The position numbers and the translations under genes are program-made. A model generated the notes under the pieces. The model was not told the origin of the DNA. It worked only from the letters and a program-made list of their open reading frames with translations, and ran no database searches. Of a stretch of DNA of 64,000 bases, positions 1-64,000 are shown one piece after another. Source of the stretch: Isoetes taiwanensis (Eukaryota; Streptophyta; Lycopodiopsida; Isoetales; Isoetaceae). The DNA is taken from contig JAJEKV010000184.1 of the NCBI GenBank assembly GCA_021234155.1, positions 434,001 to 498,000 on the forward strand. Direction: 5' to 3'. The number at the start of each line of letters is the position of its first letter. Position 1 is the first letter of the stretch.

Positions 1-426
1 CCTTTAGGTTGCGGCCAAGCCGAGTCTTCTTGTCACATCTTTATTTGTCCTTGGCTGACCCCTTTCTGGACTTGGATAAGCACTCACATTGGTCCTTTTT
101 CTGTTACAGAGCAGGATCTATTTGACTTTCTTGCAAATGGTCCTCCTTTTGTGGATACCATTAGAACTCTAGTCTTGTGGACAGTTTGGAAACACAGAAA
201 CAATGTGGCTATTAATCATCATCCTCCAAATCTGAGTTTCCTTAAGACAACACTTCAATTAGAGTTGGCAGATGCAACTATGGCTCACAGATTGAGCAAG
301 AGGTCTAATTATGATAAAAGCTGGGATGGTCTAGGCTCCTTTCAAGGGTTCTATGCATTCTTTTCTTCCTATTTTAATAACCTCTCTGATGTTGATGGCA
401 GAGTACCTGGTCAAGAAACATCGTGA
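1..426 (+). mobile_element. LINE ORF2 3' end (zf-RVT-like tail), 5' end outside window
   Basis: The frame is open from the first base to the stop at 426. It begins with a Cys-Gly...Cys-His...Cys pattern (CGQAESSCHIFIC) like the zinc-binding domain that follows reverse transcriptase in plant L1-type LINEs. A downstream stretch, LVLWTVWKHRNNVAIN, matches the usual LW..WK.RN..VF block of that tail. No RT core is present because the window starts downstream of it. No polyA tail is seen directly after the stop, so the 3' end is unclear. The family assignment rests on motif layout only. Confidence 0.6.
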
Positions 427-754
427 AGGTGGCCATATGAGGGAGGTCCCGGAGGGCACGAAGCCTATGACTCACAAGGAAGTCTTGGAAGCTCTTCTAT
501 GGGTCAAGACTGAAACTATCATGATCCGAACACTGAAACGGGTTCTGATGGACGAGGATATCTGGCAGTTCAAGCAGAAGCTCAAACCATATTTTGAAGA
601 GAAACTTGGAATCTGCGAAGGGGTGAGAGAGTCGTGGATTCTTTACATTCTGGATTCCTCTGCATATGGGGCGGTTGAACTAGATAATCTGCTCTTCAAG
701 AACACAGATCATGCCTTCGCAATTATAACTCTTGACAGAGTTATTGATGAATGA
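353..754 (+). CDS. Unrecognised ORF, possible 3' terminal exon
   Basis: This 133-aa frame overlaps the LINE tail in another frame and continues about 330 bases past it. A possible splice acceptor (tgatggcag) lies near 401. The part after that acceptor is hydrophilic and helix-prone, with many Lys, Glu and Leu residues (for example KEVLEALLWVKTETIMIRTL and WQFKQKLKPYFEEKLG), and ends ...ITLDRVIDE. The composition is protein-like rather than random. I recognise no domain. It may be the last exon of a host gene whose upstream exons lie left of the window or were replaced by the LINE. Confidence 0.3.
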   Translation: MHSFLPILITSLMLMAEYLVKKHREGGHMREVPEGTKPMTHKEVLEALLWVKTETIMIRTLKRVLMDEDIWQFKQKLKPYFEEKLGICEGVRESWILYILDSSAYGAVELDNLLFKNTDHAFAIITLDRVIDE

Positions 755-1038
755 GGCATTAGCAAATAGTGCTTAACTGATCCATCTTTTCCAGTGTCTT
801 GCTTAAAACTATAACTGTGGTTATCTTGTTTTTAAATCCTTTAAACAGTGTTTTTATTTAGCTGTCCTCTGGAGAGTAAGGCCAAGTCTTGGCCTTTATA
901 ACAGAGTTTCACTCTGTTCCTTTTTGTATTACTATGTATTACATGTAATATAACATCACTGCCGTTTCTACACAAAAAAAAAAAAAAAAAACCAACCCCT
1001 GCATAAATGCCATTACATAAAGCCCACAAGATGTATCA
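755..1038. other. Non-coding stretch with homopolymer A run
   Basis: No gene is seen. The stretch contains an A run near 974-990 and AT-rich sequence consistent with a 3' UTR or an old polyA insertion scar. The short minus-strand ORF crossing it is driven by the T-rich complement of that run and is not supported. Confidence 0.4.
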
Positions 1039-1190
1039 TCTTTTTTTTTTTGAAGAACTGTGTCAGCAATATATTAAAAGAATGGTAATGTTACAAAGCA
1101 AGTGAGGAGGAAGGAGAACTGCCCCAAAGAGACAGTGATACCTCGACACTCCACAACAACTACAACTCTACTGCTGTACAACCGATGGTC
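1039..1190 (-). mobile_element. 5'-truncated LINE 3' end, copy 1
   Basis: A T run at 1041-1051 (polyA on the minus strand) is followed by gaagaactgtg, then about 130 bases nearly identical to 27463-27605, including the blocks caatatattaaaagaatgg and gaggaaggagaactgcccc. The second copy carries LINE coding remnants farther in, so this one is a short 5'-truncated insertion of the same LINE family, oriented minus. Similarity fades after about 1180. Confidence 0.75.
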
Positions 1191-1520
1191 CAAAGCAGCT
1201 CTAGCAATCACATATATATGCGACCTGCCAAAGCAATTTATATCAGCATAACATATATGAAAAAGGAGACAGGCAATAGGTTATAGCATCTTAATTACAA
1301 AATTAGCTCCTTACCTCTTCAAAATCTTCTCATCCACTTTAATATCTTCCAACGAATTGAACACTTGAAACCTTGCTGTAGTCAGGGATAGGTTCTGTAC
1401 GTACAGAATCATTTTTCTGGATGTACAAAGTCCAAAAATACGTATTTTTAGGTAAAAAACCGTATTTCCCATATTAATCCCTCGCCGGCCGGAAAACAAA
1501 GCTTGTGTACGTGAAACCTC
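1191..1520. other. No gene seen
   Basis: AT-rich sequence between the LINE scar and the palindromic array. A minus-strand ORF here is read partly through the array and has no recognisable domain. Confidence 0.4.
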
Positions 1521-1522
1521 AG

Positions 1523-1814
1523 TTTTGCTTACGCGAAACGTTTTTCGCGTAAGCGAATTACGCAAAAATTAAAAAAATAAATAAATAAATTTTCGCGTAA
1601 GCGAAATATCTGTTTCGCTTACGCGAAACTTTTTTCGCGTAAGCAAAACAGAGATTTCGCTTACGCGAAAAAAAAAAAGCGTAAGAGAAATAGCTGTTTC
1701 GCTTATGCGAAAATAGTTTCGCGTGAGCGAAACAGCTATTATGCTAATGCGAAAATTAAAAAAAAAAAAATTTTGAATTTTCGCGTAAGCAAAAGCTATT
1801 TCGCTTACGCGAAA
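1523..1814. repeat. Array of about 12 TTTCGC-N4-GCGAAA sites, 42-bp alternating unit
   Basis: Near-palindromic 16-bp sites occur in alternating orientation, TTTCGCTTACGCGAAA and TTTCGCGTAAGCGAAA. Starts are near 1523, 1543, 1591, 1613, 1633, 1655, 1675, 1697, 1717, 1739, 1779 and 1799. Steps are 20 or 22 bp, with two gaps of 40 and 48 where a site is missing or replaced by A/T-rich filler, so the repeat unit is about 42 bp and the sites sit close to two helical turns apart. Several copies carry single substitutions, mostly outside the GCG cores. The array lies immediately downstream of the broken end of the Ulp1-like gene. Confidence 0.85.
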
Positions 1815-1844
1815 AATTCGGAAGAAAAAAAGAAGAAAAGAATT

Positions 1845-2075
1845 AAATTTCAGCAGATGTATGAGAATAGCAAGGGTATGATGGTCTGCATTCAGCATGG
1901 GAATCATAATCGATTGGCATTTGGCCCATGCTATTCCCTGAAGACCCTGCTTGACAACGGTACCACACCTATCACCACTTTCGCCCATACCAACACCTGA
2001 ATCTTTCTTCCACACATGAGTCCTAAATTCAATGTAGCTCTCTGGAGGAAAGAACCAGATGAGATCTCTTTTATC
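1845..2075 (-). pseudogene. Exon with Ulp1-like IPML-x3-HHTLAI block
   Basis: Minus-strand frame containing WFFPPESYIEFRTHVWKK and then WAKCQSIMIPMLNADHHTLA. The second block matches the Ulp1/C48 pattern ..IfIPvn...HWtLavi.., which carries the catalytic histidine; here the usual HW is HH. It ends at HLLKF before the palindromic array. The catalytic Asp and Cys segments are not found. Assignment to C48 is by this single motif, so it is moderate at best. Confidence 0.45.
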
Positions 2076-2167
2076 TTTTTTTCAGATACATTTGTAAGTA
2101 CCTATGACAATGCATAAACAAAAATGTTAATTAGATAACTAGAGAAATTACTAAACTAGTTATCTAT

Positions 2168-2405
2168 CTTACCTGCAATATAACATGACAGTTGATGCAC
2201 TTCAGATTGCCCATGTCCTCAACATCACAAAGATTAAGAGCAAACCTTGGTAAAGGCAGAGAGCCTTCAAAAACTGGAACTTTCTTCAAGATCCTCATTC
2301 TCTTGAGGAGTTCTTCTCGATGGCTGCTAACAGTCATTTCCTGCACTTGAGAAGTCTGTTCCACAACAAGCTTTCTTTTGCCAATGGTTTGGCCTTCTGG
2401 TCATT
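2168..2405 (-). pseudogene. Exon of the Ulp1-like gene, GT donor at its end
   Basis: The frame carries GKRKLVVEQTSQVQEM and ends CINCHVILQ directly before a gtaaga donor on the minus strand, so it looks like a genuine internal exon. The region is rich in Arg, Lys and Glu. No domain recognised. It precedes the protease-like exon by about 90 bases, a short plant-type intron. Confidence 0.4.
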
Positions 2406-2574
2406 ATGCATACCTTGTATTATATTTTGTACTTATTGGTCTATTTCCCATTCCATTTCTGAGTTATTCAGCTGTGTGTCATCATCCTGGTTTAAGGGTT
2501 GCATACCTGAAATAAATTTAAAATAAGCATCATAAATTGAAATTACAAGAATAATTTGATGTTCTTACTCGATG

Positions 2575-2765
2575 AAGATACACCTTCATTATTCTTTGAA
2601 TTGAACAATTACTGCTTGATTCGTGCAATCTCATCCTCCATTGCTGGAATAGGAGCAAAGGTGGAAGGATCATTAATAGTAGCAATTCCCCTATCTGTGA
2701 CTTTATCTTCATCTTCATGATCATTCACATTAGTGAAATCTAGCTTGATAGTAACTGACTCAATA
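2575..2765 (-). pseudogene. Acidic linker exon candidate
   Basis: A minus-strand frame reads VTIKLDFTNVNDHEDEDKVT followed by a Pro-rich segment and EDEIARIKQ before a stop. It is acidic and protein-like and lies in order between the coiled-coil exon and the exon ending at the GT donor. Too short for domain recognition. Confidence 0.3.
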
Positions 2766-2989
2766 ACTAAAAGAAGAAATATCATGAGGATCTAAAAACC
2801 CATGCATAAAGGCAAGTTTTATTTACCAGCATCTTGAGTAATCTTGGGTTGTTCTTTGCTTCTTGACACTATGAGAATCTGAACACAAACATAATATGTC
2901 AGGACAATATATTACATCATGGAAGCAGATATATACATAACTATACATTTCAAACACGTTCCAATTCCTCAATGCCAAAACAAAAGAAA

Positions 2990-3255
2990 AGAATGACAAT
3001 TGGTAATTCCATGTACACAAATGTATATAACTATACATTTGTACAAATTTGTATAAATGTACATAACTATACAGACATGACACAAAAAATTTCCTGCACT
3101 CTAACCCATGAAAATGTACATTCAAAGTAGACTCCAATCCCCCCCAAAAAAAAGTCAATTGATAATTCTATGCAGACAAGTGTACAGAAATATGTAGATA
3201 TGGTTATGAACTCTTATACATAACTTTTCTTGCATTCTAACCCATGAAGATTTAT
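2990..3255. repeat. Degenerate tandem duplication in an intron
   Basis: Two imperfect units of about 135 bases both run from a caattgrtaattc start, through repeated tgtacataactatac-like words, to a shared gca(c/t)tctaacccatgaa end (near 3095-3115 and 3232-3250). It lies between exon-like blocks of the minus-strand gene. Confidence 0.5.
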
Positions 3256-3644
3256 CACTACTTATATGTACACTACAAGTGCAAACACGCCATTTTAGTT
3301 CATATACAGTATTCAATACAAATAAAATGCATGCACCATATCAAGCAAATATCAGCCATGTAAATGTAGTCTACATTTGAACTAACATGCACTAAACTAT
3401 AGAATTTTTATTAAGCTACAATTTCTTATTGCAAAATACATACCTGAAGTTTCAAAGCCCAGTACAGCTGAGAACTTAGCATCCCAAAGACAACCACCAA
3501 TACATTTTATGCCACTCGAAACACAAACATAGTAAGACAAACATAGCAAGTGGTAAGTATGTAAACATAGAGCAAGGATTATTGGATCAGTGAACTGAAT
3601 CTATGTCCAAAAGACAAGCAACTAGTAAAAGTTGTTGTTTTGCA

Positions 3645-4245
3645 TTCACCACGTGACATCTTATGAGATGGAAATGGCTGCAAATTAAAAGCTGAACAAG
3701 ATTCCATGAACTTGAGAAGCCCATCAATTCTACTACTGCAGCTTTCTTCAGCAATTATATCTTTCTTTTTCTCTGCATATTGACCAACAAGCTCAGTCAA
3801 TTTAGTCTTTGCATTCTTTATAGGTTCCTTAAGCTTGTTAAGTTGCTCTTGTTTCCTGGACTTGTCCCTCAAAGCATCGTCTATCTTTGATCTTAAGGTA
3901 GATACATCTACCTTTTCACCATTATCTGCCCGAGAAACCATTTCAGAGGCCTCTTTCAATTCACCCTCTATGAATACTAGATCCTCCTCATGTGCTTCCT
4001 TTCTTTCTTCAAGTTTTAGTATTTGTTCTTCCACCTCCCTCTTTTGAATAATCAAACTATCCACTATTGTAATGAGCTGATCTAATGATTTACAACTGTC
4101 CTTCAGGACATCTTGGACTGTTTTTATCTCTTCATTGGAATAGCAAGCTGGCTGCTTCACACCATTATAACTCGTACATATTCTAAACGAGGTACACTCT
4201 GGACTACCACAGTCGTCGGATCTGTCAATCCGACGGCCCAGACTT
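3645..4245 (-). pseudogene. Coiled-coil exon of the Ulp1-like gene
   Basis: The open minus-strand frame begins after an in-frame stop near 4247 and passes a Cys-bearing segment (DDCGSPECTSFRICTSYN). It then runs through about 130 residues of strong heptad-like coiled coil rich in Lys, Glu and Leu, such as QKREVEEQILKLEERKEAHE and KSRKQEQLNKLKEPIKNAKT. The block ends near SHKMSRGE, after which the frame becomes non-protein-like. Coiled coils are a structural, not a functional, clue; no specific family is recognised. Confidence 0.4.
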
Positions 4246-4289
4246 TATGTTAAAGCCTCTGGACACCTCTCGTTTCGATTATGCTCAAT

Positions 4290-4478
4290 TATGATTGGGG
4301 ACGCCTATGATTTTAAGATGTCAAATACGAGTTTGCCTAAGGTTTTGATGGTATATCGAGTTTCGATACGGTTTCGCTTAAGCTTTTGAATATGAAATAC
4401 GAAGATTCGAACCTCTACCAAAATAACTCAATATCCTAATAAGACTACTTTAACCAATCTAACCAGTGAGCTAATGTG
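4290..4478 (-). mobile_element. tRNA-derived SINE head (A and B boxes)
   Basis: On the minus strand a Pol III A box (TTAGCTCACTGG, near 4465-4476) is followed by a B box (GGTTCGAATC, near 4404-4413), the internal promoter layout of tRNAs. No cloverleaf can be formed from the intervening sequence, and the following bases are unrelated to tRNA, so a SINE head is more likely than a gene. It lies between two exon-like blocks of the minus-strand gene. The 3' boundary is a guess. Confidence 0.5.
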
Positions 4479-4651
4479 TCTATTTTTTATCTTAAATCTA
4501 TGTTTTTTTTTTTATAATAACCCATTGAATTGTTTTAAATTATATCTATATCAAATCCCCCTGGAACCCCCTGTTATTTTGCTACATATTGAAGCAACAA
4601 TGTCTTCTGTCAAGGAGGAATCCTTGTGTCCTGATTTGGATAGATCCTTAG

Positions 4652-5176
4652 CTAAAACCTTGAAGCTGATCCAATTAATCTGTATTTCATGTAAACCCAA
4701 GGCAAAAGCTCAGGCAGAGTAATCTGGTACATGCCAATTTGTGACCTCGCTCTTCCCAAAAACCATCTCGTACGTATCATAAAAGGTCTTGTTCCAAGAG
4801 GCTTCACAAAATGTTCTTTAAATCCACATTTGTTTTTTGGTCCCCACTCTAATTCCATCAATTCTTTCAAATCCTTAAAAGTGTATTCTGCATCATTGCC
4901 TCCGACATATTGGGCCTCCACAAATTTAGGTTCTTCTGCTAGCAGGCGCCTCTTAGAACTTGGAATGATCTCAGTTGTTGACTTCCTCTTGTTTTTGTCA
5001 TCAAAAGTCAAATTGAAAGGTTGTTGAGGTGAAATAGGCATACCAATTTCTGCACACAACCTGGGTGAACATCTTTCTGTGGCAACTAGCTTCAACATTG
5101 CAAGATTGCCTGAGGGAATTGGATAGAAAGAAAAATTGGGTAGCAAGAACGCTCTCTTCGAGCTCAAGCGTGGCAA
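4652..5176 (-). pseudogene. N-terminal exon candidate of the Ulp1-like gene
   Basis: A 174-aa frame on the minus strand, basic and Pro-rich at first, then with KSTTEIIPSSKRRLL and an aromatic segment (LEWGPKNKCGFKEHF). The protein-like part ends near LPELLPW; the rest is probably read-through. No domain is recognised. The next protein-like block on the same strand is the coiled coil about 400 bases away, with the SINE head between them. Confidence 0.3.
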
Positions 5177-5289
5177 GAAGGAACTCCAAAATATAAAAAA
5201 AAAAAATCTAATTTGGAATAATAATAATTACCTCATATCATAATGCCTATATAATAATTCCCTAAATAATAATTGCCTAAAAATTAGGT

Positions 5290-5750
5290 ACAGTGTGCAA
5301 AATTTATGTACAATGTATCCCCATTTTTTTATATATCCTATCTTGCTTTTACCCGCTACTCCATCCTCGCTTGCCTTCATCCCAACCCCGCATTTCCGTT
5401 AGCCCCTTCCCCTTCTTTTTGGTCTTGAATATCATATGGCATACCTACGTATGGAAATTTTTTTGCATAAAAGTTATGGTATACAATGTAAAGGCGAAAT
5501 CTTTTTTTTTTTAATGTTATACTTTGCATCTAAAATTACAAATCGAAATTGTTGAAGTATCGGATATTTTATTTTAAGCATGGGACAGACCTGAGCTTAG
5601 ATGGATGCGGCTAGGGTTTGGTGCGTTTTTGGGCTAGGGTAGATTGCCGCCTGTGATGGTAATATAGGTATGTATTCTTTGTCGTAAACGACGTACACAA
5701 ACTTAGGAAGGCATTTGGTTGCCTATGATTTATGGATATGGATATGGAGT
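5290..5750. other. No gene seen
   Basis: T-rich sequence with short chance ORFs only. The ORF at 5293-5514 is hydrophobic because of T runs and has no recognisable family. Confidence 0.35.
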
Positions 5751-5753
5751 TCA

Positions 5754-6174
5754 AGTTCAGAGCAGGAAAAAACAAAGATTATTACTGTTGATGACATTGG
5801 GAAGTCTGTTGCCAATGTTTCTGCAGGAAATTTTGATGTTTCTATGTCTGATAGCGATGATTTTACCAATGAAATGCTGGAAGAACTTATGGAAACTACT
5901 CCAAATTTGCGACACTATTTTCCGAGCAAAAGTGTGCAACTGAACAATTTTGGTAAGTTTTGAAATTTGAGTAGTTTATTTTGGTTTCCATTTATTTGTA
6001 TTGTTTATTTGAGTTTATTCCTGTTTTTTATTTGTGTTGTTTATTCGTGTTGTTTATTTGTTTATTTGATTTATTCGTGCAGGTGGTCAGAGTTTCGTTG
6101 GAGCAACGTTTAATAATTGTACGTTTGTCTTGCCAGATTCTAGTGCCCGCATTCCTCTTCTTGATAAAACAAAT
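5754..6174 (+). pseudogene. Two-exon gene fragment of unknown function
   Basis: Exon 1 (about 5754-5951) reads KTKIITVDDIGKSVANVSAG, then an acidic segment and PNLRHYFPSKSVQLNNF, and ends at a gtaagt donor. Exon 2 starts after tattcgtgcag near 6083 and reads GGQSFVGATFNNCTFVLPDS, then ends at another donor (aatgtgagt). The intron is about 130 bases with canonical GT-AG borders, and the frame joins cleanly. No start codon is evident upstream and no third exon is found downstream, so it is a fragment. The G.SF..ATFNNCTF block is protein-like, but I cannot name a family. Confidence 0.4.
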
Positions 6175-6460
6175 GTGAGTTGAGTTGCTTTCTGGAGATA
6201 TGACTGAGTTTCAGGTTTCTGGAGATATGACTGAGTTTCTGGAGTTATGACTGAGTTTGAGGTTTCAATGTGAAAATATAGTCTAAAGATATGACTGAGC
6301 TTGAGGTTTTAATGTGAAAATACAGTCTGAAAATACACTGTAATGTTTTCAATGTAATGGTACATGTTTTCAATGGTAATGGAAAAGATACAATGGTAAT
6401 GTTTTCAATGCAATGCAAAAAATACACTGTTTTCAATGCACTGGAAAAAATATAATGTTT
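6175..6460. repeat. Degenerate short tandem repeats (gatatgactgagttt / caatggtaatg)
   Basis: Three to four copies of a word like tctggagatatgactgagttt (6190-6305) grade into words around ttttcaatgyaatg(g/c) and aaaaatacactg (6320-6455). The repeats are imperfect and non-coding, and directly follow the second exon of the fragment above. Confidence 0.6.
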
Positions 6461-6699
6461 ATGGGTTAGCGGTGCTCTGGTGGCGCCGCTTAGGAAACTA
6501 GTAACCAAGGTTACCAAAAAAAACTTGCATCAAAATTACAAGTGGTCCTAGTGGTTTATGCTCGTAAATAAAGGTGCTCGTAAATAAAGGGCTGTGAAAT
6601 TTGTTAGGGTTGTAAAACTTATTAGGGCTATAAAATTTGCTACGAACTTTCATATGGACTGCAGAAACACAATCCGGAGTGTGGGAGCACAGTCCAACC

Positions 6700-6850
6700 T
6701 GCTTGCACAACCCTTGCGTGCTTTGATTTACCGAAAAATAAGCTTTACCACTCGAAGAAGCTATGCTTCGAGTTTTTCTCTATGCTTTGAGTTTACCGCC
6801 CTAGAGAAGCTTGCTTTACCGCCCTGAAAGCTATGCTATGAGTTTTTCCC
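6700..6850. repeat. Imperfect repeats of gaagctatgctt(c/t)gag and tttaccgccct
   Basis: The words ctttaccac/gccct, agctatgcttcgagtttt and agctatgctatgagtttt recur several times. Non-coding simple duplication; no gene is seen from here to about 7460. Confidence 0.45.
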
Positions 6851-7467
6851 ACGAATTAGCGCTTGATGTAGAATCATTCTTAGGTTCATCCAAGCATTCA
6901 TGATGCCTAAGTTGAGGTAGATGCTAAGCCGACTTAGATGGTGGAAAAGATTTCGAAGAGATGTTGTGAGGTTCCAGAGATGTTCAAAGGCAGATGAACG
7001 TTTCTGATTGTAGAAACTTTTCTTTCTTTCAATGCAATGGTTTGTGGCTCTATATTGGACATTCTCATTCATATTTTTATACTTATATACATATGCAGGG
7101 GAGCGCTCTATTATACGTGTTGTGAGGTGTATATTTATCGACCTTATCTGGCATATTTTTAGGAATATCCAGGTTCATCTAGATGATCATACTACAACCC
7201 TCATACTCATCTAATATTCCATGGCATATGCCAAATCCACAAATTAGGGCTGTTCATCCAAAAATAAGATGGGGTCAAACCCCATTTTCCACATCAGCCA
7301 ATGCTTGTCAAAACCATATTATAAGTCAAAGTACACTATACAATACACATGAGAATGAGAACATGAATAATACTGCTGAGAACTAGACGGATCAACCACA
7401 ATAAACATAAACAGGCTTTGCAGGCATAAACTCTAAACCCCTGCCAAATCTGAAAGCAACATTGTAT

Positions 7468-7562
7468 AGGGGTAACCGATTTGGGACCCCTTTCTGTTCT
7501 TGGCAGGGCAATTTCGCGCCCTTGCCAAGAACAGAAAGGGGGACCAGATCGGTTACCCCTAC
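7468..7562. repeat. Long hairpin with about 41-bp arms
   Basis: The left arm (7468-7508) and right arm (7520-7560) are reverse complements apart from a few mismatches. They share ggggtaaccgat, ccctttctgttcttggca and aggg, around an 11-base loop containing atttcgcg. Similar attgta sequence continues just outside both arms. This is a foldback or MITE-like structure, or an inverted-repeat small RNA precursor. Confidence 0.8.
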
Positions 7563-8595
7563 AATATCATAATCGGGGAGCTGCATGATCTCAGTATTTC
7601 TGTCTGATCTCTAACCTGCGCAGGCGGTGATGCAGAATCTAAGAATACAACTGCAATTCCCTGTTCTTGGCTGAGTCGACGTGGGCGCATCAGAATGCAC
7701 CACCGGAATGGAATGCGACCCGATTATGATATTGTGCTGTGCCATGCACTTCAGAAGCACACGCTCGTGCTTGCTTTGCTCTATAGTTCAAGCCGGAATA
7801 AAGTAATACAAATCCAAAACCGCTATATTCACATGTGAAAATCGGGATTTGAATCCCACTGAGATGAATCGGTACCACAACGCCATACATGAACAACAAC
7901 AGTTGAATCAGGCCCAGCTTAAGAACACGAAGCTTAGAATCCAGGAAAAACCAACCTCTTAAAATAACAAACACATACAGAAAAGCCTCCGGAAATCCTT
8001 CTTCAGATATCTTCCAACAGACTCCATCTTAAAACTTCAAATTATTATTTGGTCACAAGAAAATCCAGAGTAGCCATAGCTATTCTTCAATAGGGTATGT
8101 TGGATTGGTGCGAAGCCCTTCTTCCATCCAACTCCGCTCTGAATCTCTGCACACAAAGCACACAAAAGGAAAAAGGAGTGGCACTATAGAGAAAGGCCCT
8201 TGCAAAAATCGGCTCCTCACTTCGCTCTCTGGCTTCCTCTTGGACCCCACCGCCATGGCCATGCCGCACTGTCTTGCGCCCTAAATAGAAACCCCTGTCT
8301 TTTTGAACTAAACTTTAAAACAAACAAATCACAACACATTGGAAAACCCAAAACTATATATCTGACATCAGCATTATACGGTTTTGGCATACTTATACTT
8401 GCCAAAACCATAAAAAACCTTACTATAAGATAATGGAAATTTGATCCACTATGGTTCCAACAATGGATACACACAAGTATTTATTGAAAAGAATCGTCTA
8501 CAAAAAAAGGTACCGAATTGAGTACAGTTGAACGAGCAGAGGGGATTTAACTTATTACAGTCATTTGCAAAGTGGAGCACTAGCTAAGAAGTTTG

Positions 8596-10266
8596 TTATC
8601 TGCCTGAACCTAATAGTGGAGAAGGAGGAAATTGTGGTTGATATGTGGCACTGACACTGGTTGATTGGCTGTAGTTTCCTCCAAATGAAAAATTTACAAA
8701 TGCCATGCCTGGACGTTTGGAGGCAAAACATTCCTTGAGAGTTGTTACTTGTGTTGCAGACATGGCTTGAATGGGTATTCTTCCCTGCAGCATGTGTAGA
8801 ACAGAGGACATTGGAGGACGTTCATTATTTTGCAGAAGGCAAAGAAAAGCAACCCTAATCACCCTTTTGGCTTCAGTTGCATTTACCGATCTGTGAATCG
8901 CAGGATCTACAAGTTCAAATGGGAAAAAAATTTCCCTCTCAAGGGCTGTCACAGCTTCTGCAAGTGTTGCACCTGCCAGATCTAAAATGCTTCTCCCTGC
9001 CACAGTTTCTAACATTATAATTCCAAAGCTGTAAACATCCATCTTTTCATTTAGGCCAGATCCCATTAGGCTTTCTGGTGCTATGTATAATGGTGTGCCT
9101 CTTATTGTCTGAGTCATGGCCATAGACTGATCTCTGTCAAGCAATCTGCTAAGACCAAAATCAGCAACTTTGGGGATGAATTTTTCATCTAGTAATATGT
9201 TCTGAGGCTTCAGATCTAAGTGCAGAACAATGCTTCCACACTGTTCATGTAGATAAGACATCCCAGTTGCAACACCTGTAATGATTTTGAACCTCTTTTC
9301 CCAGCTGAGCAGTGTATCTGGGTTAGAGTTATCAAAAATCCATCTGTCTAGCGAACCATTCACCATGAATTTATACACCAGAATCATTTTACTCTTCTCT
9401 GTGCAGTAGCCAAGAAAATCGACAAGGTTCCAGTGATGAGTAACTGACAGGACCGATATCTCGCGCTGAAAATCTCTAACTTCATTTGAGGCCCTTATTA
9501 ATTTGACAGCTAATTGAGTACCAGTTTTGGTCCAACCTCTGTAAACATCAGCAAAACCTCCTTCACCAATTTTTTCCTTGAATTTCTTAGTCATATCTTC
9601 TATTTCAGAGTATGTAAACTTCCTAGGCCCTATTGGTCCAACATCAACATCCACAGCGACTGCAGGGAGACGCTGAGCTGGAACCTTGGATTTTTTATGC
9701 CTGATGAAGCAAAATATAAAACTTATAAAGATCAAAACAACTATACCTCCAGCAATTCCTCCTGCAATTGCACCAACTGAAGTAGACTTGGGTTTAAGAC
9801 CAACAAGTACAAAGATGTAAGCAATATCATTTTCATTAGCAGTATATATGATAGAACCAAGCTCTTCCAGCACCAAGCGGCAAGTCCAAGATGCATTATA
9901 GAATGCAGCATAGCAGTTAGTGTTTTGACTGCATGCATCTCTGCAATACAATTCTGTGGTTGAAGAATAAAGTAGATCAGAAGCTTGGTACGAAGAATAG
10001 GCCACACTATTAAGTTTTTTGAATTGGGTTGTATAATAACCCTTCGTGAAGTTGCATCCCTTGCTTGCATCTGTAGAATATTTGGGATAAAAACCTCCAG
10101 AAGGACAGAAGCATTCTGATAGGTTTGGATCACAGAATCCATAGCTTCCACATACATTTTTTGTGTTACAAAATGAGGAATTAGCTGCTCTTGCTAATGG
10201 GATCAATACAAGCAACATCCCCCATTTGATCATGAACTGGGCCATTTTCTCTTCCTCTGCTCCCAT
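8596..10266 (-). CDS. EGF/PAN receptor-like Ser/Thr kinase, intronless
   Basis: An intact 556-aa single-exon protein. In order: signal peptide (about residues 8-28; M1 or M8 could start), EGF-like Cys-rich motif (33-55, VCGSYGFCDPNLSECFCPSGG split over 38-58), PAN/apple-like region (71-150), transmembrane helix (163-188), then a kinase domain (about 232-495). Visible kinase features are GEGGFADVY (glycine loop), K255, HLDLKPQN with D351, DFG at 369-371, GTPLYIAPE and DVYSFGIIMLE. The usual HRD Arg is Leu, so it is a non-RD kinase, a class often tied to immune receptors. The bulb-lectin domain of typical SRK-like proteins is absent. It likely acts at the plasma membrane; ligand unknown. Two decayed relatives lie at 46.5 and 49.1-50.8 kb. 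Confidence 0.92.
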   Translation of the reverse strand: MGAEEEKMAQFMIKWGMLLVLIPLARAANSSFCNTKNVCGSYGFCDPNLSECFCPSGGFYPKYSTDASKGCNFTKGYYTTQFKKLNSVAYSSYQASDLLYSSTTELYCRDACSQNTNCYAAFYNASWTCRLVLEELGSIIYTANENDIAYIFVLVGLKPKSTSVGAIAGGIAGGIVVLIFISFIFCFIRHKKSKVPAQRLPAVAVDVDVGPIGPRKFTYSEIEDMTKKFKEKIGEGGFADVYRGWTKTGTQLAVKLIRASNEVRDFQREISVLSVTHHWNLVDFLGYCTEKSKMILVYKFMVNGSLDRWIFDNSNPDTLLSWEKRFKIITGVATGMSYLHEQCGSIVLHLDLKPQNILLDEKFIPKVADFGLSRLLDRDQSMAMTQTIRGTPLYIAPESLMGSGLNEKMDVYSFGIIMLETVAGRSILDLAGATLAEAVTALEREIFFPFELVDPAIHRSVNATEAKRVIRVAFLCLLQNNERPPMSSVLHMLQGRIPIQAMSATQVTTLKECFASKRPGMAFVNFSFGGNYSQSTSVSATYQPQFPPSPLLGSGR

Positions 10267-10660
10267 GGATGAAGATCTAGTACAACTATTGGAACTTAAA
10301 ACTAAGGATGAGAACGTGAATGATTCCTTTCACGGTCCACCAGACCAGCACGACTTGATAAAACAAACTGTTTCATAAATGTTGTGAAGAACGTGACCAT
10401 ATGCGAAGGTTTTTTTGAACAACTAAGTCAAATATCTAGCCAAATTAAAAGTTTCACTAGTAAAAGGAGTAAAACATATCTAAGATACGTTATGAGCTGG
10501 CTATTAGTAAACTTAGTGCGAGATATAGTCACACAAGTTGAATCTCTCATTCAATTGCATAATCTCCACGTATAAGGATGATTCCAAATGCATAGAATAT
10601 ATTCAAGCACTTTTAAGTATATTGCACGATACCTAAGTCAAACTAGGGAAAACTCCCTAT
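10267..10660 (-). promoter_or_regulatory. Upstream region of the receptor kinase, partly shared with the 50.8-51.3 kb copy
   Basis: Sequence upstream of the start shares several words with the region upstream of the kinase pseudogene at 50.8-51.3 kb, including gagaacgtgaatg near 10308 and agtatattgcacgata near 10615. Retained flanking similarity shows the duplication included upstream DNA. No TATA box is assigned with confidence. Confidence 0.35.
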
Positions 10661-11850
10661 TTACCCTTGTGAAACCATTATGAACCTCCATAATAATACA
10701 AAAAATTTACCGCATCGGCTTAGTCCCATAGACCGATTGGTCTTCATGGATAATACAAACCATTCAATTCAATTCAATTCAATTCTTTATCGATTTTGTG
10801 TCATTTCAAGAAAAATCTTAGACTAAATAACCCATTGATTAGTCAAGTTCAATAAAAATCTAATAGTAAATTAGACAAGAACATTTAAACTAATGAGATG
10901 GTGAATTGAGTTCTTAGGAGCTTTAAAAACTATGACCCTTAAACCAAATATCATCCAGTTCAAAGAACTTTGATAGGCAACCTCAACCTTCTGGCTGAAC
11001 AAACAAATATGAAAGAAAATATAATCATGTGCTACCTAGTATTGGTCTTCTTAAGCGATATCTAGCATAATAACGATGGGTTAATTTTATATTTATACGT
11101 TTTTTAACACTAGACCTGTCCCTGGGACCATTCCTGATCCATGGACCAGAACTGGCCCACATGACCTCTGCCACTTAAACTCATCACTAAGGAAATTTCA
11201 ATTTTATAATATACCACCATCATTTGAGTCTTCACTTGTTTCTTAATGACCTCTGAGAATTTCAAGACCAATGCGGTCACTTATACCTTGTGGTGATTGC
11301 TCAAACATTGGAGAATTTGGCAGTTTCTGCACCAGTCCAGAACTGCTTTCTTTGATATTTCTAGCATAAAGTGACCTAAACCTTGCTAAAATTGGAGGTA
11401 TTTGCCTGTTTATCATAGAACACATTGAGTTTTATGTTCCCATGTTTTCTTGCTATCATCTGACATCGGTGGAAGCCGCCAAACCCTATTTTGGTCAGAA
11501 AAGCTGCTTAAGGTTCAAGAATTGTTTCTCTCTCACTATAACAAGTTTTGATTTGATTCTTGTGGCCATGAGTTGCTAACTATACGAGCTATAGTTTCAT
11601 GATTTTTTGGAGTGTTTATAAGTCATGTTAACCTCAATATTTACTAAAAGAATCTACTATACAGAATTCTGGACAAAAATATATGTTAAAATGCTCCAAT
11701 AACAACCATCCATAATGCCATGTGGGCAATAAATGATGTGTTCTATTTATATCTACATAGAACATAAATCTTATCAACTTACATATAGTAATTGTAATTG
11801 TAATCATGGAAAAAATTAGTGGCTAACCTTAGCTAAATGGCAAAATTTTG
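10661..11850. other. No gene seen; (caatt)n run at about 10762-10786
   Basis: AT-rich intergenic DNA with a short pentanucleotide microsatellite, (attca)n, near 10762-10786. The 60-aa minus-strand ORF at 11243-11425 has no recognisable family. Confidence 0.4.
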
Positions 11851-11859
11851 GCCTTATTT

Positions 11860-12262
11860 GAAAAAAAAATGGCTAAACTATGGCCTTTTTTGGGCTAAAA
11901 AAAATAAAATTTTAGCCAAGTCTATTTCACGCCCCATCTCCATTTTGTCCGACTTTAGCTAATCGCAAGAAAGTGTAACTGCCAAAATTTGGAAAGTTTA
12001 GCCAAAACTTAGAAGCTTTTACGTCAAGCTTTAGTGTACTTTAGCCAAATTATCCTATCGCCTTTATATTTATTGTGGTCAGTTAATATTTAGATCTTGA
12101 ATTAGTGCAAAATAGTCAAAAGATAGAATATTTTTCTTCAAAGAAATAATAGTTTAGCCAAAGGAAAGAAAGTACAGGTGGCAAAATTTAGAAAGTTTAG
12201 CTAAAAAATAGAAGCTCTCACCTCAGCTTTTGGCATACTTTAGCCAAGTCTATTTCACCACT
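11860..12262. repeat. Degenerate direct duplication containing tttagcca words
   Basis: The phrases tagccaagtctatttcac (near 11915 and 12240), ggcaaaatttagaaagttta/gccaaaatttggaaagttta and agaagctyttacstcaagctt recur in the same order at about 11910-12060 and 12130-12262. Units are about 160-200 bp and diverged. No coding content. Confidence 0.5.
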
Positions 12263-12374
12263 TTGAATATAAAAGTTCCTTAATTTTTTCCCTGATTGTA
12301 ATTGTATTAATCAAGCCATTTAGGCCCCCAGGCCTCTATGGCAAAGTTTTTACAAAACTAGTACTAGTAAGCGC

Positions 12375-13199
12375 TCATTCTAGAGCATTATTAAATTCAT
12401 ATTCTTCCATAAGATTGAACAAGCCAATTATGTCTTCTCTTTCTTTCAACACTTCTCTAATGTACGAACTCAAGGTATGAGCAGGAATATCAAACAACTC
12501 CTTCAAGGTAGACATGTAAATTCCATGCTTGACCCTTATATGTTCATAAGAATAGCATTCCAATAAAGCATGCTGTTCTGTCTCTATCTTTGGGTCCAGA
12601 CAACCAGGACAAAACCTCTCCTCACGAGCTAACCCATGCATTCTACCAGTCTCAATATGTAAAGTATGGGATGACAATCTGAGCTTCGAGATTGCCATTC
12701 GTTTCTTTCTGTTGATATGAGAGGCTAAGTAAGCTTGAGCGGTATAATCATTCAGATCATTTATCTCTGCTAGATATGACCTTTTCTTCGTATCACCGTC
12801 TGCATTTAACTGCCACATTTTTTTAACTGTTATGCATGTGACTTGTTCATGTACTTCCTTAAACTTTGTTGACGTTGGCCACATCCCATGTCCAAGCCAT
12901 CTAGCTGCCCATCTTCTTATATCAGCCTGCCATCCTCTTTCTCTTGACTGTTCAAATGCCAACCTGGGCCATCTATCCAAGTCCATGACCAAAATTCTAT
13001 TTACATAGGTGATGGTTCTGCAAAGCGCCTCTACCTCTAAGGGCAGTAAGCCTGCTTCAGCAAGGAGCATGCAATACGGTGTTTGAGATTTCACACCCAA
13101 TTCCCAGAGGAGAAACCTTTTTTGAATTTTTTCAATCTCTTGCCAGCATTTTTTAGAAAGTCCGGGCCCCCAGATTGGGCTGCCATACAAAACTATCAA
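12375..13199 (-). pseudogene. LINE ORF2 C-terminal part with Cys-x2-Cys...His zinc region
   Basis: 274-aa frame downstream of the RT core. It starts MIVLYGSPIWGPGLSKKCW, matching the YGs..W....K..IE..Q..FL.. region after RT thumb domains. Near its end it has FCPGCLDPKIETEQHALLEC, the C-x2-C...H...C pattern of LINE zf-RVT domains. Intact as a frame but separated from the RT frame by a disrupted stretch at 13200-13398. Confidence 0.8.
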
Positions 13200-13398
13200 G
13201 GCTTCACTCAGATCTTAAAAAGCAACTTCCTCGATTCGATTGCTCAAAATTATTCATTTTGCATTGATGCATCATATTATAATAGGCCCTAAGCCCCCTG
13301 AGGCTCTCTTCCTGCCAAGCAAAATCCACCTATAGTCATTTGTAACATCTATGCCAAGATACTTATATTCTTTTACTGTTCCAAAGGAATTCCTCCGA

Positions 13399-14262
13399 TC
13401 AAAATGGTTGAGTCACGCCACCAACAATCATTACCTTGGATTTAGTCGCATTAATTTGCATACTATTATGCTCACAAAACTCCTGTAGCACATCCAAGTG
13501 TTGTTGAAGCCCATTGGCAGTTTTGAAAATCAAAACTATGTCATCCGCAAAAAGTAATAATTGCACAATATACTTACCTAGTTTTGCTCCAACTCCACCA
13601 AGTCTCGCCAACCATCCCTCCAAATCATCTATGAATAACCCAAAAAGCGTTGGTGAACAAGGACATCCCTGTTTAACCCCAATGGTATTATCAATGCATT
13701 CGAGTCCCGTAAAAGGAAAAGAGAGCTCAACCAGGTCTTTGTTATAAAGACAAGCAACTGCTTGCCTAATTTCCAATGGTACCGCTGCAGGTTCTAACCG
13801 CGAGGCCGGATCTTTTCTTTTACCTTGTCAAATGCTTTCGCTAGATCTATAAAGGCAATATATCTCTTATTATTTGATCCCTTTATACCTCGACCAACAC
13901 TCTCAAAGTAGCCGATGGTCAAGAGTAGAGTATGCTTCTCTAAACCTCGCTTGCCCAATTGCTTTCAAAGATGAGAGTCCGCCCAATCAGTAAGCTTTTT
14001 TTCAACCATTGCGGCAAATAGTTTAGCAAATATACTACCCACAAGAATTGTGCGGTAGTTTTTAATTTCATCTCTGTCTCCAGATTTATATATCTGGATA
14101 ACTCTATTCAAGCACCAATCTTGTGGAAAATGTCCTGTTAAAAGAGCTTCATTACAGATTTCAGCTAAGAGGGCATGAAGTGACGCACCTCCCCATTTTA
14201 ACAATTCACCTGACATACCATTAGAGTCACTAGCCCGGCCATTGCCCATAGCCTTCAAGGCT
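13399..14262 (-). pseudogene. LINE reverse transcriptase core, frame-broken
   Basis: The upstream half (14258-13965) has GNGRASDSNGMSGELLKWGG, the N-terminal RT block, and IQIYKSGDRDEIKNYRTI. The downstream half (13776-13399) has IGVKQGCPCSPTLFGLFIDD and LLLFADDIVLIF with the catalytic FADD. The middle (about 13780-13960) still reads IAFIDLAKAFDKV but in shifted frames. The RT catalytic Asp residues therefore survive, but the ORF does not. Confidence 0.85.
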
Positions 14263-14272
14263 TCTTGTACAT

Positions 14273-15797
14273 TAAACCATCATTCATTTAAATTAAGAAT
14301 ATGTCTTAATATTGGGAAGTTTAAATTTTTTCTATTTCTGCCCCCGTCCGTCTTTTCCCCTGCTTTTTGCCCCGTCCGTCCGCCTATTCATTTGCCTTGC
14401 GGTCCGCCTATTTATTTGCCTCGTCCATTCCTCACTTTTTCTTTCCTTTTTTTTTTCCTCATTTATTTCTTCCAACGCAGTACAAGATTGCGCTTCTTTC
14501 CCTAATTTTTTCCATGGAAGACGGGCTTCTTCTTCTTCTGACTTCTTCAGCTTCTTCTTCTTCGCAGACACCATTCCATCTATGGCGAGTTTCGTAAGCT
14601 TCAAGAAATTTGCAAAAGCTATGTTCTCTGCAGGGTTTTTGTTCTCTGCAAAAGCTATGTTCTCTGCAAAAGCCTTCTACTTGCAATTTGTGGATTTTTT
14701 GCAGAGTTTGGCCTACGCATGCATCTCAGCCGATACATCACAAGCCGACTCTAGATTTGTAGAAGGGATACATCACAAGCCGACTGCATATAGTCATTCT
14801 TCTGTTGTTTTTCTTTTGAACAGCAATATAATCCCAGCTTCACCCATCTTCAATATTTTGTTTCTAAAATTTGTCTTTGGTCGGTGCTATGGCAAACAGT
14901 TAAAGCAGATGGGATGTATGGACGCTAGAGCTTATGATGCAGAGAGAAAGCAGAGAGAAAGCAGTGGCACTATGGAATGGAAACTTCAGGTTTTACAAAA
15001 AAAATTGCCATTGCAATCTGCATTTCAAAAGCCTCTCAGATGCATTATATTAGTTTAATGATGATCTAAGGTACTGTGGGCTATACAGGACATGCAAAAG
15101 GCCAGTGTTTCATGACCAGTGTTCAGGCAAATCCATATTTTGTGGATGAAAATGAGTAGAATGAGATCTTATTTCAGTCTGCCATAGAAGCTATTAACTA
15201 AAAATTGCAGAAACAGAACTATTAGAGCTTGCAGAGGTTAGACGGTTGTCTAGAGATAACCAAATTCGAAGTTGTTTTATGCTTATGAAAGCTTTGTTAT
15301 GCTTGAGAAATCGCGCCAAGCGCGATTTTATTCTGTCTTCACTTTTACCAATTGTCTCGTTTATCATATTTTAGAAGATATCACTTTTATTAGTGGATAG
15401 ATAATCCAACTTTATTTGGCTAAAATACAATAACTCTAGTTTTAAGATCGTTAAAAAATGTGAATATTGGAGTGATTTGATGTTTGACACACCTTATTAC
15501 TTGCTCAATTTTGTAAAAAAAATGATCATTTCTCTTGTGATGTTAATAAAGAATTTGTTATTTCAAGTATATTTGTTGTTAAATTCTATCTAATCTATTG
15601 ATGTTAATTTCAAGCAAACAAGGCCTTTCCTTGCCTTATTTAATGTAAATGCGATAAAATACTGAAATATTCAACATAAACTATAGTTTTGTAAATGTAC
15701 AAAATAGAATTAAAAAGCACTAAATGCCCTAAAAATAATGCTTATCTGGCGCGATTTTGGAATAGACATAATCCCAAAATATATGAATGATGGTTAT
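14273..15797. mobile_element. Insertion splitting the LINE, bounded by 13-bp inverted repeat
   Basis: The LINE reading breaks at aaccatcattcat (about 14274) and resumes at atgaatgatggtt (about 15784). These two words are exact reverse complements and bound the intervening DNA. The interior has a T/C-rich ORF (14312-15058) with an internal repeat of gcaaaagctatgttctctg (about 14613-14675), but no domain. The rest to 15780 is AT-rich and non-coding. It looks like a small non-autonomous DNA element; the target duplication could not be settled. Confidence 0.45.
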
Positions 15798-15840
15798 TAT
15801 GTCCTGTAAAAATTGGAGTGGCGTCTCCCTCACAAACCAT

Positions 15841-17005
15841 CTAGTCCATATGTGGCGTATTGTATAAATCTTGTACCCATGCCAGCAATTCCTTTCTAGA
15901 AATATCACCCGTCAAGTTTTGCTTTTTAGACCGATTAAAAAACCTTTTTGGATCTATCTCCATTTCATGCATAAGCATTTCAGTATGTTTTCTCATCCAA
16001 GCTCGTTTTTTTCGCTTGATAAGCTTTTTATAATGAACAACGTTATCTGGATCCTTGGATTGTTTCCATGTCTCTTTTGCTGATCTGCAATCCAGGTCAA
16101 ACCACTTACTATTTGCCCATTTCTGTCTCTTTGGCTTGGTAAGCCCAAATATGGACTGTGCTGCCTGCAAAGTGAGATTCATAAGAGTTTTGCTTCTGTC
16201 TTCTAGTGACCCTTGCCACTGTAACTCCATCAACTTGGCATCTAAGGCTTCTTTATAATCAGTTGCACGTCTATAACATAGCTTCAGCCTTGGTGGTGGT
16301 ACTGCCGCTGGCACTTTTCTGTTAGCTTTTACATCCAATGTAAATACATAAGGAATATGATCAGAATCGATATTCCTATCTAACATGGACAAATTCGTCA
16401 CTAGATGTAATGCATTTGGATCACCAATAAGGTATCGATTGTGTTGCTACCATTTGATTGGTAGTACGTGAATCCACTAGAGTTGGGAAATCTAGTAATC
16501 CCATTGTAATGAAATTAAACGCCTCACATAATGCAATTATATGCTTGCCCATCTTATTAATAACCATATCTGCTGTCTTGCGAGGCCAACTAGCTTGTAA
16601 ATCTGATTGTTCTACTAGCCATAATGGGTTCTCTTCCTCAGATAGAAGAAAGGCTTGCCTATTGCTCACACGACCATTAAGGTCTCCTGCAATAAACACC
16701 ATACCAGATTCTCTATATGTTGAGATGTCGGCTGCAAGATGTATAAAAGGATCGTCAGCACATAAGCCATCTGTAGAATAAACAGGTGCTGGATAAGGCT
16801 CAAGAGGAGCAAAATAAGCAAGTGCCACATAAATTTCAACAGAGTTGTCCTTTAACTTCAGCCAAATATACTGTGAGAATTTATCTTTGCTAACAACTGA
16901 AACTGTCTTTTGTAGATCCTTTTTCACATAGCACGCAACTCCACCCCATCCCCTTTTGCTATTGCCCAATTCATTCCAGACTGAGTCCAACAGTCTAATC
17001 CACAT
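15841..17005 (-). pseudogene. LINE apurinic-like endonuclease (EEP fold), N-terminally truncated
   Basis: The minus-strand frames read RGWGGVACYVKKDL, then VFIAGDLNGRVS (the catalytic aGDfN block) and, in the next frame, NIDSDHIPYVF (the SDH catalytic motif). This is the exonuclease-endonuclease-phosphatase domain that nicks target DNA in L1-type LINEs. The frame shifts near 16410 between the two parts. The N-terminal Asn/Glu motifs are missing, so the element is 5'-truncated. The linker after SDH (TKPKRQKWANSKWFDLDCRS) matches the usual link to RT. Confidence 0.85.
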
Positions 17006-17330
17006 GCCGACCTTATTAAAGTTTGAGTGACCATACGTAACTTATTAGCAGCAGTCAGAACAAAGTCATATGCGAGAACCTTTACTTCAGCTAGATCTAT
17101 GACAGCAGTGCTTGCTTTGGACTTTGCTCTCTTTCCCACTCCTGTTTTTACCATCTCCAAAGTATAACTCCCACTGAAAGCATTGGCATCATTCGTTCTC
17201 ATCCAGTGCACTTTTAATTGAGTGGGAATTCCATCCTCTCTTGTTACCTCCAGTACTTTAGCTAGCCAGAATGGCTTCCCAGATTCATCATTATCAGCTG
17301 GGACAGCTATGAGCATTCCTTTCTGAATCT
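17005..17330 (-). pseudogene. C-terminal domain of the transposase, beyond the hairpin
   Basis: The frame reads EIQKGMLIAVPADNDESGKP, FWLAKVLEVTREDG, QLKVHWMRTND and IDLAEVKVLAYDFVLTAANK. This small folded domain is the usual tail of the same transposase family. Upstream of the hairpin the minus strand ends YTGPRRTAQQVAR, and the sense of the protein resumes here, which shows that the hairpin inserted into an already existing gene. The LINE starts within a few bases of the end of this domain. Confidence 0.6.
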
Positions 17331-17515
17331 CTACTACAAAAATAGGTAGAAATGGCACAAAAGTGACGTTTATCCTCCGCCTTTTTACCGGGCATAAACG
17401 TCACTTTTGTGCCATTTATGACGTTTGTGCTCCCCAAATGGCACAAAAGTGACATTTATGCCCGGTAAAAAGGCGGAGGATAAATGTCACTTTTGTGCCA
17501 TTTCTACCTATCTCG
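17328..17515. mobile_element. Compound hairpin element (nested inverted repeats) inside the transposase
   Basis: Two arms of about 75 bases are near-perfect reverse complements around a 20-base spacer carrying ggggagcacaaac on the minus strand. Each arm is itself palindromic: atggcacaaaagtgac ... gtcacttttgtgccat around cctccgcctttttaccggg. The left outer edge reads ctactacaaaaatagg, similar to CACTA-type termini, and the right edge ends ctacctat. A short tctc/ctc lies on both sides. A partial second copy is at 29379-29468. Confidence 0.75.
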
Positions 17516-20102
17516 AGCAACTTGTTGTGCCGTGCGTCTGGGGCCAGTGTACATGACTCAGTCATCTTCATCTGAGCTAGCCAATATCTCTACATGTTCC
17601 TCTTGATTCTCAACTTGCACAGGGAGAGTTTGCCTAGATGGCCATTTGAATAACGTTCTTGACCTTGTAATGAAGCTTGCAACATGTCACGTTGTTAGAA
17701 AAACCGAGGCCACCATAAAGCATCTGCCTCCCCAAAGTGGTTAGAGCAGGACTGAATGCTTGTCTCAATATAATCCAATGATTTGTTTGAGTCAAATGCT
17801 CTTCCCTCCTTTTTACTCTTTGTGATTTCTTTCAAGCTTTTTAGAGGCATTTGCTCTGAAGAGAGCATGGAACTAGTATTGGGAATGGTGCGAATGAATT
17901 GAATACTGGCTGGCTTTGGCCACTAACGCAAGGATGTGGCATATTTCTTTCCTTGTAAGATGGCCTTGCCATCTACAAGTGAAATTTTGATCCCCGATCT
18001 TTGAAATGTAATATTTCTCAAGGGCTCAATAGCACAAAGTGACCCAGTTGATCTCTCCGAAAAATCCATTCCTTGAAATCATAAGTTTCTTCCAATAACT
18101 CGATGTCTGGACGAGGATTGTAGGAATCTTGGATAACCTCAATCATTGCTGGTAGGCTGAGAGCTTTTTTTCGAGCAAGACGTTTAGAGAACCCTCTTGA
18201 ACATCCGATCAATTTGATCGTCTCTCAGATGACCAACAAGCAGAAAACCAATCTTCACCTTCTTGAAGATTTGTTTCTCTACTAGCATAGCACGATAAGC
18301 AAACAACGCTGATTCTTATTTTCTCTTGTCGTGTTGTCTAGTCAAGATATATAGAACCCGGTGGTATATGTTCTAGATTGGAAAGAAGCTTATTCAATAT
18401 TGTGATAGTGAGATTTGGATCAGCATGAATGTTTGGATAATTCAAGAATGCCTTGCAAGATAGTTTTCCATTAAATACCATAGCACCAACAACATGCAGG
18501 TGTATGAAATCTTCTTCAGCAGCATCCTTGGGCACATTGACAAAATGTGGTAGGGTGGTCTTCTTCTGGTCCATTCCATCAATAACAACCGATATGTAGT
18601 TGAGTGGTTGTTCCGGTAACTTTCTTCCTATGTTTTGTCAATTTTCTCCTTTCCAAAGATTGTTGTTCTCTGTGCTTGTTCAATTTCTCTTTCAATGCAT
18701 CTGAAATGAAAACGTGTTTAGGAAAGAACCTACTTTTAAGTAGAACTAGGCAAGAGAACACGTTTTGGAAGCTTACTTTTAGTGTGAAGTGTCCTTGCAT
18801 TTTGTCTCTGAGCTTTCAATTTAGAGCATGTAGCACAAACAGACATCCGATGCTTTCTAGGAATGGACACGCAAGAAAACTCTTTTTTCCAGAGCACAGT
18901 AAAGTAAGAGTAGCAGACATGGCGTTCTCCAGCCTCAACACACATGTCCTTATAATTATCGTAGACTTCACGTTTCGTGAAGTTGTCACTCAAGTGGTAC
19001 ATAGGGCTGTTAGGGAGTTTCTCGCAAGACTCCTTAAAGAAACCTTCCATCTAAGAAACACATTGAAGGGCATGAACTCTGGATATACCTCCTGAGTGGC
19101 AGTAGTCATTAATGCCTGGATTCTTGTCAAGCCTTTTCTTCAGGCGGTCAAGTCGTCTGCTGCCTAAGGCATGTATCAATTTAAAGGTTGTTTGACAGAC
19201 GGTGTGGCCACCAGCTGTGTAAGTAAACCTTTCACCATAATCTGGCCTAATATTGAAGGCTAAGTAGCCCCTTTGATCTAGTAGAGTCATTGAACTGTAA
19301 CTATCACGAATCAACCTCAATTCCTTTAGTCTAATCTTAAGCAAACAACGTTGAGAACAACAGTGCTTTGTATGTGTTGCCCTCAAGTGAGCCTCGTCCA
19401 TGAGTTTCTTTCTTCTTTGGGTTGTACATGCTTTCTTGTGTAAGTTTCGCTTAAGGTTTTTACTTGTAGGAGCTTTGAATTCGAACATAGAGTCTTGTGG
19501 CTTTGGTAGGCCCTCGTCTAAGAGATCAACATGAGGTGTACTAGTAGATGCTGAGAGGTTTGATGTGGGCAAGTTCTGGGGGGAGGTGCTTTCCCTCTCT
19601 GCAGGAAAAAAGTAATCGAGGTTGGTGGCGTAATTGACCCGCTCACGAGTCGTGAGAACAACACGGGGGAGTTGCGCGTGGAAGGCGACCGCTCCCACTT
19701 GTTGTAGTACCAATTAGCGAATTGGATGGAGCCGCGTGATTTGCATCCGGGGAGGCAGCCTACGGTGGACTATGGGAGGCGATACTAAAACGAATCGAGG
19801 AGGTAGTCTGAGCTCTGAGCCCATGTGGTGGAGTAAAACGCATTGGTGGGGAAAACGACGTTCGAGGAGCCGGGTGTGGTGGAGTAAATTGACTGGTGGT
19901 GGAAGCCGGTGGTCGTGGTTGAGTAAACTCAACAGGCTGGGGGTTTGTATATCGGAGGTAGAATATTCGTGGCTACTTCACGTGTGTGCGGTGAGGAGGT
20001 GTGAAAGTCATTGCGGGGAGGAAGCCTACGAGCAAGGTGAGTTGGAGGCTCTGCGGTTCTTTTCTCTCGAGCCATACTTTCGAAAAGTTAAGCGTCCTGC
20101 AA

Positions 20103-20271
20103 GGTATAAATTTATAGGACGAGAAGAACGCAGGCGGTATAAATTTATCTGAGAGATGGTATGAATTTTTCGGGAAAGGGAAACTTAAAGGCGGCCGTAT
20201 AAATTTATCTGAGATGGTATAAATTTATCTGAGAGGAGGGCAACATAGAACGAAACGGTATAAATTTATCA
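20103..20271. repeat. Palindrome array A (TATAAATTTATA), 5-6 copies
   Basis: Copies near 20103, 20136, 20158 (degenerate), 20196, 20216 and 20257. Most have a good left half (GGTATAAATTTAT) and a right half altered to ct or ca. Spacing varies from 20 to 41 bp. It lies on the transposase side of the divergent intergenic region. Confidence 0.8.
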
Positions 20272-20549
20272 CGAAAACTCACGGAACACTTGTATTGGAA
20301 ACTTTATGGAGAAACGCTATCTGAAAACGGCTTAGCGAGAGGTACTTAAGCCCGGCGGCCGCCACCCTATTTTCTATATCTGCGCAAATCCGGTCGAAGG
20401 CGGCTCAGCGATCGCGGCTATATACCCCTTATTTGCTCTGGAGGAACGTCTATCTCTGGCGAGTCCATACTGTCATGGCCACGTAAGTCTACTATCCGTA
20501 CTGTTCTAGTTTCTCTTTTGTTTTAATCTGTTAGAGTGTAAGCACCCAC

Positions 20550-20775
20550 GGTATAAATTTATACCGATATGGCTCTGGAACAATATAAATTTATACGACC
20601 CGAGCACGAGCGGTATAAATTTATACCGTTCGAACGATCGATATAAATTTATCACCAGTGTTTTGAGGCGGTATAAATTTATCTGCTTCGAGCACAGCGG
20701 TATAAATTTATACCGATCGGTGTTACAGAGCGGTATAAATTTATACCGCTTCGTGCTTTCCATATAAATTTATCT
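20550..20775. repeat. Palindrome array B, 8 copies at about 30-bp spacing
   Basis: Copies centred near 20557, 20589, 20619, 20647, 20677, 20706, 20739 and 20768; steps are 32, 30, 28, 30, 29, 33 and 29. Four copies are the perfect 16-mer GGTATAAATTTATACC; the others keep the TATAAATTTAT core. Spacers differ in sequence, so spacing is conserved better than spacer content. It lies on the methyltransferase side of the intergenic region. Confidence 0.9.
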
Positions 20776-20978
20776 GGTTTCAAAACCATTTCGGAATATT
20801 GGTGTCCAGTGCTTAAGAAATGGTCCTGAACCTTAATATTTGAGTAATATTGTTGTGTTTTAAGCTTAAATGACACAAATAAAGTGTTAATTTAGTGTGA
20901 ATTTCATGGTATTTCAGCCACTGTTTTTACAGTTAATGTGTTTCAAAAGGTTGAGAAAGGTTCTGTTTCTTGCGTAAA

Positions 20979-21384
20979 AATGGGTTTTTTTACGCTTTTT
21001 CAACCCGGGATCAAGTTTACGAAAGCCCAATCATCAAAGGCGGCACCACTAGACCCACGGACTTATGGCCCGAAAGACCCGGGGGCGTGGTACGTCCACA
21101 GGGGCGCAAGAGAAAGCAAACCCAATGAGGTGTACCTTTACTTGTGTCATCAATCAGGGAAGGGCAAGTTCAAGTCTGATGATTATTACCCTGCTGGCGA
21201 AGTTGTAACACTAGTTACCACAGAGAACGATGATGAACTTTTAATGAAGTGCATGCATGACAACGGGGAAGTCTACTATGTTCTGAATAGTAGAATGCTT
21301 AGAATAAGCATGTGCAAGCCCAAAGACGTGTATGATTACATAGCGGAAAATTACAAGAACGGCTTGTATACAACAATATTGTAA
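20979..21384 (+). pseudogene. Methyltransferase gene exon 1, N-terminal domain
   Basis: The likely start is the Met at 20979 (MGFFTLFQPGIKFTK); the longer open frame begins upstream without ATG. It contains LDPRTYGPKDPGAWYVHRGA, YLCHQSGKGKFKSDDYYPAG and DNGEVYYVLNSRMLRISM, then ends at a stop after GLYTTIL. A donor is not obvious at its 3' end (gtaaaa near 21382 is the best candidate, out of phase with exon 2). The domain is globular in composition but not recognised. Confidence 0.55.
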
Positions 21385-21437
21385 AAGAAAGTAACATAAA
21401 AAAATGTGAGACTAGCAAGTTATGGCGACTCAAAGTG

Positions 21438-21453
21438 GGTATAAATTTATACC
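21438..21453. repeat. Palindrome copy C, intron 1
   Basis: Single perfect GGTATAAATTTATACC in the short intron between exons 1 and 2, about 30 bases before the acceptor cattacag. Confidence 0.9.
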
Positions 21454-21484
21454 GTCATTCTCCTAACATAACCCTGCATTACAG

Positions 21485-22441
21485 GATATAGTGGACATTT
21501 TGATGTCAGTAGTGCTTTGTGAACAAAAGGTGTTGGTCAAAGGTCTATGGTACCCCATTCCTAACGAAGAGGAAGAGAAGGACCAGGAAATAGAAGAAGA
21601 AGAGGAAGAGGAGGAACCAGTGGTAACAAAGGGGAGGAGCAAGAGAGCTGCACTGGTAACAGATACACAGCCTCCCACCAAAAAAAGGTCTAGAACCACA
21701 AAGACCTTGACTATAGAAGAGTCAGCAGAAGCTCTTCAGAAGGCTCCTGGAGCAGATATTGTTGTGAAGCCCGCAGAGAAGTCAAGTGCTATTCTAAAAC
21801 GGGTTAATGACACTAAACTGCTCAAGCAAACTATTTCTTTGACATTGAGCACTATTAAGAGGCCACCTAAAAATGAAGATGGGGTCAGAGTGTTACAGGT
21901 CCGGAAGCTGTACGCGGCACATGTGGCTATACTGAAGCAAAGAATGAGAAGGAATCCTCATGCCCATGTGTCGCAACTAGTTGTAATGGTTGACAGGAGT
22001 CAGTGCAACCAATTAAAAGATTACAAGAAGGCTGACTTCGAAGATTACACCTACTATGTTCTTGGAGGCACACATAGTTACAAGGCAAGGAAAGAACTAG
22101 CAAAGGAAGAAAGCCGTAACGAAGTGTGGAAGAGCATGGAAGCGCATATATATGTGGGTGTAACAGATGAAGAAGCAAAAGTCATTGCCGTGAGTCATAG
22201 TCTCGACAATGACTTCAGATTAAAAATGAGTTTAATAGACAAGATCCGTTTCATGCACCGTGACTACGTGGAGTTCAAACAAGTGCATGGAGAGGACTTT
22301 AAAAAGCAAAAGAACAAGCTCCAGGAGCTTCGAGAAGCCTGTGTGACAGAGTGCTGCCTCAGTTATGATTCTGATAAGAAGCCCATTATGGCTGTGAAAC
22401 AATACGATAACTACTTTCAGCTCGTTTTCAAAGATGGTCAA
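21485..22441 (+). pseudogene. Methyltransferase gene exon 2: acidic linker and ParB-like domain
   Basis: Begins after cattacag at 21484 and ends at caa|gtaagt at 22441. The first part has a Glu run, then a Lys/Arg-rich segment with PPTKKRSRTTK, probably nuclear localising. The second part carries LVVMVDRSQCNQLKDY, YYVLGGTHSYKARKELAKEE and HIYVGVTDEEAKVIAVSHSL. The V.GG.HR..A and bond to a deeA...A..HN segment is the ParB/Srx nuclease-like fold as used in ParB-methylase fusions. ParB proteins bind palindromic parS sites and spread along DNA using CTP; whether this one keeps those residues is not clear from sequence. The exon is open over about 310 codons. Confidence 0.6.
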
Positions 22442-22505
22442 GTAAGTAAATGCTTTCATTCTGTCTTTTGTAGTATGTTTAGCGTGGTTACAAGTGCCCG
22501 GGCAC

Positions 22506-22635
22506 GGTATAAATTTATACCGTGCCCAGGTCACGGTATTAATTTAGACAGTGCCCGGACACGGTATAAATTTATACCGTGCCCAGGTCACGGTATAAAT
22601 TTATACCGTGCCCGGGCATGGTATAAATTTATACC
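22506..22635. repeat. Palindrome array D, 5 copies at 28-29 bp, intron 2
   Basis: Centres near 22513, 22542 (degenerate, GGTATTAATTTAGAC), 22570, 22599 and 22627; steps 29, 28, 29, 28. The spacers are also palindrome-like (gtgcccrgg), so the whole array is a tandem repeat of about 28.5 bp. It sits entirely in the intron between 22442 and 22729. Confidence 0.92.
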
Positions 22636-22729
22636 GTGACTAGTCACCGCGCGCATTTAGACTGTAGACTATGCAACAAATTCTCTTACGTCATTCAACA
22701 CTAAACTACTTGCGTTTGTCTATTTACAG

Positions 22730-22785
22730 GTGTGGGATCTTCAAGAGAGAATTATAGGAACATGCTTTAGTAGTGAAAACACGAC
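22730..22785 (+). pseudogene. Methyltransferase gene exon 3 start, cut by an insertion
   Basis: After ttacag at 22729 the frame continues VWDLQERIIGTCFSSENT, joining in phase to the ...FKDGQ end of exon 2, and then meets a stop near 22803. Protein-like sense resumes only near 23470. Confidence 0.5.
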
Positions 22786-23465
22786 GTTGGCCACAACCAC
22801 CTAGGCGTCTTCCCCAAATAATACATTCAAATTGCTTTGGATCATAGTCATCATCTGCAAATTCATAGCCTTCATCAAGACCCTCAATTTGGCCTATGAA
22901 AGTGGACGTAGACGATGATATAGTGATGCGCCGCTTTGTCCTTGATGCCGTAGGTCCCAAGAACTCATTTATTCTCTTTTTGTGAAGCCCCTTCCATGCT
23001 GCATAAATTTGATGTTTGGCATCAACAACTACTTTTACACATCTGAATAATTTTGCACAACTGAATAGGGTAAAAACTAACCTTAATTGATGAAAGTAAA
23101 GCTTAGATTGTAGATGGGAATGGATCTCCATCTCAATCAAATCGTGAATACAAATCGGGAGTGCTCTGCAAATGACAATAAAATATAATATTAAAATTAT
23201 CATCCCATTAATATTCAGAGACTAACATCCCATTTATATTTATATTCACATGAATAACGAAACAAATGCATACGAGAAGAACATGAAAAACACAGGCTCG
23301 ACAGGGTAGAATAAACTAAACCTGTATGAAAGGGCGGTTTCGGATGCTAGCTCGGTCAAATTAAAAAAAATATATCAAACCCTAATCCTAGAGGACTATA
23401 AGTGGCGATTCTTAGATGGACATGTGATCTTAGATGTAATATGGCCAACCCCTTACCCATTAAAG
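22780..23465 (-). mobile_element. Insertion inside methyltransferase exon 3, with minus-strand ORF remnant
   Basis: About 0.7 kb of unrelated DNA. On the minus strand a frame reads VVVDAKHQIYAAWKGLHKKR, EFLGPTASRTKRRITISSST and then an acidic EGLDEGYEFADDDYDPKQ. It is protein-like, but I recognise no family. Boundaries are uncertain because no clear target duplication was found. Right part (23205-23465) is AT-rich. Confidence 0.35.
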
Positions 23466-23469
23466 TTTA

Positions 23470-23922
23470 CCTTAGGTTCTAATTGGCTACCTCGATAAGT
23501 TTTTTCCCACGCACAAAAAATCGAATTGGCCACACCCTGTGCCTAGCCGAATTTATAAATATCGAATTGGCTACTAAACGAGTAAAACGTACAAATTCGT
23601 GTTTTGAACTGGCCATTACCCTCCGGTCAGGGCATGAACGTATCCTACTCTGGCGTAGCCAACCATTTCTGCAAAAATATGAATGTGTGGCCAACTGGCC
23701 CGCCGGGGCCACTAAAAAATACCCTGATGGTGAGCTTAAAGAACAAGCTAGCTCCGCAGGAAAGAAACCAAAAAAAGGTGGTGAATCAAAACAAAAAAAT
23801 ATGAGCATTGTACCCTGGACGCAGTTACAGGGTCTAAAAAGCAAAGAAATTTTTGTTCGCCTCTTGGAAAAAGTCGTGGCCAAGGAATTCACATTAGACG
23901 AGATGGCCAAGGAAGCTAAGAC
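23470..23922 (+). pseudogene. Methyltransferase gene, linker exon between ParB and catalytic domains
   Basis: The frame carries HERILLWRSQPFLQKYECVA and a basic KKPKKGGESKQKNMSIVPW segment, then EIFVRLLEKVVAKEFTLDEM. It ends at a gtaagc donor after aagac (23922). The helical end continues in phase in the next exon (T-QKDIVTCQAEL). Confidence 0.5.
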
Positions 23923-23991
23923 GTAAGCCTCATTTGCTATGTCATGTTTTTTTCCACCTTTTTTTGTCTTACAACATGTTTCTCTTTGCAG

Positions 23992-24130
23992 TCAGAAAGA
24001 CATTGTCACCTGCCAGGCCGAGTTGATGAAGCAGCTAAACCTAGAGGACTGGGAGGAGTGCAAGCTTTTATACCCAAGTTGTACCACAGATAGTATCATC
24101 AGAGAGCACGCTGTTAAGTTCAGTGGCTCG
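23992..24130 (+). pseudogene. Methyltransferase gene, short helical exon
   Basis: The acceptor ctttgcag ends at 23991, and the donor tcg|gtaagt is at 24130. The peptide reads QKDIVTCQAELMKQLNLEDW then CKLLYPSCTTDSIIREHAVK. Phase is consistent with the previous exon. Confidence 0.55.
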
Positions 24131-24237
24131 GTAAGTTTTGCCGAAAATATGTTCTCTATTTGTGCCTTTGTCTCACAGTATTCTTACAGAACAAGAAGAA
24201 GAGGCTACCCACTTGATTTTTAAACCTAGTTCGTAGG

Positions 24238-24632
24238 GCCAAGGAGGAGAGGCAGAGACTTAAGGCAATCGAACAGGGAAAAGAGGTCGCCACTAGCAGT
24301 TTTGACACTACTTATGAGAGATTTACAACATTTGGTCAGGACTGCTTATACAGAGTTGTTCGGGGTGATTGCACGAGGCTGGGGACACTTTTAGACAAGC
24401 AAAATTTTACATTATGCATTGCAGATATTCCCTATGGCTTCAAAATTAAGGATAACGCTTTTGACGAGGAGGCTTTCACGCACGTGCAAGTCCGTTCTTT
24501 TTTGGATGGCCTGAAGGAAGTCACCATATCTGCTAACTGGAGGGTCATCATTTTCCATTCCGACCTACAGACGATGTCGGTGCTTAAACCTATGGGAGCG
24601 GTCTGTAATGCCGGCTTCGAAAACTGTGTTTG
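24238..24632 (+). pseudogene. Methyltransferase catalytic exon with DxPYG motif
   Basis: The frame reads AKEERQRLKAIEQGKEVATS, FTTFGQDCLYRVVRGDCTRL, LCIADIPYGFKIKDNAFDEE and ANWRVIIFHSDLQTMSVLKP, ending ...FENCVW at a gtaagt donor inside the Trp codon. ADIPYG is the catalytic DPPY-type motif of N6-adenine/N4-cytosine methyltransferases; the second residue is Ile, as in several transposon-linked members. The acceptor near 24236 is one base out of phase, suggesting a small indel. Confidence 0.65.
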
Positions 24633-24673
24633 GTAAGTTTTACATTCAACGCTTTTCTTTTTAGTAACTCCAC

Positions 24674-24804
24674 GGTATAAATTTATACCACAACTGCCTT
24701 AAGGTTTAAATTTAAATGGCAAGGCAATGTTTGTATAAATTTATACGGCTTGCCGCCGTGGTATAAATTTATACAGCAAGGCAACCCTGGTATAAATTTA
24801 TACC
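24674..24804. repeat. Palindrome array E, 5 copies at 28-29 bp, intron
   Basis: Centres near 24681, 24710 (degenerate, GGTTTAAATTTAAATG), 24739, 24767 and 24796; steps 29, 29, 28, 29. It is wholly inside the intron between donor 24633 and acceptor 24876. Confidence 0.92.
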
Positions 24805-24876
24805 GCCACACTACTGGGCTAACTTATTTTCCTTGTTTTCATTCTACTAATATTTAATTGCTGTATTGTTTGGCAG

Positions 24877-24949
24877 GCTTAAAACAAACGTCAAGGGTCA
24901 TGGTGGTGGTCCGCGCTTAGTGAGTTGTTTTGAGCATCCTATATTATAA
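24877..24949 (+). pseudogene. Methyltransferase gene, exon before the large insertion
   Basis: After tttggcag at 24876 the frame reads LKTNVKGHGGGPRLVSCFEH and then stops at 24949. The W.KTN...GPRL....E segment is normal for this methyltransferase type shortly after the DxPYG motif. The downstream half is found only at 28767, about 3.8 kb away. Confidence 0.6.
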
Positions 24950-25082
24950 TGTTATGTAATGGACCACGCCCTAGATCTGACGGTGAGAATTCAATTTTTC
25001 GAAGGGACGATGGAGATTCAACATAAAAAGAGGTCAATCATTTCGTTGCCCTATCGAAACAGAGCAGAGCAGAGAAGCGGTG

Positions 25083-25235
25083 ATGGCTTCAGGGTTTGCG
25101 AGGGGAGCATGCTGCCTTCGAGCACTGCGGGCACCTCCTTTAGTATCGAGACATGAATCAGTTGATGCTGAATGCCGCTTTATTTTTACAATAATACAGA
25201 GCCCAGATAGTGATTTTTGCAGATGGTTCAGATGA
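25083..25235 (+). pseudogene. Possible first exon of a captured gene (organelle-transit-like)
   Basis: The short ATG frame MASGFARGACCLRALRAPPL, followed by a Ser/Arg-containing segment and ECRFIFTIIQ, resembles a mitochondrial presequence in composition. It runs to a stop after 50 residues. Following exon-like pieces on the same strand read KDYMLQERFFYGERGQRLRW and YINGHKENRRQPLFWHISKE (ending at a gtatgt donor). No protein family recognised; a decayed or captured host gene is a guess. Confidence 0.25.
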
Positions 25236-27159
25236 TCTGCATGCATTAATGGACGAGTTTCTGTTTGGCCCTATTCATCAGCTTGCAACCCAGAAATTAT
25301 ACATTGGAGAAAGCACGTTCCAAAGGACTATATGTTACAGGAAAGGTTTTTTTATGGAGAGCGAGGACAAAGATTGAGATGGGTCACGAGAGTCTGATAG
25401 AAAAATATTGGACCATCTCTGTCTCTGGAAAGAAGGAATAATCTGCGTCAATGGGTTTGAAGGCCGTGGTCCTAGATAAATCCAAGTATATGCGAACAAA
25501 GCAGCCCTCTAATCCAAACACAGGATTAAAAAAATTTGGCATGATGGCAGAGATGATCTTGGCTTTTCTTCTTCCTGCTTCAGGTAACCACACAGCGGCC
25601 ATGAATATTTTTTCAGTTGGTTCCATATGTAATCTGGCTATGGGTTCTGAATAAATGGGAAGCAAATACAGATGATTGGAAATAGCTCTGCATCCATTTG
25701 AAAATATCAAAATTATTGTGTCTTTAGGTCAAAATCATGTGAGCAAGCAACCTTTTACAGGTAAAGAATCTCTTAGCTCTTCATATTATTATTTTAAGCT
25801 CTACATATGATGGAAAAGAATACAATCGTAAAATTTAAGTTTCTATGCAAAGCTGAAGGTTAATCCATCATATATCTGCAGTGTCATCTTCTTATGTCTA
25901 CATTAATGGGCATAAAGAAAACAGAAGACAACCCCTCTTCTGGCACATATCAAAAGAGAGTATACATCAGCATATGAAGGATCTGTTGATGAATTTACAG
26001 GTATGTAAAAATGATTAAGGACCTTCAATGGTTGATCCAACTCCAGTGACGAGAGAAGAAATTCTCGCATTGTTTATAGATATATAAAATGCAATGGTTA
26101 ATTCCTGTTGTAATACTTTTTGGATGAACTAATGGTCCATTGAAGTGCAGAAAATTCTTTGGTGAATTTCATTATGTTATAGGGAATCAAACATACTCCT
26201 TTCCGGAAGTCCAGAATGACATTCTTCGTGGACTGGCATATATTCATACAAAGCCATTTCGATGGTGCAAAGGACAATCATCTTTCAGTAAGGATTTGTT
26301 TTCCAGTTTTGGATATATTTCTTGCATGCTAAATGTGTTCTACATTATTTTCAAAACTAAGATCTATTAGCATAGTTGAATTCGCATATTGGATCAAAAT
26401 GAAACGTATTTTATTCTGGGTTCTTCAGTTCATGTTTCTTTTCTAATATATATTGTCTCTTTGGATATCAAAAATGTGTGTAAAAATTCCAGATCCACTA
26501 ATTCATTTTTGTGCTTTGTTTTGTAACAAAATCAAGCCCTGCAATTATGTGTTATTCAGATCATACAGTTGATGCAGAGCGTAGATCTGCAGCACGAGCC
26601 TTTTTGAGAATGGAGGCATTCTTATAGACTCAGAAACTAAAAGAATCTTGCTTACAAAAAGTTCTTGAATCGTAAGGACTGTGCATAGTGTGTGGAAAGA
26701 TCACTGGCATGAAATTATATGACCAAAGGTAGCTGCTGCTTTGTAACTACTGCGAAAAACACTTACTCTGCAGTTGACTTACACTATATTGAAACCTTGC
26801 CTTTTCCTTTGAGCCTTATTGCACTTTGTTCTGATAGCACAAAAATGGCCTGTTGTTGCCTCATCTATCAAGTTGTTTTATCATTTAACGTAAACATAAA
26901 TCAAAACCATTTTTCCATAATAATAAGGCTGCGAGTAAAACTAAATTTCCATAGTAATAAGGTTGGAAGCAATGAAAATGTTTTTCTTTCACAACCGTTG
27001 TTGAATGCTAGAGACATATTAGCTTCATAGTCAAGTGATGTAAAAAAACAAATAGATTATGAATGATGCAAACACTATAATAGAAATTTGACTACTATGT
27101 TTTGGAGGTAGTTCATTAATAGTAATTGATTCATGAAATCTAATTGGAATTAGTTGCAA

Positions 27160-27340
27160 GAGTGCAATTCAAAGCTATTATAAAAGTAGTTAGGACAATA
27201 TGAGTTGCAATGGTACGAATCAAAGCTATTTTGAAAGTAGTTCGGACAATATTAGTTATTGTGGAGACATAGTACGAATCAAAGCTATTATGAAGGTAGT
27301 TAGGACAATATGAGTTGCAAGAGTATGAATCAAAGCTTTT
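27160..27340. repeat. Tandem repeat of about 55-65 bp (aatcaaagctattat...agttaggacaatat)
   Basis: Three to four units share aatcaaagctattwt, aaagtagttaggacaatat and agttgcaa/agttattg. The last unit is interrupted; its remainder (gtagttaggacaatattagttattcaagagac) is found at 28416 beyond the LINE, so the repeat array pre-dates the insertions. Confidence 0.75.
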
Positions 27341-27446
27341 TTTTTATATATACATATATTGAAGGAAAGGAGCATCTTACGGTGCGGCACACTCGCATGG
27401 TGAGACTTGCACTCACCGATGTCTCCCATTTGGCTATTTTTTCAAA
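27340..27446. mobile_element. Short insertion flanked by caaagct repeats
   Basis: About 105 bases starting with a T run at 27340 and including gcggcacactcgcatggtgag and cttgcactcaccgatgtctc. They are flanked on both sides by tcaaagct / caaagct, consistent with a target-site duplication of the tandem-repeat unit. The T run suggests a retroposed (polyA) element in minus orientation. Family unknown. Confidence 0.5.
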
Positions 27447-27451
27447 GCTAT

Positions 27452-28413
27452 TTTTTTTTTTTTGAAGAACTGTGCCATCAATATATTAAAAGAATGGTAA
27501 TGTTACAAAGCAAGTGAGGAGGAAGGAGAACTGCCCCAAAGAGACAGCGATACCTCGACACTCCACAACAAACTCACAGAAAAACTGCAACTCTACTGCT
27601 GTACAAACCGACCATCACCATCTACAACACCCAAGAAGTCCCGCCAAATGGCAAACTTCCGCTCTACTACTCCCGGGAACACCAGAAAGCTTTGAAATAG
27701 CTTGTACACGAGTCGAGGAATCGAGAGAGGCTGCGTCCGCTGAATCCCCCGAAAGATCCACAAACCGCCCGCCGTCAGCCACACCAACCAAACCCGCCTG
27801 CCGATGCAAGGCTTGCTGCCGCAAGAGCTGCCAAACACCGGGATACACATGAAGCGTGGCTGGCGGGCTAGTCAATCTCACCGAAATAGTGCCCTAACCC
27901 AATCCCGTGCAGCCCGCAAGTGAGGGCATAAAACCGCATAATGCTCCACAAATCACGATGAAGGCCACAACAAGGGCGAGAGGGCTCACACCCGCCTAAA
28001 CCGACTCACAAGGGCATTCACCACGTCTGGCCGGTGCACCACCTGCCACAAGCACCCTAACCCGGTGGGGGGGAAGTGAGCTCCATGTCCACGTCCAAAG
28101 CGAAGGCCATCGAGAACCCTGGGCGCAGAGACCACTTGCCTGAAGGGGGCAGTGTGTCATGAATAGCCAGCACCTGGTAACAAGACCGCACAAAGCAAGA
28201 AGACACAACATCCGGATGAACCTTCCAAACCTGCACCACCACATCATCCTGAGGGACTATAGGTATGTGTAGCGGAATACTCCCCGCCACATGCTCCCAG
28301 ATAGCCCGGTCACTGCCCCTCAGGCGAAAGCGAGCTCGAAAGAACTCCCACGAAGCTAGCTGACCACCCCAATACCAATCCTCCAAGGTGAGCACAGCAG
28401 CTCGCCTCCAACG
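27452..28413 (-). mobile_element. LINE 3' part, copy 2, 5'-truncated
   Basis: A T run near 27452-27463 (polyA of a minus-strand element) leads into the block shared with 1039-1190. Farther in, minus-strand frames read DDVVVQVWKVHPDVVSSCFV and RSCYQVLAIHDTL, matching the D.v.W....dG.FsV.S.Y..L segment that precedes the LINE zinc domain. Frames are broken. It inserted into the tandem repeat at 27160-27340, whose remainder resumes at about 28414. Confidence 0.75.
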
Positions 28414-28766
28414 GGTAGTTAGGACAATATTAGTTATTCAAGAGACATACCATATAGGAATTCCAACATGGTGACGTCAAAGACGTAGATGAAGAGATTG
28501 CAACATACATGGATTCAATTGAGCAAGTTCATTGATAGGTTCTGGGCTAAAGTTAAAGACATAAAAAGATGCAAATGAAGAGATTGCAACATACATGAAT
28601 TCAATTGAGTAAGGTCTCTGACAGGTTCTAGGCTAAAGTTACAGACATAACCAGGCTTTTCATTTACAGGTTCCCAACATTTACTAAACCCAAATGTTGC
28701 CCAGCAACGCTGGGCACCGTTTCTAGTTTTCATATAGGTTTTTACAGCGCGGACGCCAAAAAAACC

Positions 28767-29330
28767 ATGGTTCATTTCAATACGCAGAATGAGAAGACTC
28801 CTCCCTGCAATGCTTTTCAGTTCCCGGCTGTTCTGCAGAAATTAAGAGACCCACATCGACAAGGCGCTGTGGTGTCCCATTATCAGAAGCCACATCGGCT
28901 TATTAATAATTTGTCTGATGGTTTTGCCACAGAGCTGGATCTTAGATGCCTTTTTCCGATCCGGGCACCAGGTTTTCGCCCTTAGCGAGCGCAATTTTAT
29001 CTCTGTCGACATAGACCCAGATAAAGTAAGTTTCATCAGGACCGAGGATAAGCTCTTGTGAATCCTTTCACGATGAAAGCGAAGCGGGAGGCACTTATAC
29101 AGCGAATACAGCCTCCACTTACGGGGAAGAAAAAGATGAGGAGGTGGAGTTTGTGGACTTGGAGCTGTGGGTGCCCGATCCCGAAAACCGCTTGTCGGGT
29201 AGGATTGGAATCGGAAGGAGGCTGCCTCTGCTGTTGCCTCATAAGAGCCAGGATCCTAAGGGGTACGAGTCCTATGGACCGGGAAGACCACCTCCCCCAC
29301 CTCTCGATAAATTTATACGACGAGTTTTAA
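28767..29330 (+). pseudogene. Methyltransferase C-terminal half (SAM-binding) and acidic tail
   Basis: Frame 28767-28985 reads MVHFNTQNEKTPPCNAF, VLQKLRDPHRQGAVVSHY and QKPHRLINNLSDGFATE. The next frame from 28978 reads ALSERNFISVDIDPDKVSF, and a third has the acidic KDEEVEFVDLELWVPDPENR and a Pro run. QKP..L...(l/i) and gRn.i.vd.DP flank the FxGxGT SAM-binding loop in beta-class enzymes; here the loop region (about 28930-28980) still has LDL..LF but is scrambled by indels. One palindrome core (ataaatttatac, about 29307) lies near its end. Confidence 0.6.
29304..29318. repeat. Palindrome copy F, partial
   Basis: cgataaatttatacgac keeps the ATAAATTTATAC core. It is the only copy right of the 24.8-kb array and lies next to the methyltransferase C-terminal sequence, extending the palindrome-bearing element to at least this point. 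Confidence 0.6.
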
Positions 29331-29378
29331 CTACTTCCATTGTAAACTATGTGCTAAGTATTATTATAATCACTACTA

Positions 29379-29468
29379 CAAAAATAGGTAGAAATGGCAC
29401 AAAAGTGATATTTATCCTCCGCCTTTTACCGTATAAACGTCACTTTTGTGCCATTTGGGGAGCACAAA
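29379..29468. mobile_element. Half copy of the 17.3-kb hairpin element, CACTA-like edge
   Basis: It starts cactactacaaaaatagg, then repeats the arm of 17340-17515 (aatggcacaaaagtga, tatcctccgcctttta, gtcacttttgtgccat) and the loop word ggggagcacaaa, where it stops at the LTR border. The CACTACTACAAAA start is typical of CACTA (En/Spm) ends. The right half is missing because an LTR retrotransposon inserted in the loop. Confidence 0.65.
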
Positions 29469-30895
29469 TGTGACATCCCCTACTATGATACGGTTGCTCT
29501 CAACAGATACAAACGAGTTCTTCCCCATACCAGCTCCATCTTGACTGGGGGCCCTTCACATATCACCGCACCCATAACGAGCCCCAAAGGGGAAGAGTGA
29601 AGGTGTCATTCTACCCCTCTCCCTCGGGGCCTACCTAGGCTGAGAAGCGTAAACATACATGTCGTTATACAACATAACTCTCCATCCACCCGGGAAGGGT
29701 GGTGCATCAACATCCTGCATAGACAATGGTCGACATCACATAGGGGTCCTACCCAGGCTCGAACTCAAGGGGATGACTGACTTGGGTCTCGAGTTCATTC
29801 TGGGGGCCGTAATTCATGGCAATGGATTTGGTCGGGCATAAGAACATGGCATAGGGTTGTCCCTCCATCAGCCCCTCCACATGCACACTTTGCGAGTAGG
29901 CTGAAAGGTGTTGGGACATTAGCCAGAGCCCGGGATGCATAGCCAAGGGGCTATTCACGGGTCTCATCCTCCCGATTACATTTGGGAAGGAAAGGATCGC
30001 TCCCTCCGGAAGGTCTGCATGATGACTCAAGGCGACTAGGAGGGCCAGCGCCGTATTCTTGAACCCACTGGAAAGTGTACACCACTTCCGGGTGTCGAGC
30101 CCATGCCTTACTTACCACTTGCAGCGGTGTTAAGCCATTAGGCCTAGTCACAATGATCCCCCTGGTAGGCCTTACACACCGGAGGATGCGTTGCAAGAGT
30201 CAGGACATGAACCTCCTTCTTAGCCAGTCTGGCCCCTTCACCCACAACCAGGTGTGGTTCTTGTACACAGGCCGAATCTATAGTGTGCTAGAGATTCTAC
30301 TCTAGGAGCATCAACTACAAGCTTTAGGGCCTCTACCCCCCTTCCCAATACAAGGAGTTCACAGAGATACATCATCCCAATACATCACAGAAGAACTAAA
30401 GAACTAGATCTAATCTATATCATAGAGTTAGGTTCTTTAGTTAGTGTCTGGGATCTAGAGATCTGGATAGCTGCTATGGGCAATTTAATAGGCTAAACCT
30501 ACTGATTCTATGACTAGAAGACGGTTTAAGCTATTAAATTGACCAAATACCTGATCCTTGAGTGGCTCTAAAACCCTAAGGACGAAAACTAGCAAGCTAG
30601 GGTTTTCCTACCCTAAATAGGCATGGGGTTTAGGGGTAGGGTTCCCAATTACCCATTTTGGCATTGGAAAGGCCCCACTTGCCTTTAATGGCTAGGTGGC
30701 AAAATGTGCCTACATGGAAAGGTGTGCCCACATTAATGTGCACATGTGCACATTAATAACATGTGAACATATCTAGCAAGTTGCCCCTAGGGCTACTTAC
30801 ACCGCTATCCACGGCGTACATATGTCGATTAGAGTTGGCGTGTCTGCGATGAGGGCGGTGATAATCCCGGACCGTATCTTTACCGGAACGTCACA
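29469..30895 (-). mobile_element. 3' LTR of a minus-strand Ty3 element
   Basis: The segment begins TGTGAC and ends GTCACA on the plus strand (short terminal inverted repeat). The plus-strand sequence just outside, ttctccccaccttgaaatg, is on the minus strand a polypurine tract (aaggtggggagaa), placing this LTR as the 3' LTR of the element reading leftward. Length about 1.43 kb. No ORF of interest within it. The matching 5' LTR is not found in the window. Confidence 0.75.
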
Positions 30896-31693
30896 TTCTC
30901 CCCACCTTGAAATGATGCTGTCCGCAACATCGTTGGTATCCCCACCTTGGGATCTTCCTAATCTGCAATCTGCAATCAACGTGATGCATACAATACTTAC
31001 ACATTTACCAAAATTACCCTAAGGTAATATTTTTAGAACATTATTACGTCATACTAAGGAATACTTATCAATTCGTAACATCATTAAACAAGTTATTTAC
31101 TAGCTTAGTTATTACGACATTAAGTTTAGACAAAATTTCAACATTTCATATCTATAATTATTGTTCGAGGTACTCTTCGTTCCTTGCAACACATTCCAAC
31201 AAAATTTGTGTTGCAAGTCTTAATATTCGACCTCCTTTTCCCTCCAGCGCTCTATTGGCCTGCAGGTCGACACTACGTTAGTACCATTTTAATTATTTAA
31301 TAAATTTTGGTTATATGGTGACCACCCACCTATCTACATGAATGCATGGCTAATCTCCTACGTGGGAAGAGGATGAATCTTCCATAATGGCCGAGTGGAG
31401 ACAGTCGCCTATATGCCTATATGCGCTCATGCCTACACCTCTAGTTGCCAAATGTGGAGGATATCCTTCCCGTATATGGGGCGTGAAGGATAGATTCCTC
31501 CTATCAAAGCATATATGGGGCTAAAGGTGCTTTCCCTATCAATGCATTCCTCAATGACCTCCTTTCTCTCGAGGTCGTCTACTTCCGTGGGACAGAAGTA
31601 GACTTTCTAATCTACCTTCCACTTTCCAAGCGAAACGCGGTCATGCCTACATTGACATTACACCACGCCCTAGAGATCACCGTAGTGGTCTCA

Positions 31694-31930
31694 TCATCGG
31701 TAACAACGCATGCGACCCTTACCAAGCATAGGTTGCATGCGTAGATGACCTGAGCCGATTTCTTCGGAGATGACCTTGCCGTCCCATTGCTCCATAAACT
31801 GTGGGTACTGCTTTACTAAATCTTTCTTAAGTACCCATGTCGCGTCTTCCACTGGCAAGTGTTTCCACTTGACCAAATACTGGAGGAATTCCGATCTCCT
31901 TGTTTTCTTGAAAGCTTTATCAAGAATCAA
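31694..31930 (-). pseudogene. Integrase C-terminal chromodomain
   Basis: The frame reads FLQYLVKWKHLPVEDATWV and KKDLVKQYPQFMEQWDGK. The Y.VKWk..p..daTWe pattern with aromatic residues is the chromodomain found at the end of chromovirus integrases, which targets integration to histone-marked chromatin. The expected Glu after TW is Val here. Confidence 0.75.
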
Positions 31931-32057
31931 TTCTAGAAGGCCGTCATTTCCAACAACGTTGGAGTGTCCAAGACTTCGTCTGGATTTGGAGTGTGCTTCT
32001 TCAGCAAACTTACGTGGAAGACCCTATGAATCTTTAGGTGTACTGGCAAGTCTAGCT

Positions 32058-33045
32058 TTAGGATTGATTACCTATTCTTTTGACTATTCTGAAGGGTCCA
32101 GCCCACCTTGGAGCAAGCTTCTTGCAATTCCCAATCCTGAGCTTCGTCTGCTTCACCTTGATCTTGAGCCATACATCATCTCCAACTTTGAACTCTCTAA
32201 CTGTTCGACGCTTGTCGGCGATGCTCTTTTGTCGACTTCTTGCTGCTAGCAGATATCCCCGAACCTCTTCCACGAGCCGCTGCGTATCAGCCAACATCTG
32301 CTGCGAAACTTCCACTTTTGACACAGGGTTGTGCCAAGTGCCTGGAGTTAGGCACTGATAGCCGTAATTGATCATAAATGGCGACATTTGGGATGATTTC
32401 TGCTTGGTGCTATTGTATGCAAACTCCACCAAGTGAATAAATTCTTCCCACATACTTTGCTAATTCCAGACATAGTTTCGTAGCATGTCTTCTAAGATCC
32501 TGTTGGTCCGCTCCGCTTGGCCATCCGTCTGAGGATGATACCGCGCTCATGGATAGCTTGGTCTGAATCGTTAGCAAAGGGTCTTGCCAAAAGGCACTCA
32601 TGAACCGGATCCATGCCGGAGATAATCTCCTTGGCATGCCATGAAGCTCGAAGATCTCTTTGGTGAAAAGCTTTGTTGTATCCATAGCTGTATCTTGGTC
32701 TGCAAAACATAAAATGTGCCATCTTCGACAACTTGTCGACCACTACCATCAAGGCATCCTTCCCTCTTCGTCCTTGGGAGCCACGTGATAAAATCCATCT
32801 TGATTACCTCCCACTTAGCGTTTGGCACCGCTAATGGCTCTAATGCCCACGAATTCCGGTTGCTTTCTGCCTTCCGATGCGTCTGTGGCATAGTGACATT
32901 CCTTGATGTAGCGAGCTATCGCTTCTTCATTCTGGCCAATAATAGGCTGGCTGCGTACTTTGAAATATGTTTTCATGAATCCCGCGTGGCCATTATTGGG
33001 CTGTTGTCGCGTGTCATGGAGGATCAATTTCCTTACACACGATGA
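32058..33045 (-). pseudogene. Ty3 integrase, frame-broken
   Basis: It carries GHAGFMKTYFKVRSQPII (near the zinc HHCC region), KMDFITWLPRTKREG (start of the catalytic core), LHGMPRR/KEIISGMDPVHECL (altered D-D motif region) and, in the last third, FAYNSTKQKSSQMSPFMINY and FKVGDDVWLKIKV. These are in Ty3 integrase order but in at least four frames. Confidence 0.75.
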
Positions 33046-33059
33046 TTCGGTGCATACAA

Positions 33060-34560
33060 CTTGTCCTTATGATATAACAGGTTGCCCTCCTTCTTATAAA
33101 TGCTTGAAGGCTTCCCGCTCTTTATCTGTTCTAGCCTCCCTCGAGAGGCTTGCCCATACTTCCCTGAAATCCACATCCGTTGGCAAGGTCTCCTCAATCT
33201 TCTTACCAAAAGTATTTGGAGGCGTGAATTGCATTGCAATGCACTCTAGTTATCGGGGGTGCCTTGAAAGCGCATCCGCTACCACGTTGAGCTTCCCAAA
33301 CATAGACTATCTCAAAGTCATATTCCTCGAGGAACTCCATCCACTTCCATGCCTCAGATTGAGGTGTGGTTATAAATGAATACATCTTGGAGGCTCACGA
33401 TGGTTTGGTATCCAATTGGAACTTCCTTCCCAAGAGATAGTGCCTCCATATTCTTAGCATACTGACGACCGCAAGCAATTCCTGATCATCGTGGGATATG
33501 CGCATTTCGGTCGTTCATCTTCACGAGTCATACGCTACCATAAGCTCTTCTTGCATAAGCACACACACCTGTAGCTATCTTACTGCATCTGTTTTGCTAC
33601 AAGCTTGTCTTTTCTCGGGTCCGGCGAGGTCAAGGCCGGGGGTCTGAAGGCTTCTTTCAACAATTCAAACCCCTTTTGGGCTTTCTTGTGCCAATGCTCG
33701 CCAATCTTTCACCTTATCGCCCCTCGTTGGGTGCGGTAGCAGGGGCGCTATCTTAGCAAAGTTCTTCACGAACTTCCCGAAGTACCACTAGCCTTCGAGA
33801 AAACTTCCGACCTCATGCACATTCTTCTTCGGCACCACCCTTTGAATCACTTTGCTTCAATCTTGGCGGGGTCCATCGAGATGCCTTACCGAGAGATCAC
33901 ATGACCAAGGTATTCCACCTTCTCCGGCGGCGGCACTTCGCCGACAACTTGGGGCATAACCGGTGCCTCTTCAACTTCTCTAGCACTCTTCTCAAGTGTT
34001 GTACATGCTCTTCAAGGGATCCGCTATACACCAAAATGTCATCAAAGAAAACAATCACAAAGGTGTCTGGAACTCCTCAAAGATATCGCTTCATGAGCCT
34101 CATGAACGCGTTGGGCATTTGATAAGCCGAAAGGCATTACCGCGGAACTCATAATGCCCATACCGCGGTCCTGGCGGTTTTATGGATATCTTCTTCCTTT
34201 ATCCGATCTGATGATAACCTGACCTTAAGTCGATTTTGAGAAGATCTTTGCTCCTTGAAGGCTGATCCATCAAGTCGCCTCGATCTTGGAAGTGCATACT
34301 TGTTCTTAATGGTGTGCTTATTCAACTGTCTATAGTCTATGCATCCTCAAACTACCATCCTTCTTCTTAACTAAGAGAATGGGCGCTCCAAATGGCGAGA
34401 CACTAGGTCTAATGAAACCTAGGTCAAGCGTCTCCCTGGAATCTTCTTTAGCTCGGACAACTCCTGCATTGTCATTCTATATGGAGCCTTGCTTGTTGGC
34501 TGTTCCCGGTTAGTGCTATCTGGCACTCGACTCCCCTATAAGGAGGGGAGCTGCTTGATC
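33060..34560 (-). pseudogene. Ty3 reverse transcriptase and RNase H, frame-broken
   Basis: The minus-strand complement of 34020-34055 encodes [12 protein letters not shown], the RT catalytic box, and about 34095-34135 encodes VMPFGLSNA with frameshifted MRLMKR after it. RNase H-like and connecting sequence lies at 33390-33900, and WKWMEFLEEYDFEIVY (the RNase H to integrase linker) at 33300-33350. Several stops are present. Confidence 0.7.
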
Positions 34561-34599
34561 TCATCCGGAAAGAGATCATGGAACTCCTGATCAGCTTAG

Positions 34600-36062
34600 C
34601 TATTTGCTTTCAAAACTTGTCGGAGCACCTTGTCTTCTTGCTTCCTTCCGATTCCGGCTCACTAATCTCCAGCTTGAAGATGTATGCCACTTTCTCACTC
34701 TTGATGCACTTGAATGATTAAGCTAGAAGACATACACCGCATGATGGGAACAACTTTTTACATTGTTATCTCAATGATCTTGCGTTGGGTGTTGGGAAGA
34801 TCACCTTCCGGCTTCCACAATCAATAATGGCCCTGGGGTCCAAGGTACTCCATACCTATGATCAAGTCGTATTTGCCAATGCCCATTACCTCTGCCCCCA
34901 TCGGATATTCATCCTGCAAGTCGATGTCAAAGTTGATTCTCTTGCCGCCCCTTTTTTTGCTCCACTTCTTTGACAAGCGGGCCTTGGCTTTTGACTTTTA
35001 GTGGTTTCAACTTCAACATTTGAACCGTTCAGGGGATGCAAAGTTATGGCTACTTCAAATCTATCGGGACTATAAATGACTTGGCTTTGGCCTTCCCTCT
35101 TGTGGAAATTACCTTATCTTTGGCTCTACGCTTGCTCTGTATCTATTTAGCGCAAAGATATGACACTCACCCCCCAATGTAGTCGGGGCTTCCTGCGCCG
35201 AATGGAGTTAGACACAAGGTGTCCCAATCTCCCAACTCTTGCTAGGTACGCACTCATAACATATGGAGTTCGTCCTATGGCTGGGCCGAAGCACCTGAAG
35301 CAAAGCTGCTTTTCTATGCACTCTGTCTCTTTTCCTTGAGCATGGCACGCAAAAGGATCGCCTTTGCCTTGGAGTAGTTTGATCCTTCCTGCTTGTCTTT
35401 GAAGGACACACCGCTTCTCTTTGCTTCCACGATTGCCACTATATGGGGCTTTAGCTGGTCTGGGTCAAGGTCCTCGGGCCTAAAAGCTGTCTGCTGCCTT
35501 TGCCTTTATCCTGGTAATATTCTTTGCCCTTGCCCGCTATTAGAGGTCCGTTCCTTGCAAGCTTATTGCCTTGGACTCCGCTTCTGATACTATTCTAGGG
35601 TTTATTGCCCGCCAAAGCTTGGGATCTCCTCATTCGGAGCCTTCAATGTAGCTCTCTCTTTGCATGCTTCTCCACCTAACTTTGGCTTTATCTGACCCTC
35701 GGCCTCATGAATTCCTCAGATATTTCTGCAGATGACTTGTTGCCTTTAACGCAACTGTGAACTCTTTGCATCATCTTTGATTTGTGTTCTCTTGGAACGT
35801 AATGGCGCTTTTGAAGGCTTTTAGCAAACTTCTTGAACCCGCAAGCATCCCCGCTTAAGCCATGAGCCTTGGCATAACCCCTTCCACCAAATGCGTCTTT
35901 TCTGCTTCTTTGTTTGCTTGCCACCCTACCTTTATCCTTATCCTTCATACCATAGGCGTTGCCATATTCACTCACTCTCGTCAAGCCAAGCCTCTCCTCC
36001 ATGCCCGGCCTATTCTCACGAGAATTGCTTTCGAGCTCACTGGCCTTCCAAACATTTCCCAA
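34600..36062 (-). pseudogene. Ty3 gag/protease-like region, poorly preserved
   Basis: The open frame 36062-35688 reads MGNVWKASELESNSRENRPG and DKDKGRVASKQRSRKDAFGG, basic and consistent with Gag. A Cys-rich stretch near 35270-35300 (CYEC) may be the remains of a zinc knuckle. Protease motifs could not be pinned down. Identification relies mainly on position upstream of RT. Confidence 0.4.
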
Positions 36063-36269
36063 TGCTGAGTCTACTTTCTTACGGTAGTCGAGAGGTTCTT
36101 AGTCCCTTAGAAATACGGTGTAAGGCTATATAATTTTGTATAAGTACAAATATAGCCTAAATTTTGACTTTTTAACTAATAAAACTTGATTGCTAAAAAG
36201 TAAACTAAAGGTTATGACATATTGTTTTTGGCATAAGGTAGGTTCATCACCTTAGCGCAATCGTTGAGG

Positions 36270-37930
36270 ACAAGCATTGTCTGGGGGGGAATGACAGACG
36301 GTCCAGGAATATATGCCATAAATCACGTATATTCCTGGATCAGTCACTATACAAGTCTATCTTCATAGCCTTGTATACCATAGATTGTGGCACTAGGGGC
36401 ATGGCCAGGATTATTCTCATAACTTAGCCAACCATAGAGTGAACCATTATCCACGTGGCCTTAACCTATTGGGCACCCGCCACACGGGACTCACCCGATT
36501 GGTGCCCCGTGGCATCCCAGGTGGACCTAACTTATATAGGCCTAAACCCCAACCCTAGCCTCTTTCGACCCTAGCACCCGAGACTCACCTACTGGGTTGA
36601 AACTCCGTTTCAACATCGCTTGCTGTGGCATAGACCTGGTCGCGGCAGCCAAAGAGTAGACGCCGTTCTTGGAGCAAGAGCAGCATCGCGCGGGTCGAAG
36701 ACCATGGAGGCACACGGATCCGGGAGGGAGAGCATCAGGAGCAGGCATGGTGGGTAGTAGTTTGGATAGCTCATCATGCGGAATTACCATTCCGTATGCT
36801 AGTATCTTGTATCTAGAGTAGAGCCATCCTAGAACTCAGATTCAACATCTTGAACCCTAATCAATTAACCCTAACCATTAGTTGTGATTTGCATGGATTA
36901 GGTTAAGATGTTCTTCTTATGATTATTCTCATGATGTGAAGATTATGTGATGATGGTTGATCATGTTTGCTCCTCTTGTTTTGGAAGGGGTAGAGACCCA
37001 GGGCCATATGGTGGCATGCTCCTTCGATCCCTTAGTTCCTATTAGATGCGGCTCGCATAGGAGCCCACCGTGCTATCCGAGGCTATGCGATGCCTCGGCA
37101 AAGACCACATAACGGGCTGGAGGGAATGTGGGACCGAGGATCCCCGCCGAGTGGGGGCTTCGGGATCCCATAGCTGGCTAGGCTTATGGTCGGTCACTTC
37201 GTGTGGGCGAGCATGGGTCCGACATCTCGGGCAACGGTGTTGTTCTGCCTCGAGAGCTGCAAGTGTTGGCTTGGCTCGTTTTTTGGGGGTTAAGTCGGTG
37301 CAAATGGAATCGCGGTGTCGCCATGATTCTAGCCGCCCACGGAACCTCTAGACCCTCGAAGGGGAGATGCAACCCCTTCCCCATCGACCAGGAGATGCAA
37401 CCCGGAGTAGTCCCCGATGGGTGATGCCATGGGGATTGCGTATCCCATGGGCTAGAGTCATGCCGTATACGGTTTAGCCCATCCGCAAAGTATGCACAGG
37501 AGGGGGCGGATGGAGTGGTCAACCCTAGCCGCTTGCCTCTATGCCAGCCTCGCCATTGTCATGACTTTGGCCTGTTCTATCTTGAGGCCTAGCCGTCACT
37601 ATCCCTCCTTATGAGTCCGAGCACGGGGTAGGGAGCTCTCATGTTTACTACCAAGTTTATCATCTTTGTATTGATATATGTGTGATGCACTACCCTTCGA
37701 GGTAGCACTTATATGTTTTATGCTAGTTACGCGGTTATCGCCTACCAAGATAGGAAGCCCATAGGGAAGGGCGCCGACACCTTTCGTGTTCCCTCCCGCA
37801 CTAGGGGTTACCTCGGAAGTCTTGGCGGGGTGATGACGAAGGTCCCGCAAGGTTGTTGAGCGGATGAGGATTTCTGCGGGTATGCGGTACCGGGCTACCG
37901 TATGTTTAGCGGGGCGCCACAACCCCCATT
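36270..37930 (+). mobile_element. Polypurine tract and LTR start of a second, plus-strand LTR element
   Basis: The sequence ggacaagcattgtctggggggga followed by aTGACAGACGG (36292) matches the layout of a Ty3-type polypurine tract and the start of a 3' LTR in plus orientation. TATA-like ttatataggcc lies near 36530. The right LTR border is not resolved; similarity cues end before the satellite-like repeat at 37.99 kb. No internal coding region of this element is visible to its left, so it may be a truncated copy. Confidence 0.5.
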
Positions 37931-37984
37931 AGGGAAACATGCTATCATGATATTACTAGAAAAGTTCTAAGTAAAGTTAGCATC

Positions 37985-38128
37985 AAAAAGGCATTTTATA
38001 CAATTTATACAAGACAGTTTATACAAGGCATTTATACAAGACTTGTTTATACAAGGCATTTATACAAGACATTTATACAAGGCATTTATACAAGCATTTA
38101 TACAAGATTTTATACAATTGCAAAACAT
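37985..38128. repeat. Satellite-like repeat of tttatacaagrca
   Basis: About ten imperfect copies of a 10-14 bp word (tttatacaag followed by gca or ac), as in gcatttatacaagacatttatacaagg. Not related to the TATAAATTTATA palindromes despite the AT-rich word; there is no dyad symmetry. Confidence 0.8.
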
Positions 38129-38129
38129 T

Positions 38130-41100
38130 GCTGCAATTATTCATCAGGTCGGAATCTGCAAGAAGTAAATCCATCCTGTGATGGATTAAAATGCATTTCA
38201 GGGATTGACCCTATTATCAGAGCTACATTGACCGATTCGACATATATCCCACGTGCTTTGTGACAATATGAAGCCCTTAGACCATTGAACCTTCAAATTA
38301 TTCAATATTGCTTTTCTTTTTTAGGTTAAAACAACCTTTAACTTATTTCACCATGACTACAAGTTCAACACCTTCATATTTTCTACAAGGGGAGCTAAGA
38401 TATGTATCATTCCCTCCATGTGATATTCATGACACTTAAAAAGTATGCTAAAATCAATAGGTAGATAACAACTTAGTATGCTAAGATCTTAGACTTCACA
38501 AAATGAATAGGCTATATATTCAATGATCGGTAACTTATTCTCAGAACATATTTCTTTAAGCCCTAATATGGATCAATTAAGAAAATCTTTAAAAGGAATT
38601 GATCAAGGAATGGATCTTTCATGGCAAGGGCTTTTTTCTTCCCCTTCCCATGAAGAAGACCCAACCAACCCAAATAAAAAATGCAAATGTTTATATAACA
38701 ATGGTTTTTTCCATTCATGATTGTGGGATATATAAACACCGGAATTGATTGTATCGAATATTACACAGCTCATTTGGTTTAGGGTTCATTTTTGTTACAG
38801 GGTCAAACCCGCAATACAACCGTGTCGATGCGTCGATTTTATTCGTAATAATGAATCAAGAATACTTGTTAGGTTCTCGCTACATAAACAACCCATTTGG
38901 TTTATGCCCAAGATATTTCAAACACAAAGAATAAGGTGGCCAGTTTGGGCCCCAACATGGAACAATCAAGAAGGAAACCCAAAGAATGGGACACAATTAC
39001 GCATACACAAATATACAATTTTCATAACTTCCAAAAATAGAGCAGGATATAAGTCCGACATTCACATATGAACATATCTCATATTCAAGATGCAAATCAA
39101 CAAAGACAATCTAAGTCCAAAATTTGACTTCAACAAGTGTTTTTGATTATGAAAAAAATCAAACATGAACAACAAAAAAAAGGAATTACATCAATCTATT
39201 TTTCGCCCTAAGTACTCTTCAATCAGCTTGTCTTATAGCTTCAAGTATATCGCTCCTCATCTTATCAACTCATTCTTCATCACTTAGCACATCAGGCATA
39301 TATCTCTCGATTTTCCTCGCGATCATTCTCATCAAGTGTGAATATCCTTAACTCCCTTTGACATGATGCTTAGCTCACCATGGAAACTCGACCAATAGCG
39401 CAGACTTGTGTTGCAAACACTATGGCTTTTTCTTCATTCCTACAAAGTTTGTATGGATGATCTGTTCTTTGAAGCTTTCATAATATATGCCTTCTAGGAC
39501 ACTTTTCACCTTTTTAAAACCATACACCATTCTTTTTTCAAAATCGAACCAATAGAATGCATCTCTTTGTGCATTTCACCATCCAAAAATCAGATCCTTT
39601 ATTATTATTTGGTGCAAATAACCGCAGTTATCACCCAATTTTAAGAGCACTAGCTAAGACATCCCGACTTAATAGAGAATAGAGCTCTTTGAGACTTCCA
39701 GCTCTCCACCATATCGTTCAAATTCAATTGTAGGCTCTACTACCACTAACTCCCATTCATCAACGTATGCCTTGTTCTCACATCCATCCTAATGTCCATC
39801 CAAGCAAAGAACTACAAAAGCATGATAACTTCATGGTAGTATGCAACATTGTGTTTGGATCAAGATTGAAGGCATGAACACAATGAATGTTTCTCGATCC
39901 TTTATTGTGTTTGCTTCCCACGCCTTTAGACTCGGCCCAGAAAAATTTTAAGGACCTATAATTTTGTATATATATAATGAATTGGCCATTCTTTGTAAAA
40001 TATACCTTCAAAAGTGTAGCATGAACTTGCCATTTTTCCCATTTTTCTAATGTGGATGCAACCCAATTGGCAATTTTCAACCAAATATCTAATATCTTTG
40101 TAGCTCAAATGGCATTTTTAGCTAGATTCTTATTAAATATAGCTAGTTGCACAAACATAAAGAAATCGCTACCTATATAATAAATGTACATATTGTATGA
40201 ATTTGAATTCATACCCCATGTATCTCAATAATGCACATTGTCAGTAGGGGAGAATTGAAAATTGATGCCTAATCTTCAGAAGAGGATTGAAAAGTGCCTC
40301 ACATTTGATTTTTCAAAAGAGCGATTATTCTTAAAGTTGGTAGATATATTTAGAAATAAAAATTTCTTCTAATGTTGGCCCCCATAAGTGACGAACTTAT
40401 GAGGGGGGCCCAAGATTTTAACTTACTTTAAGGCATTTTGGCCAAGTGGCCTAAATGGCCATTCCATAAGCATATCTAGTTCTCACTTGGGACCTAATTG
40501 GCCCCAAAAGCCCATACCACTCCAATTAGCAAACATCTAATTGGCCATTCTAATGTCGTGAATAGGTAATAAAGTGCCATGAAATGGCGAATTTGTGGGG
40601 TAGTTCAGTAGGTAAGGCACTTACTAAGCCGGCCGTCAGATTTTGCCCTAACCCGTAATTTGTGGCCAAACGGATTCACGCCACTAAAAATTTCGACCGT
40701 CAACACCGTAACTTCCCAAAAAATATCTTCACAAAGATCTTGTTGTGAGTAAGGGAAGAAATTCCATGGGAAAATTTTTGCAAAATGCCCACAACGCCAT
40801 GTGCATTTTCAAGCTTTATATCAGGAAACAAGAGTTGCACTGACTAATCCACCTCTTCGCCTCCGCAACTTGCCATCGCCAGGCCACCGAGAACCAAAAT
40901 AACTCCACATCATCCTGCACTGTGTTTCAATCGAAAATAGAACAAAATACATTGGACGAGTCACCAGATGATACTCCATCGCACTGCACTCCAATGCCTT
41001 TGGGTTTTAGCCCTTTGGCCTCCCATGTACCCCAAATGCATCTTAAAACAATGTTGTACAAAGAGAGTATCATGTTTCTGTCATCGTGAGATATAGAAGT

Positions 41101-43560
41101 GTGTTTTTTTACTTAATTTGCCCACTTTCATCCACATGATAAGTAATGTGAACAAGGATTGTTACCGAATGCTGCACCAATACCCAGATTGCACTTCAAG
41201 ACGCTCTTTGAAGGTGTAGTTCTCGCAAAATCCACCACCCGGAGACCACTACATCCGAGGGTAGATTTTCCAACAGCCACCTAAATTGCTTTGTCTTGCC
41301 ATTTGTACTAAAGTTATGCAAAGGAAACCTCTTTAATCTATCAATTAACTTCTCCACAAATTCTTAGAAGTGGTCTTTTGTATTGATGCTTCGTAATCTT
41401 CCTTTGGTTTCCTATTCTTGCCCAAATTCTCGCACTTCATAGTCCAAATACTCCCAATTCAGCTTCCTCGCATCACTCAATTCAAGAGGACATATATGCA
41501 ACTTGAGATGCCATTACTGGCTGGGCACCATAAAGGTAGTCCTTCCTATGGAACTCATCATCAACTTTTTTTGACAAACAATGCACCTCCATAACTCATG
41601 TGTTGAAGAGAATATTAACGCAGTGAGCATTACAAGTGCACGATGGTGAGGTTCACATACACTACAAGTACATTCACAAGGTTCGTAATGCTTTCTTCAT
41701 CATTGTTTTTGAATGCATCAAGCAAAGATTCCAAAGCCTAACATGATAAATACAACAAATGTATTATAGTCTTTAGCTTCACCCACAAACCATGGTTTAA
41801 CTTTTGAAAAGATCTTGCTCCTACCTTTTAGCTTCGTGGTATTCTTTTTTGAACCGCTTCACAATTGCATCCGTAAGAATATATGTTAGCATGCAAAATA
41901 ACTCTCAAAGTATAGCACAAAAAAGAGGAATACAAACCATAACTACCACATACCTCACTTTACTACTATAAACCATAACCAAGCATTATATACCACTTTA
42001 CTAGCCTTCCACTTACTACTACCACTGGGTTCCAAGAGTGCACTCCAACTATGTTTAAAGCACATACCATTATGGCTGCACCCTAACTATGTTGAAACAC
42101 TCACACCATTATATAGTTGCACTCAAACTATATGTGAATATGGTTTGAGATCCACTATATCTCCAAGAATACACTCGGTTGAAACAAACCACTATAGTTG
42201 GAAACAAATCCATTGAAGATCAAGGGCACAAATGAAATTATAGGTTAAAAACACAAGCCACTATGGCTAGACTGTAAAACCATTGTAGCTCAATAATTGA
42301 TGCAAAGAACTATAAAATTAGATATAATTAGATAAACTTTTTAATTCAAATCCACTATAGCAAACCTGCTTTTGAAAAACCTCAACTAAAAAAATCAAAG
42401 GAAGAGATAAGAAGAGATACCAACCCGAGATTGTTCCCAAGCAGATAATGTGTTGTATGCTCCTCTCTAATATTTCGCTCTAGTCTCTAAATTTTACATC
42501 CTTAGTATTTGGAGAAACTTCTAGTGTTTGAGGTCCAAAATGTTTGTACAACTGTAATAATTGAATCCGAGATAGAGTCACACCTTTTAGATCTTTTTAT
42601 AATACACCCACTTTCCTCCATTGCAATCAATTTTTCTCTGCTTTTCTTAGCAGCTGAAATATTTCTGATGAACATCAAGTAGCTTTCCAATTTTCTCGCA
42701 TATCAAATTCTATTTTCTCCACCAACCGCCATAACCAAACAACTTTTGGCAGCCAAACAATCCAAATTTGTAGACCATTTCACTCAGCCCTAATAGACTT
42801 CCCCGATGTTACTTATCATTTGGTTTCTTGCTTTTTAAGTCCCCTCGTGATCATCTCCCACACCCATCCAATGCCTTATGTCAATAAAGTAATTTAGAAT
42901 CTTTTTTCATTTGCACACTCATATGCTTGCATTCAAGAATGATTCCACCGTATTCACACACCCACTCTCCTCTCCCATGGCTATGCTTCTTTTCTACTCC
43001 AAAACATGCATTGCTAATCAGAAACCAATTTTTTTTTTCCAAGGCGGCATGCTTTTTCCTTCCTCGCTTTCTCTTGTTCTTTTCTTCCCTCCTTCCCGAA
43101 ATTTTTGCCTTCGTGCTGCCAGTCCGCCTCCTAATCCGATTCCAATAGTTCAATCCCCGATTCCATTCCATTTCTTCAAGAAAACATTCAATTTAAAATT
43201 ATCTCCTCATGCAATGCCAAATGTTAGAAGGATTCACAATTGGATCGTCATGCAATGTTAGGAAACATGCAATGATCGTAATGCACTGGATCGAGCAACC
43301 CGATCCCGCCATGTTCCCAATTTTGCATTTCATACACCGTAGTAATTCAGTAATACCACGCATTCTTGCCAGAACTAGCTAATAGAACAAATTTCCAATT
43401 AATGCAATTTGTAGTTTTTTAGTATTAATGCCTATATGTTCAACCACTTCTGACCTATATTTCAAACTTTCTTGGGGGACTTGACCACATTTCAAAACTA
43501 TTCTAGGGGACAGGGGGGCCAAATCACAATAGTACAATGGCCCACTTACCAGATCAACCC
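38130..43560. other. AT-rich stretch without a supportable gene
   Basis: More than 5 kb with only short frames, none showing a family motif. Minus-strand sequence at 39.2-41.8 kb has scattered protein-like bits (for example FFWAESKGVGSKHNKGSRN near 39.9 kb and DAFKNNDEESITNLVNVL near 41.7 kb), suggesting a very old coding relic, but frames change every few dozen bases. A tRNA A-box-like word is at 40600. I see no rRNA, tRNA or complete gene. Confidence 0.5.
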
Positions 43561-43572
43561 GGCCTAACTGCA

Positions 43573-46487
43573 TTAGCGACAGTTAGCCGGAGGAGACTTG
43601 CTAAGGAGTCCTACACTTGAATGCATCTCTCGCCTCTTTGGATTCGGTATCAGCAATTCCAGATTACCGTAGCTTCAAATCCAACCCGCCGATCGAGCGT
43701 CATGTTCGAACCGCCCTCCTAGTTTGGTAACCGCCAAACTAACCGTAGGACACCATTTAACTGCTTGAATGTGGATTAGCCCGGAATCTTAAGTCATTGA
43801 GGCTTACTAGAGTTGTGGATGGTTTATTCTCAAAGATTCTCACCATGTTATAAAGAAACCACACCGCTTTTGTTATTCTCGAATGCTTTTAATCTCGGAT
43901 CCGAAGTTGTGAAGTTCCATAGCTTGGTTGTGGGAAACCAAGAACCTTTTGTTGTTGATCAAAAGTTTTATAAGAATCTAAGAATTGATTCGCTTATTTC
44001 TATCTATTAACCGTTTTTCAAAGTGGGTGGAAAATCTTTAAGAATCCTTTAAACCATATTAATTGGTATCAGAAGCAGCCTATCCTCCTACCGATCAATG
44101 GCCCAACGCTATCGTTATCAGCACAACAGCCAGCCTTGTCCAATGCCGCCTACATCGCATCCTGGGCGAAGTTGCCTCATGCCTACCATATACGACAAAA
44201 AGTGGAATTGCTGTCTGTCTTCAGATCGGCTTCCTTTCCAGATATTTATTTGTAACCTTTCAGAACCACCTCCCTTCGCCTAATGGTCCTCCACCAAGAA
44301 TTTCTCCACCGCCCCCAAGCCGAGAAAATGGTTAGGAGAAAGCATCATCAGCCTTCCAAAGCGTAAGCCGACAAAGCCCGCCAAGGTTGTCGGGCCATCA
44401 CTGGGGAAAAGTTCTTTGAACGCAGGCAGCAACGATGTGGAAAGACCGCAGTTCATGGATACCTATCTAAAAGATCAAGCCCAAGCATGGCGGCAAGGCA
44501 GACGAGAATGTGATTCCAGATCACCACGAAAGCCAAAACCAAGATTTGACACACATTATTTGCCCCCACTATCACAAAGGAGCCGCGAGGGAATGGATCA
44601 AGGTGGGGAAAACAGAGAGTATCTCAGTCCCACACTCCAAACTCTTACTTCCACTTAGCGGCATTAATATGAATCGATGGGAGAGCTCGAGAAAATATGT
44701 CGGGCTGATAGGGGATCGAGATGCCATGCTAGGATGGAAATATTCCACCCCAAAGATTTAAATGAAGTTGAGAAACTAGCATCTCCCAAGTAAAGGAACG
44801 AAAATAGATCCCAAACTAGAAATTTGATTTCGGATGAAGACACCGATGATCAAGAGGATAAAAAAGAGTAGCAAAGAGAAGAATGAAGTACAAGGAATCT
44901 CCAGAAGTTTAAGAAGAGGAAAAAATAACCCAAGAACTGTGAATGGTTCTAAAAAGAGGTGGGAAGAGGGAGGTCAAGGTAGACCGGAGGAAGGAAACTA
45001 GGGAGCCAAAGGGAGGTTGTTATAGATGTGCGGAGGAAAACATTACCTATGGGATTGCCCGTCGAGGGAGGGATCACAAAGGTTGAGCCACCCAAACCCT
45101 CGGGGCAGGCACAAATGTGATGCTATTGAAGGTCCCAAACCCAGGATATACCGACCCTCTAAAGTCACTGATGAGCCAAGAAAGGAAGTGTAAGTTTGAA
45201 GATGAGGAATTAAAAGCAAAGGCTAATGCCAAAGAACGGAATGGTCTAAATGGGAACTCTGTAAACATAGTTAAAATTTATACCTTTTAGGGTAAATTTT
45301 GCAAGATTTGGATTTGCAAGATTTGATTTTGTATGTTGAATTTCGTGGTGGAATGAAAAATTAAACCATTGGCGTAAATATGGTGCATTAGATGTACTTT
45401 GAAGAATGGCAAATTGGTAGTTGTTGCACAGGCCTCGATAAAATTTACATCAAGATCGTGGAGATACAATGATTGGGCATCGCGGAGATGTTAAATTAAG
45501 TAGTACCATGGAGGCATGACACACCCACCTGCCACGGACATCCATAACCGCTGATCACATTCGCGTGACTCAGGGAAACCTCTTCAACGCAATTTGCTCG
45601 TAAATCACCCTGTGTTTTATCGATCCATCCTCAGCTAAGCCCGTGCCATCTTACCCATCTCTACTAAGGACGGAACCCATTATGGAGCATGCTAGAGGAA
45701 TGGTCCAGAGAATTAAGGCAATGGGGCATAATAATATCAAGGGTACAAGAATTGGCAAAAGAGCAAGATAATAATTTCAAATATTAGAAAAGAATAGGCA
45801 GATAATCTTCATGCAACCATATCTTAAAAGTGCCAAGTGAGGATATTTTAAAGAAAAGGGAAGGTTCATGCAATTATTTAGCAAAAGTGGGCATTATCAG
45901 AATAGAAACAGGAACGTTGGCTTTGACAAAAGGCAGCGTCGAACTATAGAACAAAAGCGAGCGCGGCCGAACCGCGTATTAGCGACAGGTTAAGAAAGCG
46001 GGAGGAGACTTTGCTAAGGACCCGCGGCACCAGCAATCGACCTCGCCCCTGATTCGGCACCAGCAACCCAGATTTCGTAGCTTAAACCAACCCATGCCGC
46101 GTTTCTAAATCCGGCCCTCCTAGTTTGCAATCCGGCCTCAACCAACCGTAGGACACTATTTAATTGCTTGAATGTGGGATTTAGCCCGAATCTTAAGCTG
46201 TGGTTATTTTGGAGGCTTACTAGAGTCAGTACTTGCCGCATTCCGAAACATTCTGACCACAAGAGAAGAAACCGTGGCCAATCTGTTTGTTATTCCCTGA
46301 ATTTTTGACTTAATCCGTGGATCCGTTGGTGGAAACTGAAGTTCTATAGCTTTGGTTAGTAGGGAAACCAAGAACCATTGTTGTTGATCAAAGCCTTATA
46401 AGAATTCCAAGAATGATTCGTTTGTTTCTATCTATTAACTGCTCCTTCAAAGTGGATAAAATCTTTAAGAATCCTTAAACCATAATA
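43573..46487 (+). mobile_element. Small gag-only LTR retrotransposon
   Basis: Two direct repeats of about 490-510 bases (43573-44062 and 45979-46487) share ttagcgaca, ggaggagact, accgtaggacac, ctatttaattgcttgaatgt-like, and ctttaagaatcctt words in order and bound the element. A primer-binding site, tggtatcagaagc, starts at 44064 directly after the left LTR, complementary to the 3' end of plant initiator Met-tRNA. The interior of about 1.9 kb carries only gag-like sequence, with no RT or integrase, so it must depend on another element for movement. The copy has many indels. Confidence 0.75.
44090..45090 (+). pseudogene. Gag remnant with broken CCHC zinc knuckle
   Basis: Frame pieces include YLKDQAQAWRQG at 44460 and, in another frame, HYHKGAAREWIKVGKTE near 44570. 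Near 45014 the sequence encodes CYRC in one frame and, after an apparent single-base slip, HYLWDCPSREGS in another: together the C-x2-C-x4-H-x4-C pattern of a retrotransposon nucleocapsid. Basic sequence precedes it. No protease or RT follows. Confidence 0.6.
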
Positions 46488-46494
46488 GGACCAA

Positions 46495-47290
46495 TATCTC
46501 GTGATGGAAATCTCTAGCCTGGATTGGTTGTAGCTTGATTACTTTGATAGCTGATTGAAACCAGTTTTGGTTGACCCCTTTGTAAGACATCAGCAAACCC
46601 ACCTTCCTCTATTTTCTCCTTGAAGTTTTGTCATGTCTTAGGCGGTGATTCAGGCACTCGGCCAAAAACCAGTTCCCTCCCGAATTCGAAGTTTGGCTTG
46701 CCTCGAGGACCGAACCCACGCATCAAAAATAAGAGAAATTTCTTGGACCTATTATAGATAAGTCAAACTTTTCCCAGAAGTGTAGGGACATTTGAGGCTT
46801 CTGATCCCTCGGTCTCATGCCCATATGCAACAAAATATATATCATAAGCTACACCAATCAAGACTATTACACGACAGAAATATTGCTAGAAATGCGCCTA
46901 ACATGAATATACTTTTACGACCAACGTAGAAAGAAAAGCAAAAGTGATTCGGGAAGTGAATATACCAAAAGGACCTGTTGTTCGAGAAGATGAGCACTAT
47001 GGGTTCAGATATAGATTCATTGAAAATAAAAGAAAGCATGTCGTCTTTGAGTGTATGCGTTTTCGCAATATAGGAGTAAACCGGATTAGAAGCTTGTTGA
47101 AGAATGTGATACACCTTTCAATTTAAGAATTTGGTTGTGTAATTCTCGTAACTTTTAAGTTCGGCGTATCCTCCGTAAGCATTAATTGAACTCTACAATG
47201 TAAAATGTATCAGATGCTGAACCTCGCCTAGAACCATACCCACATACATACCGGCATTGCAATTTGGAGGAACTCTGACGATGTTCTTGC
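46495..47290 (-). pseudogene. Fragment of a receptor kinase like the one at 8.6 kb
   Basis: Sequence at 46495-46640 matches the complement of the kinase glycine-loop region at about 9450-9600 (shared words: ttgatagctgattgaa-like, ccagttttggt, catcagcaaa, ttctccttgaa). Similarity continues through the juxtamembrane part and, weakly, to the extracellular part near 47250. All frames are broken. The right LTR of the gag-only element ends only about 10 bases to its left, so that insertion probably removed the rest of the kinase domain. Confidence 0.65.
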
Positions 47291-47345
47291 CAGCGCATTG
47301 TTAATCAACAAATAGCACACCTACATCCATCCACCATCTACCTAT

Positions 47346-47482
47346 CTAATGGTTCTTTGTGAATTGAAGGATTAGAAAGTGGCGACAATTCAATCTTTAA
47401 CCCAGCCATAAATATTCATCTAATGGTCTCTAAAAATTGAAGGATTAGAAAGTGGCGACAATTCAATTCAACCCGTACCATA
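47346..47482. repeat. Direct duplication, about 70-bp unit, two copies
   Basis: atctaatggttctttgtgaattg / atctaatggtctctaaaaattg, each followed by an almost identical aaggattagaaagtggcgac block and attcaa, then accca/acccgtaccata. Non-coding. Confidence 0.8.
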
Positions 47483-47489
47483 AAACGAT

Positions 47490-49080
47490 TTCAAGGAGGT
47501 ATTTTGCCTAATCAACATTCCTGACGTAAAATATAGCCCCGTGCTGGCAAATTATAAAATACCCCCTCTTCGTGGAGGCCGAGGCTTGTCCCACTTTGAA
47601 GGTCAACGGAGGCCAACGCAAACGCCGCCGGGGGTCTGCCCTATTTATTTACAAAAATCGGAACTCTGTGGCTCTGTATCGACATTTTTACTAGTACTGG
47701 TATGCAGGTTTGCGTTTTTCTTCACCAGTACCTAAACCATGCTGGGATCCAAGCAAATACTTATTAACCAAACAAATATTTCTTTTCCTTTGTATTTTTG
47801 TATCAGTTTTCATTCCTTCTTGCCTGCCTGGTTTTTCCGAGCACCACTTAGTATCTTATAGAGCCTGACGCACGTGTCCTACTTTGCTACTGTCCCTTAT
47901 GGAATGAGAACGTTAATGCAGATGCATTCTCAATGTAGTTAGCTAACTGTTTCTACTCTTAAATTTTGTGTGCATCTAGGTATAACAAATACGAATTGAG
48001 CTTCATGTTCTTAAATATCTGTCTTTACATGCTCCCTGCATTTGATTTTGAAAATGCCACCCCGTCGTAATGAGCTTTGTTTGTTGTAGAATAGAATATA
48101 GAGTCATCGAGGGAGTTGCAATTCATTTTAAGATTCTTGTACTTTGATAACAAAATAGGTTGCTCTGTATGTGATGTCTCTATCACATCCATGCCATTTA
48201 AAATGGTCATGAGATCAATCTATGTATTATTAGCAGGCTTGCCTTTTATTACGTATGTACCATGAAAGGAATAAAAGAAAGACTGTAGTCTGTTGGACAA
48301 ACATAATGCACAATTTTGCTCAATGTATATGGCAGATCGGGAACCATGCTCTTGATTAGAATGGCACACCGCCTCCAAGGTTTCTGAAGCCATTGAAGCT
48401 ACTGCTGTCGAATACAACAGAGCAAGAGTAAATTGTTTTCTTTATTCAGGAGAAATAATATGCAGTGCCGCCTGTCCCTGAATGGTCGTACCCTAGTTGC
48501 AAGTTACTCTCCTATTTCACAATATAGAAACATATGCAAGAGTATGACGTGAAGTGGATTCAGATACTGCCATAGTATCTAACTTTGGCAAACTTTACGA
48601 TTTTGCCAAACTAAAGTACAGGAGCATTATTTGGCATTTTATTCAGGAACGTGGGTTACCTTCCGTCTTATTTATATAAAAATGTCTCTCGTCTACGATG
48701 AGAGACAAAAATGATCACTATGTGGCCTTGACCAGAGAGAGAGACTAGAGAGAGCAATTATTGTAGATGTGATTGTATAAAGACATAGTATTAGTAAAGT
48801 ACCCTTTTGTTATGTGTTTCAAAGCATTTTTGTTCCTATTATCAAATTGTGATGAGCCAGTCTGGCAACCCAGAAATCTGCAATTGAAGCTAATTCTAAG
48901 AGAAGAGAAAGAAAACTGTGGAGAGAAAAATGTTTCCACTTCTCACTGGAAATTTTTCATTTATGCATGATTACACAGTCCTGCGCATATAAATATTTGT
49001 CAACAAAAATATGAAAACTAAAATTTTATACGCATCACCAACCAATACCGCAAAAGAATCCCCCTGAACAGCAACGCGAC
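47490..49080. other. No supportable gene
   Basis: Short ORFs only, on both strands, without family motifs. The 62-aa minus frame at 48025-48210 and others are not supported. Confidence 0.45.
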
Positions 49081-49083
49081 AAA

Positions 49084-50770
49084 TCAACTTTGAAGCCATC
49101 CGCCCGCCACCCACAATGGAGAAGGAGAAAATTTGAGGTTGAGGTTAATTACCATGGTTTCAATCGATAGACTGATTGGGGCCAGTTCCAAACGCAGGAT
49201 TAAGTGACATGCTATGTTTTGGCAGCAAAGATATCCTTCAGAGTCACTTGTGGAGTGGACATGGTTTTGGATAGGTATTCTTCCCCATACGTGCAGAACA
49301 GAACACATGGAAGGGACGTTCAGATTCCAAGAAGACAAAAAGAAAAACCCAGCACCTCTCTTAGCTTCAACCTACAGATCTGTGAATTGCAAGGGCATCT
49401 ACAAGCTCAAAATGGGAAATACAATCTCCCTCCCAAAGGATGTAATGCTTGCAATGTTAAAAGAACCTGGCAGATCTAAAATGCTTCTCCCTGCTACAGT
49501 TTCCAGCATTATAACTCCAAACTGTAAACATCCATTTTGTTTATTTAGACCAGCAACCCAATGAGCAGTTTCTGGTGCTGATGTACAACGGTGTGCCTCT
49601 GATGGTCATAGGCAGTCATGGTCAAGCAGACCCATCCCCCGTCAAGCAACCTGCTACATCCGCCAAAATCAGCAAGCAACCTTGGGGATGAATTTTTCAT
49701 CAAGTAATATATTCTGAGGTTTGATCCAAATGAAATAATGTTTCCACATTCAGCCTGTGTAGATAATACATCCCAGATGCAACACCCGGTGATGATATTG
49801 CTTGAATTCTGTTTCCTAACTTAGCACTGTTCCTTTGGATTGGTGTTCTCGCAACGTCCTGTCTAGGTGAACCATTCACCATGAATTTATATACTAGAAT
49901 CATTTTACCATTATCTGCGCACAGCCGCTGTCAACCAGGTTCCAATGGTGTAACCGACAAGACCGAGATCCTCGCGCTGAAAGTCTTGCAAGTGTACTGG
50001 AGGTTTTGATCACTTTGACAGCCGCCAACACAGTACCTGTTTTGGTCCATCCTTAAAACATCAGCAAATCCTCCATCACCAATTTTTTCCTTGAATTTCT
50101 TAGTCATAATCCTCCTATCTCAGCGTAGGAAAACTTTTAGGCCCCTATAACACCCACTTCAACATCTGCAGAAATTAAAAGCCCAGGTGGCACTGGAAAC
50201 CTTGGTTTTACGCTTCACAAACAAACTGCCAATGAATAATTGCGCTAATTAACAATTAATTCCAGCAACCCCCCATAATTGCAATTCAATTGAATACTAG
50301 ACTTGGCTTTACCATTAACATAGATGAATGCAAGGTCAGTAGCATCAGAAGCAAAATATGAAGGAACCAGGGTTTTTCCAGCAGCAAGCGGTAATTACTG
50401 GATGCATTATAAAATGCAACATAATAGAGATTGTTTGATTGCAACTTATCTTCGCAATCCGGACGATGTGGTGGAAGAATAATAGACCGGTGAAATCAAA
50501 TGCATGAAGAATCAGGTTACTTGAGTAAGCGTTATGAATTTGGATGTATAATCACAAGGTTGCATCCCTTGCTTAGGATCTGTGGAATCAACCGCAGAGA
50601 AAGACTCGACAGAAGCAATTTAATTGGCCTGGATCACAGAAACCATAAGCCTAACATACATTTTTGTGTAGCGGCCAAAATGAAGAATTAGCGTTTCAAT
50701 AATGGGATTAAGATATGTTATCGTCAATGTGGTCAGTGGAACTCAACCATTTTGCCCTCCTTTCTGCTCT
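49084..50770 (-). pseudogene. Full-length but decayed receptor-kinase paralogue
   Basis: Collinear with the intact gene at 8596-10266: LVYKFMVNGS at about 49880, a degraded catalytic loop at 49700-49760 (FHLDQ... replacing LHLDLKPQN), the glycine-loop region near 50040-50110, juxtamembrane and extracellular parts to about 50680, and start-region words (cattttgccctcctttctgctctgaatg) at 50748-50775. Many single-base indels and substitutions break every frame. The preserved collinearity shows a DNA-level duplication rather than a retrocopy, although the gene is intronless anyway. Confidence 0.8.
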
Positions 50771-51260
50771 GAATGAATGAATGAATGAATAATTAGATCC
50801 CCTGCTGAAATTAAAGGCTGAGAACGTGAATGGCCCCTTCGCGTCGCCATTTCTTTTGGTCCACACCAATGTTCGACAAAACGTCAGGAAGGCTACGCAA
50901 CAACGAGATCATGGTGCGGAGGTTCCATGAAACAGTCCTGGGCTGGGACATTTGTATTTTGTTGTGAAAGTCAATTAGTCTAGCGGGCTAAAGGTTATGC
51001 AACGGACAGTTGTTAACACTGACTAAGCGTATGGATGGTAAGATGTCAACTGAATAAAACATATTCTGACATATCGTTTGTGATCATCGTCGTCATAATT
51101 TGTTGTCGGTTATGAAGAATCCAGTAACTATAGCGGCCACTTGCTATTCGTGGGACATCTAGACATCTCTGTCACAAGCCGTACATTCACAGACTGGTTC
51201 AAGGTGCATAAATTCAAGCATCTCTCAAGCATATTGCACGACATTCATACATGCCTCGTA
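50771..51260. repeat. Duplicated upstream flank of the kinase, with (gaat)n
   Basis: A (gaat)n microsatellite at about 50771-50793 is followed by gctgagaacgtgaatgg, shared with 10300-10320. Farther out, caagcatattgcacga (about 51225) parallels agtatattgcacga (about 10615). The duplicated segment thus extends about 0.4-0.5 kb beyond the start codon. Confidence 0.55.
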
Positions 51261-51269
51261 GGCTGCCCA

Positions 51270-52530
51270 AACCCCGAAAATATATGATACAAGAAGAATA
51301 CTCCTACCTGATGAATAAACGTTGCAAACCCATATATAGCAGAATCATTTAGATAGCCACTATACCACCGACCGCCAAAACACACCAAAAAAGCTACCTT
51401 ACCTGGAATTCGCGTTTTACGTAGCACTAAGTCTTGAAGCATTTCAAAGGCTTTTCAAGCATTATGGCAAGTCGATCTTGAAAATGCCCAAAGAGCCTTA
51501 GTTCAACATCTTATCTCACAAAGGACAAGATCTCAAACTTTAGCATCTATAACGTTGCTATTGGTTAACTAGATGATGGAATAGATGAGCGTTTTGCTAT
51601 CTTTTAGTGCTACTCATTAGGGTCACTCGTTCCCATTTCAACACCTTCTTTGACTTAGTTTGTTATTAAGACTAATTTTATAATATCCTCTAATTATGCC
51701 ATTTCCTTTTGCCATCTTTGCGAAAGCTGCGGCACATTAGTATCTCGCCACATCAAAGTGATAATAAACCACGTATTGTTAGATGTCATTATCATATTTG
51801 TCTTTAATGCTAATGGAACTAATTTCCAGACTAGATGTCCCATTATTGTGTTAGTGTTGTCTAACTACATTACATATAGCTTTCATTAAGTGGACCACTT
51901 ATAGTATCAAGATCTACAATAATGTACAATCGGTGAAGTGTTGCATTTACAATTGTTTTCTTGTTTCATTATTTGTTTTTCAATCAATACCACCGACAAG
52001 GAAACTTTTATGGTGTACTTAACTTTCTTGGCTACAGCTTTGAGTTAATCTCTTTCTAACCTATTATAATGTCTTATCATACAGCACCTACTTGAATTCT
52101 AAATACGTAGAACCTATCTTTAGAGTCTAACTTTGAGCAAGATCAAACTTGAAACGTGTAGAACTTATCTTTTAAGATCTAATTTCTTGGCATTAATCGC
52201 AAAGTCACACCCAAATGAATAAAGAAATACAAGCCAATTGCTTTTGCACCACAGAGTCAATATGCTCATCTGTCACCATAATGTTATTTCAGTCATCATG
52301 GACTGCTACCTTTTATTGATATCCGTATTTGATGTGATAAGACCCATTAAAGAATTATGTTGGTCAAATGCTTTGCGAAATTTTGGTTGAAGGAAAAATT
52401 AATCGAAAACATTATTATTTTGATAAACTATTATTTTAAGGGACCTTTATTTGGGTGGCCACTGAAATATAGTCAGAAGATATTCTTACGGCATCAAACA
52501 TACAATAGAAAAGTGGACCATTTAAATAAG
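51270..52530. other. No supportable gene
   Basis: AT-rich intergenic DNA with short, unsupported ORFs. Confidence 0.45.
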
Positions 52531-55410
52531 AAGTGATAGCAGCGATTGCCCGGCGGAGACTAATCGTCGGTATTGGACCCATTGAGAAACAGAAGAAGCG
52601 GATTGGCTACCTTGATGACCTCTGGTGGTTTTCGAGGGAACCGGGCGAATCACACAAACCGCTCCAACATATGAAATGCAAAACACACAAATATATACAC
52701 CTGCTGCACCGCACCCATAAGTACCGGATTAGTATACCAGCGGGGCAAAGCGCCGGTGTGATCCGCATCAATGTACAAACCTGCAGCACGCACTCCATCG
52801 CAGCCTATCGCAAGAATGTAGGGCAAGTCCTACCGCACTAAGGGGAACGTATTCGCCCGGACGAATTGAATGCCAAGCAACTCTGGAAAGCGTGACCCAT
52901 CCTCAATGGCACTCATTTGACAAGCACTGGACAAAGCCTGTCCCGGCGGGACTCCCCAATCCACCTGGACCGTCTCACGCGCAGATGGTGGGTGCCGGAA
53001 AGAATGGAGGCACGAGCTTGCGCTTTTTCAGGAACAGCTGGGAACGCAGGCCAGCCTGCTGGCCCCAGCCAACGGGTTGATGTGCTCCTTGTAATGGGCC
53101 GCTTTTGACCTCGCCGAGCGCCGGGGTCCTGGGAAGCTGCTGGCAGCAGCCGCCTGTATTCCTGCGAAGCGTCACGACGCTTCAGATCTACTCAGACGAT
53201 TCGTGTTTCGCATCGTCGATTCGGCAACTACCGATTTCCATTTTCCAATAAAGCTCTGGAAGCTAAGCAGGTTCTCCGTTCATCATATTGCCCGCTTTGC
53301 TTAAGAATCCGGGCCAGCAAAGGACCGACAGGGGACTAAAGGTTTCACTCCTGCGCGCCGCGGCAACGCCTTTCTATACCGCCTAAACATTCCAGGTCAG
53401 CTAAAGAGACGATCGCGCCCCAAACCCCGACCTCCATACGGCGCGATGTGCTCAACTAGTCAAAACAGATGTGACCGATGCGGTCCTAATCATAGAGCTT
53501 CCGCTTCAGGATCAGAGCCAAGAGGGGAGAGCAAGCGCCTGTACCGTCACACCAAGTAAGTGGGATGGATCGCCTTCCCAACCGAAAGCGAGGGAGGGGA
53601 ACTCCACCCCCTAGGTACTTAGGTATGCGGACTTGGCTGTGCCGCCCTATATATGAGTGCGTGGAGGCGGGTGGCGGAAGAGGACAAGAGAGAACCACCC
53701 CGCCCTGGCTGAGCTTGGATTTACAGATGTTCAGAGGCTCGGCAATGTGTTTAGGCATCTGGGGATGATCAGAGAAGCTTGGTGGTAATGGAGGTTTCAC
53801 GATTGCCCGGTGATGAGTTATGGATGACTCGGCAGCCGAGTGCCATCCCTCCCCATGCTCGCAGAAGCTGGCCTCTAACTGGTCAATGTAGAGGCTAAAA
53901 GTGCTGCGAGGGCAGTTCCTCATTTATGCCGATATCATCGGTGAATGCTTGGTCAGTCGGGTCGCGATCCCGCCAAAACAACTTTCAATAACTCAGATAT
54001 GGTATTCTCAGACAGCAGCCGACAGCTCCCAGCTTGACGCAGTTTTAGCCTATAGCTTTTCCTGGGATCATCGTGCCTTCATGGAAGTCCACAAAGCAAC
54101 AATATAAGTGCCCTGCTGGAGGAGCTACGGCTGTTTCTTAATCGCTCAGTAAAGATATGGACAACTGCGAGGGATGGAAGCCCAAGCTCGCTTGTGGGGA
54201 GGGTCAAGACTCCGCCGCCGTCAGCTGGTCAACTGGCTGCCGAGAATGCTGGGCCATCATGGTGGGCTGACTGGACCGATGCACGACGTCTGTAATTGGT
54301 TTGACAAGGGTCTCATCAGCACCCTCATGAAAGGCTGCCTAAAACCTCCCTGCAATGCTCGGCTGAATGGCAGTGAGGACTCCGCACCAGCCGCCGCCCT
54401 GCCCATTTGGAGCAACTCCTACCGCACACCGCAGGTCACCGCCTCCCACAGCCACCGCCGTGCCCCTCCACAAATATCCTCTCCTCCACGGTAATCCAGC
54501 CGGGGCATCCCGGGAGGCATGGGCCACGCCGCCCCGGTAGGTCATAGAGCTGTCGCGATCGCCCCACCAGTGATGTCCCCTCGTAGGCCGGTCGGGCCAA
54601 GCACTCTCCAAGGCCAAAAGGTTCGAGGATGAGTGTCCAGCCAGCTCTAACATCTCCCCGGGTGCCCGCAAAACGCCTTTGCTCCTTTAGATGGGCTGCC
54701 AGACAGGGTGGCTCGCAAGCGGTACCGGATCCGTGAACGACAGCTCGCTTTGCGTTTTACACCTCCAGACCAAACCAAATTCAAGCACGCGAAAGGTTGC
54801 CGTGTTTCGAAAGCGGTGGACGCTGGGAGGTCGCCAAAAGTCATTATGTCCGGCCGTGATCCCGTATTAGCTCTGGGCCAATCACCGTTCGGCCGCTTCC
54901 AGTGCGGGGGTCCAATGCACCGTCGGTGTGGCCCATGGTTATCTCTCGCCGTATCCCTCCATCGCCATAATCCGCCAACGAATCGGTGGGGATGCATGTA
55001 GGCCGCCATGGGGTTCTTGCAGCTTGCCAAGCTACGTTCAAATAAAGTGAGGTGATTCGAAGTCGACCTCATCCTTCCGACCGCTTGCCCACCAAAACGA
55101 ATTACGAGATGCATATCTTTATGCAACTACGCAGCACATAGTCCACCACACTAGACCCTCCTCGATTGTCCCGCCCGATGCACTTGTGAGAAGGGCCACC
55201 GCGATGTGCCACCGCAAATTATCGCGTCACCGCGATAGCAGAGCAACTGTCAAGCAAAGCGAAAAGACTCCGGGTTGCCATCCGATTCGTGGCTGCCGTT
55301 TCTTCATAAGGAATGGGCAGGGGACATCGCCGCCGTAAGGGGTCAAGCTCCCCATGGCTGCTCTTACTCCTCGTCCGTGCATTGAAATCCCCTAAGAAGG
55401 GACGCACTTA
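52530..55410. other. GC-richer stretch without recognisable gene
   Basis: Composition is clearly more GC-rich than the flanks, with many overlapping ORFs of 60-160 aa on both strands. None shows a domain I recognise, and the overlapping open frames are expected from GC-rich non-coding DNA. The 145-aa (53486-53923) and 159-aa (54647-55126) minus frames are the longest. It could be an old transposon or a decayed gene from a different compositional background. Confidence 0.4.
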
Positions 55411-55474
55411 CCTAATCAAGTTAGGCCAGACGTCATCATATAGATCGACATAGTGAGAAACTCTTTATATAAAG

Positions 55475-55807
55475 GTGGACGCTGAAACCATTAAAACAAA
55501 AGCCTTTATATCCACAAAACATGTTTTGCTGCCAAATTTGTGGGCCCATTTTTGTCAGTATAGTCTCACAAATAGTGCTATAGTTGGAACTTCTTTGACC
55601 ATGCCCATGACGGCATTTCGGGCGAGCCTAGACACTGGTTTTCCAAATGGCGTCATAGTTGCATTTTGTGAAAGAAATGAGATGTGTTTTTGGTTTCATA
55701 AAAGAAAAGAAATCGCTAAGCATCGTGAATTTTTTGTAAACTTTTATTTTAAGTTATCACAAGTCGGTTGGCGAGCATCTGATACCGGTTTATCCGCTGA
55801 AGATTAA
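55475..55807 (+). CDS. Unrecognised 110-aa ORF
   Basis: ATG-like start to stop with mixed, protein-like composition (FGHKR-rich end: EMCFWFHKRKEIAKHREFFV). No family recognised, no splice signals examined that extend it, and no neighbours that suggest a role. It may be chance. Confidence 0.15.
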   Translation: MDAETIKTKAFISTKHVLLPNLWAHFCQYSLTNSAIVGTSLTMPMTAFRASLDTGFPNGVIVAFCERNEMCFWFHKRKEIAKHREFFVNFYFKLSQVGWRASDTGLSAED

Positions 55808-55989
55808 TTGCATTTCTCCATTGATATGTGCATGGTTAACTTGGTCGGTTTTCTGCTAAAGATGGAATCTGTGGTGTGGTGACCGGCTATTACTCCTATC
55901 GTAGGAACAAGAGGCAAATGTAACCGTGAGAGCGTGACAAAGTTTGAGAATAGTGACAAACCCATATTAAAACCTTGATTTGCAAAGTT

Positions 55990-58900
55990 CATCTCTGGAG
56001 TTCAGCGACAATCGGCCCAAATGCTTTAACGGTCCAAATGTGCCACGTCCGCGACAAGGCAAAGGAGGCCGCTACTTCCTTTAAGAGCTCAACTCTTTAG
56101 TAGCAATTTGTTCGAGCATAAGGCGAAAGTGCATGGGTAGTATTGAGGAGGGCGTCGCCTGACGATTCGAAAGCACGGGTGGTAGTATGAACATTTACGC
56201 GTACCAACTACTTACATGAGGCTTAATCCTCTATTCTAACTTTATACAACATGAGACATGAGGTTGAAGATCGTGCAATGCGAACCATTGGGTAGAATCC
56301 GCATGGATAGTGTCAATTGCATGCGTAGTCGTGGTCCGAAGCCAGAACCGCAAGGCGAAATACCGGGTGGGCTTTCATGCGTGACACAACCCAACCCCAA
56401 TTCGGTCGTTGAACTGAGATGGCAGTCTATAAATTTCTTTCTTGAGCCTCGGCGGTCTAAAGTGCGCAGCCGCAGGAGTAGCCCGCGGTAGGTGGCGTAC
56501 GCCTCTCACATGCGACCGTGACCCCGCTTACCACACCACAGCTGCCAGAGACAAACACGCTGTTCGTCCGCACCGCGTAACCGACTCAAACTTGAGCAGC
56601 TGAGGCAACATTGCAGTACCAAGGATTCCCATTCTCTAGAATGATAACATTATTGGGTTTTGAAGCGTGATCAAAGATGTTCTTTAAGACAACATGTTTG
56701 CCGCCGGGTTGCCGAAGGTATAAGCCTGCCAGCATCTATATGGGTTGCACGCTAGTATTCTTCCATGGATATATATTGCACTATTTATACGACGTATCTA
56801 ATAGAATTCCACACATTAGAATATGACTCCTCATACGTGGTATAAAGAGATTCATTAAGGGGAAATACCTTCGAAGACATATTAACTGAATGATTTACCA
56901 TTCGATGCATGAGCTATCGATCTAAATACTCGCTGGCTATGAGATGAATAATCGAGGCAGTCTTTGTAGGAATCCATACTAAAATTGGTCTTTTAAATCA
57001 AACTTCGATATGTAGTATAGTGGCCTTCTGCCCCTCAATATCAAAAGCATTGTCGCTTCGCATTCTTCTGCTACCTAACTCTGCAAATCTCATGCACGTA
57101 AGAACTCTTTGCTATAAATATCTCGAATCTTAATTATCGTGGATTCATGGCACTTAAGACCGATGCGCTAGCTCCCGCGATGTGGACTCCCTTGTTCTCT
57201 TTCTTAAGTGGCGTGGTCCGCTTCACATGGACGCCTGCCCTTTGCCTTTGTGGGCTCCTTTGTATACCTTAGAAATAGTCATGTGCCTTACCTGACTAAC
57301 ACAACATAACACCGTTGCAGATACAAACAACAAATAACAAATAAATAAATAAATGGGAAATAAATAAACAAACAATATCACACAACAAAGAAAATCACCA
57401 AGGCTCGCATTTTGCAAATAGGTTTATAAATCTTGGGACTCAACGGCGTGCCCGGTTTAAAGCAGTTGAGCTAATTTAGTTGCATCTCTCCAAAGATTCA
57501 CAATAGCCGCAGCTAAAGCGGAGGCCACACGGCACGAAGCTGAACCCCATTGAGGCAACGGACGCCTAGAGGCACAGAAGCCCATACCTTTGCCACACGC
57601 ACAGAAGGTATTAGGCCTAAGTAGTCCCTAGACGTTCCCCAAAATGCACACCACACCAAGCGACCAACCCAACCGGACAAAGTCCGATTGATGGAATTTA
57701 GAACAGAACAACGACTGACATTGACTAACACCATCCAAAAGCCGCGTTTTGTCCCCCGCCGGCTAGCTGGCCATACATTCACATATTTCATAAAAATAAG
57801 CAGCCACGCATCGAGTAGGATGCATTGTCACCATGACTAAGAATGGTATAGTTCAGCAAAACACCAATTTGCCGAATTCACCCACAGTAGCCAATTATAT
57901 TGCCAAATTTCAAACTCCTAGGGCGTATCCATTCCAAAATATTATGTGCACTAGCAACTTATTGTGGTGGCCATTAAAACCATGGAATAATTTTATATTT
58001 CTAGGTTATAGCCAAACCCCATATTGGCCAAGGTAAAGGACATACTCTTTACACTGTAAAGCAAAATCTTTTGAGTTGAGCCCTAAAATTTAAAAGATAT
58101 CTCTAACAAAAAATAAAGTGTCTTTCTTTCCTCATCCAAAGTCTTTTTATTCAATTTCGGCAAATTTGCACCTCATTTGTTCTTCATCATCCAATCAATA
58201 TGCCTTCATCGCTCCAAATCAAATCAAGGTCATTTCCATTTACCAAGCACTTGGAGTATGGTTTTAAAGAGATCCATCCCACCAAATCCATTTGCACTTT
58301 TACGCACATCTCAACATGTTTTATTTATATTCAAATGATCTTATAGCGATCTTAGTGGATACAATGTGCTCGAAGCGATTTTGAGGGAGTTTTTCTAACC
58401 CATTTACATCGTGATACATAGATTTCAGAAGGCTTTTTGTTACTAACCGGGTAAACTAAAGTACCGGATCCTTCTTCTGAAAAAAAATCACGATACATGG
58501 TAAGTTTTGGTCAACCTCTATTACGCACAAGCAGCACAATCGCTTGTACAAGTGCATCTTGTGGAGTTAGAGAAGGTATATACGTACTTGTTTGTGACAA
58601 CTACATAGAGCATCATAGGAAATCCAGACATCGCCCCATGTGGCTATCATCTTACATAAATAAGGTACTTTATCGCGACGTAGAGTCACCGGCTATAAAG
58701 TAAAGTTCAGGCCAAGAAATTTTGAATCCACATAAGCAGAGTGTGCATTTTCAGGACTAATGTTGTGCAAAAAAGAATTAAATCATTAATTTGATCTCAA
58801 TACCTATATGGATGTGGGATGGTTTGTGGATTATTTGTCTTGGCGCATACTTCAGAGGATAAATTATAATTATTATGTTCTCGCTACAAAGCTCGGTTTC

Positions 58901-61900
58901 ATAGCAGCGCCCACCTTTTATTAGGCGATTTTGCTTTGCTTTTAGTTCTTATTTAGTCATTAATGATTGATACCATGTGTAACCCCGCTTCTAGGTTATC
59001 CTCAGATGAAGGAAATCCTAGCATGGGCTATGCAGCCCGGCAGGAAAAAAAAAACACGTATAAGCACTATTTCCTGAGGCCTGCCTATCGCCGCGACAGG
59101 GAAGGGAGTAGAGGTCACCAGGGCATGTGCTACGGGGTGAATAGCTATAGATGTCCAACATTCAACATGGCTGCGCAACGAGAGGGAATTGGTTGGCAGA
59201 GCATGAAGAATAATAAAAAATGCTGGAATAAGATAACCCGGAAAGCTTGTTATTGTAGACGCTTTTACCATTTTCAAATGGACCAATTTTTCTTACAGAC
59301 TGCAGGCCAGAACCGCAAAAGCCCAGCATGTTTCATGGGGCTTCTTAATTTTAATTATCTAGGGATTCCTGATTCATGTAAACTTGTTTAAGAAATTCTT
59401 GATTTAGAGAACTTTTGAAAGGTGTATTCGCTTAATAAATGTATGAAGTTTTAACGATATAGCACAACAATAGCTACTTTTATTTTATATTCCTTTTTCA
59501 CATGGTTTTTCTATGATTTTGTCCTTTGTATTATCTACTGAGATGTACTAAATAGGCAATTATAGAGCAACTTTATGGGGTCCTTGATTCAATTTTAGCC
59601 AAAACAACCAAATACTAAAAGTACCAAATGCAAGATTTCTAGCTTCTTTATGGGCCAATGATCCATCTTTATCAAACGAACCAACCAAGGTTGCCGTCTC
59701 ACCCACGGGCGGCCGCACGAATCACGCCCGGCTACGTATATGCACTTGGCCTTTGGGGATCCTGTCTTTCTGGCCTCGTGATCCTTGTCAAAGGAGTGGA
59801 TTCCTTACCGACATGCTGGTGAAAGGATATCATCTGAGTATTCTTTGCTCACACCATTCTGACAGAGACAGCCAACTCTTCTCGCTAAAGGATGTTTTTG
59901 TTTCTTTGTCGGTTTGTGGCCGTAAAGGTTCAGACGCGGTTTGTTTACATAGTGTCAGCAAAAGAGTGGTTTCATATTTTGTGTTGTTCTACAATGCCGC
60001 AAAACCAACTCTCATTCTTACCCCGAAGTTTTGTTTGCATTATTTAGGAAGAGTTTGAGATTTCGCCTACATAATATAGTCAGAGAACACACAGCAAAAA
60101 CATCGTGGCTTTATCTGCACTCCCCATCAGCTTCCCTTAACTTGCTCTATTTGCCATCGGCTATGGAAAACCCATGGTTCCGCCACCATCTGTTCGTTTC
60201 AGACATCCTCCTCGCTTCCGTGAAATGGCCAACCCGCCTCAATCACGACCCTCCAATCTCAATAGTTGATAACCCTCCAAACTACTATAAAATCTATTAA
60301 ATTCTTTTTAATGTAAAGCCACTCATTGTGTTTTGTTTTGTTCACCATTGTTTCTTTTTATATGCATAGTTAACCATTGGCATGAAAAAATATGAGGTGC
60401 ATGGAATGAAATTGTGAAGAACAAAGTTGATTGAAGAGATCATTATCAAGTGACGCATCTTAGCTGCTTTCACATCTCATAAAGATGTCTAACCTGAAAA
60501 GAGGATGCCATTTATTTAGAAATTGAATTAAGATGAATAAAGGGTTTTTCAAATGGAAGATCCGCAGCATCCGATCTAATGTTATTGTTGCGAAAGAAGT
60601 CTTGGTATTAGCTACCGCTACTTTTCGCTATGCGCTGGTAATGAGAATCTACTGTTTTAGCGAGATTCTATTTATTTTGTGGATGTATTTGCTTAAATGG
60701 GCTAATCTTCCTTTAAAATGGGATGGTTAGAATCGCTTAACGCTGCGATATAACGCGATGCGCTCCTTGCCTGGCTATGGTCTTTTGCGTAACGCTGCAG
60801 ATAGTCGCCAGTTTTTGAATCGATGCACTTTTCACCTCGGCCTCCCACTTCTGCTAGGCCTACATATTTCCTCGGGTAGAGAGACGTAAAAAAGGAATAC
60901 AGAACCCCGATTCTAAGGAAGCTGAAACCACAAAAGTCGCCAAGTGCTTTTGAAGTGTCCCCAAGAATTTAATGCAGCCACATTCTCCAGCCTTTTCGTG
61001 ATTTTCAAACATGGTGGGCCGCTTTATGCCTACATCTTCTTTTGTTTTTAAAACTGTGCGTAGAAGAACTGTAAGAAAACTTTAAGTTCTGGAGGAATTT
61101 TAAGTTCTTACCCGTGAATCTTCTCATAGAAATATATTCTTGCGTAAGTCCAATGGATCCAAGGTCGCAATATGCAAGTATTTGTTTCCTTCTATTCTTT
61201 ATGTTTCTTTTGTTTAACGTGGAAGCTCATCATCTTCTTTATTTCATTTTGCCCAAGCTTTTGAAGCTCATCATGCGCGATATTCAACAACCTTTCTCAC
61301 AAATTTCAAATGAACGTATTGACGCGCTATTACAACCGGCAATCCATAATGGAGCAGATTTCAGATCGTCGACACTCAATGCGAGCAATTACTGACATTT
61401 TGCCGGGAAGGCTAGATCAAGTAGCAATCTACCTCGCTAAAAAGAGGTAACATCGGCCTCCTCTCGATTTTAAAGATTTTGATTAGTTCTAATCTCTTTA
61501 AGCATATGTAATCGGCTTATCATGTTTTCTTTTGGTGAAGTATTTTCCTCGATCACATCATTTTAGATGCTTAGCTCTTTCCCATGAACCCTTATTTTGG
61601 AGCGCTTTATTCTTCTCAAAGTTTTTTTAATAGATTTTCATTCGCCGTGATACTCATTGTTTATGCAAAAGCAATTTAAATCATTTCATGTCCTGTTCAT
61701 AGCCCGCAACTGCATTGTTTCGTGTTTAGAATGATATCAACTTTGTTTAGCATTTTCATTTAAAGATCTTTTACTTTGGGGCATGTTGCTTGTACCCATT
61801 GGCATGACTTCTTTTCCTTCTGTTTTCTTACCCAGAGCATAACGAACATCACAGTTTTGCTCTAGAGCATGTTATTTCCTAACCCAATTGCCGGAAAACC

Positions 61901-63080
61901 AATCTTCTAATCTTCTTTCACATCCATTTTCTCAGCTCAAAGACATGATGTACTCTTAAAGGACAACACGCCTTCCCTTCACTACAATCTCTTTTCCTTT
62001 GAGGGTATGACAATATCATTTTCTTTCAAGACGAGATGAAGGTCGTAAGATATTAGTTTTTGATTTATGGCATGGTTTGAATTATATGGATTACGCCTAT
62101 GATCCAAAAGGAGTCTTTATTTATCCATACTCAATGTCATAGATTGGTTTAATTTTAAGTTCATGTATTCATCTCTATATGCCTTGATATCCATTAAAGT
62201 CTCGGATAAAGAGCTAAATAGCTTAATCTGCTTTGAAGGATATTCGTCTATTGTCATCTATGTCTCACTGCTCTCTTTTATCCATGCACTCGCCTATTGA
62301 GTTGTTTATTTTTGCCATTAGGATATTATCTTAGGCAAATCAAGGGAAGATTTTTGCCATGTTTTCTTCAAAAGGGGTCATTAGAAGCTTTGCCTTTAAG
62401 ATGTAGAGTACCAAAGATGACTACTTCATATGTTTACATTGTCGCATCAATTAATCAGACTGCTTCATAGTTGATTAATGTAATTCAAGACATGGTGTTC
62501 GGTACAATTTTAAGGCCATAATCATAGCTATGGCATAGACATGGTCATTTCAGCCTTCCTAATGGACAAGCAGATATGCCATTTCAGGGAAGATTTAGAT
62601 GCAACATGCAGAGAAGTACCAGACAAAGATGGAAAAAAATGAGGTAAGTTAAAACGATGGAAGTTGTAGAAAAGAAGAATAATTTTTTCATATGTCAGAC
62701 ACCGTTTCCGATTCCGCCAGCTGAGTTCATAACCGTTTTTTGTTTTGATTGCTTTATCGACATTATGTTGTTCATGCATGCCTATTTTATGGTCAAGCGA
62801 CTGTGAAGCAGGATTTCAACCTGATGATTTATGGTATATGTCGATTAGTTGGCATGCATTACAACTTAGTTTGCCAGCTGGAATATCTTCATAGAGCTTG
62901 GCATTACGTTTGGAAGTTCTTTCTCTTTTTTCATATTTATGATCGTTTCTTTGCGCTACGTGTCTCGGTGCGGGAGCTTTGAGTTTTGTGAAGAAGATCT
63001 GCTTTATATCAATCGCGGTCAAGTACTTTTGCCTCAACCGATACAGGTACGTCTTACTCACAATATTGACTTCACTTATA
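55990..63080. other. About 7 kb without a supportable gene
   Basis: Mostly AT-rich DNA with short ORFs that lack motifs. The 142-aa plus frame at 58963-59391 and the 101-aa frame at 59753-60058 are the longest and show no domain. A tRNA-like A-box word and a B-box-like word occur on the minus strand near 57425-57475 (see below). Confidence 0.45.
57425..57478 (-). other. Possible tRNA-derived fragment
   Basis: Minus strand reads ttagctcaactgctttaaacc, then gggcacgccgttgagtcccaag. It resembles a Pol III A box followed by a weak B box with spacing shorter than in a tRNA. No cloverleaf is possible; perhaps a SINE relic. Confidence 0.2.
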
Positions 63081-63089
63081 CTTCAAGTA

Positions 63090-63345
63090 TTTGATTATAT
63101 TTCCACTCTCGCTTCTTTGCGTGTGCGTCTAAAACCATCGGTTCGCAGACAAGCAGCTCAATTAGTGCTTTATTGTCATGGGATCGAATGAGCATATGAC
63201 ACCAACATTGACCCCGATTTCTATACTGGGCTGCTTATTATTATATTTCTACTCGCTTTGCGTGCCCAAAACCATCGGAAACGTAGATTGGAAGGTATCA
63301 ATTTGCTTACCGTCAGCGGACTGTTAATATGACACTAACATCTCG
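63090..63345. repeat. Diverged tandem duplication, about 145-bp unit
   Basis: attatatttccactc...gcttctttgcgtg...aaaaccatcgg...cgcagac...gacaccaacat (63092 on) is repeated as attatatttctactc...gctttgcgtg...aaaaccatcgg...cgtagat...gacactaacat (63238 on). Non-coding. Confidence 0.65.
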
Positions 63346-63379
63346 ATCCGACAACGTAAAATGATGACAAGGATAACTT

Positions 63380-63682
63380 ATGGAATTCCCGCCGACCACT
63401 ATCATTCAAGAATTGTCCGCTGAAATGAAAGTGGTTGCATCCTATTACAACACCTCTACAGCAACCGCAATGAGTAGCCGCTATGGATCTTGCAAAATAA
63501 ACCGTTGTAATTTGTATTTGTTGCTATTCCTTGTCTTTAATGTTAATCTTTTAATTCAATCCGTGTGTTGTAAGGAGACACGCTTTCTCGAAGTGGAAGA
63601 GCAAAATCTTTCTTTGATCCCAAACCATAAGCCGCCTCACAGCAGCAGCAGCAACATGATCACCCAATGTCATTGGAAATAG
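63380..63682 (+). CDS. Possible small secreted peptide precursor
   Basis: A 100-aa frame; the internal Met at residue 31 (MSSRYGSCKINRCNLYLLLF) would give a 70-aa protein that begins with a short basic stretch and a hydrophobic core (LYLLLFLVFNVNLLIQSVCC), like a signal peptide, followed by a hydrophilic tail with HKPPHSSSS. No conserved CLE, EPF, RALF or defensin motif is present. No intron signals assigned. It could be chance; the signal-peptide-like start is the only support. Confidence 0.25.
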   Translation: MEFPPTTIIQELSAEMKVVASYYNTSTATAMSSRYGSCKINRCNLYLLLFLVFNVNLLIQSVCCKETRFLEVEEQNLSLIPNHKPPHSSSSNMITQCHWK

Positions 63683-64000
63683 TGGAAAACCCATTAAGCG
63701 ACTGTGGCAGCCAATGCCATCATATCCCTGTACCCATGCTCGAATGACTACTCTGTATCGGGCCGCCACGCCGCGACCATCTGATTCCAGCATCCTACCC
63801 GCATCGTGAATACCGCCTTGAATCCTCTTATGTGTTGGCGCACGCAACTGGCAGCAAATCAAAGGTATGTATTACTTAAGTTGTTGCTTTGCTTTTCTTC
63901 GCCAATTTGTCCGCAATTGCGGATATGTAGGTCGCGACACACAAATGTTAACTACACGTATCGGCTAAGTATTCAGGGAGGCGCTGATTTATGAAGAGAA

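What the first reader, a model, noticed from the sequence alone, without database searches (positions are those of the whole stretch)
20103..24804. Recurring 16-bp palindrome GGTATAAATTTATACC confined to the ParB-methylase element
Seen: about 25 copies in five groups plus one stray, all between 20.1 and 29.3 kb, in the divergent intergenic region and in three introns, and none found elsewhere in the 64 kb. Known: bacterial ParB proteins bind 16-bp palindromic parS sites. Inference: these may be the binding or methylation sites of the ParB-methylase encoded around them, i.e. a cis-trans system within one transposon. Placement only in non-coding parts argues for selection rather than random spread.
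Basis: partly seen in the sequence, partly recalled or inferred. Interest (0 to 1): 0.88.

Follow-up and report, generated by a model that had tools for sequence, protein, structure and literature searches.

The report
Transposon family's conserved palindrome arrays
A family of jumping genes in this plant genome carries its own repeated 16-letter mirror-image DNA signal in its promoter and introns, better conserved than the DNA around it, probably so that a protein made by the element can recognise and control its own copies.

Summary
In detail: about 25 copies of the palindrome (11 exact) at 20.1-24.8 kb plus one degenerate copy at 29.3 kb. The 1.66-Gb genome holds 7218 exact copies, backward control 0. 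All 10 clusters among the first 50 listed places lie in one TIR transposon family: ends AACAARGTTTAAAATGAAACGCACTT, 4-bp target duplications in 4 of 5 copies with both ends, and gene-poor derivatives of about 2.2 kb that keep the array. The complete copy read (C16, 8.6 kb) carries a DUF7869 transposase and, divergently, a ParB-like/beta-class-like methyltransferase gene. The window copy is a truncated fossil. Sites lie between the genes and in three introns, mostly 32 or 28-29 bp apart, and are better conserved than their flanks (promoter 89-90% against 50-58%). The ParB-like region is under purifying selection. I read the arrays as binding sites of an element protein, most likely the ParB-methyltransferase, marking and de-silencing family copies, much as VANC proteins do for VANDAL transposons. 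No binding was tested, structure prediction failed, and the ParB assignment rests on weak profile matches.

The parts
20103..20272 (.). Transposase-side site group, 5 degenerate palindromes (TATAAATTTAT core), 33, 60, 20 and 41 bp apart
   Evidence: likely equivalent of the array mostly 21 or 41-42 bp apart just upstream of the transposase start in the C16 copy
20550..20776 (.). Main promoter array, 8 palindromes 28-33 bp apart (4 exact)
   Evidence: conserved against C16 and C4 copies 0.90/0.89 versus 0.58/0.50 for the rest
21438..21453 (.). Single exact site in intron 1 of the ParB-methyltransferase gene
   Evidence: site present at the same place in C16 and C4 copies
22506..22635 (.). Intron 2 array, 5 palindromes 28-29 bp apart (4 exact), spacers themselves near-palindromic
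   Evidence: C4 copy also has an array here, the C16 copy only one degenerate site
24674..24804 (.). Methyltransferase-intron array, 5 palindromes 28-29 bp apart (2 exact)
   Evidence: the 240-bp intron is 97-99% identical in 14 of the 39 other copies scored
29304..29319 (.). Degenerate single site 3' of the methyltransferase gene
   Evidence: C16 copy has a site at about the equivalent place
20980..21366 (+). Exon 1 of the ParB-methyltransferase gene (approximate limits; window splice donor decayed)
   Evidence: ORF; donor inferred from C16 copy; dN/dS 0.13-0.22 in 4 of 5 alignments, the fifth saturated
21485..22441 (+). Exon 2, acidic linker plus ParB-like region (P0001)
   Evidence: PHROG ParB-like families, best E 0.0017, matched by 4 of 8 copies; Pfam ParB not matched; at least 125 loci in genome, some partial or with stops
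22730..22786 (+). Exon 3, interrupted by a nested insertion (about 22787-23695)
   Evidence: limits approximate, the C16 copy aligns to 22753 and from 23726
23696..23922 (+). Continuation of the coding sequence after the nested insertion
23992..24130 (+). Exon, linker region
24190..24632 (+). Methyltransferase exon with ADIPYG motif; one in-frame TGA
   Evidence: weak alignment with CcrM
24877..24937 (+). Methyltransferase exon, cut by a nested insertion of about 24938-28726
   Evidence: alignment of C16 copy: 8016-9390 to window 24937-23726, 7335-8016 to 29368-28727
28727..29061 (+). Methyltransferase C-terminal part (LDAFF.SG, VDIDPDKV), frameshifted
   Evidence: C16 copy reads LDAFSGSGT
18018..19713 (-). 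DUF7869 transposase gene pieces
   Evidence: Pfam PF25273 E 5.9e-6, 26.4 bits, cut-off 26; same gene in C16, C13, C4, first part in C14
16993..17331 (-). 3' part of the transposase gene, separated by a nested MITE; LINE begins beyond

Best explanation
The palindrome (CGGTATAAATTTATACCG with its usual flanks) is the family-specific cis site of a TIR DNA transposon. Arrays cover the shared promoter of its two divergent genes and the introns of one of them. Shown, in the copies sampled: family membership, position, preferred spacing, and conservation above background. Inferred: a protein encoded by the element binds the arrays cooperatively. The likeliest binder is the ParB-methyltransferase, which thereby recognises family copies, gene-poor derivatives included, and keeps them free of host silencing and expressed, perhaps by methylating or nicking them. 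It would thus work like the VANC anti-silencing proteins of VANDAL transposons, with a different protein and a palindromic site.
For: 7218 exact sites, 0 backward control. 2129 exact pairs with 4-34 nt gaps, 0 control. 10 of 10 sampled clusters in one family. Sites at the same non-coding places in diverged copies, with palindrome identity 0.90 versus 0.58 and 0.89 versus 0.50 outside in the promoter, and 0.94 versus 0.65 and 0.88 versus 0.57 in intron 1. Spacing 32 bp in 18 of 50 pairs and 28-29 bp in 13 of 50. Gene-poor derivatives keep the arrays. ParB-like region dN/dS 0.05 and 0.06 against C4 and the main C16 alignment, at dS 0.95 and 0.51, and at most 0.10 in 12 of 15 computable pairs. 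An unchanged site fits a binder that barely changes. VANDAL precedent: short family-specific motifs repeated in upstream regions and introns, bound by VANC (PMC5735166 passages).
Against: No binding, methylation or expression data. ParB identity is weak (best E 0.0017 in PHROGs; no Pfam ParB; no PDB hit; AlphaFold pLDDT 32 and 35). A known ParB-methylase nicks without sequence specificity. The methyltransferase exon shows dN/dS 0.49 against C16 (85 codons), i.e. no strong selection there, though the C-terminal piece gives 0.11 against C4. Three recent ParB pairs give 0.32-0.50, and the copies compared were chosen stop-free. The spacings show no sharp preference for the DNA helical period. The transposase core is also well conserved, so it cannot be excluded as binder. 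The sites contain TATA-box-like sequence on both strands, so a host factor could use them.
Confidence: 0.4

Rival explanations
1. The DUF7869 transposase binds the arrays: they are accessory sites for transposition and for repression of the shared promoter.
For: Gene-poor derivatives of about 2.2 kb keep the arrays between the two ends, as would be expected of sites needed for mobilisation in trans. The transposase core is conserved (93-98% in DUFc and DUFd against C16 and C13; 69% against a second, older element in C4).
Against: In the complete C16 copy the sites are not subterminal, apart from one about 0.5 kb from the left end; there are none inside the transposase gene in the window, C16 or C4 copies, while introns of the ParB-methyltransferase gene carry them. 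The N-terminal transposase piece is less constrained (dN/dS 0.35 against C4, 0.28 against C13; higher values against C16 and C14 are inflated by frameshifts in the copies).
Confidence: 0.24
2. A host transcription factor, or TBP itself, uses the palindromes; each contains TATAAAT on both strands, so arrays would be strong bidirectional promoters and intronic enhancers.
For: TATAAATTTATA reads as a TATA box in both directions (sequence). The arrays surround two divergent gene starts.
Against: The flanking G and C beyond the TATA core are conserved (133 and 122 of 143 at the inner positions, 98 and 103 at the outer ones), the spacing is regular, and among the sampled clusters the sites occur only in this family, which is unusual for a host-factor site.
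Confidence: 0.2
3. The palindromes are mainly the substrate of the methyltransferase, a self-mark or a restriction-like nick/methylate system, rather than regulatory sites.
For: The element encodes a beta-class-like methyltransferase beside the sites.
Against: No methylation data; CcrM-type enzymes recognise short sites (recalled), so a 16-18-bp substrate would be unusual.
Confidence: 0.12
4. Arrays are neutral tandem expansions, self-propagating because palindromes invert and duplicate, with no trans factor.
For: Some spacers in one array are inverted copies of each other (C4 copy), so the arrays do expand by duplication with inversion.
Against: Palindromes are better conserved than spacers between diverged copies, and single sites such as the intron 1 site persist in place. 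Expansion alone does not explain this.
Confidence: 0.04

Closest known systems
VANDAL transposons and VANC anti-silencing proteins of Arabidopsis (PMC5735166: passages read; PMC10398659: abstract read)
   Same: A plant DNA transposon; a short motif enriched in the family; arrays in upstream regions and in introns of element genes; motif arrays grow as repeats.
   Different: Here the motif is a 16-18-bp palindrome rather than a 9-base motif in one orientation (YAGTATTAY); the candidate protein is a ParB-like/methyltransferase fusion rather than VANC; the ends and transposase differ (DUF7869, 4-bp duplication; VANDAL's being Mutator-like is recalled). Binding and de-silencing are untested here. 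VANC targets diverge rapidly; this site does not among the copies compared.
Bacterial ParB-parS
   Same: A 16-bp palindrome and a ParB-like protein encoded nearby.
   Different: No helix-turn-helix, CTP site or ParA shown; many sites in arrays; an integrated transposon needs no partition; the site sequence is unlike the B. subtilis parS that I recall.
Bacterial ParB-methylases such as Bce_0392 (PMC5512222, passages read)
   Same: ParB-like domain fused to a methyltransferase.
   Different: Bce_0392 is reported as a nonspecific nickase; this one is in a plant transposon with a conserved array of sites, and its ParB motif (GGTHSYKA) lacks the canonical arginine (motif recalled).
Spm/En TnpA subterminal repeats (recalled, no call)
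   Same: Repeated short sites bound by an element protein that can also counter methylation.
   Different: TnpA sites are subterminal; these are central and intronic.
TET/JBP-encoding fungal DNA transposons (PMC12730594; title and start of abstract from the search listing only)
   Same: DNA transposons that carry a DNA-modification enzyme.
   Different: Different enzyme and host; no site arrays mentioned in what I saw.

Membership tests
TIR DNA transposon | Terminal inverted repeats | tested here: met
   Ends found in 8 of 10 regions (C2, C5, C7, C8, C13, C16 twice, C17), both ends in 5 copies; none found in C4, C14 or the window; 979+998 genome places with at most 1 mismatch, control 0
TIR DNA transposon | Target-site duplication | tested here: met
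   4-bp duplications in 4 of 5 copies with both ends; C17 does not match
TIR DNA transposon | Transposase | tested here: inconclusive
   DUF7869 match just above cut-off, 26.4 against 26 bits; that DUF7869 is a transposase domain is my inference from the element context; no activity tested
ParB/parS system | ParB-superfamily domain | tested here: inconclusive
   PHROG ParB-like families at best E 0.0017 and 0.026; Pfam ParB not matched; no PDB match; structure prediction failed
ParB/parS system | Helix-turn-helix that reads parS | tested here: inconclusive
   Two AlphaFold runs of too low confidence
ParB/parS system | ParA partner and partition role | not tested
   No search was made for a ParA-like gene
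ParB-methylase | Beta-class methyltransferase motifs behind the ParB-like domain | tested here: inconclusive
   CcrM is the second of two PDB hits at E 1.5, aligned over residues 20-220 with motif positions in register; motif LDAFSGSGT in C16 copy; Pfam gives only UPF0020 below cut-off
VANC/VANDAL-like anti-silencing | Family-specific motif repeated in upstream regions and introns | tested here: met
   family specificity tested on 10 clusters only
VANC/VANDAL-like anti-silencing | Element protein binds the motif | not testable with these tools
   needs EMSA, DAP-seq or ChIP
VANC/VANDAL-like anti-silencing | Binding removes silencing marks from family copies | not testable with these tools
   needs methylome data with the protein expressed
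VANC/VANDAL-like anti-silencing | Homology to VANC and VANDAL transposase | not tested
   No comparison made; the claim is 'works like', not 'is a'

The most novel reading that the evidence does not exclude
A eukaryotic DNA transposon family has evolved its own ParB-type address system: a ParB-methyltransferase that reads regularly spaced arrays of a 16-18-bp palindrome in the element's promoter and introns, spreads or modifies DNA from there, and so tells its own copies apart from host DNA to keep them active.
Probability: 0.35. Interest if true: 0.9.

Novelty: new variant of a known kind. Interest (0 to 1): 0.72.

Why it matters
It offers a possible second case, with different parts, of a plant transposon that addresses its own copies by sequence. 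With at least 125 ParB-exon loci and 7218 sites in one genome, it makes the question of how transposons escape silencing without harming the host directly testable outside Arabidopsis. If binding is shown, it would also be a ready-made protein/site pair for sequence-specific DNA modification.

Tried and rejected
Protein relatives: none in 5.8 billion proteins for the ParB exon at E 0.001, residues 80-780 of the joined protein at E 0.01 or the 8-copy profile at E 10; none in phages, viral contigs or bacterial and archaeal genomes. These searches need shared exact words or close similarity, so distant relatives could be missed.

Structure: AlphaFold on one sequence and on 8 copies gave mean pLDDT 32.5 and 35.4; I used neither, and ran no fold search.

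Viral contigs with two sites: 78 stretches, at most two listed matches each, and where two are listed they overlap on opposite strands; taken as chance or unrelated phages and not pursued.

Rejected: 'specific to this window' (7218 genome copies); 'parS of a partition system' (an integrated transposon needs none). 'Helical phasing' was considered: mean vector lengths were similar for all periods from 10 to 12 bp (0.46-0.53), so only preferred spacings are claimed. Methyltransferase intron more conserved than its adjacent exon (15 of 18 copies found in both capped lists): not used as evidence, because the exon has more CpG and the lists are ranked by similarity.

Not done: covariation of site and ParB, because the fetched ParB copies are 80-85% identical to the window's and were fetched without their arrays. 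Family search PF25273 did not complete.
Full report
What was checked. The window carries 11 exact GGTATAAATTTATACC and 25 sites in all if degenerate ones are counted, at 20103-24804 plus one at 29304. Shuffles give a mean of 0.45 matches at up to 3 mismatches against 22 found. The window belongs to a 1.658-Gb assembly of 1110 contigs. Size and contig number nearly match the published Isoetes taiwanensis assembly (1658.30 Mb, 204 scaffolds plus 909 contigs; PMC8566536, passages read). The species name is my inference.

Genome count. The exact 16-mer occurs 7218 times, and its backward control 0 times. Two exact sites separated by 4-34 nt occur 2129 times, control 0. The palindrome is therefore common, so the question is what it is common in.

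The family. I fetched about 10 kb on each side of all 10 clusters that make up the first 50 listed places. Two (C16:309500 region, C4) carry ParB, methyltransferase and transposase matches. C13 carries transposase and exon 1. C14 carries the first transposase part. C2 and C7 show exon 1-like matches (C2 only 26 residues). C5, C8, C16:155100 and C17 show no element gene near the cluster (C17 has one weak transposase match about 6 kb away). Comparison of the ten with each other and with the window and a search for their ends show shared terminal repeats AACAARGTTTAAAATGAAACGCACTTATTT in eight of the ten regions. C4 and C14 have none found but have genes. So 10 of 10 clusters belong to one family. 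Five copies show both ends; four have equal 4-bp flanks (AAAT, TTGA, ATAG, ACCC) and C17 has not.

Copy number. The terminal 24-mer occurs at 979 + 998 places with at most 1 mismatch, control 0. Among the first 100 termini there are 23 convergent pairs under 20 kb: 13 of 8.4-9.4 kb, 4 of about 2.2 kb, 6 others. Of the 7 such pairs on contigs covered by the list, 6 hold at least one exact site pair; C24:166603-176034 does not. Of the 8 exact termini on the contigs covered by the site list, 7 have exact sites within about 5 kb and C9 has none listed. These two comparisons were made by eye.

Anatomy. In the C16 copy (8.6 kb, C16:316416-325016) the order is left end, ParB-methyltransferase gene on the minus strand, arrays, DUF7869 transposase on the plus strand, right end; its frames are also interrupted. 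It is the only copy with both ends and both genes that I read. Sites lie in a promoter array mostly 29-34 bp apart, a second array mostly 21 or 41-42 bp apart just before the transposase start, intron 1, the methyltransferase intron, and 3' of the gene. The window copy has the same layout but is a fossil. No end was found in the window at up to 7 mismatches. A LINE and a MITE interrupt the transposase; two insertions interrupt the methyltransferase gene; one TGA and one frameshift are present.

Conservation. Between the window and the C16 and C4 copies, palindrome columns are 0.90 and 0.89 identical in the promoter array against 0.58 and 0.50 elsewhere; in intron 1, 0.94 and 0.88 against 0.65 and 0.57; in the methyltransferase intron, 0.99 and 0.89 against 0.96 and 0.79, with gaps set aside. 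The aligner favours conserved words, so the numbers lean towards the sites.

Spacing and a second motif. Among the first 50 exact pairs, 18 are 32 bp apart, 13 are 28-29 and 7 are 30-31. In the sampled regions many other spacings are near 21, 42, 52 and 61-63. A test of periods from 9.5 to 12 bp showed no sharp optimum at the helical repeat (mean vector 0.41-0.53), so helical phasing is not shown. In the 18 sixteen-nt spacers the exact centre reads GNNC (GTTC, GAAC, GTCC, GGAC) in 14, against a mean of 1.0 and a maximum of 7 in 2000 shuffles; the base next to the palindrome is usually G (40 of 50) or, on the other side, C (46 of 50). These spacers come partly from related arrays and are not independent.

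The proteins. The ParB-like exon has at least 125 loci, some partial and many with stops (128 matches, 3936 first-look candidates, 125 scored). Its ParB identity rests on PHROG families (best E 0.0017, 4 of 8 copies) and on a motif read by eye; Pfam, PDB and AlphaFold gave no support. I chose 7 stop-free copies of the list for comparison, which biases towards selection. Of 28 pairs, 13 were saturated at synonymous sites. Of the other 15, 12 had dN/dS 0.02-0.10, and three recent pairs 0.32-0.50. Against C4 and C16 the ParB region gives 0.05 and 0.06 (a 69-residue linker piece 0.24), exon 1 gives 0.13-0.22, the methyltransferase exon 0.49 (C16) and its C-terminal piece 0.11 (C4), and the transposase pieces with computable values 0.07-0.79, several of them inflated by frameshifts in the copies compared. 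So strong constraint is shown for the ParB region, not for the methyltransferase exon. The methyltransferase aligns with CcrM only at E 1.5, but its motif positions fall in register.

Association with the gene. 40 copies of the promoter region were scored, the window's included; 18 have a listed ParB exon 430-710 bp downstream on the same strand, and 22 have a listed ParB or methyltransferase part. The lists are capped, so these are lower bounds. The remaining 18 may be derivatives or diverged copies; this was not tested.

Interpretation. Shown for the copies sampled: a family-specific, regularly spaced and conserved site array in promoter and introns, in a transposon whose second gene is a ParB-like/methyltransferase fusion with a strongly constrained ParB region. 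Inferred: a trans-acting protein reads it. I prefer the ParB-methyltransferase, because the ParB core is the most constrained part at comparable synonymous divergence and its gene carries the intron arrays, while exon 1 (down to 38% identity, in a decayed copy) and the N-terminal transposase piece (82% and 73% in the cleaner comparisons) have diverged more. The transposase core is also conserved and remains a candidate; on re-checking the frameshift effect I lowered the leading odds from 0.42 to 0.40 and raised the transposase from 0.22 to 0.24. The layout is very close to that of VANC-target motifs in VANDAL21: upstream regions and introns of element genes, repeat growth (PMC5735166 passages; PMC10398659 abstract). 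I therefore propose anti-silencing or self-recognition as the function. This is by analogy only.

Literature. Searches on ParB with moss, land plants, DNA transposon and lycophyte terms listed 9 of 9, 20 of 65, 15 of 120 and 0 papers; none of the listed titles or opening abstract lines describes such an element, and I did not read those papers for it. DUF7869 and the 16-mer itself gave no paper. The library holds open-licence papers only.

Noticed in passing
spacers of promoter arrays, e.g. window 20566-20731 and G000 places: A second short motif GNNC sits exactly half-way between palindromes 32 bp apart (14 of 18 spacers).
   Followed up: partly
window 16993-19713 versus 21485-24632: The two halves of the element differ in divergence from the C16 copy: transposase core dS about 0.09-0.10, ParB region dS 0.51. 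Recombination between copies, perhaps through the array region, is one explanation.
   Followed up: no
window 24637-24876: The methyltransferase intron with its array is more conserved than its adjacent exon in 15 of 18 copies found in both lists; CpG content differs, so this may be decay bias.
   Followed up: partly
window 17326-17511 and 29368-29460: A MITE with 76-bp inverted arms, start near CTACTACAAAAA, and a second partial copy at 29368 where the match to the C16 relative ends.
   Followed up: no
window 12375-17041: Decayed LINE (reverse transcriptase match, weak endonuclease match) inserted in the 3' part of the transposase gene.
   Followed up: no
window about 22787-23695: Insertion in exon 3 with ends TTGGCCACA and TGTGGCCAA, overlapping a minus-strand open frame of 165 aa (22724-23221) without Pfam match.
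   Followed up: no
window 8596-10329: Open receptor-like kinase gene on the minus strand (Pfam kinase 8.3e-45).
   Followed up: no
C4 copy, rel. 11613-11910: Some spacers within one array are inverted copies of each other, as if array units flip around the palindromes.
   Followed up: no
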